62,637 nt of DNA from Pseudomonadota bacterium (lineage in GTDB: Bacteria > Pseudomonadota > Gammaproteobacteria > Burkholderiales > Thiobacillaceae), in contig JAUXXW010000132.1 in NCBI GenBank assembly GCA_030684775.1, positions 1-62,637 on the forward strand. The letters are read 5' to 3'. Below the pieces are notes generated by a model, which was given only the letters and a program-made list of their open reading frames with translations, made no database searches and was not told the origin of the DNA. A program made the position numbers and the translations under genes. Positions 1-62,637 of this stretch are shown here, one piece after another (the stretch's first letter is position 1; every line of letters starts with the position of its first letter).

Positions 1-57
1 TCCCAACACAGCCCCAGGCTTGCCCCCCAGTACGGGGCTGAGTCCCTCCAGTTTCAT
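1..57 (-). CDS. possible 5' end of a divergent gene, cut by the window edge
   Basis: An ATG at 57-55 on the minus strand opens 19 codons (MKLEGLSPVLGGKPGAVLG) that run off the left end. No clear Shine-Dalgarno sequence precedes it and the product is not recognised. The divergent position relative to the DksA-like gene is the only support, so this may be spurious. Confidence 0.25.
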   Translation of the reverse strand, partial: MKLEGLSPVLGGKPGAVLG

Positions 58-125
58 GTCGTCACGTTTGCACCGGTTTCACGGCGGCGCGGACAAGGAA
101 GGCGCGGCAATTGTTCAGGAACCGC

Positions 126-152
126 TAGACACCAGCGCGAACATGGCATAAT
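126..152 (+). promoter_or_regulatory. candidate promoter of the DksA-like gene
   Basis: TAGACA (126-131) and CATAAT (147-152) each match five of six sigma-70 consensus bases, but the 15-base spacer is short. They lie 45 bases upstream of the GTG start at 197. Weak call by eye. Confidence 0.3.
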
Positions 153-196
153 CCGCGCCTATTTTTTCACCCCCATCATTTTTGAAGGAGTCGAGC

Positions 197-727
197 GTGG
201 CAACAGCAGCCAAAAAAGCGGCCAGCACTTCCGCGACGGACACCGCAAAACCCAAGGCGGCGGCGAAACCGAAAGCGGCCCCCAAAACCACCACCAAGGC
301 CGCCGCAAAAGCCGTCGCCACCATTACCTGTGATGCGGACCTGCACAAGATGTCCGAAGCCGATTACATGAACAAGGCCCAACTGGCCTACTTCAAGGCC
401 AAGTTGGTCACGATGCGCGACGAAATCCTCGATAACGCTCGCGAAACCGGCGAGCACCTCAAGGAAAACGAAGTCTTCGCCGACCCCAATGATCGCGCCA
501 CGGTAGAAGAAGAAAACATGCTGGAACAGCGCGTGCGTGATCGCGAACGCAAGCTGCTCAAGAAGATCACCACCGCCCTGGTACGCATCGAAGACGGCTC
601 CTACGGCTACTGCCTGGAAACCGGCGACCCCATCGGCGTCCCCCGCCTGCTCGCCCGGCCCACGGCGGAACTGTCGATCGAAGCGCAGGAAAAGCACGAG
701 CGCCTGGAAAAGCTCTACGCCGACTGA
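197..727 (+). CDS. dksA: DksA/TraR-family regulator with a degenerate zinc finger
   Basis: Predicted RNA polymerase secondary-channel factor (stringent-response regulator), 176 aa from GTG 197. That start is chosen because AAGGAG (185-190) sits six bases upstream; a TTG at 182 lies in the ribosome-binding region itself. Residues 1 to about 45 are an Ala/Lys/Pro-rich basic extension absent from typical 150-aa DksA. The core has the coiled coil (about 70-125) and the C-terminal globule (YGYC...PRLLARPTAEL). Only the first of the four usual zinc-binding cysteines is present; the others are replaced (CLET, then SIEA). Such cysteine-poor DksA variants are known in proteobacteria. A strong terminator follows, so it is probably monocistronic. 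Confidence 0.85.
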   Translation: MATAAKKAASTSATDTAKPKAAAKPKAAPKTTTKAAAKAVATITCDADLHKMSEADYMNKAQLAYFKAKLVTMRDEILDNARETGEHLKENEVFADPNDRATVEEENMLEQRVRDRERKLLKKITTALVRIEDGSYGYCLETGDPIGVPRLLARPTAELSIEAQEKHERLEKLYAD

Positions 728-743
728 GCGCAGTCCGCACCCG

Positions 744-774
744 AAAATGGCCGCCGCGAGCGGCCATTTTTTTT
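744..774 (+). terminator. Rho-independent terminator of the DksA-like gene
   Basis: TGGCCGC (748-754) pairs with GCGGCCA (760-766) around a five-base loop and is followed by an eight-T run. An A-run on the 5' side could make it bidirectional. Confidence 0.9.
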
Positions 775-833
775 GTAGCGCCGGCATCCTTGCCGGCGGG
801 TTTTAAAGACGCCGGCAGGATGCCGGCGCTACA
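774..833. repeat. palindromic repeat, family E copy 1
   Basis: Inverted repeat whose ends read TGTAGCGCCGGCATCC and its complement, with an inner GCCGGC hairpin. The same ends recur at 39531-39612 and 52174-52234, and a partial copy lies at 35011-35038. It sits between the DksA terminator and comM. Confidence 0.85.
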
Positions 834-899
834 TCCGCGCTTGCCGATACGCGCTTGGCGGTCGAATATCCGCCCCATCGAAAAACAAGGGAGTCCCGC

Positions 900-2384
900 A
901 TGAGTCTGGCCGTAGTCACCAGCCGCGCCCTGGCCGGGATGGATGCGCCGGAAGTGGCGGTGGAGGTGCATCTCGCCAACGGCCTGCCCAGCATGACTTT
1001 GGTGGGCTTGCCGGAAGCGGAAGTGAAGGAAGCGCGCGACCGGGTGCGCGCGGCGCTGTTGCAATCCGGTTTCGAGATTCCGCAGCGGCGCATCACCATC
1101 AACCTGGCGCCGGCCGATCTGCCCAAGGAGTCCGGGCGTTTCGACCTGCCCATCGCCATCGGCCTGCTGGTCGCCTCCGGGCAACTGCCGGGCACTCGGC
1201 TCGCTGAATTCGAATTCGCCGGAGAACTGGCGCTCACCGGCCAACTGCGGCCGATTCGCGGTGCCCTGGCGATGATGCTTTCCGCCGTCCGCTCCGGTCG
1301 CGCTTTTCTCCTGCCGCAAAGCAGCGCCCTGGAAGCGGCGCTGGTGGAAGACGCCGAGGTCTACGGCGCCGACAGCCTCTTGGCCGTTTGTGCCCATCTC
1401 AGCGGCCGTACCCCGCTGCCGCGCACCTGCGCGCCCGCCGCCGGCACGCCACCGCCCTATCCCGACCTGGCCGACGTGAAGGGCCAGCAGGCCGCGCGGC
1501 GAGCCCTGGAAGTCGCGGCGGCGGGCGGCCACTCGTTACTCATGAGCGGCCCGCCCGGCACCGGAAAATCCATGCTCGCCGCCCGCCTGCCCGGCATCCT
1601 GCCGCCGATGACGCAAGCGGAAGCGCTGGAATCCGCCGCCGTGCTGTCGTTGACAGGCGGCTTCCGCCCCGAGGCCTGGAAGGTGCGGCCCTATCGCGCC
1701 CCCCATCACTCCGCCTCCGGCGTCGCTTTGGTCGGCGGTGGCAATCCGCCGCGTCCCGGCGAAGTCAGCCAGGCCTCGCATGGAATTTTGTTTCTCGATG
1801 AGCTGCCCGAGTTTTCCCGGCCGGCGCTGGAAGCCCTGCGCGAACCCCTGGAAGCGGGCCACATCACCATCTCGCGCGCCGCGCATCAGGCCGATTTCCC
1901 CGCCCGCTTCCAGTTGGTGGCGGCGATGAATCCCTGTCCCTGCGGCTATCTCGGCCACCCTTCGGGAAAATGCCATTGCAGCCCGGAACAGGTGGCGCGC
2001 TATCGCGGCAAACTCTCCGGCCCTTTGCTCGACCGTATCGACCTGCATATCGAAGTGCCCGCGCTGCCGCAAGACGAGTTGACCGGCATCCAGGCCGGCG
2101 AGCCTTCCGCCGCGGTGCGGGCGCGGGTGACGGCCGCGCGGGAACGGCAACTGGCGCGCCAGGAGAAACCCAACGCCCGCCTCTCCGGCCGCGAAATCGA
2201 CCGCCATTGCCCGCTCGACGGCCCCGGCGAAACCTTGCTCAAGCAGGCCATCACCCGTCTCAATCTCTCGGCGCGTGCCTACCACCGGGTATTGAAACTG
2301 GCGCGCACGGTGGCCGACCTGGCCGGGCAGGAGCGGATCAGCGCCACCCACGTCGCGGAAGCCATCCAGTACCGGCGCGGCTAA
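900..2384 (+). CDS. comM: YifB/ComM family Mg-chelatase-like AAA+ ATPase
   Basis: 494 aa from ATG 900 (GGGAG six bases upstream; an in-frame codon at 855 lacks a site). ComM is known as a hexameric helicase that drives branch migration during natural transformation. The N-terminal third is the ChlI/Lon-S5-like domain (MSLAVVTSRALAGMDAPEV onward). A Mg-chelatase ATPase follows with Walker A GPPGTGKS near residue 218 and Walker B GILFLDELPEF, then the cysteine cluster CPCGYLGHPSGKCHCS, and the Mg-chelatase C-terminal domain (YHRVLKLARTVADL). Full family length, stand-alone gene. Its presence suggests competence, although no com genes are in view. Confidence 0.95.
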   Translation: MSLAVVTSRALAGMDAPEVAVEVHLANGLPSMTLVGLPEAEVKEARDRVRAALLQSGFEIPQRRITINLAPADLPKESGRFDLPIAIGLLVASGQLPGTRLAEFEFAGELALTGQLRPIRGALAMMLSAVRSGRAFLLPQSSALEAALVEDAEVYGADSLLAVCAHLSGRTPLPRTCAPAAGTPPPYPDLADVKGQQAARRALEVAAAGGHSLLMSGPPGTGKSMLAARLPGILPPMTQAEALESAAVLSLTGGFRPEAWKVRPYRAPHHSASGVALVGGGNPPRPGEVSQASHGILFLDELPEFSRPALEALREPLEAGHITISRAAHQADFPARFQLVAAMNPCPCGYLGHPSGKCHCSPEQVARYRGKLSGPLLDRIDLHIEVPALPQDELTGIQAGEPSAAVRARVTAARERQLARQEKPNARLSGREIDRHCPLDGPGETLLKQAITRLNLSARAYHRVLKLARTVADLAGQERISATHVAEAIQYRRG

Positions 2385-2736
2385 CCCGCGCGAAGCGCAC
2401 CGCGTCGGCGAAACGCCAGAGGCCCGACCCACCTGGCGGCCTGTCGGGCTTTGCTCGTCGATAGCGAAAAGCGAGGCCGGCGATGCTTGCCTGAAATTGA
2501 AGAAGCCAGTTTTTCGGTTCTATGTGATTCGGAGTGGGTAACACGTTGCCGTAGCCGCCAATCGCGGGCAAGACCGCTCCCACGACCTCCGCTGGGCACG
2601 CGTCCAATCGTGCGCGCGGCGCACGCTACATCGCCGGCGGGCGGGTGATCGGCGTGACCTGCCCGCCAGCCCTGCGTGTTGCCTGCACCGAATCACATCG
2701 AGCCGTTTTTTCGGGGCGCCCCCCCCTCAACCAGAC
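2385..2736. repeat. gene-free stretch holding dispersed repeats F (copy 1) and G (partial)
   Basis: No convincing gene. Bases 2519-2672 resemble 17694-17858: both contain TATGTGATT, AGTGGGTAAC, GTTGCCGTAG, CAATCGTGCGC and GATCGGCGTGACC in the same order. Bases 2438-2478 resemble 22437-22480 (CCTGTCGG, then GTCGATAGCGAAAAGC). Both copies of F follow the 3' end of a gene. Confidence 0.6.
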
Positions 2737-3408
2737 TCAAGGCGTCGCCACGAACACCCAATCCGCATAACGGCTGGCGCCTTCGAATGCGGCGTTCTCA
2801 TGAGTAAAGCCGGCTGTTTTTCTCGGGAGTGCGGTGGAAGTGCTGTGCACACCCGTGATCCCCCCCTCCTCGTCACGCACCAGCGCCCAGTCGCCGCCGC
2901 TGATCGGGTCCGGCCAGAGGCGGCGCAAATGGCGCACGGTGTGGGGGTAACGCGGGTCGCGCGTCAGGTCCGCCAGCTTCTTCGGAAAGTGCTTGTCCGG
3001 GCTCGGCTCCAGCCGGTAATAGCTGACGAGGGCGCGACGATACTGGTCGCCGATAAACAGCAGTTCGGCCTCCTTTTCCCGCTGACTCCGCATGCTCCAG
3101 GTCGTGCCCACCGCCGCCAATAGCAGACCGAGAACCGTCACCAGAAAGAGCAGGCCAAGCAGGGTGAAGCCGGATTGGCGAGGGTTGCCCCGCAACCTCG
3201 CCACTTCGCCAAAAAGCCCATTCGCGTTTGCCGGTGAAACGGCAGGAGCAGAGGTTCCCCCCTTTTTAAAAGGGGGGTTAGGGGGGATTTCCGAGGTGGG
3301 CGACCAGGTAAATGGCGCTAAATCCCCCTCGATCCCCCTTTGGAAAAGGGGGAGGCCACACGCCCCGCCGGTGTTTCCACTGCCGCCGCTCCGCTTACCA
3401 CTCCGCAT
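2737..3408 (-). CDS. type II secretion-like pseudopilin, last gene of the secretion operon
   Basis: Pseudopilin-like protein with a class III prepilin-type signal RQSGFTLLGLLFLV, where the peptidase would cut after Gly, then one hydrophobic helix and a soluble C-terminal domain (REKEAELLFIGDQYRRALVSYY). The start is uncertain. ATG 3408 overlaps the end of the upstream pseudopilin gene (stop 3397-3395), but the frame then reads through repeat K1 (3257-3353), giving an implausible 78-residue leader. GTG 3204 would give a normal short leader but lacks a ribosome-binding site. Either K1 was inserted in frame into the leader, or initiation moved downstream. No gene follows within the operon. Confidence 0.75.
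   Translation of the reverse strand: MRSGKRSGGSGNTGGACGLPLFQRGIEGDLAPFTWSPTSEIPPNPPFKKGGTSAPAVSPANANGLFGEVARLRGNPRQSGFTLLGLLFLVTVLGLLLAAVGTTWSMRSQREKEAELLFIGDQYRRALVSYYRLEPSPDKHFPKKLADLTRDPRYPHTVRHLRRLWPDPISGGDWALVRDEEGGITGVHSTSTALPRKTAGFTHENAAFEGASRYADWVFVATP
3257..3353. repeat. paired-hairpin repeat, family K copy 1
   Basis: Two C-run/G-run hairpins (CCCCCCTTTTTAAAAGGGGGG and CCCCCTTTGGAAAAGGGGG-like), joined by a linker beginning GGGGATTTCC and ending CTAAATCCCCC. It lies inside the open frame of the pseudopilin, encoding the PPNPPFKKGG-type segment. Confidence 0.9.
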
Positions 3409-3775
3409 AGGCTCTGCCGTCCGCGCCTTCACCCGTCGCGCCGCTATGCACGTCACGCACACCGGCGCCCTCCTCGCCCGCTTCGGTTACCCAGGTGTCG
3501 TTGCGCTCGGTGAGGGGATCGGTTGGTACGGCGCGCAGGTAGCGCGCCTCCGCCAGGGTCTCCAGGCTGTCGGGCCAGCGGCCCTTGTCGGCGTTGTACT
3601 GGTCGAGGGCGTCGCGCAGGGTGGCGAGGTTTTCCCGCAGCACGGCTTCCTTCGAGCGCTCGATGTGCTGGAAATAGCGCGGCGCGGCGATGCTAAGCAG
3701 GAGGGCGATGATGGACAGCACCACCAGCAGTTCGACCAGGGTGAAGCCACGCTTGTTTGCCACCCTGTTTACCAT
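3395..3775 (-). CDS. GspG-like pseudopilin
   Basis: 126 aa. The prepilin signal lies directly after a nine-residue leader: KRGFTLVELLVVLSIIALLL, with the expected Gly before Phe and Glu at +5. The body (APRYFQHIERSKEAVLRENLATLRDALDQYNADKG) resembles major pseudopilin GspG, which polymerises in the periplasmic pseudopilus after cleavage and N-methylation. The DP and NDTW motifs near the C-terminus resemble the calcium-site loop. Its start overlaps the stop of the upstream pseudopilin (ATGGTAA), indicating coupling. This copy has the most normal N-terminus of the three distal pseudopilins. Confidence 0.85.
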   Translation of the reverse strand: MVNRVANKRGFTLVELLVVLSIIALLLSIAAPRYFQHIERSKEAVLRENLATLRDALDQYNADKGRWPDSLETLAEARYLRAVPTDPLTERNDTWVTEAGEEGAGVRDVHSGATGEGADGRAYAEW

Positions 3776-4428
3776 TCCCGAACCCTCACGCCGTTCAAGC
3801 CGATTTTCGCTGACAGGGAATAGACGTCGAACACGTCCTCGCCCTCCTTGGGATCGTCCGGCGGGCTGGCGTAGCTGCGTTTGCCCCAGGTTTCGCCGGC
3901 GCCGGCGTCACCCGAGGTGGCGAAGGGATCGCGCGGCAGGCGACGCAGGAAGTAGATGGGGCGGAGGTCGGGCCGGGTGATGTCGGGCACGCCTTCGGCC
4001 AGGACTTCCAGATTCGGCGGATAGCCGGAAGCGTCGGCCGGGGCCGCGATCTTCTTGTCGAGCACGGCCTGCCGGTAACTATCGAGGGCGCCGCGAATCT
4101 GGCGCAGGGCCAGGCGCAGTTCGCCTTCCTTCTGCCGTTGCTGGGTCACTTCCAGCAGCGGCACGGCCATCCAGGCGAGCACACCGACGATGGCGACGGC
4201 CACCACCAGTTCGATCAGGGTGAAGCCGTGGGAGGCTTTATCTCCCCCCTTTCTCAAGGCACGGTTCGCGTCGACCATCGATGAAGTCGGCGCCCGAGTC
4301 CCCCCCTTTTCCAAAGGGGGGTTAGAGGGGATTTCCGCGACGCTTGCGCGAGTGCATACGTTGCAAATCCCCCCCGGCCCCCCTTTGAGAAAGGGGGGAG
4401 AAAGACGGCTCGCGGGATCATGGGTCAT
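3769..4428 (-). CDS. pseudopilin with repeat-derived N-terminal leader
   Basis: 219 aa from an ATG that overlaps the gspD stop (ATGA at 4428-4425). The prepilin signal is SHGFTLIELVVAVAIVGVLA near residue 66, far later than the usual 5-25. The intervening leader (SPPFLKGGPGG...NPPLEKGG) is encoded by repeat K2. An alternative ATG at 4278 gives an 18-residue leader but has no visible ribosome-binding site. The body (QRQKEGELRLALRQIRGALDSYRQAV) is typical of GspG/H-type pseudopilins. The repeat seems to have landed between the coupled start and the signal; which start is used cannot be told from sequence. Confidence 0.8.
   Translation of the reverse strand: MTHDPASRLSPPFLKGGPGGICNVCTRASVAEIPSNPPLEKGGTRAPTSSMVDANRALRKGGDKASHGFTLIELVVAVAIVGVLAWMAVPLLEVTQQRQKEGELRLALRQIRGALDSYRQAVLDKKIAAPADASGYPPNLEVLAEGVPDITRPDLRPIYFLRRLPRDPFATSGDAGAGETWGKRSYASPPDDPKEGEDVFDVYSLSAKIGLNGVRVREW
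4300..4400. repeat. family K copy 2
   Basis: C7TTTTCCAAAG5 hairpin and a second CCCCCCTTTGAGAAAGGGGGG hairpin separated by a linker of about 45 bases. It is embedded in frame in the leader of the pseudopilin at 3769-4428. A further half-hairpin (CTCCCCCCTTTCTCAAGG) lies just downstream at 4242-4259. Confidence 0.9.
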
Positions 4429-6308
4429 TGCGCGAGGGGCGGGACCATGACGACGGGGAGCGCCGGCTCGGGTTCGCTGGCGTTTTGTCCGGGTGCCGGG
4501 CGGGCGGCGCGCACGCGCAGGGGCTGGTCGCTGGTCTGGCTTTCGGTGCCGGCGAAGAATTCGGCGTCGGCCAGTTCCGGGCGCTCGATGTTGCGCAGGA
4601 TGCGCGGGGTGATGGTGAGGATGATCTCGGTCTTGTTGAGTTCGTCACGGTTGCTGGAGAACAGGCGGCCGATGATGGGCAGGTCGCCGAGGCCCGGCAC
4701 CTTGCTGGCGCCGGCGCGGTCTTCGTCGGAAATCAGGCCGGCGAGCACCTGGGTTTCGCCGTCCCTCAGGCGCAGCACGGTGTTGGCGTTGCGGCTGCCT
4801 AATTGGTAAGTCAGCGTGCCGGTGGCGCTCTTCACCTCGCGCACGATGTTGGAGACTTCCATGCCGACCTTGATGGTGACATCGCCGTCCAGCCCCACCT
4901 GCGGCTCGACGTCGAGCTTGAGGCCGACATCGAGATAGGCGACCGATTCGGAGGTCACCCCGGTGGAAGTGACGTTGGAAGTAATCACCGGCACCTTGTC
5001 GCCGATGTGGACCTTGGCTTTCTCGCGACTCTTCACGCGGATGCGCGGATTGGCGAGGAGGTTGACGTCGCTGGCGTCCTTGCGCAGATTCAATGACGGA
5101 TTGGGGAAGACACCAATCTTGGTGGCGTCGATATTCTTCAGCATGTCCACGGTCAAAGCCTGTGATACCTGGTTAGTCGTGTTGGTGGTGGCGACGGCCG
5201 TGGTCGTGGCGGTGTTGATGTCCTTGATGCTCAAGACCGAGAACTGGCTGGGCCACTGCACCCCCAGATCCTGCAGCCGGTTACGCTTCACCTCCATGAT
5301 CTCCACTTCCAGCATCACCTCGGCATCCGGCCGGTCGGCCATCTGCACCAGTTTTTCCGCCAGACGCACCACTTCGGGGGTGTCGCGCACCGCCACCATG
5401 TTCAGTTTTTCGTCCACATACACGTCCTTGATCCGCGCCATGGTGCGGATCAGGGTCATCACCTGTTTGGCGTCGGCGTGGGCGAGGAAGAAGCTTTTCA
5501 CCACCTGTTCCTGGTAGTCCTTCACCTTGTTGGGCTGGTTGGGGTAGATCAGCACGGTGTTGCCGTTGAGGATTTTCTTCGCCAACTGGCTGGTGGCAAG
5601 CAGGGCATCGAGGGCGTCGGCGATGGCGGTATCGCGCGCGAACACGGTGGCTTTCTGATCCACCCGCACGTCCTTGTCGAACACGAAATTCAGGCCGGAC
5701 TGGCGGCTCAAGGCGTCGAACACCTGCTTCAGCGGTGCATCGCGGAATTCCAGGCTGACCGGGCGGCGGTAGCTGGCGCCCAGTTGCGGCACCTCGACGC
5801 CGCGCGTCTGCCCCGCTTTTTCCTCGATCTGCTTGAGCAGGTGTTGCGCCTCCGGGTTGCCCGGTTCCCGCGCCAGCACGGCACGCAAACGGGCGCGCGC
5901 GGCTTCCGGTTCGTTTTTCGCCAGGTAATCCGCCGCTGCCTTCAGCAGCCTCTGGTTGTCCAGGCGCACCTGGATTTCGTTGAGGGCGCTGACGACGCGG
6001 GCATCGTCGCCATACTGCCGGGCCAATGCACGATAGGCCGCACCCGCTTCCTCCAGCTTGCCGGACCGGGCCTGTGCCTCGGCGGCGAACAGCCCCTTCT
6101 GCAACAGCGCCTCGCGCGCCCGGACCAGGGCGGTGCGGTACTGGGCATTGCCGGGATGCGCGGCCACGGATTTTTCCAGTGCGGCCACCCCGGCGACATC
6201 CTTGCCTTCGGCCAGCAGCCTTTCACCTTCGCGGAAAGCCGGGTCGCTGGCGCAGGCGGCCAGGCTCAGCGCGATGGCGACGAGCAACATCAATAACAGC
6301 CGTTTCAT
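4425..6308 (-). CDS. gspD: GspD/PilQ-type secretin with TPR-like lipoprotein N-terminus
   Basis: 627 aa. The signal peptide ends in a lipobox-like LAAC (about residue 19). A TPR-like alpha-helical region follows (about 25-165, EGERLLAEGKDVAGVAALEKSV), then the secretin N0/STN domain (PVSLEFRDAPLKQVFDALSRQSGLNFVFD), an N1-type repeat, and the C-terminal secretin pore domain ending VPGLGDLPIIGRLFSSNRDE and TEIILTITPRIL. It would form the outer-membrane channel of the secretion or pilus machine. Fusion of TPRs to the secretin is less usual than in textbook GspD and recalls MSHA-type or Tad-like systems. Starts by ATGA overlap with the gspC-like gene and ends by ATGA overlap with a pseudopilin. 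Confidence 0.92.
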   Translation of the reverse strand: MKRLLLMLLVAIALSLAACASDPAFREGERLLAEGKDVAGVAALEKSVAAHPGNAQYRTALVRAREALLQKGLFAAEAQARSGKLEEAGAAYRALARQYGDDARVVSALNEIQVRLDNQRLLKAAADYLAKNEPEAARARLRAVLAREPGNPEAQHLLKQIEEKAGQTRGVEVPQLGASYRRPVSLEFRDAPLKQVFDALSRQSGLNFVFDKDVRVDQKATVFARDTAIADALDALLATSQLAKKILNGNTVLIYPNQPNKVKDYQEQVVKSFFLAHADAKQVMTLIRTMARIKDVYVDEKLNMVAVRDTPEVVRLAEKLVQMADRPDAEVMLEVEIMEVKRNRLQDLGVQWPSQFSVLSIKDINTATTTAVATTNTTNQVSQALTVDMLKNIDATKIGVFPNPSLNLRKDASDVNLLANPRIRVKSREKAKVHIGDKVPVITSNVTSTGVTSESVAYLDVGLKLDVEPQVGLDGDVTIKVGMEVSNIVREVKSATGTLTYQLGSRNANTVLRLRDGETQVLAGLISDEDRAGASKVPGLGDLPIIGRLFSSNRDELNKTEIILTITPRILRNIERPELADAEFFAGTESQTSDQPLRVRAARPAPGQNASEPEPALPVVMVPPLAQ

Positions 6309-6808
6309 GGCGAAATCCTCAAGGTCTGCTGCATGTTCAAAGCGGTCCAGGTGAAGACAAGAGCATCGTCGCTCGCCTGATCCAGATGCCAGCCGGCCAG
6401 GGTGTCGCCGACTCGCGCTTGCAGCACGCGGTTGCCCTGGTCCAGAAAAACCACGTCCTTGCCGCCTTCTTTCCAGCGCCCCAGGTACTGGAACGGCAGG
6501 GGCGGCGCCAGCGGGGCCGCTGGCGGCAGTTCCACCCGCTTAGGCGCGGGTGGCGGCGGCGGCTGCCAGGTCTGCGCCGGGAACAGGTCGGCGCGCATGG
6601 CGCCAAGTTGGGAGTCCGGTTGCCGTAGGGTGGATAAGCGAAGCGCATCCACCATTCCGGGCTTGGCGGGGGTGGATGCGCTTCGCTTATCCACCATACC
6701 GTTTTGTTTCGCCACGGCGCCCACCACCTCTTCTTGCGGCTGCGGCCAGAAAACCGCTGCCAGGGTCGCCGCCAGAACCAGGGCGAGCAAGATGTGGCGC
6801 GGCTTCAT
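6305..6808 (-). CDS. GspC/PilP-like periplasmic linker protein with in-frame repeat
   Basis: 167 aa: one N-terminal membrane anchor (ILLALVLAATLAAVFW), a proline-rich linker (QPPPPPAPK...PPAAPLAPPLP) and a small C-terminal domain (FQYLGRWKEGGKDVVFLDQGNRVLQARVGDTLAGWHL) like the secretin-contacting domain of PilP, GspC or MshK. Between anchor and linker, about residues 36-62 (GMVDKRSASTPAKPGMVDAL...) are encoded by palindromic repeat B1, 78 bases long and in frame. The start overlaps the stop of a repeat-derived mini-ORF (ATGA). The repeat falls in a likely flexible region, so the protein may remain functional. Confidence 0.8.
   Translation of the reverse strand: MKPRHILLALVLAATLAAVFWPQPQEEVVGAVAKQNGMVDKRSASTPAKPGMVDALRLSTLRQPDSQLGAMRADLFPAQTWQPPPPPAPKRVELPPAAPLAPPLPFQYLGRWKEGGKDVVFLDQGNRVLQARVGDTLAGWHLDQASDDALVFTWTALNMQQTLRISP
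6624..6701. repeat. palindromic repeat, family B copy 1 (inside the gspC-like gene)
   Basis: Arms read CGTAGGGTGGATAAGCGAAG... and the complement ...CTTCGCTTATCCACCATACCG. It is 78 bases (26 codons), stop-free in the coding frame, and 90% or more like copy 2 at 6833-6909. Confidence 0.9.
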
Positions 6809-6974
6809 CGCGCGGTCTCCAGGTTCAGTTGCCGTAGGGTGGATAAGCGAAGCGCATCCACCATTCCGGACGTGGCGGGGGTGGATGCGCTTCGCTTATC
6901 CACCCTACGGTCTTGCGTCCGTTCACGCGCGAGCGGGATCTGGCGCGGCTTCATTGTGCCGGCTCCAGGTTCAG
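6783..6974. repeat. 46-bp imperfect direct repeat flanking palindrome B2
   Basis: Copies at 6783-6828 and 6929-6974 match at about 39 of 46 bases (GCGAGC..GAT.TGGCGCGGCTTCAT...CTCCAGGTTCAG). Between them lies palindrome B2 (6833-6909). The duplicated segment spans the gspM end and gspC-like start. It resembles a long target duplication formed on insertion. Confidence 0.8.
6805..6954 (-). CDS. 49-codon bridging mini-ORF carrying repeat B2
   Basis: Its ATG (6954-6952) overlaps the stop of the gspM-like gene and its TGA (6807-6805) overlaps the ATG of the gspC-like gene. The first five codons (MKPRQ) nearly repeat the first five of the gspC-like gene (MKPRH). It looks like the original coupled start of that gene, displaced when the repeat inserted with duplication of the flank. 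A peptide product is unproven; its main effect may be ribosome transit. Confidence 0.55.
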   Translation of the reverse strand: MKPRQIPLARERTQDRRVDKRSASTPATSGMVDALRLSTLRQLNLETAR

Positions 6975-7451
6975 TACGAAGCGCAGGCGCACATCCAGTT
7001 CTGTCGCCGCGATGTCGTCGCGGCGCAGTTCCAGGCTTTCCAGAAGCAGCGCCGGGTTGTCGTCGAGCACTTCCGCGAGGAAGGCGCGCAGGGTCGGATA
7101 GGGGGCGATCACCGGCAGGTCGATGCGCAGAGACCGGCTTTCTCCCGGCTTGCCGGTCTCCGCGTAACGGCCTTCGTCGAGGCTCAAACCGTGCCGGCGG
7201 GCGGCGAGGAACAGGCGCGGCAAAGCGATTTCCGCGCGCTCACGCGGCAAGGTAATCGGTTTGCGCACACGCTCGGCGGCGGCCGGCAGGAGGGCGCGGC
7301 TGGCGGCTTCCGCCTGCCGGGTCGCGATTTCGTCCTCCAGGCCGAGGTTGGCCAGAAGATCGGTCGCCAGGGCGGCCAGCAGCAGCACGGCGCCCAGCGC
7401 ACCGGGCCAGCCGAGACGGGCGAACTGAAACTGGATGCGCGCGGTATTCAT
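6951..7451 (-). CDS. GspM/PilO-like inner-membrane component
   Basis: 166 aa bitopic protein: a short cytoplasmic N-terminus, a transmembrane helix (GALGAVLLLAALATDLLANLGL), a short periplasmic coiled segment and a ferredoxin-like C-terminal domain (SLRIDLPVIAPYPTLRAFLAEVLDDNPALLLESLELRRDD), as in PilO, GspM or MshJ. It would pair with the GspL-like protein in the inner-membrane platform. Its start overlaps the stop of a repeat-derived mini-ORF (ATGA at 7451-7448) and its stop overlaps the start of the next mini-ORF. Confidence 0.8.
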   Translation of the reverse strand: MNTARIQFQFARLGWPGALGAVLLLAALATDLLANLGLEDEIATRQAEAASRALLPAAAERVRKPITLPRERAEIALPRLFLAARRHGLSLDEGRYAETGKPGESRSLRIDLPVIAPYPTLRAFLAEVLDDNPALLLESLELRRDDIAATELDVRLRFVLNLEPAQ

Positions 7452-7561
7452 CCTGAAATACTCATCACACCCGTAGGTTGGGCAAAGCGCAGCGTGCCCA
7501 ACATGGTGGCGGTGTGTTGGGCACGCTGCGCTTTGCCCAACCTACGGCTATTCAGGTTCAT
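7448..7561 (-). CDS. 37-codon bridging mini-ORF carrying repeat A1
   Basis: The ATG (7561-7559) overlaps the gspL-like stop; the TGA (7450-7448) overlaps the gspM-like ATG. The middle ([10 protein letters not shown]...[10 protein letters not shown]) is encoded by palindrome A1 (7472-7546). Both ends use ATGA, so ribosomes could pass from gspL to gspM without releasing. Product function unknown. Confidence 0.5.
   Translation of the reverse strand: MNLNSRRLGKAQRAQHTATMLGTLRFAQPTGVMSISG
7472..7546. repeat. palindromic repeat, family A copy 1
   Basis: 75-bp inverted repeat, ends CGTAGGTTGGGCAAAGCG and complement. Other copies: 8590-8664, 22667-22798, 27329-27458, 28487-28561, 48492-48568, and a half copy at 55684-55714. 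Confidence 0.92.
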
Positions 7562-8820
7562 GGCGTCCCCCAATTCAGTCGAATCTCGAAGCGCACCGGC
7601 TGCTGCTCGGCTTCGAGCTGAACCTCATGCTGGACCAGGGTGGCATCGCCGAAACCGGCGGCGCGCAAGCTGTCGAACCAGGCCAGCATGTCGGCGGCGC
7701 TACGTGCTTCGGCGGTAATGCGTGCGTCGCCGCGTGCGGCGTCGCCGCGCAGGGACAACAGGGCGATCTGTTTCGGCCGTTGGCTTTCCAGACGGTTGAG
7801 CAGTTCGCCCCAGGGCCGCGCCGGGGTAGCCACCATGCCGCGCTCAGGGCGCGGCTTGGCGGCCACAGGGGTTTCCGGGACGGTCAAGGTGGCGAGTTGT
7901 TCCGTCAGCGTCGCATGGCGCGCGCCGACCAGGGCGGCCAGCCCGAGGCCCGCAGCCAGCAGCAGCCAGGCCACCAGCGGTGGGCGTGGCCGGGTTTGCA
8001 GGAAATCGGGCTCAGCGCGCCCGGAAAGGACGGCGGTCTCCGGCGCGTTGGCGAGGATACGGGTGCCGGGCCAGTCGCCCACCACGCCGGTGCCGACCAG
8101 GAGCGTAGGCGCGTCCCCGAGGCCATCAATCAAGGCGGCGCGCGCCAACAGGCCGGCCATCGCCTCCGGCTCACCACGCGCGCTGTCCAGCGCGACCACC
8201 TTGCCGCTTGCCAGGCTGGCCAGCGTGAGGCGGCCACTTTCCAGCAAAGCCAGACGCGCCGTGGCCCGGCCACCATAGCGAGCCAAGGCCAGCGCCGGCC
8301 AGGAGGTCACGGAAGCGGCACTGAGGCCCGCGCCAGTCAGGGTGTGCAGGAGTTCCGCCCACTGGCCACTATCCAAGCCGGATGCCAGGAGAGGCTCGCC
8401 CACCGGGGCGGGGCGAAAGGCGAGGCGCCAGTTCGCGGACAGTTCGCCAAAGCGTTCCGCCGCCTGGCTTTCCGCCCAGCCCCGGGTTTCTTCGTGGTTC
8501 AAGCGGGTGGGGGCGCCGGGCAGCAGCCAGAGCGGGGCGAAATGCGAGGACAACACGATGGCCACGCGGCCGCTCGAAGTAGGTTGCTGCGTAGGTTGGG
8601 CAAAGCGGAGCGTGCCCAACAACCCGCCGCCATGTTGGGCACGCTTCGCTTTGCCCAACCTACGACCGTCCAGGAGGTTTTGCAGCGCGGCGACGGCGCC
8701 GGCCCAGCCCGGCTCGGTCGGCACGGCGGTATGTATCGCGCCGCGCGCGCGCAGGACGACCCGGTCGGGGCCGAGGTAGAGGGTGGCTGGTGTGAACAAA
8801 TCAGCCCACGAAGGTGACAC
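7558..8820 (-). CDS. GspL/MshI-like actin-fold protein with in-frame repeat
   Basis: 420 aa. The N-terminal two thirds resemble the actin-like cytoplasmic domain of GspL or PilM-type proteins (LYLGPDRVVLRARG..., RVAIVLSSHFAPLWLLP, EETRGWAESQAAERFGE). One transmembrane helix follows (PPLVAWLLLAAGLGLAALVG, about 285-304), then a periplasmic domain. Residues 53-77 (RRLGKAKRAQ...LRFAQPT) are encoded exactly by family A palindrome 8590-8664: 25 codons, inserted in frame between two predicted strands of the actin fold. It overlaps gspE by 20 bp upstream and a mini-ORF downstream. It would connect the GspE ATPase to the membrane platform. Confidence 0.82.
   Translation of the reverse strand: MSPSWADLFTPATLYLGPDRVVLRARGAIHTAVPTEPGWAGAVAALQNLLDGRRLGKAKRAQHGGGLLGTLRFAQPTQQPTSSGRVAIVLSSHFAPLWLLPGAPTRLNHEETRGWAESQAAERFGELSANWRLAFRPAPVGEPLLASGLDSGQWAELLHTLTGAGLSAASVTSWPALALARYGGRATARLALLESGRLTLASLASGKVVALDSARGEPEAMAGLLARAALIDGLGDAPTLLVGTGVVGDWPGTRILANAPETAVLSGRAEPDFLQTRPRPPLVAWLLLAAGLGLAALVGARHATLTEQLATLTVPETPVAAKPRPERGMVATPARPWGELLNRLESQRPKQIALLSLRGDAARGDARITAEARSAADMLAWFDSLRAAGFGDATLVQHEVQLEAEQQPVRFEIRLNWGTP
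8590..8664. repeat. family A copy 2, inside the gspL-like coding sequence
   Basis: 75 bp, a multiple of three, with no stop in the gspL frame. Ends CGTAGGTTGGGCAAAGCG and its complement. Same length as A1, showing the insertion is a complete element and not drift. Confidence 0.92.
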
Positions 8821-10456
8821 GGTTCGCTTCCTCCAGCGTGGTTTCGCCCTGCCGCACCAGATCGAGGGCGGCTTCGCGCAAAGGACGCACGCCGGCGCGG
8901 GCGGCGGCTTCCTTGACCTGGCGGATAGGGGCGCGGGCGACGATGAGTTCGCGCAGTTCGTCGTTCAGGCGCATCAATTCGGCGATGGCGCGGCGGCCCT
9001 TGTAGCCGCTGCCGCGACAGTGGGCGCAGCCGGGGCCGGCGCGGAAGCTCCAGCCGGCGCCGCCGTGGATGCCGGAGAGCGCCAGCAATTCGTCATCCGG
9101 CGTCACCGGCACGCTGCAACGCGGGCAGTTGACCCGCACCAGACGCTGCGCCAGGACGCCGTTGAGGGCGGAAACCAGGCTGTAGGGGTCGACCCCCATG
9201 TGCATGAAGCGGCCGATCACGTCGAACACGTTGTTGGCGTGCACGGTGGTGAACACCAGGTGGCCGGTGAGCGCGGACTGGATGGCGATCTGCGCGGTTT
9301 CCGGGTCGCGGATCTCGCCCACCATGATCTTGTCCGGGTCGTGGCGCAGGATGGAGCGCAAGCCGCGCGCGAAGGTCAGGCCCTTCTTCTCGTTGACCGG
9401 AATCTGCAACACGCCGGCCAACTGGTATTCCACCGGGTCTTCGATGGTGATGATCTTGTCGCGCCCGGTATTGATCTCGGACAGCGCGGCATAAAGCGTC
9501 GTCGTCTTGCCGGAACCGGTTGGGCCGGTGACCAGGAACATGCCGTAAGGCTCGCGCGCCATGCGGCGGATGGACTCCAGCGCCGCGCCCGCGAAGCCGA
9601 GACGTTCCAGGGTGATGCCGGAGAGTTCGTCGTCGAGTTGCTGGCGGTCGAGCACGCGCAGCACGGCATCCTCGCCGAATACGCCGGGCATGATGGAGAC
9701 GCGGATGTCCACCTCGCGGCCGCGCAACTTCACCTTGAAGCGGCCGTCCTGGGGAATGCGCCGCTCGGCGATGTCCAGTTCGGCCATCACCTTCACCCGC
9801 GAGATCACCTGTTCCGCCATCTCGCGCCCGGCCGGCTGGGCGATGCGGTTGAGCACGCCGTCGATGCGGTACTTGATGGTCAGTCCCTGGGCATCGTTTT
9901 CCAGGTGGATGTCGGAAGCGCCGCTGGACAGCGCGTCATACAGCGTCGAGTGCACCAGCTTGATGACCGGCGAAGCGTCGGCGCCGATGGCTTGTAGCGA
10001 AAGCTCCTCGGCGCGGCCATCGTCGCCGCCCACGGCGGATTCGCCCAGCGCGCTATCCATCGCCTTGAGGTTCACCTCCAGGCGATGCAGCCAGGCCAGG
10101 ATGTCCTCGCGCCGCGCCAGGGCGGGCCGGAAGGCGAAGTTGAGGCGGCGTTCCGCCCATTCCAGCAGCTCGGGTTTGAGCGGATCGGCGAACACGAACC
10201 AGAGATTGCCGTCGCCATCACGGCAGGCGGCGCACTCGCGCGCCAGGGACTGCGCGAACGGCAACAGCTCGAAGGCGGGCGCCATGTCGCGCAGGTTCGC
10301 CATGTCCAGCGCCGGGTAGGAAAACGCGTCAGACAAGGCGCGCATGAAGGCTTTGCCGTCCAGCCCGGAGAGACGTTCCAGCGCCGCCAGCGCGGTTTCG
10401 CCGTGGACGATGGCATGTTCCCGCGCCTGGCGGATGAGATCGGAGGTGATGGTCAT
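8801..10456 (-). CDS. gspE: GspE/PilB-type secretion ATPase
   Basis: 551 aa from ATG 10456 (MTITSDLIRQAREHAIVHGE). It has an N1E/MshEN-like N-terminal domain (to about 160), then the T2SSE core: Walker A GPTGSGKT, Asp box TIEDPVEYQL, Walker B with MVGEIRDPETA, and His-box residues. A tetracysteine zinc motif (CPRC...CAHCRG) lies near the C-terminus. It powers pseudopilus assembly on the cytoplasmic face. The open frame continues upstream through repeat K3 to 10639, but the family N-terminus begins at MTITSD. It overlaps the gspL-like gene by 20 bp. Confidence 0.93.
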   Translation of the reverse strand: MTITSDLIRQAREHAIVHGETALAALERLSGLDGKAFMRALSDAFSYPALDMANLRDMAPAFELLPFAQSLARECAACRDGDGNLWFVFADPLKPELLEWAERRLNFAFRPALARREDILAWLHRLEVNLKAMDSALGESAVGGDDGRAEELSLQAIGADASPVIKLVHSTLYDALSSGASDIHLENDAQGLTIKYRIDGVLNRIAQPAGREMAEQVISRVKVMAELDIAERRIPQDGRFKVKLRGREVDIRVSIMPGVFGEDAVLRVLDRQQLDDELSGITLERLGFAGAALESIRRMAREPYGMFLVTGPTGSGKTTTLYAALSEINTGRDKIITIEDPVEYQLAGVLQIPVNEKKGLTFARGLRSILRHDPDKIMVGEIRDPETAQIAIQSALTGHLVFTTVHANNVFDVIGRFMHMGVDPYSLVSALNGVLAQRLVRVNCPRCSVPVTPDDELLALSGIHGGAGWSFRAGPGCAHCRGSGYKGRRAIAELMRLNDELRELIVARAPIRQVKEAAARAGVRPLREAALDLVRQGETTLEEANRVTFVG

Positions 10457-10466
10457 GGGCGTGTGG

Positions 10467-10667
10467 TCAACCTGAAATTGCTCGACGAGCGGACGGTTCG
10501 CCCCCCCTTTTCCAAAGGGGGGCCGGGGGGGATTTCTCCAGGGGCCGCGCAACCGCAACCGTTGCCAAATCCCCCTCACTCCCCCTTTGATAAAGGGGGA
10601 AGGCGCGTTCGCCGGCACCAGTGCCGAAATCAACGTCACACGGGGAGGTGGCCATGCCGTGCTTCAT
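10467..10667 (-). CDS. 66-codon mini-ORF carrying repeat K3 between gspF and gspE
   Basis: ATG 10667-10665 overlaps the gspF stop (ATGA). The frame passes through family K repeat 10501-10600 (PLYQRGSEGDL...APLWKRGG) and stops 10 bases before the gspE start. An open frame across the whole repeat would keep ribosomes near gspE. No recognisable domain. Confidence 0.45.
   Translation of the reverse strand: MKHGMATSPCDVDFGTGAGERAFPLYQRGSEGDLATVAVARPLEKSPPAPLWKRGGEPSARRAISG
10501..10600. repeat. family K copy 3
   Basis: C7TTTTCCAAAG6 hairpin, a linker of about 45 bases, then a CCCCCTTTGATAAAGGGGG hairpin, located between gspF and gspE. Confidence 0.9.
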
Positions 10668-11848
10668 TCGATGCTCCCCGCCAATTCGAAGATGGGCAGA
10701 TACAGCAGAACGACGATCAACCCCACCAGCAAACCGATGACGGCCATCAGCAGGGGCTCGAAGATACGGGTGAAGCTTTCCACGAAGCGGCTGGTTTCTT
10801 CGTCGTGGAAGCTGGCGAGGTTTTCCATCATCTCGCCCATCTGGCCGCTTTTTTCCCCCACCCGCAGCAGGCGCGCCGCCACCGGGGTGGTGAGGCCGGC
10901 CTGTTGCATGGCTTCGGAAATGGGTTGGCCGGCGCGAATGTGGCCGGCGGCGACCGCCACCCGCGAGCGCAATTCCAGCGTCAGGAGGCCCGCCGCCATG
11001 TCCAGGGCGGGCAGGATGGGGGTGCCGCCGGACAGCAACATGCCCACGGTGCGGTAGAAGCGGGTGAGCTGGAACACCCGCAAACGCTCGCCCAGGCCGG
11101 GCAGACGCCAGGCCAGGCGCGCCACGGCGGCGCGCGCGGCGGGACGCGTGGCGGCCCAGGCAAAAGCGAGCAGGCTGCCCGCGAAACCGAGGGCGGCGCC
11201 CAGGCCATGCGCGTCGATCCAGACGCCCAGGCCCATCAAGGCGCGCGAGGCCCAGGGCAGGCGCTCCAGGTTGTCGGCGTAGATGGAGGCAAAGCGCGGC
11301 GTGACGAAGCCGATCAGGAACAGCGCCACCAGCCCGCCCAGCACCAGCAGCATGAGCGGATAGATGGACGCGGAAATCACGCTGCGCCGCACCACGTCCA
11401 CCCGTTCCTGCCAGGCCACATAGCGCGCCAGGGCGGGCGCCAGATCGCCACTGCGTTCAGCGGCGCGCACGCTGGCGGCATAGAGCGCGGGAAACACGGC
11501 GGGGAAATGGCCGAGCGCGACGGAGAAGGCTTCGCCCTGATTGATCCGTTCCAGCACCCCGGCCAGCACCTGGCGCGGTTCGTTGCGAGTTTCCTTTTCC
11601 AGCAGGGTTTGCAGGGCCTCGATCAGTGCCAGGCCGCTGGAAAGCAGGGCCAGGAGTTCGCGCGTGAACAGCAGCAGGGGAAAATGCGCGCGCCGGGAGA
11701 ACAGGGTATTCAGTCCCCGCTCGGGCCGCACCGCCAGCACGGTCAGCCCCTCGCCACGCGCCTGTGCCGCCGCCTCGGCAGCCGTGGCAGCTTCCAGGCG
11801 CAGACTGACGCGACCGGCGGCGTTGAGGGCGCGGACCTGGAAGATCAT
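10664..11848 (-). CDS. gspF: GspF-type inner-membrane platform protein
   Basis: 394 aa with two T2SSF domains (about 60-185 and 265-385) and three hydrophobic helices (LMLLVLGGLVALFLIGF, a middle GLGAALGFAGSLLAFAW, and LLMAVIGLLVGLIVVLLYLPIF at the end). Polytopic core of type II secretion and type IV pilus machines that couples GspE to pilin extraction. The start ATG overlaps the stop of a mini-ORF (ATGA 11848-11845). The gspF stop in turn overlaps the start of another. Confidence 0.92.
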   Translation of the reverse strand: MIFQVRALNAAGRVSLRLEAATAAEAAAQARGEGLTVLAVRPERGLNTLFSRRAHFPLLLFTRELLALLSSGLALIEALQTLLEKETRNEPRQVLAGVLERINQGEAFSVALGHFPAVFPALYAASVRAAERSGDLAPALARYVAWQERVDVVRRSVISASIYPLMLLVLGGLVALFLIGFVTPRFASIYADNLERLPWASRALMGLGVWIDAHGLGAALGFAGSLLAFAWAATRPAARAAVARLAWRLPGLGERLRVFQLTRFYRTVGMLLSGGTPILPALDMAAGLLTLELRSRVAVAAGHIRAGQPISEAMQQAGLTTPVAARLLRVGEKSGQMGEMMENLASFHDEETSRFVESFTRIFEPLLMAVIGLLVGLIVVLLYLPIFELAGSIE

Positions 11849-12042
11849 GGGACGGAGACCCCCCCCTTTTTCAAAGGGGGGTTAGGGGGGATTTCCGAGA
11901 CGGCTGCTCTGGCACACGTCGCTAAATCCCCAATCCCCCTTCGCAAAAACAGGAAGCCACATGCACTACCGTCACCTGTGAAAATCCCCCCCCGCCCCCC
12001 TTTGAAAAAGGGGGGAGTCAGCCCGATTTGTTCGCGAGTCAT
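11845..12042 (-). CDS. 65-codon bridging mini-ORF carrying repeat K4
   Basis: ATG 12042-12040 overlaps the gspG stop and TGA 11847-11845 overlaps the gspF start. The peptide (MTREQIGLTPPFFKGGRGG... NPPLKKGGVSVP) is almost entirely repeat-encoded. This is the clearest double-ATGA bridge across a long (about 160 bp) insertion. Confidence 0.5.
   Translation of the reverse strand: MTREQIGLTPPFFKGGRGGIFTGDGSACGFLFLRRGIGDLATCARAAVSEIPPNPPLKKGGVSVP
11860..12017. repeat. family K copy 4 (one and a half units)
   Basis: Three hairpin-like segments: C7TTTTTCAAAG6, a degenerate CCCCTTCGCAAAAAC, and C7..CCCCCCTTTGAAAAAGGGGGG. It is longer than the usual 100-bp unit, as if part of a second unit were added. 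Confidence 0.85.
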
Positions 12043-12467
12043 TGCCAACTCACGATGTCGGCGTCTTCACCGTTGCCGCCGGCCTGGCCGTCGCGGCCGA
12101 AGGACCAGAGATCGTATTCGCCGTGTTCACCCGGCGCGCGGTATTGGTAAGGGTGGCCCCAGGGATCGTTGGGCACGGTTTTTCTCAGATACGGCCCCTG
12201 CCAGCGGCTCTCCCCGGAGGGTTGTTCGTTGAGCGCGGCGAGTCCCGACTGGGAAACCGGGTAGTGCCCCACGTCGAGGCGGTATTGGTCGAGGGCGTCT
12301 TCCAGGGCTTTCACCTGCGCGCGCGCCACTTTCACCTCGGACTTGCCCACCTGGGCGAAATAACGCGGCGCCACATAGCCGACCAGCAGGCCGAGGATGA
12401 CCAGGACGACCAACAGTTCCAGCAGGGTGAAGCCGGCGGCGCGGGAAGGTATTTTCATGACGCTCAT
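12039..12467 (-). CDS. gspG: major pseudopilin GspG
   Basis: 142 aa with prepilin signal AAGFTLLELLVVLVILGLLV and the conserved GspG body (APRYFAQVGKSEVKVARAQVKALEDALDQYRLDVGHYP), a WQGPYL-type loop, NDPWGHPYQY and the C-terminal calcium-site region YDLWSFGRDGQAGGNGEDADI. Forms the shaft of the periplasmic pseudopilus. The ATG overlaps the stop of the barrel gene (ATGA 12467-12464); a second Met three codons in is possible. First machine gene of the operon. Confidence 0.95.
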   Translation of the reverse strand: MSVMKIPSRAAGFTLLELLVVLVILGLLVGYVAPRYFAQVGKSEVKVARAQVKALEDALDQYRLDVGHYPVSQSGLAALNEQPSGESRWQGPYLRKTVPNDPWGHPYQYRAPGEHGEYDLWSFGRDGQAGGNGEDADIVSWQ

Positions 12468-13228
12468 GGTTCGAAGCTCTTGCTGAACATGGCGCCCAGG
12501 CCCCAGTCGGCGCTGCCGTCGGAAAAGCCTTTGACGGCATAGGCCTGGAGTTTCATGCCGCCGCCGAACTTGTGTACCCAGTAGGCGGTGGCCTCATTGC
12601 TGGCGACGCCCGTGGCGGTACTGGCCTGGCGGCTGTCCCACATGAGGCCGAGGCTGTTCTCGGAAGATTGCTTGTAGCCGAGGCCGAGAGTACCGCCCCA
12701 GACATTTTTCAGATCCCTGCCGGCCGGATCGCCGGTGAAGCGATAAGACACGGTGGCGAAAGGCGTCCAGGCGCCGGCCAGGTAATAGAGATCGGCCAGC
12801 ACGGTGTAATCGTTTTCGCCGGTACCCAGGCCCTTGCCGGCATCCGCCGTACCCAGCTTGGCCTTGCCGGTCAGGTCCAGCAGAAACCCGTTTACCGGCT
12901 GCGCGAACAGGCTGTGGCTGTAGCTGGCCACCACATCGCCCATGCCTTCCTGGGTTTCCAATGGGCCGGCGCCTACTGTGGTCAGTTTCCCGCCATCCGT
13001 CGTGCTGCCGGCGGGGGTAGTGATTCGCACATATGGAACCGTCAGCTTGAACGTGGATGCACCGGTTTCGTACTTGCCGGTCAGCGGGACATACCAAATC
13101 TCCGTGGGCTGGCTGGCGCCATATTTTCCGCTGCTGTAGTCCAGCCCGCTGCTGAGGGTCATATCCCCCGCGCCGGCCGGCAATACAGGCAAGGCCAACA
13201 GCGCGGCCACGGCATAAAGCTTGTTCAT
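12464..13228 (-). CDS. outer-membrane beta-barrel protein
   Basis: 254 aa with signal peptide MNKLYAVAALLALPVLPAGA. Alternating amphipathic strands dominate (EIWYVPLTGKYETGASTFKLTVPYVRI, MGDVVASYSHSLF, WTPFATVSYRFTGD, GTLGLGYKQSS) and the C-terminus is aromatic (FSKSFEP). I recognise a transporter-like barrel but no specific family. It lies between the DUF5666-like gene and gspG, with ATGA coupling to gspG. This places it in the secretion operon as a possible substrate, receptor or accessory pore. Confidence 0.7.
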   Translation of the reverse strand: MNKLYAVAALLALPVLPAGAGDMTLSSGLDYSSGKYGASQPTEIWYVPLTGKYETGASTFKLTVPYVRITTPAGSTTDGGKLTTVGAGPLETQEGMGDVVASYSHSLFAQPVNGFLLDLTGKAKLGTADAGKGLGTGENDYTVLADLYYLAGAWTPFATVSYRFTGDPAGRDLKNVWGGTLGLGYKQSSENSLGLMWDSRQASTATGVASNEATAYWVHKFGGGMKLQAYAVKGFSDGSADWGLGAMFSKSFEP

Positions 13229-13249
13229 TTCAGCATCCCCGGTTCGTTG

Positions 13250-14674
13250 CTAATCATGTCTTTCCACCTTCTCAGGTTTTTCTATCTTCTCAGGCTTCTC
13301 CACCTTTTCGGGCTTCTCGACCTTTTCAGGCTTCTCGACCCTCTCGGGCTTCTCGACCTTCTCGGGCTTCTCGACCTTTTCGACCTTTTCGACCTTTTCG
13401 ACCTTTTCGACCTTTTCGACCTTTTCGGGCTTCTCGGGCTTCTCGGGCTTCTCGACCTTCTCCGCCCTCTCCACCTTCTCGATCTTCTCCATCGTTTCGA
13501 TCTTCTCGAACTCGGCCTTTTCCGGCGTCTCCCGTTTCTCCGATTTTTCGCTGCTTGCCTCACGCTCCCGCAACGCTTGTGATTGCGGCCCCACGGCATC
13601 CTCTTCCCGCTTGCGTTGCCCTTCATAGCGGCTTGCGTCCGGGCGAAGGGCATCGAAGCGCACGGCTTCCAGCACGCCACCGTCATGGGCGACAACGTCC
13701 ACCCTGACCCACTGGCCCGGCTTGGCGTTGATCGCCACCCCCGCTTTGACGGCCATGCGAGCGTAGCCGAGATCCAGCACCGCCGGCCGCGCGCCGCGCT
13801 GCACCACACCCTGCAAGACCAGCCGCTCCGGCTTCGCCAGGAATTCCAGCGCGGGTGCGACGCGGGCCTGGCGCACCATAAGGACACCCTTTTCCATAAC
13901 GCCGGACAGACGCACCTCCTGACCGGGCGGCAGCGGCTTCGCGCCGATGGCATTGAGCTGGCCGATACGCGCCACGTTGCCGGCTTGATAGTCCAGCGGC
14001 GCCGTCACCGACACCCGCTTTCCGGGGCTGATGCGTTGTACCAGGGTGGCTTGTACGTTGCCCGTCGCATCGCGCATGCCACTGACGCGGATGAATTCGC
14101 CCACCTTGGGCAGATGGCCACGCCCCCCGCCCAGGGGTGCGCCTTCCGGCGCCATGCGCACCCGCTGCCCCATCGCCATGAAGCCATCGCCATCGGGTGA
14201 CACCCAGTCGACTGGCCCGACCAATGCGGAAATCAGGGCGATACGGCGCGCCCGCAGCGTGTTGCCACTGCCCACGGCCTCCACCGAAACCAGTTGGCCG
14301 ATGGCGAGTTGCCCGCTGTGGCCGCTTTCACCATCGACGCTGACCGGGGTATTCGCATCGTAAGTAACGCGCAGGCCGTTGACGCAAATACTGCCGAAGC
14401 CGGTGATGACGCCCACGATCCCGGTGCCACCCATGCCCTGGCCATCCGCGCGCAGACCGGTGCCGCCGCTGCCGCTGCCGTCGTGGCCAGTCCCGCCCAT
14501 GCCGCTGCCATCACCGTCGTGGCCGGTACCGCCCGAGCCCGTGCCGTCGCCCTGGTGGCCACTTCCCCCCATGCCGCCGCCGTCCAGGTTGAGGCCGGGC
14601 AGCGCGCAGGGATTGGCATGGGCAGCGCCCGCGAGCAAGAGAAAACCGGCGAGCAGCAGGCGCAGGAATCGCAT
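13250..14674 (-). CDS. secreted DUF5666-like protein with Gly-rich N-terminus and Glu/Lys repeat tail
   Basis: 474 aa with signal peptide (MRFLRLLLAGFLLLAGAAHA). A Gly/Asp/His-rich low-complexity segment follows (GGMGGSGHQGDGTGSGGTGH, about 30-85). The middle holds several small barrel-like repeats of DUF5666 type (VITGFGSICVNGLRVTYDANTPVSV; LVSVEAVGSGNTLRARRI; VRLSGVMEKGVLMVRQARV). The last 100 residues are tandem VEKPEK/VEKVEK units. The tail DNA is a 9- to 18-bp tandem repeat prone to length change. It overlaps the DUF6502-like gene (TGATG). Leading the secretion operon, it is a plausible substrate; the function is unknown. Confidence 0.75.
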   Translation of the reverse strand: MRFLRLLLAGFLLLAGAAHANPCALPGLNLDGGGMGGSGHQGDGTGSGGTGHDGDGSGMGGTGHDGSGSGGTGLRADGQGMGGTGIVGVITGFGSICVNGLRVTYDANTPVSVDGESGHSGQLAIGQLVSVEAVGSGNTLRARRIALISALVGPVDWVSPDGDGFMAMGQRVRMAPEGAPLGGGRGHLPKVGEFIRVSGMRDATGNVQATLVQRISPGKRVSVTAPLDYQAGNVARIGQLNAIGAKPLPPGQEVRLSGVMEKGVLMVRQARVAPALEFLAKPERLVLQGVVQRGARPAVLDLGYARMAVKAGVAINAKPGQWVRVDVVAHDGGVLEAVRFDALRPDASRYEGQRKREEDAVGPQSQALREREASSEKSEKRETPEKAEFEKIETMEKIEKVERAEKVEKPEKPEKPEKVEKVEKVEKVEKVEKVEKPEKVEKPERVEKPEKVEKPEKVEKPEKIEKPEKVERHD

Positions 14675-15525
14675 CAGCGCCCCTCTCCTCGCTTCGGCAT
14701 GGCGTCTTCCGCGTAGTAGTAGACGCCGAAGGCCATACGCTGGCTGGCGGCCTCCCGACCCAAGTCCGCTTCCTGCAATTGCAGGGCGCGACGATTGATA
14801 TCCTGCATGGCTTCGATCGCCATTTCACGCGAGAGGGCGCGCAGCGTCGCCACGGATTCCGGCGACAGGCCATCGCAATACACACTGCGCTCCAGGAAGG
14901 GCGGCTGGCCGTCGAGCAGGTTGTGCGTCGCCGCCGCCAGGTGATCGCCGATGTTCTTGCCCAGGTAGAAGCTTTTCCCGTCCAGCCCGCGCGCCGGCAC
15001 GAAAGCATGTTCGACCAGATGCACGCGGTCGTCAGCATCCAGGGTCACCACCCCCAGGCGCAGCCATTCGTCGAGCACGGCACGCGGGCGGATGTCCTTG
15101 CTGACGCTTTCCACCAGACGCTCGAACGACACCTCACCGCCCTGGCTGGCGGAACGTGGCAGTGCCACAGGATGCCGCTGGGCGTCGAGAAAGGCGCTAT
15201 CGGCGCACCAACGCGAAACCACCTGGGCGCCCAGGGAAACCACGGGCGAAGGTGGTGTCTGCAACAGCATTTCCTCGCGCAGGCGCTTGACCTCGCGGCG
15301 GTGCACACCGGAAAGCAGGCTCACCCGGCTATCCGTGACCGTGGCGCCGTCATCGGGAAAATCGCGCGCGGCGACAGCCACGAACACGCCCTTGGCCAAA
15401 TCGCAGAACGCCACGTAATTGACGCCATAGGACATCAGCAGACGCGCCAGCGGACGCAACAGGCGCTGCACCGCCCGTAACAGGGCGGGCGAGGCGACGA
15501 GAGAGAGGCGGGAGGGCGCGTCCAT
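14674..15525 (-). CDS. DUF6502-like protein, possible transcription regulator
   Basis: 283 aa, no signal peptide. The N-terminal half (LARLLMSYGVNYVAFCDLAKGVFVAVA...VTDSRVSLLSGVHRREVKRLREEM) looks like a winged-helix segment. The rest is alpha-helical (HLAAATHNLLDGQPPFLERSVYCDGLSPESVATLRALSREMA). I associate it with DUF6502, which often accompanies DUF5666 genes; this is recall, not a search. It is the promoter-proximal gene of the secretion operon and faces the cytochrome c gene across an intergenic region with two matching inverted repeats. That is what one would expect of an autoregulator. Confidence 0.65.
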   Translation of the reverse strand: MDAPSRLSLVASPALLRAVQRLLRPLARLLMSYGVNYVAFCDLAKGVFVAVAARDFPDDGATVTDSRVSLLSGVHRREVKRLREEMLLQTPPSPVVSLGAQVVSRWCADSAFLDAQRHPVALPRSASQGGEVSFERLVESVSKDIRPRAVLDEWLRLGVVTLDADDRVHLVEHAFVPARGLDGKSFYLGKNIGDHLAAATHNLLDGQPPFLERSVYCDGLSPESVATLRALSREMAIEAMQDINRRALQLQEADLGREAASQRMAFGVYYYAEDAMPKRGEGR

Positions 15526-15539
15526 GTCAAAATCTTATC

Positions 15540-15559
15540 ACGTGTGTAAACGTAACACG
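15540..15559. promoter_or_regulatory. inverted-repeat operator copy 1 (CGTGT-N9-ACACG)
   Basis: ACGTGT begins at 15540, with ACACG at 15555-15559 and a nine-base spacer. It lies 15 bases upstream of the DUF6502-like start on the minus strand. The arms and spacing equal those of copy 2. Confidence 0.6.
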
Positions 15560-15633
15560 ATAGCAATAAACAACAATCCATTATTATTCATATAGTTATG
15601 CACAGTTAACAACAATATCTTATGGATATTCAT

Positions 15634-15662
15634 TTGACGTGTGTTTTTTTTACACGTATTGT
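15634..15662 (+). promoter_or_regulatory. sigma-70-like promoter with embedded operator copy 2
   Basis: TTGACG (15634-15639) and TATTGT (15657-15662) are separated by 17 bases. Within the spacer, ACGTGT (15637-15642) and ACACGT (15652-15657) form an inverted repeat with nine bases between arms. A protein bound here would occlude the promoter of the cytochrome c gene. Confidence 0.65.
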
Positions 15663-15734
15663 GAATTCACCCATGACACCGCCCCGGTCACATGGCCCCT
15701 TGAAAGTAGTGTTCCACCACAGGAGGAATTGAAC

Positions 15735-16313
15735 ATGCAGCCTAAATTCTATCTGCCCTTCGCCCTGGCGCTGGGCTTGACGGCCGCGACTGGCGCGCTG
15801 GCCGCCCCGCCCGCCGGCCAGCTTCTCGCCTCGCAGTGCGCGCAATGCCACGGCAGCAACGGCAACGGCCCCGGTTTCGACAAGTTGTCCGGCATGAGTG
15901 CCCGCGAGTTGAACAACGAAATGCTTGAAATGAAGTACCGCAGCGTCCCCGAGGGCATCATGGGTCGTCAGGCACACGGCTATACCGATGCGCAGATTCT
16001 ACTGATCGCGGACTACCTCTCCGGCGTGCGTAGCGGCACTGGCACTGGCACTGGCACTGGCACTGGCACTGGCACTGGCACTGGCACTGGCACTGGCACT
16101 GGCACTGGCACTGGCACCAGGACAGACAGTGGCGGCAATGACAGCCACAGCGTCAAAACCGAGGAGAAGAAGGTAGAAAAGAAAAAAGAGACAGAGAAGA
16201 GCAAGACCAGTAGCGCAAGCAAAAAGGCGGATAGCACTAGCAGCAAGACCAGCAGCACTAGCAAAAAGGCGGGTAGCACTAGCAGCAAGACCAGCGTCGC
16301 TCGTCGCGATTAA
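15735..16313 (+). CDS. periplasmic monohaem cytochrome c with Gly-Thr repeat and basic tail
   Basis: 192 aa from ATG 15735 (AGGAGGA seven bases upstream). Signal peptide to ALAA, then a class I c-type domain: CAQCH haem site and a likely axial Met in EGIMGRQ. After residue 96 come 14 Gly-Thr dipeptides, then a Lys/Ser/Thr-rich tail (SKTSSASKKADSTSSKTSS). The neighbour is an FccB-like flavoprotein 17 bases downstream, so it is probably the electron-accepting subunit (FccA/SoxE-like) of a sulfide dehydrogenase. The tail is unusual and may tether the protein to the envelope; that is inference. Confidence 0.8.
   Translation: MQPKFYLPFALALGLTAATGALAAPPAGQLLASQCAQCHGSNGNGPGFDKLSGMSARELNNEMLEMKYRSVPEGIMGRQAHGYTDAQILLIADYLSGVRSGTGTGTGTGTGTGTGTGTGTGTGTGTGTRTDSGGNDSHSVKTEEKKVEKKKETEKSKTSSASKKADSTSSKTSSTSKKAGSTSSKTSVARRD
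16035..16118 (+). repeat. hexanucleotide tandem repeat (GGCACT)13 plus GGCACC
   Basis: Thirteen perfect GGCACT units (16035-16112) and one GGCACC, encoding Gly-Thr dipeptides in the cytochrome c. Copy-number change would alter linker length without shifting the frame. Confidence 0.97.
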
Positions 16314-16330
16314 TTAAGAGAGGACATGAC

Positions 16331-17626
16331 ATGCAAACCCTGAACAGAAGGAAATTCCTCAAGCTGGCCGCCATCGCTTCCGCCCTGGCCGCACTGCCCC
16401 GCGCCGTCGGCGCCGCGACGACACCCGCTCGGGTCGTGGTGGTGGGCGGCGGTTTCGGTGGCGCCACCGCCGCGAAATACATCCGTATGTGGGGCGGCAA
16501 CGTCCAGGTCACCCTGGTGGACACCAACGCCAACCATATCTCCTGCATCCTTTCCAACCTGGTGCTGACCGGCGCCCTGCCGATGAGCCGTATCACCCTG
16601 GGCTTCAATGCCCTCAAGAGCAATTACGGCATTACCGTCGTGCAGGGTCGCGCGGTGGGCATCGACGGCGCCGGCAATACGCTGACCGTCAGCACCGCCA
16701 GTGGCAACCAGGTCTTGTCTTACGACCATCTGGTACTGTCTCCCGGCATCGACTTCATCGCCCCGCCGGATGGCAACTGGGACACAAACCTGACACCGCA
16801 CGCCTGGCAGGCCGGTCCGCAGACCACCCTGTTGCAGACCCAGTTGGCCGGCATGGGCAACGGCGACAGCTTCGTTATGACCGTACCGAAATCGCCCTAC
16901 CGCTGCCCGCCCGGCCCTTACGAGCGCGCCTGCGTGGTGGCCGACACCCTGAAGACGAAGAAGCTCACCGGCGCCAAGGTCATCGTGCTGGACGCCAACG
17001 CCAGCATCCAGGCCGAGCCGATCGCGTTCGGCAATGCCTTCAACATGACCCATGCCGGGGTGATCGAGTACGTGCCCAACGCCACGGTGCAATCGGTGGA
17101 TTCCGCCAGCCGCAGCATCGTCACCAGCGCCCGCACCGTGAACAACGCCCGTGTGCTGAACTACATCCCGAACCAGAAGGCGGGCGCCATCGCCGCCGGG
17201 CTGACGACGAACGGCTTCGTGGCGGTGAATCCGCTCACCTACGGCGTCGCCGCCTACCCGAACATCCATGTGATCGGCGATGCCTGCGCGGTGCCCGCCA
17301 GCGACGGCAAGGCGGTGCCGAAGTCCGGCCACATGGCCAATTCGCAAGCCAAGGTGTGCGCGGATGCCATCGTGCGGGCACTGGCGGGCGAAGCCCCGGA
17401 TCAGAACGTCGCCACCAACTCGGCCTGCTATAGCCCTATCACCGCCAGCACGTCCTCCTGGCTGTCCGCCAACTACAACTACGGCGACATCTACGATGCC
17501 GCCGGCGCTGTGAAGGGCAAGGGCATGCACCGAGTCGACCTGGGCGAGTCCGACGTCGTCAACAAGGACAACTACGAAGACATGTTCACCTGGGCGAACA
17601 GCCTGTTCGCGGACAGTTTCGTATGA
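16331..17626 (+). CDS. fccB: flavocytochrome c sulfide dehydrogenase flavoprotein (FccB/SoxF-like)
   Basis: 431 aa with a Tat-type signal (RRKFLK then a hydrophobic stretch to VGAA). FAD-binding Rossmann motif VVVVGGGFGGATAAKYI at about 36-52. HISCILSNLV matches the family position of the cysteine that binds FAD covalently. Later cysteines (YRCPPGPYERAC, SACYS) include candidates for the redox disulfide. NIHVIGDACAV is the second FAD motif and the C-terminal FCSD-like domain is present. Oxidises sulfide in the periplasm and passes electrons to the cytochrome c encoded upstream. A terminator follows. Confidence 0.9.
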   Translation: MQTLNRRKFLKLAAIASALAALPRAVGAATTPARVVVVGGGFGGATAAKYIRMWGGNVQVTLVDTNANHISCILSNLVLTGALPMSRITLGFNALKSNYGITVVQGRAVGIDGAGNTLTVSTASGNQVLSYDHLVLSPGIDFIAPPDGNWDTNLTPHAWQAGPQTTLLQTQLAGMGNGDSFVMTVPKSPYRCPPGPYERACVVADTLKTKKLTGAKVIVLDANASIQAEPIAFGNAFNMTHAGVIEYVPNATVQSVDSASRSIVTSARTVNNARVLNYIPNQKAGAIAAGLTTNGFVAVNPLTYGVAAYPNIHVIGDACAVPASDGKAVPKSGHMANSQAKVCADAIVRALAGEAPDQNVATNSACYSPITASTSSWLSANYNYGDIYDAAGAVKGKGMHRVDLGESDVVNKDNYEDMFTWANSLFADSFV

Positions 17627-17664
17627 CGCGGCGATAAAGGTTTTCCAGCGGTAATCTCCCTTTT

Positions 17665-17690
17665 CGGCGGGCTTGGCCCGCCGTTTTTTT
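17665..17690 (+). terminator. Rho-independent terminator after fccB
   Basis: CGGCGGGC and GCCCGCCG around a three-base loop, followed by seven T. Confidence 0.92.
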
Positions 17691-17693
17691 GGC

Positions 17694-17858
17694 GCTATGT
17701 GATTTGTAGTGGGTAACGCGTTGCCGTAGGAGCGTGCGCTGTGCGCGCGATTTTTGTCCCGCGGGGCACGCTATCCCATGGGACACGACCAATCGTGCGC
17801 ACAGCGCACGCCACCCTCGCCGGGATGCGGTTTGATCGGCGTGACCGGCCCGCCACAC
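17694..17858. repeat. dispersed repeat F copy 2
   Basis: Shares ordered blocks with 2519-2672. It contains an inner inverted repeat (GCGTGCGCTGTGCGCGCGAT against ATCGTGCGCACAGCGCACGC). It fills the convergent gap between fccB and the porin gene; no gene seen here. Confidence 0.7.
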
Positions 17859-17886
17859 GCCGATGAATTCCAGTCAGGCAAGGCGC

Positions 17887-19116
17887 TCAGAACCGGTACG
17901 TGGCCTGAAGCAGCAGCATGTTCCAGCGCCGCGAGGTGTTGAGCGTGTCCCACACCCCATTGCTCAGGTTATCCGCCGGCGGCAACCAGTTCGTGCCGTC
18001 CACGCGGTGCAACTCTCCCGCCAGCAGCCATTGCCGATCCGGGCGGTAGCGCAAGCCCACGGACCAATCTTTGGCATAGCGCATCCAGGCTGCCTGGCCC
18101 GGATTGTTGATGGCGAAATTCGTGCCGTCCGGGTCGTTCCTGTCCGTTTGATTGACGTCGTAGCGCAGTAACGCTTCCCAGCGTGGCGCGAAACGCCATT
18201 GGCCCTGCAAGTACCAGGAGCCGCCGAGGTCGCGGCTGTCCAGGCCGGGAAGCGTGGCGCTGGCAAAGCGCCGATGAAAGCCATTGCGCGCCCACTCCCC
18301 CGAGAGCGAGACCCGCTCGCCATTCCATTGCAGGGACAAGGCCGAGAATTTGAAATCAAGGCGGCCATCGTTCCAGTTATCCAGGGCGCCGGGACGGTAA
18401 CGAGCGGTTCCCACCGCATGGCTGAGCAGGGCGCGCAAGCGGCCGCCATCATGGTCATAGGCCAACTGGCCGGCGAACGCCTCGTTATTCCGGGAATACA
18501 GTTCACCCGTAAAAACGGTGTGGCTCCCCAACAAAGCCCAGAAGGTATTGTCGCTACCGAAATTCGGTGTGACCTGGGAGAGCCGCAGCGAGATGGCATC
18601 GTCCCCAATCGCCCGCTCCACATCCAGATGAAGCCCGAGCGCCGACTGGGTTATCTGGCGCAGGGAATCCAGGTAGATGGACTGCGGAGCCAGTATGCCG
18701 GGCCGCGTCATCGGCGTATCGCGCATGTCGTTGTACAAGCCATAAGGCACCTTGATCTTGCCGATCTTGAACGTCACATGGCCCGCTTCGCTCTCCAGCG
18801 GGGTATAGGCCGCATAGAAATAATCCGGATCGATCTCATCGTTTTCCGACTCCCCCCCGCGCCGATAGATGGCCTGCCCGGAAAGCAACCACTGTGGATG
18901 GGGCCGCCAGGACAGTCCCGCGCCGATTTCCGTGTAGTCCGGAGAAAGCTTTCCTCGGGTATCGCCAAAGAAATTGTTCTTCCCGCTGGTCGCGGTCAGG
19001 CGTTGGCTGGCAAATCCCTGAAAGCGCAGATCGCCCTCGTCGGCCCACGCCGGCGAACCGTTCAACAACACGGCCAGCGCGACATCAGCGCACAGGTAAC
19101 GCACGAACTTTGTCAT
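17887..19116 (-). CDS. outer-membrane porin-like barrel protein
   Basis: 409 aa from ATG 19116 (GGGAGGG eight bases upstream). Signal peptide to SPAWA, then beta strands typical of a 16-strand porin-like barrel (DLRFQGFASQRLTAT, GAGLSWRPHPQWLLSGQAIY, FKIGKIKVPYGLYND, WSVGLRYRPDRQWLLAGELH), ending in the aromatic LLLQATYRF. It overlaps the upstream PstS-like gene by 32 bp, so the two are translated together. A PstS-like protein plus porin pairing with a nearby PsiE-like gene suggests an oxyanion role, but the ligand cannot be told. Confidence 0.8.
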   Translation of the reverse strand: MTKFVRYLCADVALAVLLNGSPAWADEGDLRFQGFASQRLTATSGKNNFFGDTRGKLSPDYTEIGAGLSWRPHPQWLLSGQAIYRRGGESENDEIDPDYFYAAYTPLESEAGHVTFKIGKIKVPYGLYNDMRDTPMTRPGILAPQSIYLDSLRQITQSALGLHLDVERAIGDDAISLRLSQVTPNFGSDNTFWALLGSHTVFTGELYSRNNEAFAGQLAYDHDGGRLRALLSHAVGTARYRPGALDNWNDGRLDFKFSALSLQWNGERVSLSGEWARNGFHRRFASATLPGLDSRDLGGSWYLQGQWRFAPRWEALLRYDVNQTDRNDPDGTNFAINNPGQAAWMRYAKDWSVGLRYRPDRQWLLAGELHRVDGTNWLPPADNLSNGVWDTLNTSRRWNMLLLQATYRF

Positions 19117-19519
19117 TGTTGTAAACCCTCCCGACATAACCGATCGCCCCCGGTGTAGAGGCCACCTGCTTACGCATTTCCGATTCATTCGCCAACTGGA
19201 TCGGCGCCTGCCCTATGCCGGTATAGATGACACGGTCCCAGGCGGCCCGAAGCTGGTACGGATACAAATCAAGAATGCCCTTGGCCATTTCCTGATGCAG
19301 CGGGGACTCGTCCGGCATGACAAAGACACGAATACGGCTGCCGTCTTCCCAGCTCGTCACTTTGGCGCCGAGTATCAAGCGCGCGAGAGGGCGCGACAGC
19401 TCGGTCGCGGGAACCCCCGGATGAACGATGAGTTCCACGCTCCATGCCAGCCGCGCGCAGCACAGGAGTAGCGCAAGCAAGACCGCGTGAAAGAAAACGG
19501 AGCGGATGGCAATGCTCAT
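19085..19519 (-). CDS. PstS-like periplasmic substrate-binding-domain protein
   Basis: 144 aa from ATG 19519. Signal peptide (FFHAVLLALLLCCARLAWS), then VELIVHPGVPATELSRPLARLILGAKVTSWEDGSRI, close to the N-lobe of phosphate-type binding proteins (the G..T.W.DG segment), and EMRKQVASTPGAIGYVGRVYNNDKVRALPV, the typical GAIGY motif. It is half the length of full PstS, as in the short single-lobe proteins often paired with porins or sensors. It overlaps the porin start by 32 bp and diverges from the PsiE-like gene. Confidence 0.75.
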   Translation of the reverse strand: MSIAIRSVFFHAVLLALLLCCARLAWSVELIVHPGVPATELSRPLARLILGAKVTSWEDGSRIRVFVMPDESPLHQEMAKGILDLYPYQLRAAWDRVIYTGIGQAPIQLANESEMRKQVASTPGAIGYVGRVYNNDKVRALPVR

Positions 19520-19668
19520 GGAACCCGCGCAAAGTGTGTTAGGGGCTGTCCATGAATAACCTGGTCGATCATGAGTGTGCGGGCGGGAGGCGATGCAAGG
19601 CGCCGTGGTACGCGCGTGGCGGCATCCGACTGAGGTAGCATGCACGCCAGCAAGAGAGGAGACGAATC

Positions 19669-20067
19669 ATGCGCCAAAACCTGTTCACCCATCACGCCCA
19701 GACCATACTCGGCTTCATCGAGTATATCGGCCTGACCGTCATCACCATTGCCACCGTGATCGCCGGTTATCTCGAAGTCGGCCATATGGTGACCGCCGGG
19801 ACGGTCACTCTGGCCGACCTGCTGCTGATGTTCCTCTACCTGGAAATACTGGCGATGGTGGCCATGTATTTCGAATCCGGGAAATTGCCGGTGCGCTTCC
19901 CCATCTATATCGCCATCGTCGCATTGGCGCGTTATCTGGTTCTGGACATGAAGAACCTGGACATGTGGCACATGATCGGTGTCGCGGCATCCATGTTTCT
20001 GCTCACGCTGGCCGTGCTGGCCCTGCGCTACGGCCACGTCCGTTATTCCTATAGCGAGCACGATTAA
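19669..20067 (+). CDS. PsiE-like phosphate-starvation membrane protein
   Basis: 132 aa with a good ribosome-binding site (GAGGAG). Four transmembrane helices (FIEYIGLTVITIATVIAGYL, LADLLLMFLYLEILAMVAMYF, IYIAIVALARYLVL, MIGVAASMFLLTLAVLAL) and the PsiE hallmark MYFESGKLPVRFPIYIAIVALARYLVLD. The function of PsiE is unknown beyond phosphate-starvation induction in Escherichia coli. Divergent from the PstS-like gene across 149 bp. No convincing Pho box was found. Confidence 0.85.
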   Translation: MRQNLFTHHAQTILGFIEYIGLTVITIATVIAGYLEVGHMVTAGTVTLADLLLMFLYLEILAMVAMYFESGKLPVRFPIYIAIVALARYLVLDMKNLDMWHMIGVAASMFLLTLAVLALRYGHVRYSYSEHD

Positions 20068-20099
20068 ACCGTGATTGGCGGGGTGCGCCCCGCGACAGA

Positions 20100-21038
<939 letters not shown>

Positions 21039-21496
21039 TCATACGGCCTGGGTTGTGCCCGCCATCCGCCCCCGCAATGGAACGGGGGCGACCGTAGTCG
21101 CCCCCCGCCGCATCTCGAATATTCACTCTATGGCCGTGTTCAACGCGATCCATACGCCATCGACGACATGCTGGACGATCTGTCACTGGTACTGCCCAAG
21201 AAAACGGTGAGTGCCGCCGGGAAACTGGCTGCTCGTCTCAGACTCCTTGACGAGGTTTACCGGAAACCGCTCGGTTCGGTAATTCCACTATCGCCTCTCC
21301 CCGGAAACATTAAAGAGTTATCTATCTCATTGACTTTAAAAAAGAACTTGCTATTTAGGGGTGCTCCTGACTACATTGCCGACCGCCTCTTTCGGGGCGT
21401 TTTCCAGTACCACCCAGGCCTGAATCCGACGCGCGAAGCCGACTGAGCTGGCGGAACTGGCACCTCAACTGAACGCATACATTAAAAGGAAACATC
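21039..21496. other. 458-bp intergenic stretch, possible decayed coding remnant
   Basis: No confident gene. A plus-strand frame from ATG 21168 to 21446 (MLDDLSLVLPKKTVSAAGKL..., 92 codons) is open but matches no family I recognise and has no ribosome-binding site. Its second half is AT-rich and contains the promoter proposed for the next gene, which argues against a real gene. Confidence 0.3.
21330..21357 (+). promoter_or_regulatory. candidate promoter of the HvfA-like gene
   Basis: TTGACT (21330-21335), a 16-base spacer and TATTTA (21352-21357) in a locally AT-rich stretch, 140 bases upstream of ATG 21497. Confidence 0.45.
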
Positions 21497-21886
21497 ATGG
21501 CTTCCAAGAAAACTGTTCTGACCCTGCTCCTGGGTACCGCCATTGCCGCCGTCCTGGCGGTTGCGCCCGCCTCCGCCACTGACAATCCGTTCGCATCCGC
21601 GGCCATTGAAAAGGGCTATATGGTGGCGTCTTCCCACGGCAAATGCGGCGGCATGAAAGGCAAGGAAGGTAGCTGTGGCGGTGCCAAGACCTCCGAGAAA
21701 GAAGCCAAATGCGGCGGCATGAAGGACAAGGAAGGTAGCTGCGGCGGCGCCAAGAAGTCCGAGAAAGAAGCCAAATGCGGCGGCATGAAGGGCAAGGAAG
21801 GTAGCTGCGGCGGCGCCAAGAAGTCCGACAAAGAAGGCAAATGCGGCGGCATGAAGGGCATGGAAGGCAAGTGCGGCGGTAAGTAA
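21497..21886 (+). CDS. HvfA-type Cys-repeat peptide, probable RiPP metallophore precursor
   Basis: 129 aa with a strong ribosome-binding site (AAAGGAAAC). Signal peptide [20 protein letters not shown]...ASA, then an array alternating [22 protein letters not shown]: eight cysteines, each in a [K/S]CGG context, ending MEGKCGGK. Secreted proteins with EGKCG repeats of this type are known as HvfA, whose cysteines are converted to oxazolone-thioamide copper-binding groups by the DUF692 enzyme HvfB with partner HvfC. No DUF692 or partner gene is adjacent: an IS701 remnant follows directly. Assignment rests on the repeat pattern. Confidence 0.7.
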
Positions 21887-21955
21887 GCCACCAGTTCGAC
21901 TGTGTTACAGATAATGCGACGATTCAGGCTCGGGAATGAGCGGAGCGGAGGCCAC

Positions 21956-22291
21956 ATGGCGCTGAATCTTGAACCTCGGTTCAAAGCGTATTGCGACGAA
22001 CTGGTCAAAGCGCTGTCGCATGCTGATCGCGGTCAGCCGGCGGGCTGGTATCTGAAAGAGCTGATGTTGCACGGCGGCAGAAAGAGTGTAGAGCCGATGG
22101 CGGCGCGGCCCAGTGCGTGTGATCGGCGCACCTATCGATGCCCACCTGGTCGCCGATGCCGGGTGGCGCGATGACATCCTGCCGGCCTGTGCATCACGTC
22201 GTATGGCTTCCTGATGCGTGAACGACTGTCCGGGGCAAAAAAAGCCGACCGATTCACGGAACCCGAAGATTACCGCCCGCGCGGGGCCACG
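21956..22291 (+). pseudogene. internally deleted IS701-family transposase remnant
   Basis: From ATG 21956, 51 codons match an IS701-type transposase N-terminus (LEPRFKAYCDELVKALSHAD...GGRKSVEPMAAR). The frame then breaks, and from about 22190 a C-terminal-like piece appears (CITSYGFLMRERLSGAKKAD...EPEDYRPRG). The catalytic middle, some 250 codons, is missing. It sits 70 bases after the HvfA-like gene, where biosynthetic partner genes would be expected. Confidence 0.65.
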
Positions 22292-22433
22292 ACCGATGCA
22301 ACACCACCTCCCAAATTCGATTCCTGCATTGCGCTTCCGCCCCGCGGCCGCTATCGCAAAGGGCTTGCGCCCATGCCCATGCGGCGGGCGGACAGCAAAT
22401 CAGGTTATGAATGTTTGATAACACAGCAGAACC

Positions 22434-22548
22434 AGCAGCCTGTCGGACTGTGGTCGTCGATAGCGAAAAGCAAGCCCGGCGAAGCCGGTGACAAATGGGC
22501 CGCCGCGGTCACTTTGCAGCCGACGATTCCCAATTCCGACAGGCTGCT
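22434..22548. repeat. 115-bp element G with 14-bp terminal inverted repeats
   Basis: AGCAGCCTGTCGGA (22434-22447) and TCCGACAGGCTGCT (22535-22548) are perfect inverted repeats. The interior is non-coding and partly resembles 2438-2478. MITE-like organisation. Confidence 0.7.
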
Positions 22549-22631
22549 AGCCCGGATATTGCATAAATTCGCGTGATGATCGCGCTGTCCATTGTTTGTA
22601 ATGGGAATTTTGCGAAGAAGCAGCGTAGTGA

Positions 22632-22860
22632 TTCATACGCCCGCCTGAGCAAAACTTTCCAGTAGACGTAGGTTGGGCAGCGGAGTCGTTGTCCGCTTTA
22701 GCGGCTTACGAATCCGGCGTGCCCCTTGCGGGTGCAAAGCGCAGCGTGCCCAACATTGCGACGGGTTGTTGGGCACGCTGCGCTTTGCCCAACCTACGCT
22801 TCTACGGCTTCAACTGCTGGATTTAGGTTCATACGCCCGCCTGAGCAAAACTATCCAGTA
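22632..22860. repeat. family A copy 3 with nested insert, flanked by 33-bp direct repeats
   Basis: Direct repeats at 22632-22664 and 22828-22860 (TTCATACGCCCGCCTGAGC...CCAGTA) differ at one base. Between them lies palindrome A3 (22667-22798), whose left arm is split by a 57-bp insert (22680-22736). A tail (TCTACGG...GGATTTAGGTT) follows, also seen after copy A5 at 28563. No gene in 22300-22908. Confidence 0.85.
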
Positions 22861-22908
22861 CGGGCAAGGGGCAAGCCAGGGCGCGCGTCAATTTATGCAA
22901 TTTCCGGG

Positions 22909-23949
22909 CTAGCGCTTGTCGCCAGTCTGTTTCAGCGCGTCGAGGCCACCCGCGAGTACACGCGCGTCGAGGCCGCGTTGCGCGAGGATGAAGGCGGCAA
23001 TGCTGCTGCGCCGCTCGCTGTCGCAGACCAGGATATGGACGCGCCGGCTATCCAGCGCGCCGGCTTTGAGGCGAAGCAGGCAGAGCGGGATGTTGAAACT
23101 GCCTTTCAGGCTGCCCTGTTTGAACTCGTCCGTCAGGCGCACGTCGATCAGATCGGCATGGCCGCCGCGAATCAGTTCCATGACTTCCGATGGACTTGCC
23201 TTGCGCACCAGCGGCTCCTTCAACAAGGTGTCGAAGTCGGCGGCGGACAGGCACATGACCAGACCGTCGCCGAGCATGGTCACCGTGGCATTGCGCGCGG
23301 CATGCGCAATCAGGGCCTCCTCACCGAACCCGTCCCCCGGGCCCAATTTCGCCAGCACCAGTTCCTGGCCGGCTTCGTTGCGCCGCGCCACCTGGGCATG
23401 GCCTTCGCGAATCAGGTAGTAATAATCGCCGATGGGGTCGCCCTGGCGGACGACCACTTCGCCGGCCTTGACCGGTTTGGGCTGGAAGCGCTCGAACAGG
23501 GCGCGCAAATTGGCCGGCGGCACATTGGCGAAGGCGGTGTTGCGCAGCAGGTCGAACATCCAGTAGGGATCGTTCCCCTCGAATTCCATCACCTCGTAGG
23601 CGGTGGTTTGATCCTGAGCGATCAGGCCGTCCAGCGCCGCTTCGTCGAACGCCGCGATGCGGCAGGGCGTTTGGGCCACCGCGGAATAATGGCGCGGTTT
23701 CAGTCGCGCCAGCGGGTGACGCGCGGCTTCGCTGCCGGCCTGGATAAGGAGGGGCGGAGTACCGTTGCCGGCATCCAGGGCGATCTGTCCCGCGAGCAGG
23801 TAATAACGGGTTGGATCGGAATCGCCTCGCTGAAACAGCGTCTGCCCCACCGCGAGTGGCACCTCCCGCACCTGTTCGGCCGCTTGTGACAAGGCTTCGC
23901 CGGAAAGGCTGTTGAGAGGAACAAAGCCGGGGAGAAGGGCGCTATCCAT
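22909..23949 (-). CDS. double cyclic-nucleotide-binding domain plus rhodanese protein
   Basis: 346 aa, cytoplasmic. First cNMP-like domain at about 10-115 (degenerate), a second at about 135-245 (FQPKPVKAGEVVVRQGDPIGDYYYLIREGHAQV...LGPGDGFGEEALIAHAARNATV). The phosphate-binding cassette is incomplete, so nucleotide binding is uncertain. A C-terminal rhodanese domain follows (ADLIDVRLTDEFKQGSLKGSFNIPL, catalytic loop VCDSERRSS). This architecture is known in proteobacteria but its role is unclear; sulfur or redox sensing is inference. Ends 9 bp from ubiD and is probably co-transcribed with it. Confidence 0.85.
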   Translation of the reverse strand: MDSALLPGFVPLNSLSGEALSQAAEQVREVPLAVGQTLFQRGDSDPTRYYLLAGQIALDAGNGTPPLLIQAGSEAARHPLARLKPRHYSAVAQTPCRIAAFDEAALDGLIAQDQTTAYEVMEFEGNDPYWMFDLLRNTAFANVPPANLRALFERFQPKPVKAGEVVVRQGDPIGDYYYLIREGHAQVARRNEAGQELVLAKLGPGDGFGEEALIAHAARNATVTMLGDGLVMCLSAADFDTLLKEPLVRKASPSEVMELIRGGHADLIDVRLTDEFKQGSLKGSFNIPLCLLRLKAGALDSRRVHILVCDSERRSSIAAFILAQRGLDARVLAGGLDALKQTGDKR

Positions 23950-23958
23950 CGTCGCCGG

Positions 23959-25449
23959 TCACCTTGCCCCGGAGTCCAAGCCCAGCGAGGGCCAGAGTGC
24001 ATCGATTTTTTGCTTCACGGCATCGCTCATTTTGATGGGTGTTCCCCACTCCCTGTGGGTTTCTCCCGGCCATTTGTTGGTGGCGTCGATGCCCATCTTA
24101 CTGCCTAAACCGGATACCGGGCTCGCGAAATCCAGGTAATCAATCGGGGTGTTTTCCACTAGCAAAGTGTCGCGCGCGGGATCGACGCGGGTGGTGAGCG
24201 CCCACATGACTTCATTCCAGTCGCGCACGTTCACGTCGTCGTCGGTGACGATGATGAACTTGGTGTACATGAACTGGCGCAGGAAGCTCCAGATGCCGAA
24301 CATCACCCGCTTGGCGTGGCCGGGGTACTGCTTCTTCATGCTCACCACCGCCATGCGGTAGGAACAGCCTTCCGGCGGCAGGTAGAAGTCGGTGATTTCG
24401 GGAAACTGCTTTTGCAACAGCGGCACAAACACTTCGTTCAACGCCAAACCGAGGATGGCCGGCTCGTCCGGCGGCTTGCCGGTGTAGGTGGAGTGGTAGA
24501 TCGCATCGCGGCGCAGGGTGATGCGCTCGACCGTGAATACCGGAAAGGTTTCCTGTTCGTTGTAATAGCCGGTGTGGTCGCCGAAGGGGCCTTCCAGAGC
24601 GGTTTCGCCCGGGTGGATGACGCCTTCCAGGACGATCTCGGCGCTCGCCGGCACTTGCAGATCACTGCCCAGGGCCTTGGAAACCTCGGTCTTGGCGCCG
24701 CGCAGCAGGCCGGCGAACTGGTATTCGGAGAGCGAATCCGGCACCGGCGTCACCGCGCCCAGGATGGTGGCCGGATCGGCGCCGATGGCGACGCAGACCG
24801 GGAACGGCTTGCCGGGGTGGACGGCCTGGAATTCATGGAAATCCAGGGCGCCGCCGCGATGCGCCAGCCAACGCATGATGAGTTTGTTCGGCCCGATGAC
24901 CTGTTGCCGGTAGATCCCCAGGTTCTGCCGCGGCTTGTGCGGCCCTTTGGTGATGACCAGGCCCCAGGTCAGCAGCGGCCCGATGTCGCCGGGCCAGCAG
25001 GTCTGGATCGGCAGGCGCGCGAGATCCACATCCTTGCCTTCCCACACCACGTCCTGACAGGCGGGCGAGCGCACCTCTTTCGGGGTCATGTTGAGCACCT
25101 GCTTCAACACCGGCCATTTGTCCCAGGCATCCTTCAACCCGCGCGGCGGCTCCGGTTCCTTCAGGTAGGCGAGCAGTTTGCCGATCTCGCGCAGCCGCGC
25201 CGGGTCTTCCTCGCCCATGCCCAGGGCCACCCGTTTCACCGTGCCGAACAGGTTGGCCAGCACCGGGATGCGCATTTGCGTACCCTGGCCCTTGGGATTC
25301 TCGAACAGCAGGGCGGGGCCGCCGGCGCGCAGCACGCGGTCGCCGATTTCCGTCATTTCCAGATTCGGGTCGACCTCGGCGGAGATGCGCTTGAGTTCGC
25401 CGCGTGCTTCAAGTTGCGCGATGAAGTCGCGCAGATCGGCATAACGCAT
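23959..25449 (-). CDS. ubiD: UbiD family 4-hydroxy-3-polyprenylbenzoate decarboxylase
   Basis: 496 aa, the usual UbiD length. The N-terminus [22 protein letters not shown] is typical. It has the prenylated-FMN and metal-binding region ([23 protein letters not shown]) and the C-terminal [13 protein letters not shown] segment. Catalyses decarboxylation in ubiquinone synthesis with prFMN made by UbiX, which is not in the window. Preceded 6 bp upstream by a lipoprotein gene and followed by the cNMP/rhodanese gene. Confidence 0.95.
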
Positions 25450-25455
25450 GGGGGA

Positions 25456-25896
25456 TTACTCTTCTTCGGCTTTGCCGGAGGGGTCGGCGGCAATGAACTG
25501 GAAAACCTTGCCTTCGACGCGGAAGGTACCCAGCTTCGAGCCCATATCCGGCGGCGTCTCCTGGAATTCCTGGACGCGACAGGACTCGGTACTGACCGCG
25601 AACACGCGTTTTTCGATCTTGAGCAGGTGCAACGGTTCCGGGTATTCGTCTGGCGCCTGGTAGATGCCGATACGGGTATCCAGCGGCACATTTTTGATGC
25701 TCAAGCCGCCATTGCAGTGCGGCAGGCGGATCACAATCACCTCGACTTCCAGTGTGTCGTGCCAGAACCAGGTCTGGTTGCGCACCAGAGTGATGGCGTG
25801 CTCCTTATCCGGGAAGGAATAGGACGCCATGTCCTGTAGGCAACCGGCCAGTGGCAGCACGGCCAAGAGAAGCAGCGAACGGGTAAGGACATTCAT
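25456..25896 (-). CDS. putative lipoprotein of unknown function
   Basis: 146 aa with signal peptide and lipobox LAGC (Cys at about 19). The mature part (YSFPDKEHAITLVRNQTWFWHDTLEVEVIVIRLPHC...VFAVSTESCRVQEFQETPPD) has three further cysteines and predicted strands. No family recognised. It ends six bases before ubiD, suggesting one transcript. Confidence 0.75.
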   Translation of the reverse strand: MNVLTRSLLLLAVLPLAGCLQDMASYSFPDKEHAITLVRNQTWFWHDTLEVEVIVIRLPHCNGGLSIKNVPLDTRIGIYQAPDEYPEPLHLLKIEKRVFAVSTESCRVQEFQETPPDMGSKLGTFRVEGKVFQFIAADPSGKAEEE

Positions 25897-26057
25897 GAGG
25901 TGTCGCCTCCAAGAGTGCGGATGAAACTGCGGGCGCAGTTTACCGCGCGCGGGCAGCTTGTCGGCCCCGCCGACACCAGCCGGTTACGGCAGCCGGCGTG
26001 ATTACTTGAGGTGGAAAGCCCAAAAAGGCCGCTGCCTGAACTGCGCTCATCGTCGAC

Positions 26058-27227
<1,170 letters not shown>

Positions 27228-27328
27228 CTAATGGTGGCGGGGGTGGCGCCAAGCATGGTGGACAATACGCAGGTTCGACGGGTGCGCTGGCGCCGCAAAT
27301 TTGTTCCCGATTCGCAAGCCGCCTCAGA

Positions 27329-27458
27329 CGTAGGTTGGGCAAAGCGGAGCGTGCCCAACATGGCGATGGGTTGTTGGGCAGCGGAGTCGTTGGCGCTTCA
27401 GCGCTTACGAATCCGGCGTCCCTCTTGCGGGGGCACACTCCGCTTTGCCCAACCTACG
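27329..27458. repeat. family A copy 4 with nested insert in the right arm
   Basis: 130-bp version of the 75-bp palindrome. The extra 55 bp (27381-27435, GCGGAGTCGTTGG... CTTGCGGGGGCA) is the same insert found in the left arm of copy 3. Bases 27165-27538 otherwise hold no gene. Confidence 0.88.
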
Positions 27459-27538
27459 CCGCCAATCAGGAATCTGATTGCGGAACCGCGGCCACCGCAT
27501 CCAGTCGCACTTTGTTTTTCACCGTTTTGGAGAGCCAC

Positions 27539-28456
27539 ATGCTGGATACCTTCCTGGAGCACCTCGGTAGTGAGCGCGCGAGCGTCTTGCTGCAGGTTTA
27601 TCAAACCACGCTGCACATCGTCCTCATTCTGGTGCTGGCCTGGGTGCTGCTGCATCTGTCCAACAAGGGCATCCGCATGCTGCGCATCTATCTCTCGGAG
27701 CAGGCGGGGGACAACACGGAGGAGATCAAGCGCATCACCACCCTGGGCCGGGCATTCCGCTACATCGCCTCGGTGGTGATCATCATGGTGACGGGCATGG
27801 TGATATTGAGCGAACTGGGCATCTCCATCGCGCCCATCCTGGCCACGGCGGGCGTCCTCGGCATCGCCGTGGGCTTTGGCGCGCAGAGCCTGATCAAGGA
27901 CTACTTCAACGGTTTTTTCATGCTGCTGGAAAACCAGGTGCGCCAGGGCGACGTGGTGGAGGTTGCCGGCAAGGCCGGCCTGGTCGAGGAAGTGACCCTG
28001 CGCTACATCAAGATGCGCAACTACGACGGCCAGGTCCACTTCATCCCCAATGGCATCGTCACCACCGTCACCAACATGAGCCGGGACTATGCCTACGCGG
28101 TGGTCGACGTGGGCGTGGCCTACCGCGAAAACACGGACGAGGTGATGAAACTGATGCATCAGGTGGGCGCGGAGATGCGCGCGGATGAAGCCTGGGGCGG
28201 AAAACTCCTGGAAGACATGGAAATGGCCGGGGTGGACCAATGGGCGGATTCCGCCGTGGTCCTGCGCTGCCGCTTCAAGGTGAAGCCCCTGGAGCAATGG
28301 GGGGTACGTCGGGAATACCTGCGCCGCCTCAAGCACGTCTTCGACCAGCACGGTGTGGAGATCCCCTTCCCCCATCTGACGCTGTATCCCGGCCAGGCCA
28401 AGGACGGTTCCACGCCTGCCCTGCACATCGTCGCGGAGAATGGCGCGGCGCAATAA
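27539..28456 (+). CDS. small-conductance mechanosensitive channel (MscS family)
   Basis: 305 aa from ATG 27539. Three N-terminal helices (TLHIVLILVLAWVLLHL, YIASVVIIMVTGMVILSEL, ILATAGVLGIAVGFGAQSLIKDYFNGFFMLLE), the last being the Gly/Ala-packed pore helix. A beta domain (QVRQGDVVEVAGKAGLVEEVTLRYIKMRNYDGQVHFIPNG) and the cytoplasmic vestibule follow. Homoheptameric osmotic safety valve in the inner membrane. Flanked on both sides by family A palindromes (A4, A5). Confidence 0.93.
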   Translation: MLDTFLEHLGSERASVLLQVYQTTLHIVLILVLAWVLLHLSNKGIRMLRIYLSEQAGDNTEEIKRITTLGRAFRYIASVVIIMVTGMVILSELGISIAPILATAGVLGIAVGFGAQSLIKDYFNGFFMLLENQVRQGDVVEVAGKAGLVEEVTLRYIKMRNYDGQVHFIPNGIVTTVTNMSRDYAYAVVDVGVAYRENTDEVMKLMHQVGAEMRADEAWGGKLLEDMEMAGVDQWADSAVVLRCRFKVKPLEQWGVRREYLRRLKHVFDQHGVEIPFPHLTLYPGQAKDGSTPALHIVAENGAAQ

Positions 28457-28486
28457 GCGCCCCACTCCGCTGTCCGTGGCAGTAAA

Positions 28487-28561
28487 CGTAGGTTGGGCAA
28501 AGCGCAGCGTGCCCAACATGGCGACAGGTTGTTGGGCACGCTGCGCTTTGCCCAACCTACG
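28487..28561. repeat. family A copy 5
   Basis: Complete 75-bp palindrome followed by the TCTACGG..GGATTTAGGTT tail that also follows copy 3. Confidence 0.92.
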
Positions 28562-28582
28562 CGTCTACGGCGGGATTTAGGT

Positions 28583-29899
28583 TTATTCATGGAGCTGGAA
28601 GCGTGCGAACTTGGAATAGCAGTGCCGGTTTGTTGCTGTTGCTCGGCGGCGCCGCCCTGGCTCAGGCGTCCTGCCCGGCGGAACAGGCGAGAACCGTTCA
28701 GATCGGCGCGCAGCGCTTCGCGGTGGAGGTTGCCGCCACCCCGGCCTCGCGGGAGCGCGGCCTGTCCGGACACGAACGCCTCGCGCCCGACAGCGGCATG
28801 TGGTTTGTCCTGCCGGAAGCCGGCACGACCGGCTTCTGGATGCGTGGCATGCGCTTTCCCATCGACTTGATCTGGGTGGGCCAGAACCAGCGTGTCGTGG
28901 ACGTGGCGACCTTGCCGGTATGCCGTAACTGTCAAGTCCCGCCTGTTTATAAACGCGCTTGACGAATAATTCGGGCTTATCCGCCTGCCACTTTTTCAGC
29001 GCCTGTATGGGGGTTTGATGGTGCAAAGCCCTTTGTGGGATGTGATGGTTGTAGATTTTCAAATAGTGCTCCAGTGTCGTTTCCAACTCGGCTGCTGAGG
29101 CAAAACGGGTTTGTTTGACCAGGTCGCTGATGCGGCCGTTGAAGCGTTCGACCATGCCGTTGGTTTGCGGATGCCGTGGCGGGGAAAGACGATGTTCGAT
29201 GCCCAGCGCAACGCATTCCAGATCAAACACGTGTTTGCCCGTGGGTTCATTTTTCTTCTTGCTGGTAAAGCGATCCGTAAACTGACTGCCGTTGTCGGTC
29301 AGCAGCTTGACGATCTTCATCGGCGCGGCCTGCTCCACCCGGCGCAGGAAGTCGGTACTGCTGGTGTCGGTCTGATCGCGGTAGATACGCAGATACACCC
29401 ATCGCGTCGCCCGGTCGATGGCGACGAACAGATACCGCCGTTGGGTTTCGTCAGGCATTTGTGGCAGGTATTTGATGTCGATATGCAGGAAGCCCGGCTC
29501 GTAGTCCTTGAAGGTCTTCTTCGGTGCCACCTCGCCCTCGACCTCGGGTTGCAGGCTTTTGAGATTGGAGACACCGTGGCGGCGCAAGCAGCGATCCAGG
29601 CCGGAGCGGGAGGCTGCCGGGTTGATGAATTCATGGGTGATGGCCACCAGGTCATCCAAGGGAAGCAGGAGGGTGCGCCGCAGTTCCACCACCACTGCTT
29701 CCTGGCCAGGCGTCAGCGTCGTGCTCAACTTGTGCGGACGGTGCGAACGATCCTGAACGTCGTCACGCCGCTTCCACTTGCGGGCGGTGGCGATGCTGAT
29801 GTTGTAACGATCGGATAGTGCCGTGATCGACTCCGGTGAGGCATTGATCTCGGCGCGGGTGCGTGGCGTGGTTCTGGCACGGGGATGGACTTGGCTCAT
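28583..29899 (-). CDS. IS481-family DDE transposase lacking its own stop codon
   Basis: 438 aa from ATG 29899. N-terminal helix-turn-helix (ITALSDRYNISIATARKWKRRDD), then an rve-type integrase core: FLHIDIKYLPQM (first D), LLTDNGSQFTDRF (second D), HPQTNGMVERFNGRI (catalytic E). The family end (KPELFVKRVYKQAGLDS) is at the IS tip with no stop, so the frame continues about 116 codons antisense through the DUF192 gene to 28583. Probably active or recently active, since the frame is intact. Confidence 0.85.
   Translation of the reverse strand: MSQVHPRARTTPRTRAEINASPESITALSDRYNISIATARKWKRRDDVQDRSHRPHKLSTTLTPGQEAVVVELRRTLLLPLDDLVAITHEFINPAASRSGLDRCLRRHGVSNLKSLQPEVEGEVAPKKTFKDYEPGFLHIDIKYLPQMPDETQRRYLFVAIDRATRWVYLRIYRDQTDTSSTDFLRRVEQAAPMKIVKLLTDNGSQFTDRFTSKKKNEPTGKHVFDLECVALGIEHRLSPPRHPQTNGMVERFNGRISDLVKQTRFASAAELETTLEHYLKIYNHHIPQRALHHQTPIQALKKWQADKPELFVKRVYKQAGLDSYGIPARSPRPRHAGSGPPRSSRWESACHASRSRSCRLPAGQTTCRCRARGVRVRTGRAPARPGWRQPPPRSAARRSERFSPVPPGRTPEPGRRRRATATNRHCYSKFARFQLHE
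28603..28929 (+). pseudogene. DUF192 family protein truncated by IS481 insertion
   Basis: GTG start; secretion signal (GLLLLLGGAALAQA), then the DUF192 core VQIGAQRFAVEVAATPASRERGLSGHERL...GMWFVLPEAGTTGFWMRGMRFPIDLIWVGQNQRVVDVATLPVCRNC. About 30 C-terminal residues of the family are lost where the IS end begins at 28930; the frame runs on only to 28962. The missing part is not found beyond the IS, so a deletion accompanied or followed insertion. Confidence 0.8.
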
Positions 29900-29931
29900 G
29901 GGGTGTTTGTTGTCTGTTACGTTTCTCGTCA
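28930..29931 (-). mobile_element. IS481-family insertion sequence, about 1.0 kb
   Basis: The left end TGTCAAGTCCCGCCTGTTT abuts the broken DUF192 gene. The other end is placed at 29931, where the minus strand reads TGACGAGAAACG upstream of the transposase. The two ends match only partly, so the right boundary is tentative. No clear target duplication. Confidence 0.65.
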
Positions 29932-30408
29932 ATCGGGGTGCGTCCCCCAGGTTTGGCATGGCAGTAAGCGCGATACTGCCGCGCTTACTGCCATGCCAGA
30001 GGGTATCGCCCCTACGCCGCGTCAAGGGTGCGCTTCGCCAGGCGGCAAAAAGACGCCGCCTGCCCTTGACCCGGCTACGGGGCTGGCGTTTGTTGCCTCA
30101 CCAGAGGGGGTAAACGACTCAATCAGTTGCTGCATCAGGTCTCGGGCTCGGAACAGCGGCCAGCTGCGGACGGGGACATAATCACACGGGATGCAACATG
30201 TAGGTAAATGTGGGGACGGCGCTACTTTCTTCCGTCCGTGTCTGTTTCTTCGATAATGGGCCACGTTCCCATCATCTATTTGTTTTTGCATCTATCGATC
30301 TGTGTTTGTTTAGTAACCGGTCATGGCTTTTTTAAAGCAGCCCCGTAAGATGAAAGTGTTTTTGTATTACAGCCGCTCTTTCATCGTAATAGTAAGAAGG
30401 AGGAAATA
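29932..30408. other. gene-free stretch with hairpin and IS-like remnants
   Basis: A near-perfect hairpin: GGCATGGCAGTAAGCGC (29955-29971) and its complement (29981-29997), nine-base loop. A second inverted pair, GTCAAGGG/CCCTTGAC, lies around 30025-30071. Composition turns AT-rich after 30200. Bases 30226-30290 match 32805-32870. No gene seen. Confidence 0.6.
30226..30290. repeat. left copy of 65-bp direct repeat bracketing the AAA+ gene
   Basis: It contains TTCGATAATGGGCCACGTTC. The right copy at 32805-32870 has TTCGATAATTGGCCACGTCC. A third short copy (TTCGATAACGGCCAC) lies at 32880. Repeated motifs of this kind resemble terminal multiple repeats of IS21-like elements (recalled, not searched). 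Confidence 0.6.
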
Positions 30409-32787
30409 ATGGACAATCAACAATGGGTTCAACATGCTAACGCAGCTATGGCGATGTTTCACCCAAAAATAGAACAGCTATCAGGTGCGCTTGCCTCGGT
30501 TTTGGTCGAGCAGAAAATAGAATTGGAGGCTCTTGAGGAAAAGAAAAAAAGACTTAGTAGTATAAAGGATGAAGTGGGGAGGTTTTCAGTCGCATTGATT
30601 CGAGACGTGTATAGGCAGTCGAATGGAGAGAAATATACGAAAAAGTTTCTCAGTGCCTTTCTCTTGCATCCGTTGTCCTCCTTTGGAAATCAAGTATGGG
30701 GTGTGACGCTTATTGTTGCCTTGATCGCCATTCTTGTAAAGCCATATGTATTTCTGCCAATATATGCGATAGCTGTGTTTTCTGCTTTTCATTGGACTCA
30801 ATCGCGAGAGCGTGCAAGGTTAAAGGAGAATGTTCTATCAATTGATAATGGGGAAAACTTGTTTTTGGTGTATTTTTCAGGGTTCACGCAAAATGCGGAA
30901 TATCCATACCATGGCCATATTGGGCCGTTTCCTCAATCGCTGGATATAAATGATTGCTATTGGAGGTTCGATGGAAATAATGATGTGATCGGTACGGTAT
31001 GTTTGGAATTGCAAAGCAGGTCGGGCCGTTCGTTACTTCTATGGCGCTTATCGGGCAACAACCTTCCGGGAGAAGTGGTTTGGTGGGATGAAGACAATAA
31101 ATTCCTGAAGAATGATGGGGTTTATTATAGAAATTCGATCAATAAATTTGAGCAACTTATTGCAGAAGCGGTCATTTATTATAAGGGTGTTGTGCTCTCG
31201 GATATTATGTGCACTACAATTCAGCGCCGAATAGATTCTATTAGAGGGGAGATTAAAGTTGTTGAGGAAAGTGCTAAAAAGTGGGGTGAGGTCATATTGC
31301 CGGACGATGTTATTCAATATATTTTAAAACGCCTTGATCTTTTTGATAAGAATGACTCGGCCGCCCCGAAGGGGCTTTTATTGTTTGGGCCTCCTGGGAC
31401 AGGAAAAACATTTCTCGCGAAGGCGATTGCGGAATCTACGCACAGTCGGTTTTTGCCACTTTCTCTCCCCGATTTAAAATCAAGCAATATCGGTGGGAGT
31501 GGTCAGTTGGTAAGGAATATTTGGGAAGATGCTCGGCGCCACGAAAAAACCATTATATTTGTGGATGAGTGTGAAGGTGTGTTTGGGCGGCGAGGCTCAA
31601 TTGATTCTGATCCGTTTACCAATGAAATCGTGCAGGCATTTCTGTCGGAATGGGATGGAATGTCTTCGTGTGGTAATATTTGGGTAATTGGAGCAACTAA
31701 CAGAAAAGAGTTAATAGACCCGGCAATTGTGTCTCGGTTTGGTGCAGAAATTGAAATTCCACTGCCTCGTGAGGCGGAGAGAAAGGCTATATTGATAAAC
31801 GAGTTACGTAAACTAGGTATAGAGACTGAAATCCCTGATTATATCGGGCAGATTACGGCTGGTATGTCGGGTAGAGATTTGGCATTCCTGGCGAAGAATG
31901 TAAAAACAGAAGCGTATCCGTATAAGCCAAACGAGGAACATTTTCGGAAAGTGGCAGAGACGCTCAAAAAAAGAGGCAGCACTATTGTTTCGACAGGGTC
32001 AACATGGGACACGCTGGTGCTACCTAAACATATCAAAGATGTTCTTCAAGATTCTTGTCTTGCTTTGCAACATTCCGAAATTCTCAAGAAACAAGGATTA
32101 ACAGTTCCTCGTGGAATTCTGCTTTACGGTCCGCCCGGGACGGGAAAAACAGAGATTGCACGGACTATTGCAAACGAAAGTAAGCTTCAGTTTCTGGCAG
32201 CATCCACTGCCGATATAAAAGGCGCATATATAGGGCATAGTGGAAAAAATGTTAAGGAATTATTTGAGCGTGCAAGAGCTAACTCGCCTGCGATTGTTTT
32301 TATTGATGAAATAGAATCTATCGTACCCTCACGTTCAGGTGATCTCCACACAACAGATACGTTCACTCGCGATATGGTTACCCAAATGCTGCAGGAGCTT
32401 GATGGGATTAAAAGCTCATCTGCTGATGTTTTTTTAATCGCGGCAACAAACCACCGTGAGATGATTGATGCTGCAATTTTGTCCAGATTGTCGGATCAGA
32501 TAGAAATACCTTTACCCGATATTGAGGCGAGAGCCAAAATGTTTGAGCTAAAAATTGGCGAAACCCGGGTTGGGTTTGATCTCAAGGAGGTGTGCAACAT
32601 GCTTGCCGTGGAGTCAGAAGAGTTGAGTGGAAGAGATATTCATAACCACGTTTATTCAGCCAAGAAACGCGCTGGCATGAGGGCAATCAGAAACAACACT
32701 CCAGACCAGGTGACATTAAAAATGAGTGATTTCCAGATACTTACGGAAACTCATATTCAATCTAATGGGTTAAATGCGCAAGTGTAA
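30409..32787 (+). CDS. membrane-anchored tandem AAA+ ATPase (CDC48-like), accessory
   Basis: 792 aa with a good ribosome-binding site (AAGGAGG). Residues 1-60: coiled coil (KIELEALEEKKKRLSSIKDEVGRF). Two transmembrane helices at about 95-135 (VWGVTLIVALIAILV; YVFLPIYAIAVFSAFHW). A domain of about 150 residues I do not recognise follows. Then two AAA+ modules: Walker A GPPGTGKT at 327-334 and 574-581, Walker B IIFVDEC (D386 E387) and IVFIDEI (D633 E634), sensor-1 ATNR and ATNH, arginine-finger regions present. Both modules look catalytically intact. Codon use is AT-rich, unlike all neighbours, indicating transfer. Likely a membrane-tethered unfoldase or remodeller; substrate and partner unknown. 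Confidence 0.9.
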   Translation: MDNQQWVQHANAAMAMFHPKIEQLSGALASVLVEQKIELEALEEKKKRLSSIKDEVGRFSVALIRDVYRQSNGEKYTKKFLSAFLLHPLSSFGNQVWGVTLIVALIAILVKPYVFLPIYAIAVFSAFHWTQSRERARLKENVLSIDNGENLFLVYFSGFTQNAEYPYHGHIGPFPQSLDINDCYWRFDGNNDVIGTVCLELQSRSGRSLLLWRLSGNNLPGEVVWWDEDNKFLKNDGVYYRNSINKFEQLIAEAVIYYKGVVLSDIMCTTIQRRIDSIRGEIKVVEESAKKWGEVILPDDVIQYILKRLDLFDKNDSAAPKGLLLFGPPGTGKTFLAKAIAESTHSRFLPLSLPDLKSSNIGGSGQLVRNIWEDARRHEKTIIFVDECEGVFGRRGSIDSDPFTNEIVQAFLSEWDGMSSCGNIWVIGATNRKELIDPAIVSRFGAEIEIPLPREAERKAILINELRKLGIETEIPDYIGQITAGMSGRDLAFLAKNVKTEAYPYKPNEEHFRKVAETLKKRGSTIVSTGSTWDTLVLPKHIKDVLQDSCLALQHSEILKKQGLTVPRGILLYGPPGTGKTEIARTIANESKLQFLAASTADIKGAYIGHSGKNVKELFERARANSPAIVFIDEIESIVPSRSGDLHTTDTFTRDMVTQMLQELDGIKSSSADVFLIAATNHREMIDAAILSRLSDQIEIPLPDIEARAKMFELKIGETRVGFDLKEVCNMLAVESEELSGRDIHNHVYSAKKRAGMRAIRNNTPDQVTLKMSDFQILTETHIQSNGLNAQV

Positions 32788-32804
32788 ACGTTGGTATTAA
32801 GTCT

Positions 32805-32904
32805 GTTTCTTTCGCCTGTATCTGCTTTTTTTCGATAATTGGCCACGTCCCCATTGTTTTATTACTGCACTCAGCCTGATTCGATAACGGCCACTTTCGC
32901 CACA
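32805..32904. repeat. right IS21-like terminal repeats after the AAA+ gene
   Basis: Two copies of TTCGATAA.NGGCCAC (32831 and 32880), the first within a 65-bp match to 30226-30290. They mark the right edge of the AT-rich island. Confidence 0.55.
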
Positions 32905-32918
32905 CGGAGGTACCCGAT

Positions 32919-33164
32919 ATGAGCATGAATTACCTGCAATACATTCAGCGCGATCCCTGCATTTGCGGCGGCGAGCCTGTCGTTACCGGGACTCGTGTCA
33001 CCATCCGTACGGTACTGGCCAGTCTGGCCGAAGGGATGTCCGTGCAGGAAATCGTCGCGGACTTCCCCGCTCTGACGCCCGCGTCCGTGCGAGCAGTCAT
33101 CGCTTTCGCGGCGGTTTCGGCAGAGGAAGACCTGCCATTTCCCGCGATCCCCGCTCTGGCATGA
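32919..33164 (+). CDS. DUF433 family antitoxin
   Basis: 81 aa; MNYLQYIQRDPCICGGEPVVTGTRVTIRTVLASLAEGMSVQEIVADFPALTPASVRAVIAFAA is a classic DUF433 sequence (winged helix-like, DNA binding). A strong ribosome-binding site (GGAGG) precedes it. Its stop overlaps the next start by ATGA. Such proteins act as antitoxins and autoregulators of PIN-like toxins. Confidence 0.92.
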   Translation: MSMNYLQYIQRDPCICGGEPVVTGTRVTIRTVLASLAEGMSVQEIVADFPALTPASVRAVIAFAAVSAEEDLPFPAIPALA

Positions 33165-33514
33165 GGATCAAGCTGGATGAAAACCTGCCCGCGCGTCTTG
33201 TCGGCGTCTTGGCGCGAAAGGGTCATGAGGTAGACACTGTCCTGGACGAGAATCTGGCGGGCTATCCGGATGAGGCGATTTGGCGGGCCGCCGGCGCCGA
33301 GCAGCGTTTTCTTATCACTCAGTACCTGGATTTCTCGGATACGCGCAAGTTCACACCCGGTACCCACCCCGGAATTCTTCTGGTGAGGCTGAGAGAGCCG
33401 GGCGGTCAGCGTTTGTTGGAGGCGGTTTCCGTGATCGCTGGAGACATCGATAGTTGGGCGGGTTGTTTTGTCGTGCTCACTGACCACAAGATACGCATCA
33501 AACGCCCGTCGTGA
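33161..33514 (+). CDS. DUF5615 PIN-like toxin
   Basis: 117 aa from ATG 33161, coupled to the antitoxin stop. MRIKLDENLPARLVGVLARKGHEVDTVLDENLAGYPDEAIWRAAGAEQRFLITQYLDFSD is the DUF5615 pattern. Acidic residues D6, E7 and D57 are candidate metal ligands of a PIN-type nuclease; the usual T.D of this loop reads TQYLDF here. Confidence 0.9.
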   Translation: MRIKLDENLPARLVGVLARKGHEVDTVLDENLAGYPDEAIWRAAGAEQRFLITQYLDFSDTRKFTPGTHPGILLVRLREPGGQRLLEAVSVIAGDIDSWAGCFVVLTDHKIRIKRPS

Positions 33515-33592
33515 CGATGGTTCGCACCACCTTACCCACCCCTCCAGCACTACCCGCAGCCCCTGCCCCCCGGAACAACTCGCCGCAGGAAC

Positions 33593-33680
33593 CGTAGGAT
33601 GGGTTGAGCGATAGCGAAACCCATCTCGATGGCGACTCGGGTGCAATCGATGGGTTTCGCTATCGCTCAACCCATCCTAC
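33593..33680. repeat. palindromic repeat, family C
   Basis: 88 bp: CGTAGGATGGGTTGAGCGAT... and complement ...ATCGCTCAACCCATCCTAC. It is related in design to families A and B (GTAGG plus TGGG). The cbiO stop codon TAG is read from the right end of this repeat. Confidence 0.9.
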
Positions 33681-34450
33681 TGCCAATCGTGGGTATGCCA
33701 GTGCCGGTGCTCCAGGCCGCCGTGTTTGTGGCGGTGGACATGCGCCAGGTTGGCGGCGAGGAGCTTGTCGGTATCGCCCAGGAAAGGTTCGATCGGGCCG
33801 TCGTAGAGCAGGCGGTGATCCTCGCTCAGCACCAGGGTGCGCGTGCCGAGTTCCGGCGCCAGGCTGAGGTTGTGGGTGGTGGTAAGCAGGGTGATCGGCA
33901 GGTCGGCGAGGAAGTCCACCAGCCAGCCGGTGGAGCGCGGGTCGAGGGCGGCGGCGGGTTCGTCCAGTAACAGCAGTTTCGGTTCTACCGCCAGCAGCGC
34001 GGCCAGCGCGACCTTCTGTTTCTCGCCGCCGGAGAGGGTGAAGGGCGGGCGTTTCAGGAACGCCGTCACGCCCACCAGATCGGCCCAGTGCGCCACCCGC
34101 TCGTCGATGTTGGAGAGCCCAATTTGGCGCGGGCCGAAGGCGATCTCGTCGTACACCGTCGGGTTGAACAGCATCACGTCCGGGTTCTGGAACAGCAGGG
34201 CGACTTCCTGGCGAAAGCGTAGACGCAGGGCGCCGTGTTTGAGGTGGCCGGGCGTGATGCGCTCGCCCTCATAGAACACCGTGCCGGCGCGCGGCGTGAC
34301 CAGGCCGTCAAGGATTTTCAGCAGCGTCGATTTGCCGCTGCCGTTGCTGCCGAGCAGGACGGCTTTCTCGCCTGCGGCGAGGTTGAAGCTCACTTCCAGC
34401 AGACAGGTTTTTTCACCGTAGTGGTGGCTCAGGCCTTCGACCCGGATCAT
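33677..34450 (-). CDS. cbiO: nickel/cobalt ECF transporter ATPase (CbiO/NikO) with His-rich tail
   Basis: 257 aa ABC ATPase: Walker A LLGSNGSGKST, Q-loop LFQNPDVML, signature TLSGGEKQKVAL, Walker B LLLLDEPAAALD, H-loop TTHNL. The last 21 residues contain eight histidines (HVHRHKHGGLEHRHWHTHDW), suggesting metal buffering. The stop TAG belongs to repeat C. It overlaps cbiQ by ATGA. Energises metal uptake through CbiM/CbiQ. Confidence 0.93.
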   Translation of the reverse strand: MIRVEGLSHHYGEKTCLLEVSFNLAAGEKAVLLGSNGSGKSTLLKILDGLVTPRAGTVFYEGERITPGHLKHGALRLRFRQEVALLFQNPDVMLFNPTVYDEIAFGPRQIGLSNIDERVAHWADLVGVTAFLKRPPFTLSGGEKQKVALAALLAVEPKLLLLDEPAAALDPRSTGWLVDFLADLPITLLTTTHNLSLAPELGTRTLVLSEDHRLLYDGPIEPFLGDTDKLLAANLAHVHRHKHGGLEHRHWHTHDWQ

Positions 34451-34998
34451 CGAAACATCCCCCGTGATTGCATGGCCTGTGCCGATTCATGCGCATTCGC
34501 CAGTGCCCGGTCGAGCAGCCAGGCGGCGGCGTGGGCGGCGGCGCGGTAGCGGGCGCGCAGGCCGGCCGGTCGTGGGCTGCGGCTTTGCAGGCCGAGGCGG
34601 AACTCCGCCAGGGTGCGCTTGAGGCCCAGCGACTGGCTCACCGCCAGCACCAGCAGGAAGGACAGACGGCGGGAGAAGGCCAGCGCCTGGAACAGATTCA
34701 CGCGCTCGATGAACAGGAAGGTGAGCAGGGCCATCGACAGTACCCGCAGGTTGACCGTGAGCAGCCAGTCCAGCGGCAGGGCGCGCGACTGCCACCAGAA
34801 ATAACCGACATAGGCCAGGGAGACCGTGCCGCTGAATGCCGCCGTGGCCAGCAAGGCGCGGCGCAATAGGCGAATGGCATCACGCCCGCAAAGCAACAGC
34901 ACCGCGAGCAACCCGCTCGCCAGCCAGAGCGGCGCGGTCAGCCAGGAAACGGTGACCAGGGCGAGCAGCCAGGCCGCGAGCTTGCCGCGTTCGCTCAT
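34447..34998 (-). CDS. cbiQ: ECF transporter T component CbiQ
   Basis: 183 aa, shorter than the usual 225-260. Four or five hydrophobic helices (LAAWLLALVTVSWLTAPLWLASGLLAVLLLC, AAFSGTVSLAYVGYFWW, LRVLSMALLTFLFIERV) and the ATPase-coupling motif ESAQAMQSRG at the C-terminus. Start at ATG 34998, which overlaps the stop of a repeat-derived mini-ORF. An almost identical start (MTERGKFA against MSERGKLA) lies 65 bp upstream, overlapping the cbiM stop. Confidence 0.88.
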   Translation of the reverse strand: MSERGKLAAWLLALVTVSWLTAPLWLASGLLAVLLLCGRDAIRLLRRALLATAAFSGTVSLAYVGYFWWQSRALPLDWLLTVNLRVLSMALLTFLFIERVNLFQALAFSRRLSFLLVLAVSQSLGLKRTLAEFRLGLQSRSPRPAGLRARYRAAAHAAAWLLDRALANAHESAQAMQSRGMFR

Positions 34999-35063
34999 GT
35001 CGCCAGTGCTCCAGGCCGGCGGGACGCCGGCGCTACAACCGCGAACTTGCCGCGTTCAGTCAT
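34995..35063 (-). CDS. 22-codon bridging mini-ORF with duplicated cbiQ start
   Basis: ATG 35063 overlaps the cbiM stop (ATGACTGA) and TGA 34997-34995 overlaps the cbiQ ATG. The first eight codons duplicate the cbiQ start. A partial family E repeat (35011-35038) makes up the rest. Direct copies at 34974-34999 and 35039-35064 match at 23 of 26 bases. Confidence 0.5.
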   Translation of the reverse strand: MTERGKFAVVAPASRRPGALAT

Positions 35064-35706
35064 GGCGATAGCGCAGGCGCAGGCGTTCTATCAGGCGCAC
35101 GCCGAGCAGGGTCAGGGCACCCTCGCCGAGACCGAGCAAGGCATGGGGGATGAGCAGAGCGGGCAGGGTGACCGACCAGCCGAACGGGAAGTACAGCGGC
35201 GCGCCGGCCGCGTCATGGGCGATCAACGGTTGCGCGCCCAGCGCCAGGGCGATCAGCGCGGCGGGCAGGAACAGGCCGATCCAGCCGGCCAGAAACAAGG
35301 CCACGCCGGCATGCAGGTGGCGCAAGGCCAGAAACAACCCACGCGCGGCCACGGCCCCGGCGAAACCCATTGCCAGCGCATTCAGGGGCAGGGTGGTGAC
35401 GCCGCCGTCGCCGAACAACAAGGCCTGGATGGCGAACACCAGCGAGGCGGCCATGAAGGCATGCCAGATGCCGAACGAGGCCGCCAGCAGGCCGATTCCG
35501 GTGACATGCGCGCTGGTGCCGCCGGGCAAGGGCAGGGCGACGAAGGACAAGGCGAACGACGCCGCCGTCAGCGAAGCCAGCCAGGGCAGGGTGGATTCAT
35601 CCAGTTCCCGCGCCACCCGCTTCGCGCCGTAGGCCCACAGCCCGGCGGCGAGGCCGTAGAGCGGCAGGTACATGTGCGGGGCGATGAATCCGTCGGGGAT
35701 GTGCAT
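35056..35706 (-). CDS. cbiM: ECF transporter S component CbiM
   Basis: 216 aa beginning MHIPDGFIAPHMYLPLYG. The N-terminal amine and His2 form the Ni/Co site in this family, so the start is fixed. Six or seven helices (FALSFVALPLPGGTSAHVTGIGL with conserved His, LVFAIQALLFGDGGVTTLPLNALAMGFAG). Imports Ni2+ or Co2+ with CbiQ and CbiO. Fourteen bases after the barrel gene. Confidence 0.95.
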   Translation of the reverse strand: MHIPDGFIAPHMYLPLYGLAAGLWAYGAKRVARELDESTLPWLASLTAASFALSFVALPLPGGTSAHVTGIGLLAASFGIWHAFMAASLVFAIQALLFGDGGVTTLPLNALAMGFAGAVAARGLFLALRHLHAGVALFLAGWIGLFLPAALIALALGAQPLIAHDAAGAPLYFPFGWSVTLPALLIPHALLGLGEGALTLLGVRLIERLRLRYRHD

Positions 35707-35720
35707 GGCGGGGATCGGGG

Positions 35721-36710
35721 TCAGAACATCGCCGAGAAGGTCGCCACGAAACGGTATTTCTCCTTGCCTTCCGCGCCCTGCAACACGGTCCCCGGTGTGA
35801 CATTGAGCCGCGTCCAGACTGGCTTCTTCAGCGCCAGGCCGAGACTCATGTTGTCCTGGTACAAGCGCATGCCGAGTACGCCATAGAGGATGTCGCCGCC
35901 GGTATTCGGGTCGGGGCCGCCCACGCCGCTGTCGTCGTCCTTGCCCAGATTCAGGTAGTTGAGTTCGACGTTGCCATCGAGTCGGAAACGCCGCTCCGGC
36001 AGGGTCATCAGGCGGTGCGAGAGGGCTGCGTAGACGCGGGTTTCCGTGCCGAATTTCATGCTGTTGCCATCCGCGTAGCGGTAGCGCTGGAAGTGCATCC
36101 GGCTCAATTCGAAGGTTGCCGTGGTGTCATCGCTGAACTGTCGGGTGGCGGTCATCCCATAGTTGAAGCTGGTTTTGCCGAAGCCCAGCGACTTACCGGG
36201 GTCGATGCTGCCGTCGGCGAGGTGGTGGTCGGCATTGCCCGTGGGCAGGCTCAGGCCGAGGTTGAGCGTGAAATGCCAGTCGGCGAGGTCGTCCAGGCTC
36301 TCGTTGGCGGGCAGCAGCAGGAAACGTTGGTCGTACTTGAAGCCGATCACCGCCGCCAGGGAAAGATCAGTGGGGCCGCGAGCGTTCAGGCCGCCGGCTT
36401 CATCCACCTTCACGTTCCAGGGCTGGAAGGCATAGCCCGAGAACCAGGGGGTGAAGCCGTAGCCGACACCCGCCAGCCAGTAGGCGTTGTAATCCGCCTC
36501 CGCCGCGAGCGGGTCGTAGGTCTTGAATTTGGCGTAATCCAGCTTCGCCAGTCCCAGCCATTTGCCTTGCGGCAGGGGCATGGAACTGGAGGTTTCCACC
36601 GGCGCGCCGGGGCCTTCCAGTCCCGCCGCGCCGAGCGAGGCGACGCCGTGGTGGGCGCGCGCGGGGCTGGCCGCAAGCAGCACCAGTAGCGCGCAATACC
36701 GCGCCTTCAT
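35721..36710 (-). CDS. outer-membrane beta-barrel protein of the metal uptake operon
   Basis: 329 aa, signal peptide MKARYCALLVLLAASPARA, mature start HHGVASLG with two histidines. Repeated amphipathic strands (GKWLGLAKLDYAKFKTYD, AYWLAGVGYGFTPWFSGYAFQPW, DWHFTLNLGLSLPTGN, TATFELSRMHFQRYRYAD) and C-terminal YRFVATFSAMF. Lies inside the nikKL-cbiMQO operon with ATGA overlap to the upstream gene, so it may let Ni or Co cross the outer membrane. This is inference from context. Confidence 0.78.
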   Translation of the reverse strand: MKARYCALLVLLAASPARAHHGVASLGAAGLEGPGAPVETSSSMPLPQGKWLGLAKLDYAKFKTYDPLAAEADYNAYWLAGVGYGFTPWFSGYAFQPWNVKVDEAGGLNARGPTDLSLAAVIGFKYDQRFLLLPANESLDDLADWHFTLNLGLSLPTGNADHHLADGSIDPGKSLGFGKTSFNYGMTATRQFSDDTTATFELSRMHFQRYRYADGNSMKFGTETRVYAALSHRLMTLPERRFRLDGNVELNYLNLGKDDDSGVGGPDPNTGGDILYGVLGMRLYQDNMSLGLALKKPVWTRLNVTPGTVLQGAEGKEKYRFVATFSAMF

Positions 36711-37333
36711 GCCTTCTGCCTACGCGCAAACAACATCAGGGAGCCGAACAGGCCGAGAATCACGGCGATGCCGACGACGATGCGCCCGTAGCGCTCGTAA
36801 GCTGGTTTGTCCGCCGTTTCGACCAGGGCGGCGGCATCGGTCTTCAGAGTGAAGTCGAGGCCGTGGCCGTCCTCGGAAATCGCCTTAACCCGCCATTCCC
36901 CGGCGCGATCCGGAAGAAACGCGATGCGCCCCTGGCCATCGCTGCGGCCGACCTGATACGGCAGCTTCTCGCCGGCGCGGTAGACCTCGTAGCCCTCGAA
37001 GCTGAAAGGCTTGTTGTCCACATAGAAGAGGCGGACCACCACCGCCTGAGCGCCGCTGACCGTGTATTGAAGATCGTGGGCGGCGGCGGGGTGGGCGAGG
37101 CAGAGCAAAGCGGCGGCTATCGCAAGGCATGAGGGTTTGCTTCCCCCTTTTTCAAAGGGGGACCGAGGGGTAAGCAGGGACTTGGCCGCCGTCTTTTGGC
37201 GGCTTAGTCCTTCGCTTAGGGGCTTCATCAGATTTGGCGACGTGCGCACCGTCGTCACCCACGGAAATCCCCCCCAGCCCCCCTTTGGGAAAGGGGGGAG
37301 TGGATGCCGTCGCGCTCGCCATGAAAGTTTCAT
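36707..37333 (-). CDS. NikL/CbiN-like periplasmic accessory protein with repeat in its leader
   Basis: 208 aa from an ATG overlapping the nikK-like stop (ATGA 37333-37330). The true secretion signal (CLAIAAALLCLAHPAAA) starts only near residue 68. Before it lie two halves of repeat K (PLPPFPKGGWGG and TPRSPFEKGG). The mature part is HDLQYTVSGAQAVVVRLFYVDNKPFSFEGYEVYRAGEKLPYQVGRSDGQGRIAFLPDRAGEWRVKAISEDGHG, then a C-terminal transmembrane helix (IVVGIAVILGLFGSLMLFA). This fits NikL of NikKLMQO systems. Whether a 67-residue extension blocks export, or an internal start is used, is open; no in-frame ATG lies just before the signal. Confidence 0.75.
   Translation of the reverse strand: MKLSWRARRHPLPPFPKGGWGGFPWVTTVRTSPNLMKPLSEGLSRQKTAAKSLLTPRSPFEKGGSKPSCLAIAAALLCLAHPAAAHDLQYTVSGAQAVVVRLFYVDNKPFSFEGYEVYRAGEKLPYQVGRSDGQGRIAFLPDRAGEWRVKAISEDGHGLDFTLKTDAAALVETADKPAYERYGRIVVGIAVILGLFGSLMLFARRQKA
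37142..37300. repeat. family K copy 5, expanded
   Basis: Hairpins CCCCCTTTTTCAAAGGGGG (from 37143) and CCCCCC..CCCCCCTTTGGGAAAGGGGGG (to 37300), with an unusually long linker of about 110 bases. Embedded in frame after the first ten codons of the nikL-like gene. Confidence 0.8.
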
Positions 37334-38025
37334 TGGATTTCGAATTGCAGGCTGCTGGCGTGGATGGCCTTGTCCGCCCGGGCGTCGTTCAAGGGCAATT
37401 CGAGACTGGCCTGGATGTGTTGGAGGCCGGGTTTGCGCAAGCGGATGTTGATGTGGCCGTCGCTGTCGCTGACCCCGCGCGGCTGGCCGAAGTAGGCCAC
37501 GGACACGCCGGCGGCGGGTTTGCCTTGATGCCAGACGGTGAGACGCAGCTTGTCGCCGACGCGCAGGTTCAGGGGGGTGTCCTGGGGCGTCAGTTCAAGA
37601 TTCCGGGTCAGGGGGCGCTCCAGGCCGGCGCCCCAGCGGTCGATGCGTTTCACCCCTTCCAGGGAAAGCCAGCTCTCGATCACCGCGCCGGCTTCGTTCT
37701 TCGCCAGATTCCGGGTGCCGTAGGGCGTTTTGCTCCAGTAGCCGCTGGAGGTGAAAAACCAGCTTGCCGCGCAATCGCCCTTCAACGTGGCGGGAAACCC
37801 GCGCCCGAAATCGGCGGCGATTTCCTGTCCGGCCGTGTTGAAACAGGCGGCCTGTTTAACGTTTTCCGGCTTGTATTCCAGCGCCTTCTCGCCCGCGCGC
37901 GCGGAAAGCTCATGGCCGTAGACCAGGGTGTGGAGCGCGCCGCCGCGTTCGATCCACAGCTCATGCGCCAGCGCGCATCCTTGCGACATCAGGATGCCGG
38001 CGAGAAGGAGAGCGCGGATCGACAT
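37330..38025 (-). CDS. DUF4198 periplasmic protein, NikK-like
   Basis: 231 aa with signal peptide (MSIRALLLAGILMSQGCALA), mature start HELWIERGG, where the His after the cleavage site is typical of metal-transport DUF4198 proteins. Domain continues HTLVYGHELSARAGEKALEYKPENVK and LRVGDKLRLTVWHQGKPAAGVSVAYFGQPRGVSDSDGHINIRLRKPGLQHI, a carboxypeptidase-like Ig fold. First gene of the nickel/cobalt uptake operon. It would bind or deliver metal to CbiM. Confidence 0.85.
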   Translation of the reverse strand: MSIRALLLAGILMSQGCALAHELWIERGGALHTLVYGHELSARAGEKALEYKPENVKQAACFNTAGQEIAADFGRGFPATLKGDCAASWFFTSSGYWSKTPYGTRNLAKNEAGAVIESWLSLEGVKRIDRWGAGLERPLTRNLELTPQDTPLNLRVGDKLRLTVWHQGKPAAGVSVAYFGQPRGVSDSDGHINIRLRKPGLQHIQASLELPLNDARADKAIHASSLQFEIQ

Positions 38026-38056
38026 GGCGGGCAGCGTCGGAAAAACGAACGCCCGA

Positions 38057-38086
38057 ACAATAGCGCATCGATATTACGAATGTAAA
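38057..38086 (-). promoter_or_regulatory. promoter of the nickel/cobalt uptake operon
   Basis: On the minus strand TTTACA (38086-38081), an 18-base spacer and TATTGT (38062-38057). A short palindrome TTAC-GAAT-GTAA (38074-38085) overlaps the -35 box and could be an operator. No NikR-like GTATGA pair is visible. Confidence 0.5.
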
Positions 38087-38138
38087 AAACTTCTTACTTG
38101 CGTTGGCTGGGTTCAATCCCGAGCAACGGCGTTGCGGC

Positions 38139-38675
38139 TCAGTCGCGGGCCGGCTCCATCACTGCGTCGAGGTTGAGGTTGTCGCAATACTCGAAGAAGT
38201 CGCCGCGCAAAGTCGGCAAATGCATGTCGCCGGGCACGCCGACCGTCATGTTGACCGAGAACATCGGGGTGCCGGTGTGCGGTGCCGGGTAGGTGTCGGT
38301 GCTCAGTTCTTCGATGTTGATGCTCTGGCGGGCGAAGAAATCAGCCAGGCTGTGGACGATGCCGGGGTGATCCATCGCCACCACGTTGACCCGATAGGGC
38401 ACCTGCGGTGAAGTCCGCTCGGCTGGGCGGGTGCGTTTGTGGATGATGGAGAGGCCGAGTTCGCTGCCGATCTGTTCAAGCCGATCTTCCAGTTTGGTCA
38501 GTGCGTTCCATGCCCCGGAGGTCAGCATCAGGATGGCGAACTGGCCGCCTAGCACCGCCATGCGCGATTCCTCGATATTGCAGCCGGCCTCGACGATACG
38601 GCTGGTGAATCGTTGCACCAGGCCGACCTTGTCTTCGCCGGATGCGGTGATGGCCAGAAAGTCGATATTGCTCAT
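38139..38675 (-). CDS. double ACT-domain protein, GcvR-like regulator
   Basis: 178 aa: two ACT domains (FLAITASGEDKVGLVQRFTSRIVEAGCNIEESRMAVLGGQFAILML; YRVNVVAMDHPGIVHSLADFFARQSINIEELSTDTYPAPHTGTPMFSVNMTV). Matches the glycine-cleavage repressor GcvR in layout and length. Such proteins bind amino acids, commonly glycine, and act on a partner regulator instead of DNA. Stand-alone, divergent from tatD. Confidence 0.85.
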   Translation of the reverse strand: MSNIDFLAITASGEDKVGLVQRFTSRIVEAGCNIEESRMAVLGGQFAILMLTSGAWNALTKLEDRLEQIGSELGLSIIHKRTRPAERTSPQVPYRVNVVAMDHPGIVHSLADFFARQSINIEELSTDTYPAPHTGTPMFSVNMTVGVPGDMHLPTLRGDFFEYCDNLNLDAVMEPARD

Positions 38676-38764
38676 GGGCGTGTCCGTTCAGGTTGCTCGA
38701 AGTAGTGGGATTGTAGCCAGTGCCGTGCGCGTGGCCTATCACGATGCGCGGGCATAATGCCGTC

Positions 38765-39535
38765 ATGAGTTCCCTCATGGACACCCACTGCCATCTGGAC
38801 GCCGGCGAATTCGACGCGGATCGTGACGCCGTGTACGCGCGGGCACGGGCGGCGGGCGTTGCGTTTCAGGTCGTTCCCGCCGTCACCCGCGCGAATTTCG
38901 CCGAGGTCGAGGCCACCTGCCGCCGCTATCCCGACTGTCTGCCGGCCTGGGGTATGCACCCGATGTATATCGACGTGCATCGCCCCGAGCACCTGGAGTC
39001 GTTGCGCCGCCAGATCGAGGCCTGGCGCCCGGTGGCCATCGGCGAGATCGGCCTCGATCTGTTTGTGCCGGGCCTGGATCTCGCCACCCAGGAATTCTTC
39101 TACGTCGAGCAACTCAAGATCGCGCGCGACCACGACCTGCCGGTCTTGCTGCACTGCCGCCGGGCTAACGACCAGATACTCAAACAGTTACGAAAAATCG
39201 GCGTGAAGGGCGGCATCGCCCATGCCTTCAGCGGCAGTCGGCAGCAGGCGGAAGCCTTCATCAAACTGGGATTCAAACTCGGTTTCGGCGGCGCCTTCAC
39301 CTGGAGCCGGGCGACGCGGTTGCGCGCGCTCGCCTTCGAACTGCCGCTGGAAGCCATCGTCCTGGAAACCGACAGCCCGGACATACCTCCCGCCTGGGTG
39401 GGCCAGGGCCGCAACGAACCCGCCGAGGTGGCGGGCATCGCCGCGGCATTGGCGGAATTGCGCGGAACGACGCTGGAAGAAGTGGCGCGGCGCACCACGG
39501 CAAACGCGCGGGAAGTGCTGGGTTTGACCTTGTAG
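38765..39535 (+). CDS. tatD: TatD family metal-dependent hydrolase
   Basis: 256 aa from ATG 38765 (alternative Met at 38777). Metal ligands: DTHCHLD at the N-terminus, EIGLDLF, LLHCRRAND, HAFSGS, ETDSPDIPPAW. TatD-type 3'-5' DNA exonuclease/deoxyribonuclease fold, full length. The TAG stop (39533-39535) is part of family E repeat 39531-39612, so the C-terminus may once have been different. Confidence 0.93.
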   Translation: MSSLMDTHCHLDAGEFDADRDAVYARARAAGVAFQVVPAVTRANFAEVEATCRRYPDCLPAWGMHPMYIDVHRPEHLESLRRQIEAWRPVAIGEIGLDLFVPGLDLATQEFFYVEQLKIARDHDLPVLLHCRRANDQILKQLRKIGVKGGIAHAFSGSRQQAEAFIKLGFKLGFGGAFTWSRATRLRALAFELPLEAIVLETDSPDIPPAWVGQGRNEPAEVAGIAAALAELRGTTLEEVARRTTANAREVLGLTL

Positions 39536-39612
39536 CGCCGGCATCCCTGCCGGCTTTGCCCTTAAAGAAGCGGGTCTGCGACCCGCCTGCCGGCAGGGAT
39601 GCCGGCGCTACA
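39531..39612. repeat. family E copy 3, providing the ends of two convergent genes
   Basis: TGTAGCGCCGGCATCCCTGC and its complement, with an inner AGCGGGTC-GACCCGC hairpin. It supplies the tatD stop codon on the plus strand and the last 16 codons plus stop of the flavoprotein on the minus strand. Confidence 0.9.
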
Positions 39613-41043
39613 TAACACCCCCAGCCCCGCCGCGCGGCCGCTGGCGAAGCAGGCGGTGAGCAGGTAGCCGCCGGTGGGCGCTTCCCAGTCGAGCATTTCG
39701 CCGGCGCAGAAGACGCCGGGCAGATCGCGCAGCATCAGGTTTTCGTCCAGGGCCTCGAAACGCACGCCGCCGGCCGTGCTGATGGCTTCGTCGAGCGGGC
39801 GCGGGGCGATCAGGCGCAAAGGCAGGGACTTGATGGCGGACGCGAGCTTTGTCGGGTCGGTCTCCGGCCCAAGCACCTCGCGCAACAGGCCGGCCTTGAC
39901 GCCGGTAATACCGACCCGGCTTTGTAGATGGCTGGAGAGCGAACGCGAGCCGCGCGGATGCGCCACCTCGGCGGTCACTCGCTCCAGCGTCTTGTCGGGC
40001 GCCAGGTCGAGCTGGAGGCGGGCGCTGCCCTCGGCCTCGATGCGGTCGCGCAGGGGCGCGGCCAGCGCATAGATGAGACTGCCCTCGATGCCGGTCTCGG
40101 TGATGACGCATTCACCCTGACGGCGGATTTCCTGGCCTTCGGCGTCCGGGCAACTGGCGACCACGGTTTTCAGCGGTTGGCCGGCGAAGCGGCTACGGAA
40201 GTGCTCGCTCCAGGCGATGTCGAAACCGCAGTTGGCGGGCTTCAATGGCGCGATGTCGATGCCGTGTTGTTGCAGCAGCGGCACCCAGGCGCCATTGGAA
40301 CCGAGCTTCGCCCAACTGCCGCCGCCGAGGGCGAGGATTACGGCATCGGCTTCGATGGTCTGATCTCCTTCTGGGGTTGCGAATAAAAGACGCAGGCGAG
40401 AGAGCGTGGTTGTTGCCGCCGGGGTTGGGGCGGCATTACAACCACGGCCTACCCCTTGCGGGTGCGCCTGCGCTACATCCACGCCTTGCCAGCGGTGGCG
40501 CATGTGGAAGCGCACCCCCGCTTCTCTAAGCCGGTGCAGCCAGGCGCGCAACAGGGGCGCAGCCTTCATCTCGCGCGGGAACACCCGCCCGGAACTGCCG
40601 ACGAAGGTTTCGATGCCCAGGCCCTCGGCCCAGGCGCGCAGGTCGCTGGCAGAGAAGGCATCGAGCAGGGGTTCGATGTTGGCGCGGCGGTTGCCGTAGC
40701 GGGAGAGGAAAGTCTCGCGTGCCTCGGAATGGGTGAGGTTGAGACCACCCTTGCCGGCCAGGAGGAATTTGCGGCCGACGGAAGGCATGGCGTCGTAGAG
40801 GTCGACCTGGAGGCCCCCCCCTTTATCACAGGGGGGTTGGGGGGGATTTGCGGAGGTGGCGGCGAGGGACGGTTGTAAAAATCCCCCCCCGCCCCCCTTT
40901 GATAAAGGGGGGAGTGACGAATCGCCCTCCTTTGGGGTGGTGGGAAGTGACGGGTTGCCCCCTTTGGAGAAAGAGGTGTGTGACGACAAAACTTCCGCCG
41001 CCATCAACCCCGCCGGGCCGCCGCCGATGATCGCGACTCTCAT
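39562..41043 (-). CDS. HI0933-like flavoprotein with repeat-encoded insertions
   Basis: 493 aa from ATG 41043, which overlaps the recJ stop (ATGA). FAD-binding MRVAIIGGGPAGLMAAEVL, AGKGGLNLTHSE and ALGGGSWAKLGSNGAW place it in the BaiN/YhiN group of NAD(P)/FAD oxidoreductases; the C-terminal FAD motif GVFCAGEMLDWEAPTGGYLLT is intact. Residues about 20-78 (SKGGNPSLPT..PPQPPCDKGGG) are repeat K6, splitting the first Rossmann helix from strand 2 (LQVDLYDAMPS). A second extra segment (AHPQGVGRGCNAAPTPAATTT) lies near 40400-40480. The last 16 residues ([16 protein letters not shown]) come from repeat E3. Substrate unknown. Confidence 0.82.
   Translation of the reverse strand: MRVAIIGGGPAGLMAAEVLSSHTSFSKGGNPSLPTTPKEGDSSLPPLSKGGGGGFLQPSLAATSANPPQPPCDKGGGLQVDLYDAMPSVGRKFLLAGKGGLNLTHSEARETFLSRYGNRRANIEPLLDAFSASDLRAWAEGLGIETFVGSSGRVFPREMKAAPLLRAWLHRLREAGVRFHMRHRWQGVDVAQAHPQGVGRGCNAAPTPAATTTLSRLRLLFATPEGDQTIEADAVILALGGGSWAKLGSNGAWVPLLQQHGIDIAPLKPANCGFDIAWSEHFRSRFAGQPLKTVVASCPDAEGQEIRRQGECVITETGIEGSLIYALAAPLRDRIEAEGSARLQLDLAPDKTLERVTAEVAHPRGSRSLSSHLQSRVGITGVKAGLLREVLGPETDPTKLASAIKSLPLRLIAPRPLDEAISTAGGVRFEALDENLMLRDLPGVFCAGEMLDWEAPTGGYLLTACFASGRAAGLGVLCSAGIPAGRRVADPLL
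40813..40913. repeat. family K copy 6, inside the flavoprotein coding sequence
   Basis: C7TTTATCACAGGGGGG and C8GCCCCCCTTTGATAAAGGGGGG hairpins in frame and stop-free. A decayed extra hairpin lies at 40920-40975 (CCCCCTTTGGAGAAAGAGG). Confidence 0.9.
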
Positions 41044-42728
41044 GCCTCGCTCCAGTGCGCCAGGTTGAATTGCAGCGAGCGGCTGCCGTTCCATTCGTTC
41101 ACTTCCGGCTTGTACACGGCCAGGATGCGTTCCGGCAGTGGTGTGTCCTGATTGAACAGGATGGCGTCGCCGCTCAAACCCTTGCCGGACAGACGCAGCT
41201 TGAGGTGTTTCTCACCGACCAGTCTCTGTGACTGCACCATGAATTCGCCGTGGAAGGCGGGGGCGGGAAAGCCCTGGCCCCAGACCGCGTTACGCAGCGT
41301 TTCGGCGTTTTCCAGGGTGCATTCCTGGGCGCTGAGTTCGCCGTCGGTTTCGATCACCTTTTCCAGGTCGGCGGCGGAGAGGCTCTCGCGCGCCACGGTT
41401 TCGAAGGCGGCGCGGAACGTGTCGAAGCCTTCGCGGCGCAGGGTGAGGCCGGCGGCCATCGCGTGGCCGCCGAATTTCAGGATCAGGCCGGGGTGGTGGC
41501 GATCCACCACGTCGAGGGCGTCGCGCAGGTGCAGACCCGGAATCGAGCGGCCGGAGCCTTTCAGCAGGCCGTCGCCGCCGTCGGCGAAGATGATGGTCGG
41601 CCGGTGATGCCGTTCCTTGAGTCGCGAGGCGAGCAGCCCGACCACGCCCTGGTGCCAGGTCGGGTCGAACAGGGTGAGGCTGGCGCCATCGGTCACCACG
41701 ATGCCGTCGAGCAGGGCCAGGGCCTGGTCTTGCATGTCGGTCTCGATCTCGCGGCGTTCGCGGTTGAGGCGGTCGAGTTCGCCAGCCAGTTTTTTGGCGA
41801 TGCCCTCGTCGCCGGCGAGCAGGCATTCGATGCCGACGCTCATGTCGGCCAGTCGGCCGGCGGCGTTGAGACGCGGGCCGATGACGAAGCCGAGGTCTTC
41901 CGCCCCGGCGCGCTCGGGCTTGCGGCCCGCCGCCGCGAACAGGGCCTGGATGCCCGGCCGCGCCTGGCCCTTTTGCATCCGCGTCAGCCCCTGCGCCACC
42001 AGCAGGCGGTTGTTGGCATCCAGGCGTACCACGTCGGCCACCGTGCCAAGCGCGACCAGGTCGAGCAGTTCGGCCAGATTGGGTTCAGTTTTGCCGGCAA
42101 AGGCGCCGCGTTTGCGTAGCTCGATGCGCAACGCGATCAGCACGTAGAACATCACGCCGACGCCGGCCAGATTTTTACTGGGGAAATCGCAGCCGGGCTG
42201 GTTGGGGTTGACGATCAGCGCATCCGGCAGCGTGTCGCCGGGCAGGTGGTGATCGGTGACCAGCACGTCCATACCCAGGCGTTTCGCTTCCTCGATGCCG
42301 GCGTGGGCGGCGATGCCGTTGTCCACGGTGATGAGCAGGTCGGGCTGGTGTTCCGAGGCCAGCCGCGCGATTTCCGGCGACAGGCCGTAGCCGTATTCGA
42401 AGCGGTTGGGGACGATGTATTCGACCTTCGCGCCCAGCGCGGTGAGGCCGGTGACCGCGACTGCGCAGGCGGTGGCGCCGTCGGCGTCGTAATCGGCCAC
42501 CACCAGCATTTTTTCACCGCGCGCGATGGCATCGGCCAACCGCGCCGCCGCCGTCTCGCAGTGCTTCATCGCGGTATGGGGCAGCAGTTCCGCCAGCTTG
42601 TGTTTCATCTGCTCCGGCGCCTGCACGCCGCGCGCCGCAAACAGGCGCGCCAGCAGCGGTGGCAGGCCGGATTGGCGCAGGGACTGGGCGGCAGCTTCGG
42701 AATAGGGGCGGGTGATAAGTTTCAGCAT
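41040..42728 (-). CDS. recJ: single-stranded-DNA exonuclease RecJ
   Basis: 562 aa from ATG 42728; a TTG two codons earlier is less likely. DHH motifs VVADYDADGATACAVAV and VTDHHLPGDTLPDALIVNPN, the conserved GPRLNAAGR, and the DHHA1 region KFGGHAMAAGLTL. A 5'-3' exonuclease in recombination and mismatch repair. The stop overlaps the start of the flavoprotein gene. Confidence 0.95.
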   Translation of the reverse strand: MLKLITRPYSEAAAQSLRQSGLPPLLARLFAARGVQAPEQMKHKLAELLPHTAMKHCETAAARLADAIARGEKMLVVADYDADGATACAVAVTGLTALGAKVEYIVPNRFEYGYGLSPEIARLASEHQPDLLITVDNGIAAHAGIEEAKRLGMDVLVTDHHLPGDTLPDALIVNPNQPGCDFPSKNLAGVGVMFYVLIALRIELRKRGAFAGKTEPNLAELLDLVALGTVADVVRLDANNRLLVAQGLTRMQKGQARPGIQALFAAAGRKPERAGAEDLGFVIGPRLNAAGRLADMSVGIECLLAGDEGIAKKLAGELDRLNRERREIETDMQDQALALLDGIVVTDGASLTLFDPTWHQGVVGLLASRLKERHHRPTIIFADGGDGLLKGSGRSIPGLHLRDALDVVDRHHPGLILKFGGHAMAAGLTLRREGFDTFRAAFETVARESLSAADLEKVIETDGELSAQECTLENAETLRNAVWGQGFPAPAFHGEFMVQSQRLVGEKHLKLRLSGKGLSGDAILFNQDTPLPERILAVYKPEVNEWNGSRSLQFNLAHWSEA

Positions 42729-42787
42729 GTTCAAATATTCAGTCGCGCTGTTTTGCGGGTGTCGGGTGGCTGGCTATTATGCGGGCC

Positions 42788-44260
42788 ATGGCACATTTTC
42801 TTCCCCTCTCCCGCGTCGCCCGCCTGGTGGGCGAGTCCCGTTCGGCCATCCAGCGGATGATCCGCGATGGCGAACTGGCCACTTTCGACGGCATGGTCGA
42901 CATGAACGAACTCCTGCGCGTGTTCCCCGACGTGCAGTGGGAGGATGACGGCGAATTCAAGCGGGTCGAGGAAATCAAGGCGAAGGCGTTTTCCCGCCGG
43001 GTCATGGAACGCACCCTGCCGGACAAGGAAGTATTGGCCGAGCGCTTGTACGAAATGAGCAGGGAATTCGCCGCCGCCAAGACGCTGCTGCTGCACTACG
43101 ACGAGGTGCTGCGTTTCCTCGACGACAAGCTGGACGATGTCGCGGAGGCGGGCGCGGGCAAACAGTCCGTCCAGCAGTCGATCGTCGTTCTCAAACAATG
43201 GCTCAGACAGGAACTCGATGCGACGCCCAAGGAAACCGAGCGCGCCCAAGCCCTGCTGGCCCAGGAAAATGTGATGCGCATCATGTCAGCCCAGGTAACC
43301 ATACTTCCCGCCGGCCACGAGTTCTTCGTGGAGGGCAACGACACCTTGCTGGAGGCTTCGCTGCGCGCCGGCATCCCGCTCAATTACGGTTGCAGCAACG
43401 GTAATTGCGGCGAGTGCAAGGCGCGCCTGGTTTCCGGCCAGATCAAGAAAGTGCATCCGCACGATTTCGTGCTCAAGGAGGCGGAAAAGGCCGATGGCGC
43501 TTTCCTGCTTTGCTCCTATACGGCGGTCAGCGACGTGGTGGTGGAGGCGGGCGTTTCCGGCGCCGACGACATTACGCCGCAAAGCATTCCCACCCGGGTG
43601 AAGGCGGTGGAAATCATCAACGAGCGCATTGCCGCCCTGCACCTTAGCGCGCCGCGCAGTCAGCGCCTGCACTTCCTTGCCGGGCAGCGGATCACGTTGA
43701 CTTCCGGCGATATCGGCGGCGAGTACTACGTGGCGAGCTGCCCCTGCGAGGATCGCCACATCGAACTGCATATCCGCCGCGACAACCGCCCCTTCTCGCG
43801 CCATGTGTTCGAGGACCTGGCCAAGGAAGACATCGTGCGCATCGACGGCCCGCACGGCCGCTTCGTGATGAAGCTGGATTCGCGCCGGCCGGTGATCTTC
43901 GTCGCCTGGGACGACGGTTTCGCGCCGATCAAGAGCTTGGTGCAACATGCGATGAGCCTGGAAATCGCCGAATCCATGCATCTCTACTGGGCGGCGGGGA
44001 GCGTTGGCGGCAAGGGCGGCCACTACCAGGACAACCACTGCCGTTCCTGGGCTGACGCCCTCGACGATTTCAGCTATCAGGCGCTGGACACGGCGGACGG
44101 CCCGGCCGCCATCGCCGAAGCCATCCTCGCCCATCATCCCGACCTGCGTCGCGCCGACTTCTACGTCGCCGGCCCGCACGCGCTCTTGCAGACGCTGCGG
44201 GAAGGCGCGCTGGCGCGCGGCCTGTCACCGCTGGGCTGGCATGGGGAAGTGATCGAGTAG
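42788..44260 (+). CDS. HTH-coiled coil-[2Fe-2S] ferredoxin-reductase fusion
   Basis: 490 aa from ATG 42788; ATG 42779 would add three residues. Residues 1-50: MerR/excisionase-like helix-turn-helix (LSRVARLVGESRSAIQRMIRDGELATFDGMV). Residues about 60-165: coiled coil (ERLYEMSREFAAAKTLLLHYDEVLRFLDDKLDDV). Residues about 170-260: plant-type ferredoxin with CSNGNCGECKARLVSGQ and LLCSY. Residues 265-490: ferredoxin-NADP reductase-type FAD/NAD(P) domains (YYVASCPCEDRHIELHIRR, FVAWDDGFAPIKSL, FYVAGPHALLQTL). The redox half resembles CDP-6-deoxyglucoseen reductase-like proteins. Fusion to a DNA-binding-like domain suggests a redox-sensing role. Divergent from recJ. Confidence 0.85.
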   Translation: MAHFLPLSRVARLVGESRSAIQRMIRDGELATFDGMVDMNELLRVFPDVQWEDDGEFKRVEEIKAKAFSRRVMERTLPDKEVLAERLYEMSREFAAAKTLLLHYDEVLRFLDDKLDDVAEAGAGKQSVQQSIVVLKQWLRQELDATPKETERAQALLAQENVMRIMSAQVTILPAGHEFFVEGNDTLLEASLRAGIPLNYGCSNGNCGECKARLVSGQIKKVHPHDFVLKEAEKADGAFLLCSYTAVSDVVVEAGVSGADDITPQSIPTRVKAVEIINERIAALHLSAPRSQRLHFLAGQRITLTSGDIGGEYYVASCPCEDRHIELHIRRDNRPFSRHVFEDLAKEDIVRIDGPHGRFVMKLDSRRPVIFVAWDDGFAPIKSLVQHAMSLEIAESMHLYWAAGSVGGKGGHYQDNHCRSWADALDDFSYQALDTADGPAAIAEAILAHHPDLRRADFYVAGPHALLQTLREGALARGLSPLGWHGEVIE

Positions 44261-44348
44261 GCTGGGCTACGTTCGTGCTCACACCGCGCATGAATGCGCG
44301 TATCGGTATATGGCCATCGCTGGCAGAAGGTTGAAGTGCGATATTTCT

Positions 44349-44389
44349 AATTCTTATTCTTGTTGCAAGAATAAGAATTCTGCTATCTT
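44349..44389 (+). promoter_or_regulatory. promoter with 14-bp perfect palindrome upstream of the RAMA gene
   Basis: AATTCTTATTCTTG (44349-44362), TTG, and CAAGAATAAGAATT (44366-44379). It covers a -35-like TTGTTG (44360-44365), which is 18 bases from TATCTT (44384-44389). No T-run follows, so an operator is more likely than a terminator. Confidence 0.65.
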
Positions 44390-44418
44390 GCTAGCACTCA
44401 CATTACGGAGTGCATCCC

Positions 44419-44922
44419 ATGCCAACTATCCAAATTGATGACGACGTCTTTGCCGTGCTGCAAAGCAATGCAGTGGCGTTTGTCGATTCTCCAAACTCAA
44501 CGCTACGACGATTGCTTGGCCTTGACGTGAGCCGGGACGCTTCCTCGCTGCCTGATTCGAAGGTTGGTTCACTAGCAGATCTCGATAAGTTCTTTGAGGA
44601 GCACCACTTTTCTACTCGACGTGCCAAAGCGCCCAAGGCTGATCTGAAGTTACTTGTTCAGGCGGGCTTGTTGCACGAGGGTGAACTCGTCCAGTTGGTT
44701 GACTATCAAGGGCAGAGGATAGCCAGTTGCGAGGCGGCCATTGCTGGCGCGCAACTTGAGTTCAATGGACAACGCTATTCGATGAGTCCCCTTGCGCAAG
44801 AACAACTGCGCAAACTTGGCTTCAAGAGTAAATCCGTGCGTGGGCCGTCGCACTGGGTGACGGTGAGTGGGGTCTCAATCTCAGCGCTCTGGGAGCAACT
44901 GCAAGCACAGATACCTAAATGA
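44419..44922 (+). CDS. ribbon-helix-helix (SeqA-N-like) plus RAMA domain protein
   Basis: 167 aa from ATG 44419 (ACGGAG eight bases upstream). N-terminus MPTIQIDDDVFAVLQSNAVAF...STLRRLLGL resembles the SeqA-type dimerising ribbon-helix-helix. Residues about 75-165 (LVQAGLLHEGELVQLVDYQGQRIASCEAAIAGAQLEFNGQRYSMSPLAQEQLRKLGFKSKSVRGPSHWVTVSGVSISALW) fit the RAMA domain linked to restriction and adenine-methylation systems. The gene is AT-richer than its surroundings. It may bind the palindrome at 44349-44379 and autoregulate; any modified-DNA reading role is inferred. No methylase gene is adjacent. Confidence 0.75.
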   Translation: MPTIQIDDDVFAVLQSNAVAFVDSPNSTLRRLLGLDVSRDASSLPDSKVGSLADLDKFFEEHHFSTRRAKAPKADLKLLVQAGLLHEGELVQLVDYQGQRIASCEAAIAGAQLEFNGQRYSMSPLAQEQLRKLGFKSKSVRGPSHWVTVSGVSISALWEQLQAQIPK

Positions 44923-45037
44923 CGACGAACATAACAGCGGGAAAATCAGTATGGGATGGACCCGTATTCCCCTTTTTCCTCGCGCGCGGATTCATTCGGC
45001 CCAATACTCTTGGCCTACCCACATCAAGGAGAGCGCC

Positions 45038-45235
45038 ATGACTATGTCAGTGCAGGCCGAATTACCAGACCAACTGGCACGACAAGGCCAGGAACTGATC
45101 AAAAACGGTTGGGCGCCGGACATGAATACCCTGCTGACGGAGGCACTACGGCGCTATCTGGAGTCCCATCCGGAGGCGCTGGCTGAGGCTTTTGTTCGTG
45201 AGGACGTGCAGTGGGGCCTGCATGGAGGCGACTGA
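45038..45235 (+). CDS. small antitoxin-like protein
   Basis: 65 aa from ATG 45038 (AAGGAGAG upstream). MTMSVQAELPDQLARQGQELIKNGWAPDMNTLLTEALRRYLESHPEALAEAFVREDVQWGLHG has the ribbon-helix-helix pattern of antitoxins. It overlaps the PIN-toxin start by 14 bp. Confidence 0.82.
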   Translation: MTMSVQAELPDQLARQGQELIKNGWAPDMNTLLTEALRRYLESHPEALAEAFVREDVQWGLHGGD

Positions 45236-45731
45236 CTCCCGAGAGATGGTCATTGCGGACGCGGGACCGCTGATCCATCTCGATGAATTGGGTTGCCTGG
45301 ATTTGTTGAGGGATTTTTCCCGTGTATTGGTGCCGGATGCCGTCTGGCGCGAGGTCGAAAGGCACCGGCCAACGGCTCTGATCGGCTTGGCGTTGGAACG
45401 CGTGCAAGTTGAGGCGGCCGACCCACGTGTTGCCACGCTCTCACTCACTTTCACCCTGCACCGTGGCGAGCGGGAGGCTTTGACGCTTCTGTCCTGTTAT
45501 CCCGATGCGCTGTTTCTGACTGACGACACGGCGGCCAAATTGGCCGCCCAAGCAATTTCTACTCGCGTGCATGGCACCTTGGGTCTGGTCGTTCGCGCCC
45601 TACGACGGGGCCAGCGTAGCCGGGATGAAGTCATCGGCTTGCTGCGCGCCATACCAGAACGAACGACCTTGCATATCAGGCCCACTCTATTGAGAGAGGT
45701 CATCAGCCAGGTAGAGGCGGTTGGTCGGTAA
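45222..45731 (+). CDS. DUF3368-type PIN-domain toxin
   Basis: 169 aa from ATG 45222; ATG 45246 (MVIADAGPLIHL) is an alternative. VIADAGPLIHLDELGCLDLL carries the first PIN acid, RGEREALTLLSCYPDALFLTDDTAAKLAA the central Glu and the TDD motif, and VHGTLGLVVRALRRG the C-terminal part. Probable RNase toxin of the upstream antitoxin. It ends one base from prpD, convergent. Confidence 0.85.
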   Translation: MEATDSREMVIADAGPLIHLDELGCLDLLRDFSRVLVPDAVWREVERHRPTALIGLALERVQVEAADPRVATLSLTFTLHRGEREALTLLSCYPDALFLTDDTAAKLAAQAISTRVHGTLGLVVRALRRGQRSRDEVIGLLRAIPERTTLHIRPTLLREVISQVEAVGR

Positions 45732-47183
45732 TTACACCGCGAACAAGCCCATGAATTCCTGTACTGGCACCGCCTCGAAACGGGTCTGGTCGGCGCAGAG
45801 CGCGTTGAGGGTGGCGCATTTCTTGGCTGACAGCTTGGCGGCGATGGCGGCTTCGAACTTCTTCACCAGAACCGGGATGCCTTCGTCGCGGCGGCGGCGG
45901 TGGCCGATGGGGGCGTCGATGCTGACTTTCTCGGTACTGCTGCCGTCCTTGAAAAACACCTGCACGCTGTTGCCGATGTAGCGTTTGTCGGCTTCCAGGT
46001 ATTCGCGGGTGAAGCGCGGGTTTTCCTTGACCGTGGTGAGGGCGCGCAACTGGTCGATGCGTGGGTCGGCGGCGCTGGCGTCGGTGTAGTCGGCGGCGGT
46101 CAGGCCACCTTTGATCAGCGGCACGGCGACCATGTACTGGATGCAGTGGTCGCGATCGGCGTAGTTGTTCATGGGGCCGGTCTTGTCGATGATGCGGCAG
46201 CCGGCTTCCTGGGTTTCGATCTCGATGCGCTCGATTTCCGCGAGACGATCTTTCACGACAGGATGCAGTTGCATCGCGCATTCGACGGCGGTCTGGGCGT
46301 GGAATTCGGCCGGGAAGCTGATCTTGAACAGGATGCTTTCCATGACATATGACCCGAAGCCCTGGCTGAATTTGAGTTCATTGCCGCGGAACAGCGCGTC
46401 CTGGAAGCCCCAGGTCTTGGCGGTGAGCGCCGAGGGATAGCCCATCTCGCCGGTGAGCGCGATCAGCGCCAGATGCACGCCGCGCGAGCTGGCGTCGCCC
46501 GCCGCCCAGGACTTGCGCGAGCCGGTGTTGGGGGCGTGCCGGTAGGTGCGCAGCGAACAGCCGTCGATCCAGGCGTGCGAGAGGGCGTTCAGCACTTCCT
46601 CGCGGCTGCCGCCGAGCATGCGCGCCGCGACGGCGGTGGAGGCGATGCGCACCAGCATGACGTGGTCGAGGCCGACGCGGTTGAAGGCGTTTTCCAGCGC
46701 GGTGACGCCTTGCACTTCATGCGCCTGGATCATCGCCGCGAGCACGTCCTTCATGGTCAGCGGCGCCTGGCCTTCCGCCACCCGCTTACGCGAGAGCCAG
46801 TCGGCGATGCCGAGGATCGCGCCGAGGTTGTCGGAGGGGTGGCCCCATTCGGCGGCCAGCCAGGTGTCGTTGAAATCGAGGAAGCGCACCAGGCAGCCGA
46901 TGTCCCAGGCCGCTTTCACCGGGTCGAGTTCATGCGAGGTACCGGGCACGCGGGTGCCGCCGGGCAGCGAGGCGCCGGGCACGATGGGGCCGAGCAGCTT
47001 GGTGCATTCCGGGTAATCCAGCGCCAGCAGGGCGCAGGCGAGCGAGTCCATCAGGCAATAACGGGCGGTATCCATCGCCAGGGTGGACTGGCTGGCGTCG
47101 TAGTCCATGACGTAATCGGTCATGGCTTGCAGGACGGTATCGAAGGGCGGGCGTGCGGCGGAGCGGATGTCGTGGGCGGACAT
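45732..47183 (-). CDS. prpD: 2-methylcitrate dehydratase PrpD
   Basis: 483 aa from ATG 47183 (AGGAAA upstream). MmgE/PrpD fold with typical blocks: YVMDYDASQSTLAMDTARYCLMDSLACALLAL, RFLDFNDTWLAAEWGHPSDNLGAIL, NTGSRKSWAAGDASSRGVHLAL, FKISFPAEFHAQTAVECAM, RDHCIQYMVAVPLIKGGLTAADY. Dehydrates 2-methylcitrate in propionate degradation. Last gene of the prpEBCD order on the minus strand, separated from prpC by repeat D. Confidence 0.95.
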   Translation of the reverse strand: MSAHDIRSAARPPFDTVLQAMTDYVMDYDASQSTLAMDTARYCLMDSLACALLALDYPECTKLLGPIVPGASLPGGTRVPGTSHELDPVKAAWDIGCLVRFLDFNDTWLAAEWGHPSDNLGAILGIADWLSRKRVAEGQAPLTMKDVLAAMIQAHEVQGVTALENAFNRVGLDHVMLVRIASTAVAARMLGGSREEVLNALSHAWIDGCSLRTYRHAPNTGSRKSWAAGDASSRGVHLALIALTGEMGYPSALTAKTWGFQDALFRGNELKFSQGFGSYVMESILFKISFPAEFHAQTAVECAMQLHPVVKDRLAEIERIEIETQEAGCRIIDKTGPMNNYADRDHCIQYMVAVPLIKGGLTAADYTDASAADPRIDQLRALTTVKENPRFTREYLEADKRYIGNSVQVFFKDGSSTEKVSIDAPIGHRRRRDEGIPVLVKKFEAAIAAKLSAKKCATLNALCADQTRFEAVPVQEFMGLFAV

Positions 47184-47199
47184 GAATGGTTTCCTATTA

Positions 47200-47291
47200 G
47201 TAGGTCGGGTTAGCAGCTTCATCGCGTAACCCGACGTTTGGGTATGTTGCGTCGGGTTACGGCGCAAACCCCGCGCCTAACCCGACCTACG
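47200..47291. repeat. palindromic repeat, family D (three-part)
   Basis: GTAGGTCGGGTTAGC at one end and GCCTAACCCGACCTAC at the other, with inner GTAACCCGAC/GTCGGGTTAC. It lies between prpD and prpC. Confidence 0.88.
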
Positions 47292-47296
47292 ATTGG

Positions 47297-48469
47297 TCAG
47301 GGCCGTTGATCGATGGGCACGAATTTCAAATCTTCCGGCCCGGTGTAATTGGCCGAAGGGCGGATGATCTTGCCGTCTATGCGTTGTTCGATCACGTGCG
47401 CGGCCCAGCCGGTGGTGCGCGAGATGATGAACAGCGGCGTGAACATGGCGGTGGGCACGCCCATCTGGGCGTAGGACACGGCGCTGAACCAGTCCAGGTT
47501 GGGGAACATGTTCTTGATTTCCTTCATCACCGCTTCCAGGCGGTCGGCGACGTCGTAGAGCTTGCGGTTGCCGTTGTGGTCGGCGAGTCGTTTTGCCACC
47601 GCCTTGATGACCACGTTGCGCGGGTCGGACACCGTGTAGACCGGGTGGCCGAAGCCGATGATGACTTCCTTGTTCGCCACGCGAGCGCGAATGTCGGCTT
47701 CCGCCTCATCCGGCGTGTCGTAGCGCGACTGGATGCAGAATGCAGCTTCGTTGGCGCCGCCGTGCTTGGGGCCTCTCAATGCCCCGATGGCGCCGGTGAT
47801 GGCGGAATACATGTCGGAGCCGGTGCCGGCGATGACGCGGCCGGTGAAGGTGGAGGCATTGAATTCGTGCTCGGCGTAGAGGATCAGCGAGGTGTGCATG
47901 GCGCGCACCCAGATTTCCGGCGGAGCCTCGCCATGCAGCAGATGCAGGAAATGGCCGCCGATGGAGTCGTCGTCGCTGCTGTTGCCACCCTCCGTCTCGA
48001 TGCGGCGGCCGTTGTGGCTGTAGTGGTACCAGTAGAGCAGGGCGGAACCCAGCCCGGCGATGAGGCGGTTGGCGATGTTGCGGGCGCCCAGGATCGGCTG
48101 TTTTTCTTCCTCGGGCAGAAGGCAGCCCAGGGTGGAAACGGCGGTGCGCATCACATCCATCGGGTGCGCGGCGGCGGGTAGTTGCTCCAGCACCGTCTTC
48201 AGCACCGCCGGCAGGCCACGCAGGGCTTTCAGCTTGGTCTTGTAGGCCGCCAGTTCGGCGCGGTTGGGAAAATGGCCGTGAATCAGCAGGTGGGCGACTT
48301 CCTCGAATTCGCAGACATCGGCGATGTCGAGGATGTCGTAACCGCAATAGTGCAGGTCGTTGCCGGTGCGGCCGACCGTGCACAGGGCCGAGTTGCCGGC
48401 GACGACGCCGGACAGGGCGACGGATTTCTTCGGCTTGATGCCGGGGGCGGTGGTGGGTGTCTCGCTCAT
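47297..48469 (-). CDS. prpC: 2-methylcitrate synthase PrpC
   Basis: 390 aa citrate-synthase fold: [32 protein letters not shown], the active-site [12 protein letters not shown] (His), [14 protein letters not shown] (His) and [30 protein letters not shown] (Asp region shifted). Shorter than GltA and typical of PrpC: condenses propionyl-CoA with oxaloacetate. Ribosome-binding site AAGGAGA precedes it. Confidence 0.95.
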
Positions 48470-48491
48470 GTTGTCTCCTTATGTGTATCGC

Positions 48492-48568
48492 CGTAGGTTG
48501 GGCAAAGCCGAAGGCGTGCCCAACGTTTGCGTGTCATGTTGGGCACGCTGCGCTTTGCCCAACCTACG
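48492..48568. repeat. family A copy 6
   Basis: 77-bp palindrome between prpC and prpB. On the minus strand its first bases CGTAG supply the prpB stop codon TAG (48566-48564). Confidence 0.9.
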
Positions 48569-49451
48569 ATTGTTCGCCCGCAAACAGCGCGTCGAGCTTC
48601 TGTTCAAAGCCGTGGTAGCCCAAGTGCTCATAAAGATCCATGCGGGTTTGCATGGCGTTGATCACGTTCTTTTGGGTGCCTTCCTCACGGATGGCGCCGT
48701 AAACCTTCAAGGCCGCCTGACTCATGGCGCGGAAGGCGGAGAGCGGGTAGAGCACCAGGCCGACACCGACGCCGCGCAACTCCTCCACCGTGAACAAGGG
48801 CGTGGCGCCGAATTCGGTGATGTTGGCGAGAATGGGCACCTTCACCACCTTGGAAAACGCGGTGTACTGCGCCAGTTCGGTCATGGCTTCCGGGAAGATC
48901 ATGTCGGCGCCTGCTTCGACGCAGGCGCCGGCGCGGTCGATGGCGGCTTGCAGGCCCTCGGCTTGCAGCGCGTCGGTGCGGGCCATGACCACGAACTCGG
49001 AATCGAGCCTGGCATCCACCGCCGCTTTCACCCGGTCCACCATTTCCGATTGGGTGACGATGGCCTTGCCGGGACGGTGGCCGCAGCGCTTCTGCATCAC
49101 CTGATCTTCGATATGCACCGCCGCGACGCCGGCGCGGGTCAGCGCGCGCACCGCGCGGGCGATGTTGAAGGCGCCGCCCCAGCCGGTGTCGATGTCCACC
49201 AGCAAGGGCAGGGGGGTGACGTCGGTGATGCGGCGCGCATCCACCAGGACATCCTCCAGGGTGGTGATGCCGAGGTCGGGGATGCCGCAGGAACTGGCCG
49301 CGACGCCGCCGCCGGAGAGGTACAGCGCCTTGAAGCCGGAATGTTCGGCCAGCAGCGCCGAGTAGGCATTAATGGCGCCGACCACCTGCAAGGGTTGTTC
49401 GGCGGCGACGGCGGCGCGGAATTGGGCGCCGGCTGAAGTGGGTGTGGTCAT
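48564..49451 (-). CDS. prpB: 2-methylisocitrate lyase PrpB
   Basis: 295 aa from ATG 49451. Isocitrate-lyase superfamily: [51 protein letters not shown] (metal-binding Asp), [17 protein letters not shown] (the catalytic KRCGH loop), [19 protein letters not shown]. Cleaves 2-methylisocitrate to pyruvate and succinate. The stop codon is donated by repeat A6. Confidence 0.95.
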
Positions 49452-49477
49452 GTGTGATCCTCGTCGGTCTTGCACTG

Positions 49478-49725
49478 TCCCCCCCTTTATCAAAGGGGGG
49501 CTAGGGGGGATTTCTTCAAGGGTTGGGCTAGTGTCACCGTCGCTAAATCCCTGTTGAAGCCCCTACCCTTCGGTACCTCGGTCCCCCGTTGGGAAAGGGG
49601 GAAGAAAAGCGTGCGCTGATACCGTTCCCCCCTTTCCCAAAGGGGGGCTAGGGGGGATTTCTCCGGGGGTTGTGCGCGTGGGGCCGTCGCTAAATCCCCC
49701 TCGGTCCCCCTTTGGGAAAGGGGGA
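49478..49725. repeat. two tandem family K copies (7a, 7b)
   Basis: Units 49478-49602 and 49626-49725, each with two hairpins; the first has an extra segment (ACCCTTCGGTACCTCGG). They fill the prpE-prpB gap. Confidence 0.88.
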
Positions 49726-49744
49726 AGAAATGCGGCACCCTCAT
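49490..49744 (-). CDS. 84-codon mini-ORF through tandem K repeats between prpE and prpB
   Basis: ATG 49744 overlaps the prpE stop (ATGA). The frame stays open through both K units ([11 protein letters not shown]...APLWERGE... [10 protein letters not shown]) and ends 38 bases before prpB. Same pattern as in the secretion operon. Confidence 0.4.
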
Positions 49745-51648
49745 CGCCCCACCGCCTTGCGGATTTCCTCCAAAGCGTTGGGGTCGTCGAGGGTGGAGAG
49801 GTCGCCGGTTTCGCGGCCTTCCGCCAGGGCTTGAATGGAGCGGCGCAGTAGCTTGCCGGAGCGGGTTTTCGGTAGGGAGGCGACGAAGTGCAGCTTGTAC
49901 GGTTTCGCGACGGCGCCGAGTAGTTCCGCCACCTTGGCGATGCAGGATTTTTCCAGCGCCGCGCGCGCTTCCGGGGTGGCGATCAGCGCCGCGTCTTTCA
50001 CCGTGCAGAAGCCTATCGGCACCTGGCCTTTCACCTCGTCATGCACGCCCACCACCGCGACTTCGGCGAGGGCCGGATGCGCTTGCAGGGCTTCCTCGAT
50101 TTCGCGGGTGCCGAGGCGGTGGCCGGCGGTGTTGATGACGTCGTCGGTGCGGCCGAGGATGAAGTAATAGCCGTCGTCGTCGCGCACCGCCCAGTCAGAT
50201 GAGGTGTAGAGCAATTCATGCTCGAACTGGCCGAAGTAGCTGTTTACATAGCGGCTGTCATCGCCCCAGACGGTGGTCAGGCAGCCGGGCGGCAATGGCG
50301 GCACCACGGTGAGAACACCCTTCTCGTTGGGGCCGCATTCGGCGCCGGTCATGTCGTTCACGATACGAATGTTGAAGCCGTAAGAGGGGAAGCCGGGTGA
50401 GCCGAAGCGGTTGGCCGCTAGTTCTATACCAGGCAGGTAGGTCAGCATCGCCCAGCCGGTTTCGGTCTGCCAGTAATGGTCCAACACCGGCACGCCGAGG
50501 CTGTCGGAAATCCAGCGCGAGGTGGGTTCGTCGAGCGGTTCACCGGCGAGGAACAGGTACTTGAGGCTGGAGAGGTCGTATTTCTTCAGCCAGGCCGGGT
50601 CCTGCTTCTTCAGTACGCGAATGGCGGTTGGCGAGGAGAACATGGTGCTGACCTTGTGCTCCTCGACGATCTTCCACCAGATGCCGGCGTCGGGCCGGAT
50701 CGGCAGGCCTTCGTAGACGATGGTGGTCATGCCGTGGATCAGCGGGCCATAGACGATGTAGCTGTGGCCGACCACCCAGCCGATGTCCGAGGTGGTGAAC
50801 ATGGTTTCGCCCGCGCCTTTGCCATCCCCGGCGTCGTAGATGTATTTCATCGACGCGGCCAGCGCCACGGCATAGCCGCCGACATCGCGCTGCACCCCCT
50901 TGGGTTTGCCGGTGGTGCCGCTGGTGTAGAGGATGTAGCTGGGCTCGTTGGATTCCAGCCAGGTGATGGGCACCTGGGCGTCGCGGAATTCCTCGCGCGC
51001 ATCCCAGTAATCGACATCACGGCCTTCCAGCCATTTCATGTCCGGGTCGAGGCCACGGTCGACGATCAGCACTTTCGCCGGCGGAAATTTCGCTGCGGCG
51101 ATGGCGGTATCGACCAGATGCTTGTAGGGCACCGTCTTGCCGCCGCGCATGCCGGCGTCGCTACAGATCAGCAAACAGGGCTTGGCGTCGTCGATGCGCA
51201 AGGCCAGGTTGGGCGCCGCGAAGCCGCCGAATACCACGGAATGCACGGCGCCCAGGCGGGCGCAGGCGAGCATGGAGAACACCGCCTCGGCGATCATCGG
51301 CATGTAGATCACTACCCGCTCGCCCTTCTTGACGCCGAGACTTTGCAGCACGGCGGCACAGCGGTTCACCTCGCGATGCAGTTCGGCGTAGCTGTAGTAG
51401 CGCTCCTCGCCGGTTTCGCTGGAGAGATAGATCAGCGCCGGTTGCTCGGCGCGGGTGGCCAGGTGGCGGTCCACCGCGTTATGGCAGAGATTGGTTTCGC
51501 CGCCGACGAACCACTGGCGAAAGGGCGGATTGGGTTGCGCCAGCACGCGCGCATAGGGCACGTGCCAGTCGATCAATTGGGCCTGTTCGCCCCAGAATCC
51601 ATCAGGATCACTAATGGAGCGTTGGTAAAACGCCTGCGCTTCCCGCAT
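49741..51648 (-). CDS. prpE: propionyl-CoA synthetase PrpE
   Basis: 635 aa acyl-CoA synthetase of the acetyl/propionyl type: YTSGTTGKPKGVQRDVGGYAVAL (P-loop, with the RDVGGYAVAL extension usual for PrpE), TMFTTSDIGWVVGHSYIVYGPL, YWQTETGWAM, YFILGRTDDVINTAGHRLGTREIEEAL and the acetylatable lysine PKTRSGKLLRRSI. Activates propionate for the methylcitrate cycle. First gene of the cluster; no PrpR is visible. Confidence 0.93.
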   Translation of the reverse strand: MREAQAFYQRSISDPDGFWGEQAQLIDWHVPYARVLAQPNPPFRQWFVGGETNLCHNAVDRHLATRAEQPALIYLSSETGEERYYSYAELHREVNRCAAVLQSLGVKKGERVVIYMPMIAEAVFSMLACARLGAVHSVVFGGFAAPNLALRIDDAKPCLLICSDAGMRGGKTVPYKHLVDTAIAAAKFPPAKVLIVDRGLDPDMKWLEGRDVDYWDAREEFRDAQVPITWLESNEPSYILYTSGTTGKPKGVQRDVGGYAVALAASMKYIYDAGDGKGAGETMFTTSDIGWVVGHSYIVYGPLIHGMTTIVYEGLPIRPDAGIWWKIVEEHKVSTMFSSPTAIRVLKKQDPAWLKKYDLSSLKYLFLAGEPLDEPTSRWISDSLGVPVLDHYWQTETGWAMLTYLPGIELAANRFGSPGFPSYGFNIRIVNDMTGAECGPNEKGVLTVVPPLPPGCLTTVWGDDSRYVNSYFGQFEHELLYTSSDWAVRDDDGYYFILGRTDDVINTAGHRLGTREIEEALQAHPALAEVAVVGVHDEVKGQVPIGFCTVKDAALIATPEARAALEKSCIAKVAELLGAVAKPYKLHFVASLPKTRSGKLLRRSIQALAEGRETGDLSTLDDPNALEEIRKAVGR

Positions 51649-51791
51649 CGCTATCTCCTCGGTGCCACGCCTGGCCTGTGGTGGCTGTGCGTGGTCCGAG
51701 GTGGATTAGGAGGCCTAATGGCGCGTCCTTGTATGAGGAATATCAATTCCGATTATTGATTGGTCGACCTGGGAGGTCGGCCATTGCCGCG

Positions 51792-52234
<443 letters not shown>

Positions 52235-52238
52235 AGGG

Positions 52239-53843
52239 CTAATAGGGCGCACGGTACTTGTTGGTGATGGGATAACGCCGATCGCGGCCGAAGCCACGCG
52301 CGGTGATGCGGATGCCGGGTGGAGATTGGCGGCGCTTGTATTCGCTGCGGTCGATCAGACCCACCACCTGGCGCACGACGGCTTCCGAATAGCCGTCGGC
52401 GATGATGTCGCGTGGAGCCATGTCGCGCTCGACGTAGCGTTCCATGATGGCGTCGAGCACTTCGTAGGGCGGCAGGCTGTCCTGGTCGCACTGGTTGGCG
52501 CGCAATTCGGCGCTGGGTGGGCGGGTGATGATGCGTTCCGGAATGACCGGGCTGATGCTGTTGCGGTAACGCGAAAGCCGCCACACCAGGGTCTTGGGCA
52601 CGTCCTTGAGCACCGCGATGCCGCCCGCCATGTCGCCATAGAGGGTGGCGTAGCCGCTGGCCATCTCGCTCTTGTTGCCAGTGGTGAGCACCAGTTGCCC
52701 GAATTTGTTGGACAGGGCCATGAGCAGGACGCCACGGATGCGCGCCTGGATGTTTTCCTCGGTCTGGTCGAATGGCAGGTTCTCGAATTCGTCGGACAGT
52801 TCTTCCATGAAGATGTCGAACATGCGCTTGATCGGCTGCACGTCATAGCGCACCTTGAGGTTTATGGCCAGGGCTTCGGCGTCCTCCAGGCTGATGTTGG
52901 CGGTGAATTCGGACGGCATCATCACCGCCTGTACCTTGTCCGCGCCGATGGCGTCCACCGCCACCACCAGGGTGAGGGCGGAGTCGATGCCACCGGAGAG
53001 GCCCAGCAGCACGCCGGGGAAGCCGTTCTTCGCCACATAGTCGCGCACGCCGAGCACCAGAGCCTGATAGATCATGGCCTCGCTGGAGGGGAGCGCCAGT
53101 ACCTCGCCCCGAGGTGTGCCCGCATCCAGTTCCAGCCAGAACAATCCTTCCTCGAAGGCGGGGAACTGCGCGGTCAGGGTGCCGTTGCCGTCCAGGGCGA
53201 AAGAAGCGCCGTCGAATACCAGTTCGTCCTGGCCGCCGACCAGATTGGCGTAGACCAGCGGCAGGCCGCATTCGCCGACACGCCGGCGCGCGATCTGGTG
53301 GCGCTCCAGTTGCTTGTCCATATGGAACGGCGAGGCGTTGAGCACCAGCAGGACTTCCGCGCCGGCTTCTTGTGCCTGCGCGGCCGGGCCGGGTTCCCAG
53401 ATGTCGGCGCAGATGTTGATGGCGAAACGCACGCCATCGTGTTCGAACACCATGGCCTGCTCGCCCGGGGTGAAGGTGCGCAGTTCGTCGAAGACCGTGT
53501 GGTTGGGGAGCTTCTGCTTGCGATAGGTGGCATTGATATGGCCGTCGCACAGAACCGAAGCCGCGTTGTAGCGCTCCGCGCCTTCCGCCAGCGGGTGCCC
53601 TACCACGACCGCCAGCCCGGCCGGCAGGCGGGGCGCCAGGTCGAGCAGGACACGGGCGTTTTCACTGTAGAAATCCGCGCGTAGCGCCAGGTCTTCGGGT
53701 GGGTAGCCGCACAGGGCCAGTTCCGGCGTGAGCATCAGGGTGGCGCCGGCCGCGGCGGCCTGGTTGGCCAGGTCGAGAATCCGGGCGGCATTGCCGTCGA
53801 GGTCACCGACGGTGGCATTGATCTGGGCGATGGTGATTTTCAT
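52239..53843 (-). CDS. nadE: glutamine-dependent NAD+ synthetase
   Basis: 534 aa from ATG 53843 (MKITIAQINATVGDLDGN). N-terminal nitrilase-type glutaminase domain: catalytic Glu in LMLTPELALCGYPPEDL, Lys in YRKQKLPNHTVFDE, Cys in INICADIWEPG. C-terminal synthetase domain with P-loop LGLSGGIDSALTLVVAVDA and LTTGNKSEMASGYATLYGDMAGG. Last step of NAD synthesis. Complete length. Confidence 0.95.
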   Translation of the reverse strand: MKITIAQINATVGDLDGNAARILDLANQAAAAGATLMLTPELALCGYPPEDLALRADFYSENARVLLDLAPRLPAGLAVVVGHPLAEGAERYNAASVLCDGHINATYRKQKLPNHTVFDELRTFTPGEQAMVFEHDGVRFAINICADIWEPGPAAQAQEAGAEVLLVLNASPFHMDKQLERHQIARRRVGECGLPLVYANLVGGQDELVFDGASFALDGNGTLTAQFPAFEEGLFWLELDAGTPRGEVLALPSSEAMIYQALVLGVRDYVAKNGFPGVLLGLSGGIDSALTLVVAVDAIGADKVQAVMMPSEFTANISLEDAEALAINLKVRYDVQPIKRMFDIFMEELSDEFENLPFDQTEENIQARIRGVLLMALSNKFGQLVLTTGNKSEMASGYATLYGDMAGGIAVLKDVPKTLVWRLSRYRNSISPVIPERIITRPPSAELRANQCDQDSLPPYEVLDAIMERYVERDMAPRDIIADGYSEAVVRQVVGLIDRSEYKRRQSPPGIRITARGFGRDRRYPITNKYRAPY

Positions 53844-53972
53844 GGCGCGCATTCTAGCGGGGCGCGTCGGGGAACTGTGCCCCCGGCTCGGCAAAAGTGC
53901 CCGAGCCGCCCCCCGAGGGGGCCAAGTCGTTCTTGGGGCGGCCCGGCGAACGACTTGAGTGTTCATCCGCTC

Positions 53973-54884
53973 TCAGGTGATCGGCACTTCCCAGGCGCAC
54001 ACCTTGTTGCGGCCGTTGGCCTTGGCGGCGAGCAGGGCGTGGTCGGCGTGTTCCAGGGCATCCTCGATGGCTTCGTGGCCGGCCATTTGGGCGACACCGA
54101 AGGACGCGGTCAAATGGATCACCGTGCCGTTGCCGCAGGTGATGGGGCTGGCGGCCAGGGTCTCACGGATTCGGTTGAGCAAGAGGGCCGCGTTGTCCAG
54201 GTTGGTGTTGGGCAGCAGCATGAGAAATTCCTCGCCGCCATAGCGGAACAGGGTGTCGTACCTGCGCAGCTCGGTGCTGACGATGGAGGTGAAGGCCTGC
54301 AACACCTCGTCGCCGATCTTGTGTCCATACGCGTCATTGACCCGCTTGAAATGGTCGATGTCCATCATGCACAGGGCGCAAGTCAGGCCTGAACGCTGGG
54401 TGCGCTCGCTTTCCTCGGCGAGTTTCATGGCCATGGCGTGGCGGTTCCAGGCGCCGGTGAGATGATCCACGGTGCATACCTGGTTGATCAGGGCGTATTG
54501 ATAGACCCGCACGTCCTGCTTGAACTGGATGGCCAGGTCCATGAAGTGTTCGTATTCCACGATATTGATGGGGGCGCCGGAAACCCGGTGGGTCAGCAGC
54601 AGTCGGGCGGCGTCGTGCATGTCGTGGTGGGTTTTCTCGATCTCCGCGAAGCCGGCCTCACCAACATGTTGCGCCATGCCATCGCCGTAATACCAGACGC
54701 CGAACTCGCAACGATGATGGGCGTCCACGCGCAGGTCGTTGGCAGGGCAGGGGGTGTCGGTAATCAACGCGGCATGCAGTTGCCGCAGCCAGTTGATGTG
54801 GTTGGCGATTGCAATGTCCAGCTCACGGATCGCGGCCAGGGTGTTGCGGGTGAACAGCGATTTGTCCGGCGAGTTTTTAGGCAT
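53973..54884 (-). CDS. DgcZ-like diguanylate cyclase with zinc-binding CZB domain
   Basis: 303 aa, cytoplasmic. Residues about 15-125 are a CZB domain (AIANHINWLRQLHAAL, HHRCEFGVWYYGDG, EKTHHDMHDAARLLL), with His and Cys positions as in zinc-sensing DgcZ. Residues 135-300 are GGDEF: DHLTGAWNRHAM, MMDIDHFKRVNDAYGHKIGDEVL, active site RYGGEEFLML, and I-site RRYD five residues before it. Predicted to make cyclic di-GMP under zinc control; zinc normally inhibits this class. Stand-alone. Confidence 0.92.
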   Translation of the reverse strand: MPKNSPDKSLFTRNTLAAIRELDIAIANHINWLRQLHAALITDTPCPANDLRVDAHHRCEFGVWYYGDGMAQHVGEAGFAEIEKTHHDMHDAARLLLTHRVSGAPINIVEYEHFMDLAIQFKQDVRVYQYALINQVCTVDHLTGAWNRHAMAMKLAEESERTQRSGLTCALCMMDIDHFKRVNDAYGHKIGDEVLQAFTSIVSTELRRYDTLFRYGGEEFLMLLPNTNLDNAALLLNRIRETLAASPITCGNGTVIHLTASFGVAQMAGHEAIEDALEHADHALLAAKANGRNKVCAWEVPIT

Positions 54885-54923
54885 GGCTGATCTCGGGTGA
54901 ATTCGGGCTCAAGTTTGACGCAA

Positions 54924-55310
54924 TTACGGAGACTTTCCATCCAGATACCACCAGCGGCCATGCTCAAGCAGGAAACGGCTGGTTTCATGCAGACGATGGG
55001 CGCGACCGCCGATCTTGTAACGCGCCACGAATTCCACCATCGCCCGCCCATTACCCGCGTCTTCGTGCCGTTTGACGGCCAGCCCCAACCATTTCGTGGC
55101 GGGCTCCTGGTCGAGGCCCAGGCTGGCGGGACGGGTGTCCGGATGCCAGGTCGCCAGCAGATAGGCCTCGTCACACAGCACATAGGCGCTGTAACGCGAA
55201 CGCATCAACGCCTCGGCGTCAGGTGGCAGGGCCGTAGCGGCCAGGTAGGGGCCGCAGCATTCCGCATGGAGGCGGCCGGAGCCACAGGGGCAATCGCTGT
55301 TGTGGGGCAT
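54924..55310 (-). CDS. ychJ: YchJ family protein with SEC-C motif
   Basis: 128 aa from ATG 55310. Cys cluster CPCGSGRLHAECCGPYLA (SEC-C zinc motif) at the N-terminus, then the NTF2-like part AEALMRSRYSAYVLCDEAYLLATWHPDTRP and RYKIGGRAHRLHETSRFLLEHGRWWYLDG. UPF0225 family, function unknown. Confidence 0.92.
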   Translation of the reverse strand: MPHNSDCPCGSGRLHAECCGPYLAATALPPDAEALMRSRYSAYVLCDEAYLLATWHPDTRPASLGLDQEPATKWLGLAVKRHEDAGNGRAMVEFVARYKIGGRAHRLHETSRFLLEHGRWWYLDGKSP

Positions 55311-55432
55311 GGGCTGGATGCTGGATGGAATTGGCATTAGTGGCATGATTTTCGTCAATAAAGTCGCAGTAAGGCTAAAGATGGGGCCGGGCAGGCCGCT
55401 AATCGGAACTCCAGAGAAAAGGAGAGACAACT

Positions 55433-55681
55433 GTGGAACAGCCTATGGACGAGAACGGGGTGGAACGGCCCGAGCGGCGCAAACACGCCAACTTGCGCGC
55501 CTTGTTCGATGATGTCGTGCGCCGTGTGGAACCGTTTTTCAAGGAAGGTGGTGGGCTTAACGGCAGCCGCACGGATTTCTGGATGGTGCGCACGATCAGC
55601 GATGCCTATCCTCAGTTGAGCAACGAAGAGGCGCATGTGCTGGCCAAGGCGGCCACGCGTTATCACCTGGAACGCAAGTAG
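55433..55681 (+). CDS. conserved small protein of unknown function
   Basis: 82 aa from GTG 55433 (AAAGGAGA eight bases upstream; Met at codon 5 also possible). MEQPMDENGVERPERRKHANLRALFDDVVRRVEPFFKEGG...FWMVRTISDAYPQLSNEEAHVLAKAATRYHLERK is charged and helical. No family recognised. A half palindrome A7 follows the stop. Confidence 0.7.
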   Translation: MEQPMDENGVERPERRKHANLRALFDDVVRRVEPFFKEGGGLNGSRTDFWMVRTISDAYPQLSNEEAHVLAKAATRYHLERK

Positions 55682-55683
55682 TT

Positions 55684-55714
55684 CGTAGGTTGGGCAAAGC
55701 GTAGCGTGCCCAAC
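55684..55714. repeat. family A half copy (A7)
   Basis: Only the left arm CGTAGGTTGGGCAAAGCGTA...CCCAAC is present; the right arm is missing. Confidence 0.85.
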
Positions 55715-55832
55715 AAACCGCGTTGATACAGTTACCTGGTGGTTGACAGGCCGCCCCAACCCGGTTGGTGTTGCGCGTGGAACAAGGCCACTATCTTGCA
55801 AACACACCCGAAGCCGCCAGCAAGGAGGCCGC

Positions 55833-56687
55833 ATGTCGTTTTTGCAGCAGAAGTGGAATGAGCACCAGTTGCGGCCGGCGCGGCGCTACAGCAGCCAGCG
55901 TGAGTTCGAAGCGGACTGGGTGAGCGGCCTGCGACGGCGTTACCGGCTGTCGCAAGAGCGGTTGGCCGCGCTGGTCAGCGTTTCCGTGACCACGGTGCAA
56001 AATTGGGAAAACCCGACCAGCGCCAAACGGATTGCCGAGCACAACCAGGACCGCCTGCGCGATATCGAGCGCGAGCTCTGGATCAAGTCCCACGTCACCT
56101 TGCTGGAGCCTTGTCCGCCCTACATCCGCGCCCTGCATGAACTGATGTCGGCGAATCGGGACAGCAGCGCGCAAGGGCTGGCCGACTATCTGGTGACCTG
56201 CATGGATGCGCGTGACTCCGGTCGCGCCCGATTGCTGCACTGGGCCGGCCTGTCCTACAGCATCGCCGACCCCACTTCATCCAAAGCGCGCGCCTACGAA
56301 GAGGCCGCGTTGCAGGCGCTGGGGAGCGGAAACGATGGCAACGACAGCCTGGTCGCGGCCGTCGAGAACGAAATTCTCGGCAGCCAATTCGAGGATCTGC
56401 TGGCGCTGCTCGAGGGAGAGGCACGGCGCGATAAAGGGCGTCAATTGATGCAAGCCTGTCGGCGTCTGTTCCAGCGCGATCAACAGCCGGCTTATCTCTG
56501 GAATGCGCTCGAAGTCGCGTGCCGCGCGCCTTTGGATTTGCAAGACCGATTCGGCTTGGTTGGCGAACTCCAGACCCAACTGGGTGAAACGTGCGTGCGC
56601 CGCCGAATTTGCGCGGAAGCCGCCTATCAGGCCGCGCGCGAGTTGGTAGCCGACCCGGTACTGGCCACCTCGGCCACGCTGAATTGA
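55833..56687 (+). CDS. XRE-type helix-turn-helix protein
   Basis: 284 aa from ATG 55833 (AAGGAGG). Residues 20-75 hold an XRE/Cro HTH (WVSGLRRRYRLSQERLAALVSVSVTTVQNWENPTSAKRI). The remaining 200 residues are helical (CPPYIRALHELMSANRDSSAQGLADYLVTCMDARDSGRARLLHWAGLSY...) and may form TPR-like repeats. No family recognised for the C-terminal part. It overlaps the next frame (TGATG). Confidence 0.8.
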   Translation: MSFLQQKWNEHQLRPARRYSSQREFEADWVSGLRRRYRLSQERLAALVSVSVTTVQNWENPTSAKRIAEHNQDRLRDIERELWIKSHVTLLEPCPPYIRALHELMSANRDSSAQGLADYLVTCMDARDSGRARLLHWAGLSYSIADPTSSKARAYEEAALQALGSGNDGNDSLVAAVENEILGSQFEDLLALLEGEARRDKGRQLMQACRRLFQRDQQPAYLWNALEVACRAPLDLQDRFGLVGELQTQLGETCVRRRICAEAAYQAARELVADPVLATSATLN

Positions 56688-56713
56688 TGGCGACCAGGGA
56701 TAGGGGAACCAAC

Positions 56714-56893
56714 GTGAAAATCAGCATCCTCCGTTATCGCAATCAGCTTGGCCTGCTCGCGCTGCTCGCTCTGGTAAGCGCGCACCCGGCTCAGGCCGCG
56801 AGTGAGCCATCCGTCGTCGTGCCCACCCCGGTTCAAGCACCGATCAAACTGGCCTGGGACCGGGTCGGCTCACCGATCCAGATCAGGGTTTAG
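56714..56893 (+). CDS. small exported protein of unknown function
   Basis: 59 aa from GTG 56714 (AGGGGA upstream); ATG 56687 would add nine residues and overlap the XRE gene stop. Signal peptide LGLLALLALVSAHPAQA, then a short mature peptide ASEPSVVVPTPVQAPIKLAWDRVGSPIQIRV of 31 residues. Probably co-transcribed with the XRE gene. Confidence 0.6.
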   Translation: MKISILRYRNQLGLLALLALVSAHPAQAASEPSVVVPTPVQAPIKLAWDRVGSPIQIRV

Positions 56894-56942
56894 CGCACAG
56901 GTTCGGTCACATTCTCCCCGGACCACAGGCGGGTCGTGAAGG

Positions 56943-56971
56943 TTGATTGTGCGGTGCAATAAGCGTTAAAT
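56943..56971 (+). promoter_or_regulatory. promoter of sdhCDABE-gltA
   Basis: TTGATT (56943-56948), 17-base spacer, TTAAAT (56966-56971), 45 bases before the sdhC start. Confidence 0.55.
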
Positions 56972-57015
56972 GCTCCGACACGAAACCGGGCTGCAGCAGC
57001 CCGAGAGGACGGAGA

Positions 57016-57393
57016 ATGAAGCCAGAGCGCCCTTATTTTCTTGATCTCGCGGCCATCCGCCTGCCTATCGGCGGCATGGTTTCCATCTTGCACCGCGCCA
57101 GTGGCGCCGCCCTCTCGCTGGCGCTTCCCTGTCTGCTCTACACCCTGATGTTGTCGTTGCGCTCGCCGGAAGATTTCCAGCGAGTGGCGGACTGGTTCGG
57201 CGGATTCTTTGGCTGGGTCATTTCCATGGGCCTGATCTGGGCCCTGCTGCACCACTTTCTGGCCGGGCTGCGCCATCTCGGTTTCGATCTGGGCTGGGGT
57301 GAAGACAAGGAAGTCGCCCGCCGGACGGCCTGGCTCAGCTTGCTGGTGGCCGCAGGCGTTACCGCGCTGATCGCGTTGTGGAGGCTGCTATGA
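57016..57393 (+). CDS. sdhC: succinate dehydrogenase cytochrome b556 subunit
   Basis: 125 aa from ATG 57016 (GGACGGAG). Three helices; [40 protein letters not shown] (quinone-site Ser/Arg) and [16 protein letters not shown] (haem His in HH). Membrane anchor of complex II. Overlaps sdhD by ATGA. Confidence 0.95.
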
Positions 57394-57743
57394 GAATGGT
57401 CGGCGGCGCCCGTCGCGGTCTCGATATGTGGTTGGCACAGCGCGCCAGCGCGGTCTACATGGCCTTGTTTCTGCCCGTATTCCTGTTCTGCGTGCTCACC
57501 GCGCCGAGCCTGGATTACACCGGCTGGCGCGCGCTGTTTCTGCCCTTGGGCATCAAGGTGGCGGCACTGTTGTTCGTCGTCGCGCTGTTGCTGCATGCCT
57601 GGATCGGCCTGCGCGAAATCTTCATCGACTATCTGCACTGCGCGCGCTGCACGATGTTGCGCCTGTCCCTGTATTTCGCTGTCGCCGTGCTCTACCTGGC
57701 TTGCCTGGTGTGGGCGGTGGACATCCTCTGGAGCGTGAGATGA
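57390..57743 (+). CDS. sdhD: succinate dehydrogenase hydrophobic anchor subunit
   Basis: 117 aa from ATG 57390. Three helices: [53 protein letters not shown] (haem ligand His and quinone-site D-Y) and [22 protein letters not shown]. Coupled to sdhA by ATGA. Confidence 0.93.
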
Positions 57744-59536
57744 CAACAATGAGGCCCCCCAAGCGAACCTTCGATGCCGTCATCATCGGCGGCGGCGGCG
57801 CCGGCTTGCGCGCGGCGCTGCAACTGGCCGAGGCCAATCTCAAGGTGGCGCTGATCTCCAAGGTGTTTCCCACCCGCTCGCATACCGTGTCCGCCCAGGG
57901 TGGCATCACTGCGGCGCTGGCCAACGTGTCGGACGACAACTGGCACTGGCATATGTACGACACGGTGAAGGGCTCGGATTACCTGGGCGACCAGGATGCC
58001 ATCGAGTACATGTGCCGCAATGCGGCCACCGCCGTGTACGAACTGGAGCACATGGGCCTGCCATTTTCGCGCCTGGAGGGTGGCAAAAACGCCGGCAAGA
58101 TCTACCAGCGCCCGTTCGGCGGCCAGTCGCAGAACTACGGCGGCGAGCAGGCGATTCGCACTTGCGCGGCGGCCGACCGCACCGGCCACGCCCTGCTGCA
58201 CACTTTGTACCAACGCAACATTGCCGCCCGCACCCAGTTCTTCGATGAATTCTTCGCGCTCGACCTGATCCGTGACGAGGCGGGCAGCGTGCTCGGCGTC
58301 ACCGCCCTGGAAATCGAGACCGGCGAGCCCTGGCTGTTCGAGGCACGCGCCACGTTGCTCGCCACCGGCGGCGCTTGTCGTGTCTTCCGCCACTCCACCA
58401 ACGCCCACATCAACACCGGCGACGGCCTCGGCATGGTTTTGCGCGCCGGCCTGCCGCTGGAAGACATGGAGTTCTGGCAGTTCCACCCGACCGGCATTCC
58501 GGAAGTGGGCAGCCTGATTTCCGAGGGTGTGCGCGGCGAGGGCGGCTACCTGGAAAACAAGGATGGCGAGAAGTTCATGGCGCGCTACGCGCCCAACGCC
58601 AAAGACCTCGCCTCGCGCGACGTGGTAGCGCGCGCCATCGCCCAGGAACTGCGCGCCGGGCGTGGTTGCGGCCCGCATGGCGATTACGTGCATCTGAAGA
58701 TCGAACACCTCGGTGCCGAGAAGATCAAGGCGCGGTTGCCCGGCATCCGCGAGCTGTCCATGCAGTTCGCCGGCGCCGACCCGATCACCGGCCCGATTCC
58801 GGTCACCCCGACCGCGCACTACATGATGGGTGGCATTCCCAGCAACATGCACGGTCAGGTGGTGGCGCCGGTACGCACCGGCCCCGAGGAAGCGGTTCCC
58901 GGCCTCTACGCCGTGGGCGAGTGCGCCTGTGTTTCGGTGCATGGCGCCAACCGACTCGGCGGCAACTCGCTGCTCGACCTGGTGGTGTTCGGCCGCGCAG
59001 CCGGTATCCACATGATCGACTACCTGCGCGAGAACCCGATTCCACGCCCGCTGCCGCAGGCCGAGGTGGAGAAATCCCTGGCCCGGCTGGCGCGCTGGGG
59101 CAAGAAGGCCGGAACGGAAACCGTCGCCGGCCTGCGTGATGCCATGCAGCGGGTGATGCAGGATCACTGCGGCGTTTACCGCACGGAAACCTTGCTCAAG
59201 GAAGGCATCGCCAAGTTGGATCAAGTGCAAGCGCGCCTGCCCGACGCGGTGCTCAGCGACCATAGCAAGATGTTCAACACCGCCCGCCTGGAAGCGCTGG
59301 AACTGGAAAACCTGATGTTGATCGCCCGCGCCACCCTGGTCTCCGCCCTGGCGCGCACGGAAAGCCGTGGTGCCCACAGTCGCGAAGATCATCCCAAGCG
59401 AGACGATGACCAGTGGCTGCGCCACACCCTGTATTTCAGGGATTTCACCCAAATGCGCGACCAACTCGACTACAAGCCGGTCAAGCTGAAGCCGCTGACG
59501 GTCGAGACCTTCCAGCCGAAAGAGAGGACGTACTGA
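57740..59536 (+). CDS. sdhA: succinate dehydrogenase flavoprotein subunit
   Basis: 598 aa from ATG 57740. FAD motif [19 protein letters not shown], covalent FAD His in [15 protein letters not shown], substrate loop [23 protein letters not shown], catalytic region [26 protein letters not shown] and [24 protein letters not shown]-type C-terminus. Oxidises succinate. The stop overlaps the start of a repeat-derived mini-ORF (TGATG). Confidence 0.97.
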
Positions 59537-59697
59537 TGCCGCGCGATGAAAACCATTGGTTGTCACCCCCCTTTATTAAAGGGGGGCAGGGGGGATTCCG
59601 CCTTTGTGTGGTTTATGTGGCGGTGACAAATCCCCCCCAACCCCCCTTTGGTAAAGGGGGGAGCTTCCTACCCGGTGCAAAACGAGTCCTGCCATGA
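59536..59697 (+). CDS. 53-codon bridging mini-ORF carrying repeat K8 between sdhA and sdhB
   Basis: ATG 59536-59538 shares a base with the sdhA stop; TGA 59695-59697 overlaps the sdhB ATG (ATGA). The body (LSPPFIKGGQGG...NPPQPPFGKGGS) is repeat-encoded. Coupling between two subunits needed in equal amounts appears to be preserved across the insertion. Confidence 0.5.
   Translation: MPRDENHWLSPPFIKGGQGGFRLCVVYVAVTNPPQPPFGKGGSFLPGAKRVLP
59565..59662. repeat. family K copy 8
   Basis: CCCCCCTTTATTAAAGGGGGG and C7AACCCCCCTTTGGTAAAGGGGGG hairpins with a linker of about 45 bases. Confidence 0.9.
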
Positions 59698-60404
59698 AGT
59701 TCCGTATCTATCGCTACGACCCCGAGTCCGGCAACAAGCCCACGATGCGGGACTACGAACTCGACTTCGAGTCAACGCAACCCCGGCAAGGCAAGAAGGT
59801 GCTGGACGCGCTCATCGCGATCAAGGACACGCTCGACGAAAGTCTGTCCTTCCGTCGCTCCTGCCGCGAAGGGGTGTGTGGTTCCGATGGCGTCAACGTC
59901 AACGGCACCAATGTGCTGGCCTGTATCACGCCGCTGGAGGGCCTGAAGCAGCCCATCGAAATCCGCCCGCTGCCGCGCCTGGGCGTGATCCGCGACCTCA
60001 TCGTCGATATGGAGCAGTTCTATCAGCATTACCGCGCGGTGAAGCCCTACCTCATCAACCTCGATCCGGAACCGGAAAACGAACGCTTGCAAAGCCCCGA
60101 GGACCGCGCCGAACTGGACGGCCTCTGGGAGTGCATTCTGTGCGGCTGCTGCACCACCTCCTGCCCGTCGTTCTGGTGGAATCCGGACAAATTCCTCGGC
60201 CCCGCCGCCTTGTTGCAGGGCTACCGTTTCATCGCCGACAGCCGCGACCAGGCCACCAATGAGCGCCTGGACTTTCTCGAAGACCCGTACCGTCTGTTCC
60301 GTTGCCACGGCATCATGAACTGCGTCGAAGTCTGCCCGAAAGGCTTGAACCCCACCCAGGCTGTCGGCAAAATCAAGGCCCTCCTCGTAAAACGGGCGCT
60401 GTGA
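59694..60404 (+). CDS. sdhB: succinate dehydrogenase iron-sulfur subunit
   Basis: 236 aa. [2Fe-2S] cysteines in SCREGVCGSDGVNVNGTNVLAC; [4Fe-4S] and [3Fe-4S] sites in CILCGCCTTSCPSFWW, FRCHGIMNCVEVCPKGLNP. Carries electrons from FAD to quinone. It overlaps sdhE by GTGA. Confidence 0.97.
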   Translation: MKFRIYRYDPESGNKPTMRDYELDFESTQPRQGKKVLDALIAIKDTLDESLSFRRSCREGVCGSDGVNVNGTNVLACITPLEGLKQPIEIRPLPRLGVIRDLIVDMEQFYQHYRAVKPYLINLDPEPENERLQSPEDRAELDGLWECILCGCCTTSCPSFWWNPDKFLGPAALLQGYRFIADSRDQATNERLDFLEDPYRLFRCHGIMNCVEVCPKGLNPTQAVGKIKALLVKRAL

Positions 60405-60661
60405 CTGACTCCCTCGCAGTTTCAACCAGCCGTCTGCGCTGGCTGTGCCGGCGTGGTATGTTGGAACTGGATGCGTGGCTCGCGCTGTTTCTCGATACGC
60501 GCTACGGCGACCTTCCTCCGGAATTGCAAGCCGCGTTTGCCCGGCTGCTGGACCAGGACGACATGGTGCTGTTCGACTGGCTTACGGGAGCGCTTGAACC
60601 ACCCGGCGAATTCCAGGCCGTGGTGGATGCCATCAAAACAACCAGGTATCAAAGACCATGA
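60401..60661 (+). CDS. sdhE: FAD assembly factor SdhE
   Basis: 86 aa from GTG 60401, overlapping the sdhB stop. [24 protein letters not shown] carries the conserved RGxxE motif that contacts SdhA during covalent flavinylation. The stop overlaps the gltA ATG (ATGA). Confidence 0.93.
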
Positions 60662-61944
60662 CCACGCCCAACGCCACCCTCCAGATTGATGGCCAGTCCA
60701 TCGAACTCCCGACCATGCAGGGTAGCCTCGGCCCCGATGTCATCGACACCCGCGCGCTGGGCGGCCAGGGCTATTTCACCTACGACCCCGGTTTTTTATC
60801 CACCGCCAGTTGTTCCTCCAACATCACTTATATCGACGGTGACGAGGGCTTGCTCTATCACCGGGGATACCCCATCGAACAGCTCGCGGAGCAATCGGAT
60901 TTCCTGGAAACCGCTTATCTGCTATGGCATGGAGAGTTGCCCAATAGCGAGCAGAAACAGGATTTCGATAATCTGGTCAGCCACCATTCCATGCTGCATG
61001 ACCAGATGCTGTCGCTGTTCAAGGGCTTCCGCCGCGACGCGCACCCGATGGCGGTGATGGTCTCGATCATCGGCGCGATGGCGGCGTTCTACCCGGAAAG
61101 TGCCGACGTGGACGACCCGCAGCAGCGCGAAATCTCCATGTTCCGCCTGCTCGCCAAGGTGCCGACGGTGGCGGCCTGGTCCTACAAGTACAACAAGGGC
61201 GAGCCGTTCATCTATCCGCAGAACCACATGAGCTATGCGGAAAACTTCCTGCACATGCTGCATGCCAACCCCTGCGAGACCTATACGCCCAACCCGGTGC
61301 TGGCGCGCGCGCTGGATCGCATTTTCATCCTGCATGCCGACCACGAGCAGAACGCTTCCACCTCCACCGTGCGCATGGCCGGCTCCAGTTACGCCAACCC
61401 GTTTGCCTGTATCGCGGCGGGAACCGCCTGCCTGTGGGGGCCGCTGCATGGCGGCGCCAACGAATCGGTGCTGGCGATGCTGGCGGAAATCGGCGACATC
61501 TCGCGCATCGGCGAGTTCGTCGATCGCGCCAAGGATCGGAGCTCCAGTTACCGTCTCATGGGTTTCGGTCACCGCGTCTACAAGAACATGGACCCACGCG
61601 CCGCGATCATGCGTCAGACCTGTTACGAAGTGCTCGACGAACTCGGCCTGCACAACGACCCGCTGTTCAAGATGGCGCTGAAAATGGAACAGATCGCCCT
61701 GGAAGATGAGTACTTCATCGAGAAAAAGCTCTATCCCAATGTCGATTTCTACTCCGGCATCGTCCTGCGCGCCCTGGGCATCCCCACCTCCATGTTCACC
61801 GCCATCTTCGCCCTGGCGCGCACCGCCGGCTGGATCGCGCAGTGGAACGAAATGATCGTCAGTCCCGGCCACAAGATCGCCCGCCCGCGCCAGCTCTACA
61901 CTGGGCCGCAACGCCGCGAGTTCGTGCCGGTCAGCGCGCGCTGA
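60658..61944 (+). CDS. gltA: type II citrate synthase
   Basis: 428 aa hexameric-type citrate synthase: [39 protein letters not shown], active-site His in [16 protein letters not shown] and [25 protein letters not shown], and Asp region [22 protein letters not shown]. Longer than PrpC. Last gene of the sdh operon. Confidence 0.97.
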
Positions 61945-62140
61945 GCGGTAGCGCGACTGTTATGTTGCAGTGCAGTGTTGCAACCGGACGACTCGGGCTC
62001 GGCTAATTTATCCAGGGTGTTCCAAGCAGATTGCCCAGCCCTCAGGAATATTAGAAGATGCTTATGACGCAGGCGCTAACGCTCACCTCCCTGGACGTTG
62101 TCTGCGTCGTCTCCTCCATCCTCCTCCTAAGGTGGATTTA
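61945..62140 (+). other. post-gltA region with small ORF or CU-rich small RNA candidate
   Basis: A 27-codon frame at 62058-62141 (MLMTQALTLTSLDVVCVVSS...) has a modest AGGA ten bases upstream, and its stop touches the terminator. The same RNA holds CTCCTCC-ATC-CTCCTCC (62111-62127), complementary to Shine-Dalgarno sequences, as in some CU-rich bacterial small RNAs. Either reading is weak. Confidence 0.3.
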
Positions 62141-62168
62141 GCCCGGTCGCCAGACCGGGCTTTTTTTT
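62141..62168 (+). terminator. Rho-independent terminator
   Basis: GCCCGGTC/GACCGGGC stem with a four-base loop and eight T. It lies 200 bases after gltA and ends the sdh-gltA transcript or a small transcript. Confidence 0.92.
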
Positions 62169-62271
62169 GGGCGCTGATTTCTGGTTCGGCCAATACGCGC
62201 CATGTAGACCTTCAGCCCTGTCGATACGCGAGGACACAAGCGAGCCACTCCCTACGAACCACCCATTCGAT

Positions 62272-62637
62272 TCATGGTGATGGACGACTGGCGGGAAGCG
62301 TGAGCGGCACGAAGCTGAGGTTCTCCTGGCGTTTGACCAGGATCGGGAGGGTCAGCCCGTTGCCCAGGCCGGCGGCGAGTTCGAGCAGTTGGGTGGCGTT
62401 TTCCAGCGGCTGATGGCCGAATTTCAGCAGGATGTCGCCCGCTTGTATGCCCGCGCCGGCGGCGGGGCCGGGGGCGACTTCCTCGACCATTACGCCGCCG
62501 TGGATGCCGAGAACCTGTTTTGTGGCGTCATTCAGATCCGAGACCAGCAAGCCGAGGCGCGCGACCTGTTGCCGGGGCGAGCCGGGTTTGTCGGCTGAAC
62601 CCAGTTCGCCGACCAGTACCTTGATCTGGCCCACCTG
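62272..62637 (-). CDS. Deg/HtrA-type serine protease, C-terminal part (cut by the window edge)
   Basis: The last 120 residues of a minus-strand gene that runs off the right end. They contain the linker and second PDZ domain (LGLLVSDLNDATKQVLGIHGGVMVEEVAPGPAAGAGIQAGDILLKFGHQPLENATQLLELAAGL...LPILVKRQENLSFVPLTL). This is typical of DegQ/MucD periplasmic proteases. The catalytic domain lies outside the window. Confidence 0.85.
   Translation of the reverse strand, partial: QVGQIKVLVGELGSADKPGSPRQQVARLGLLVSDLNDATKQVLGIHGGVMVEEVAPGPAAGAGIQAGDILLKFGHQPLENATQLLELAAGLGNGLTLPILVKRQENLSFVPLTLPASRPSP

Follow-up and report, generated by a model that had tools for sequence, protein, structure and literature searches.

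The stretch of DNA analysed here, called the window below, is 62,637 nucleotides long and constitutes contig C195 of genome G000 (3,850,608 bases in 227 contigs). It holds gsp, cbi, prp and sdh genes, and seven short open frames, six of which bridge the junction between two neighbouring genes, are found among them:

11845..12042, minus strand: bridge ORF gspG-gspF, 65 codons, from ATGA to ATGA across a K repeat.
10467..10667, minus strand: bridge ORF gspF-gspE, ATGA start, stop 10 nt 5' of the gspE ATG at 10456, across a K repeat.
7448..7561, minus strand: bridge ORF gspL-gspM, from ATGA to ATGA across a Y repeat (palindrome 7471-7547).
6805..6954, minus strand: bridge ORF gspM-gspC, from ATGA to ATGA, with a W repeat between two copies of the gspM-gspC junction.
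34995..35063, minus strand: bridge ORF cbiM-cbiQ, with about 25 nt of the cbiQ 5' end on each side of a short palindrome.
59536..59697, plus strand: bridge ORF sdhA-sdhB, from TGATG to ATGA across a K repeat.
49490..49744, minus strand: open frame 3' of prpE, ATGA start, a weak case.

Translation of the window DNA gave no internal stop in any of the seven, and in five of them (gspG-gspF, gspL-gspM, gspM-gspC, cbiM-cbiQ and sdhA-sdhB) the stop is the TGA within the ATGA of the next gene. The preliminary description had reported open frames with overlaps at both ends at gspG-gspF, gspL-gspM and gspM-gspC, and a first overlap followed by a stop 10 nt short of the next gene at gspF-gspE, and the translations agree at all four. 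The bridges at cbiM-cbiQ and sdhA-sdhB are likewise open and end on ATGA as described, but they do not start on one, because the first begins through an 8-nt overlap with cbiM (ATGACTGA) and the second at TGATG. The frame 3' of prpE is open with an ATGA at its start only, but its end needs correction, as it stops within the last K hairpin, about 41 nt 5' of the likely prpB ATG at 49451. The gene names are supported by Pfam for gspG, gspF, gspE, gspD and a pilin-like gene, and weakly for gspM, while NCBIfam models exceed their cut-off for prpE, prpB, sdhA and sdhB and match CbiM and a CbiO-type ATPase under it. Pfam gave no match for 7558-8820 or 6305-6808 and NCBIfam none for 34447-34998, so that the names gspL, gspC and cbiQ are those of the preliminary description.

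Three further frames do not stop at the junction at all and continue through the repeat into the next gene, and are called fused here:

3769..4428, minus strand: frame from the gspD end, ATGA start, reading through a K repeat into the pilin-like gene.
36707..37333, minus strand: ATGA start, reading through K repeats into the gene named nikK in the preliminary description.
39562..41043, minus strand: ATGA start; an in-frame K repeat lies close to the next gene's 5' end.

The read-through at gspD and nikK had been described before and is found at 4428 and 37333; the fused case at 41043 had not been mentioned.

The repeats that fill these gaps are of several kinds. The bridged gaps carry families K, Y, W, R, V and Z and one element with terminal inverted repeats (TIR), which are unrelated to each other. 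In the whole genome, the K hairpin pattern occurs at 461 forward and 461 reverse places, many of them double-counted by register, and the Y half-site pattern at 398 and 385 places, with 0 control places for both patterns, and the W repeat gave 45 matches, both strands included. Palindromes of families Y, W and R occur in many copies and have a GTAG end, which is absent from the K repeats. In 47 of the 48 ATGA- and GTGA-ended gaps defined below, no masked repeat base falls in the start codon of the frame; one further start lies in a palindrome loop. In-frame palindrome copies are also present within gspC and gspL.

The frames were then counted in a sample made of the window and 60 stretches picked at listed repeat places, and therefore not random, which covers 965,058 bases of the same genome with 897 genes and 672 same-strand neighbour pairs, the starts being taken from a home-made codon-score caller. 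A base was counted as a repeat base when it lay within a 14-mer of at least 8 copies, and every gap that measured 0-450 nt and contained 25 or more repeat bases was read in all three frames from one codon past the overlapping start. A frame was called coupled when it was linked (its stop overlaps a next-gene start), near (it stops within 20 nt) or fused. Gaps above 450 nt, one TAG|TG repeat gap and cbiM-cbiQ, whose 8-nt overlap lies outside the tested start types, are excluded from the counts.

In the 35 ATGA-ended repeat gaps, the frame set by the ATG was coupled in 32 (17 linked, 10 near and 5 fused), compared with 10 and 11 for the two control frames; short frames numbered 3 versus 24 and 24 (Fisher p=2e-9), and linked frames 17 versus 4 and 1 (p=2e-6). 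The 13 GTGA-ended repeat gaps gave 10 coupled frames versus 2 and 5 (linked p=0.003, short p=0.05). No effect was seen in the 11 TGATG or TAATG repeat gaps (4, 5 and 2 coupled by frame), nor any frame preference in the 84 repeat gaps that lack an overlapping start (24, 20 and 29). When the 48 ATGA- and GTGA-ended gaps were averaged by locus (27 loci), the coupled share was 0.85, 0.24 and 0.40 by frame, and among gaps with NTGA at both ends the spacing was 2 mod 3 in 18 of 24 (p=3.6e-5). A similar lean appears in ATGA-ended gaps of at least 20 nt without called repeats (20 of 28 coupled versus 10 and 11) and does not appear in the corresponding GTGA-ended gaps (10 of 20 versus 7 and 10).

The preliminary description had proposed a comparison of open, ATGA-linked frames with simulated insertions, which we ran on this sample: 73 real repeat copies were inserted, each in a randomly chosen orientation, at 75 empty ATGA pairs, and the junction was doubled so that neither gene lost its end. 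The simulated frames were linked in 0.18, near in 0.14, fused in 0.15, inside in 0.10 and short in 0.42 of cases, that is, about 0.47 coupled versus the 32 of 35 observed, and the proposal thus passed; without junction duplication the fused share was 0.13. The same description also held that only insertions that keep ribosomes moving have been kept. The bias against control frames and simulation speaks for part of this claim, and it recurs in relatives, but "only" is too strong, because 6 of the 48 ATGA- and GTGA-ended gaps have short frames and the 11 TGATG or TAATG gaps and the 84 gaps without overlap show no effect.

The gsp junctions were compared in G000 and five near relatives. At gspG-gspF the frame is linked in five of the six genomes, with gaps of 190, 367, 211, 34 and 70 nt, and near in the sixth; the 190- and 211-nt linkers are related and the rest look different. 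Of the gspF-gspE frames, two each are near and linked, one is fused and one short; at gspL-gspM the frame is linked in three genomes, fused in two and absent at an empty site in one. The gspL-gspM linker is identical in G010, and G017 has an empty site. The gspM-gspC junction is linked in two and empty in four (L032, L033, L034 and L035). Outside gsp, G019 has the same insertions at cbiM-cbiQ and sdhA-sdhB; G022 and G017 have an empty 8-nt overlap at the former, and at the latter G010 has an empty -1 overlap and G022 another repeat with a short frame. The frame from gspD is fused also in G019 and G010 and is replaced by a direct 4-nt overlap in G022 and G017, the nikK junction is an empty 4-nt overlap in G022, and the 41043 junction has no repeat in G010, G022 and G017.

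At the counterparts of 14 repeat-bearing junctions (from the window and stretch L051), the relatives offered 31 readable orthologous gaps that had an overlapping start and measured 15 nt or more; 28 of 31 were coupled in frame 0 versus 9 and 10 in the other frames. Four of the 31 were called fused although they lack an insertion, because the caller placed the next start late; dropping them leaves 24 of 27 versus 5 and 10. The repeats often differ between genomes. Of the three misses, one has its stop at +1 relative to the next start and was classed as inside. In arbitrary stretches of G022, G019 and G015, the ATGA repeat gaps were coupled in 6 of 7 versus 1 and 1, and the GTGA repeat gaps gave no support (3 of 7 versus 1 and 3). 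A test of gap length modulo 3 between genomes (the difference, where not zero, was a multiple of 3 in 20 of 29 coupled pairs and 16 of 36 control pairs) was set aside because the gaps of two linked junctions differ by a multiple of 3 by definition.

The linkers themselves were compared where gap lengths were within 25 nt of each other. Eight shared linkers, compared in nine pairings with 408 codons in total, gave pS 0.241 and pN 0.184, and thus pN/pS 0.77, versus 0.15 in 888 flanking codons. Since the orthologous gaps are coupled and the linkers are so much less constrained than their flanks, it is the frame rather than the peptide that is kept: openness and end point are conserved, and the peptide drifts near-neutrally.

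On this evidence, repeat-filled gaps between tightly linked genes, in this genome and its close relatives, usually contain a short ORF that would guide ribosomes from one gene's end to the next start. We consider it likely, with a probability of roughly 0.7, that at ATGA-overlap junctions repeat insertions persist mainly when they form such a relay frame, and the same rule probably applies to GTGA-overlap junctions. The start codon overlapping the upstream stop would open a frame through the repeat, and this frame would end on the next start or within about 20 nt of it, or enter the next gene in frame. Ribosomes would then move along the relay as they translate it, unfold the hairpin and reinitiate at the next gene, and in this way expression downstream would survive the insertion and Rho-type polarity would be avoided. 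The linkers are predicted to fold very stably: mean energies run from about -82 to -118 kcal/mol, and mean z values, relative to 15 mononucleotide shuffles per linker, from -5 to -9. Models of coupling include RNA unfolding and ribosome scanning, with Rho polarity as a further constraint (PMC12548453). Reporter work found that coupling is nearly abolished at about 20 nt (PMC10666635); because coupling depends on distance in this way, a relay may be the natural route by which a coupled junction survives an insertion. The same distance dependence also weighs against the relay, as 10 of the 32 coupled ATGA gaps are merely near.

Selection may instead have acted solely for translated mRNA, as opposed to bare hairpins exposed to Rho-dependent polarity or cleavage, with reinitiation being irrelevant. 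Untranslated RNA invites Rho (PMC12548453), the linkers are long and highly structured, and fused frames fit this explanation too. However, it does not require a stop on the next start, yet 17 of the 35 ATGA gaps overlap it exactly and 10 more stop within 20 nt, and no preference for an open frame is seen in repeat gaps that lack an overlapping start, though these too may be intra-operon. We therefore regard this explanation as unlikely.

Another explanation is that the bridges are a neutral by-product, in which an insertion at or near an ATGA duplicates it and the frame is open by chance. A junction stretch lies on each side of the repeat at gspM-gspC and is single-copy in G019 and G022, the first 25 nt or so of cbiQ are doubled at cbiM-cbiQ and single in G022 and G017, CTGGAGTTGCCGCGATGA is repeated at position 2749 of L074, and a TIR element lies between ATGAT flanks at position 12819 of L052. 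Duplication of the junction with the insertion is thus the source of the second ATGA in a minority of cases, and the ATGAs at both ends that the preliminary description had emphasized are present but partly have this simpler origin. Where the junction was duplicated, selection would have retained the copies with a fitting frame. As a general account, duplication with chance opening is improbable, since a zero-offset duplication test gave p<0.01 in only 4 of 48 gaps, two of them strongly, the simulated duplications fall far below the observed coupling and leave 0.42 short versus 3 of 35, and the spacing of 2 mod 3 runs against it. ATGA-ended junctions also do not carry repeats more often (37 of 151) than gene ends without an overlapping start do (93 of 392), and an insertion target preference for ATGA was for this reason rejected as the main cause. 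Two relatives' counterparts of junctions in L051 end differently (TAA plus 7 nt at 2671 in G019, TAG plus 2 nt at 1629 in G010 and G019), and an ancestral origin is therefore not established for every ATGA.

An artefact of gene calling or of the choice of sample is very unlikely. The starts do come from the codon-score caller, at least three linked calls are doubtful by eye (prpE-prpB, L071 5107 and L059 4421), and four relatives' sites were called fused without an insertion, but the signal stays when these are removed (29 of 32 versus 10 and 11 in the ATGA set, and 24 of 27 in the relatives), the control frames and the 84 gaps without overlap show no such signal under the same calls, and the gsp junctions were additionally read through tblastn anchors. 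That the mini-ORFs are small genes with functional peptides is least probable of all, for although several frames are open in more than one species, the gspG-gspF bridges of five genomes differ in length and are mostly unrelated in sequence, and the linker pN/pS is 0.77.

The closest precedent is the MIRU (mycobacterial interspersed repetitive unit). These elements insert at start codons and carry a short ORF coupled to the next gene at a spacing of -4 nt (Supply et al. 1997, as cited in PMC12548453), and this coupling probably limits the impact of the insertion (PMC12548453). The likeness is close, as five window bridges end on ATGA and 17 of 35 ATGA gaps are linked. However, by the wording of PMC12548453 the ORF lies within the MIRU, whereas here the start is nearly always outside the masked repeat, and MIRUs, compared here by description, are one repeat family, whereas several unrelated ones are involved here; the novelty is in these two points. 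The Y, W and R repeats resemble GTAG REPs and REPINs, which go with RAYT transposases, as GTAG-ended high-copy palindromes. Y1 transposase genes are also present in the genome (Y1_Tnp, 6 matches, 5 over the cut-off). REPs lie mostly between genes and some within genes (PMC3733652), but the K repeats lack the GTAG end and operon bridges are not a topic of the passages of PMC3733652 available to us. Native termination-reinitiation pairs share the ATGA overlaps and a strong distance dependence (PMC10666635), and the bridges, like coupled pairs, have stops and starts that overlap or lie very close; in the native pairs, however, the partners are neighbouring genes, whereas here an inserted relay stands between them. 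Rickettsia palindromic elements are in-frame palindromes in coding sequence, as in the fused cases and the copies in gspC and gspL, but they lie inside genes and have a conserved peptide, whereas the bridges are intergenic and encode peptides that drift (PMC10969869). Our literature search, with most subscription journals outside its scope, found no paper that joins REP or MITE repeats with translational coupling, and in the same limited literature MIRUs, translational coupling and operons were treated together in the review PMC12548453 only.

If the relay reading is right, many "intergenic" repeats inside operons are translated, translational coupling filters where mobile repeats survive, and the frame of an inserted repeat reveals, without expression data, whether the next gene relies on incoming ribosomes. 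What has been proposed in print for a single mycobacterial repeat family would thereby extend to several unrelated families, with relatives in which the frame is kept and the peptide drifts. It is also conceivable, but rather improbable, that relays are more than tolerated and tune subunit ratios through a toll on reinitiation, that in this genus insertion with junction duplication builds them repeatedly at the same subunit junctions for this reason, and that unrelated repeats would serve as interchangeable dosage parts.

An SD-like motif precedes the next start in 9 of 24 linked gaps, 4 of 13 near gaps and 33 of 75 empty ATGA pairs. The frequency is alike behind bridges and in empty pairs, and weak SDs are therefore no proof of dependence on arriving ribosomes. 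In G022, where the sdhA-sdhB frame is short, AAGGAGAAACC precedes the sdhB ATG, which may be an escape route, and the six short gaps of our own sample, few as they are, have an SD-like motif in three. In addition, ATGAACCTGAAT is common to two bridges and occurs also at L082, which is not a listed bridge.

All 37 codons of the linker between gspL and gspM, a mini-ORF across a Y repeat, were identical in G000, the genome containing the window, and in its relative G010, although pS in the flanking codons was 0.207. This identity may reflect recent exchange or gene conversion. Palindromes were also found in frame within gspC and gspL (names follow the preliminary description), and therefore both proteins contain repeat-encoded segments. 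The features in the window were as follows:

7448-7561, minus strand: gspL-gspM linker
6614-6706: W palindrome within gspC, in frame
8589-8664: Y palindrome within gspL, in frame
13225-13530, 16011-16142 and 21640-21879: tandem arrays, with periods of 9, 12 and 66 nt

In L052, a stretch of G000 sampled at a repeat place, an element with inverted ends CCTAGAAACCTCAGTTG (about 12583-12819) had a copy of ATGAT on either side and contained an open bridge of 243 nt.

In another relative, G019, K-like repeat matches were clustered at regular spacing on contigs C17 (about 44.7-46.4 kb) and C5 (about 101-103 kb), and this even spacing suggests tandem amplification.
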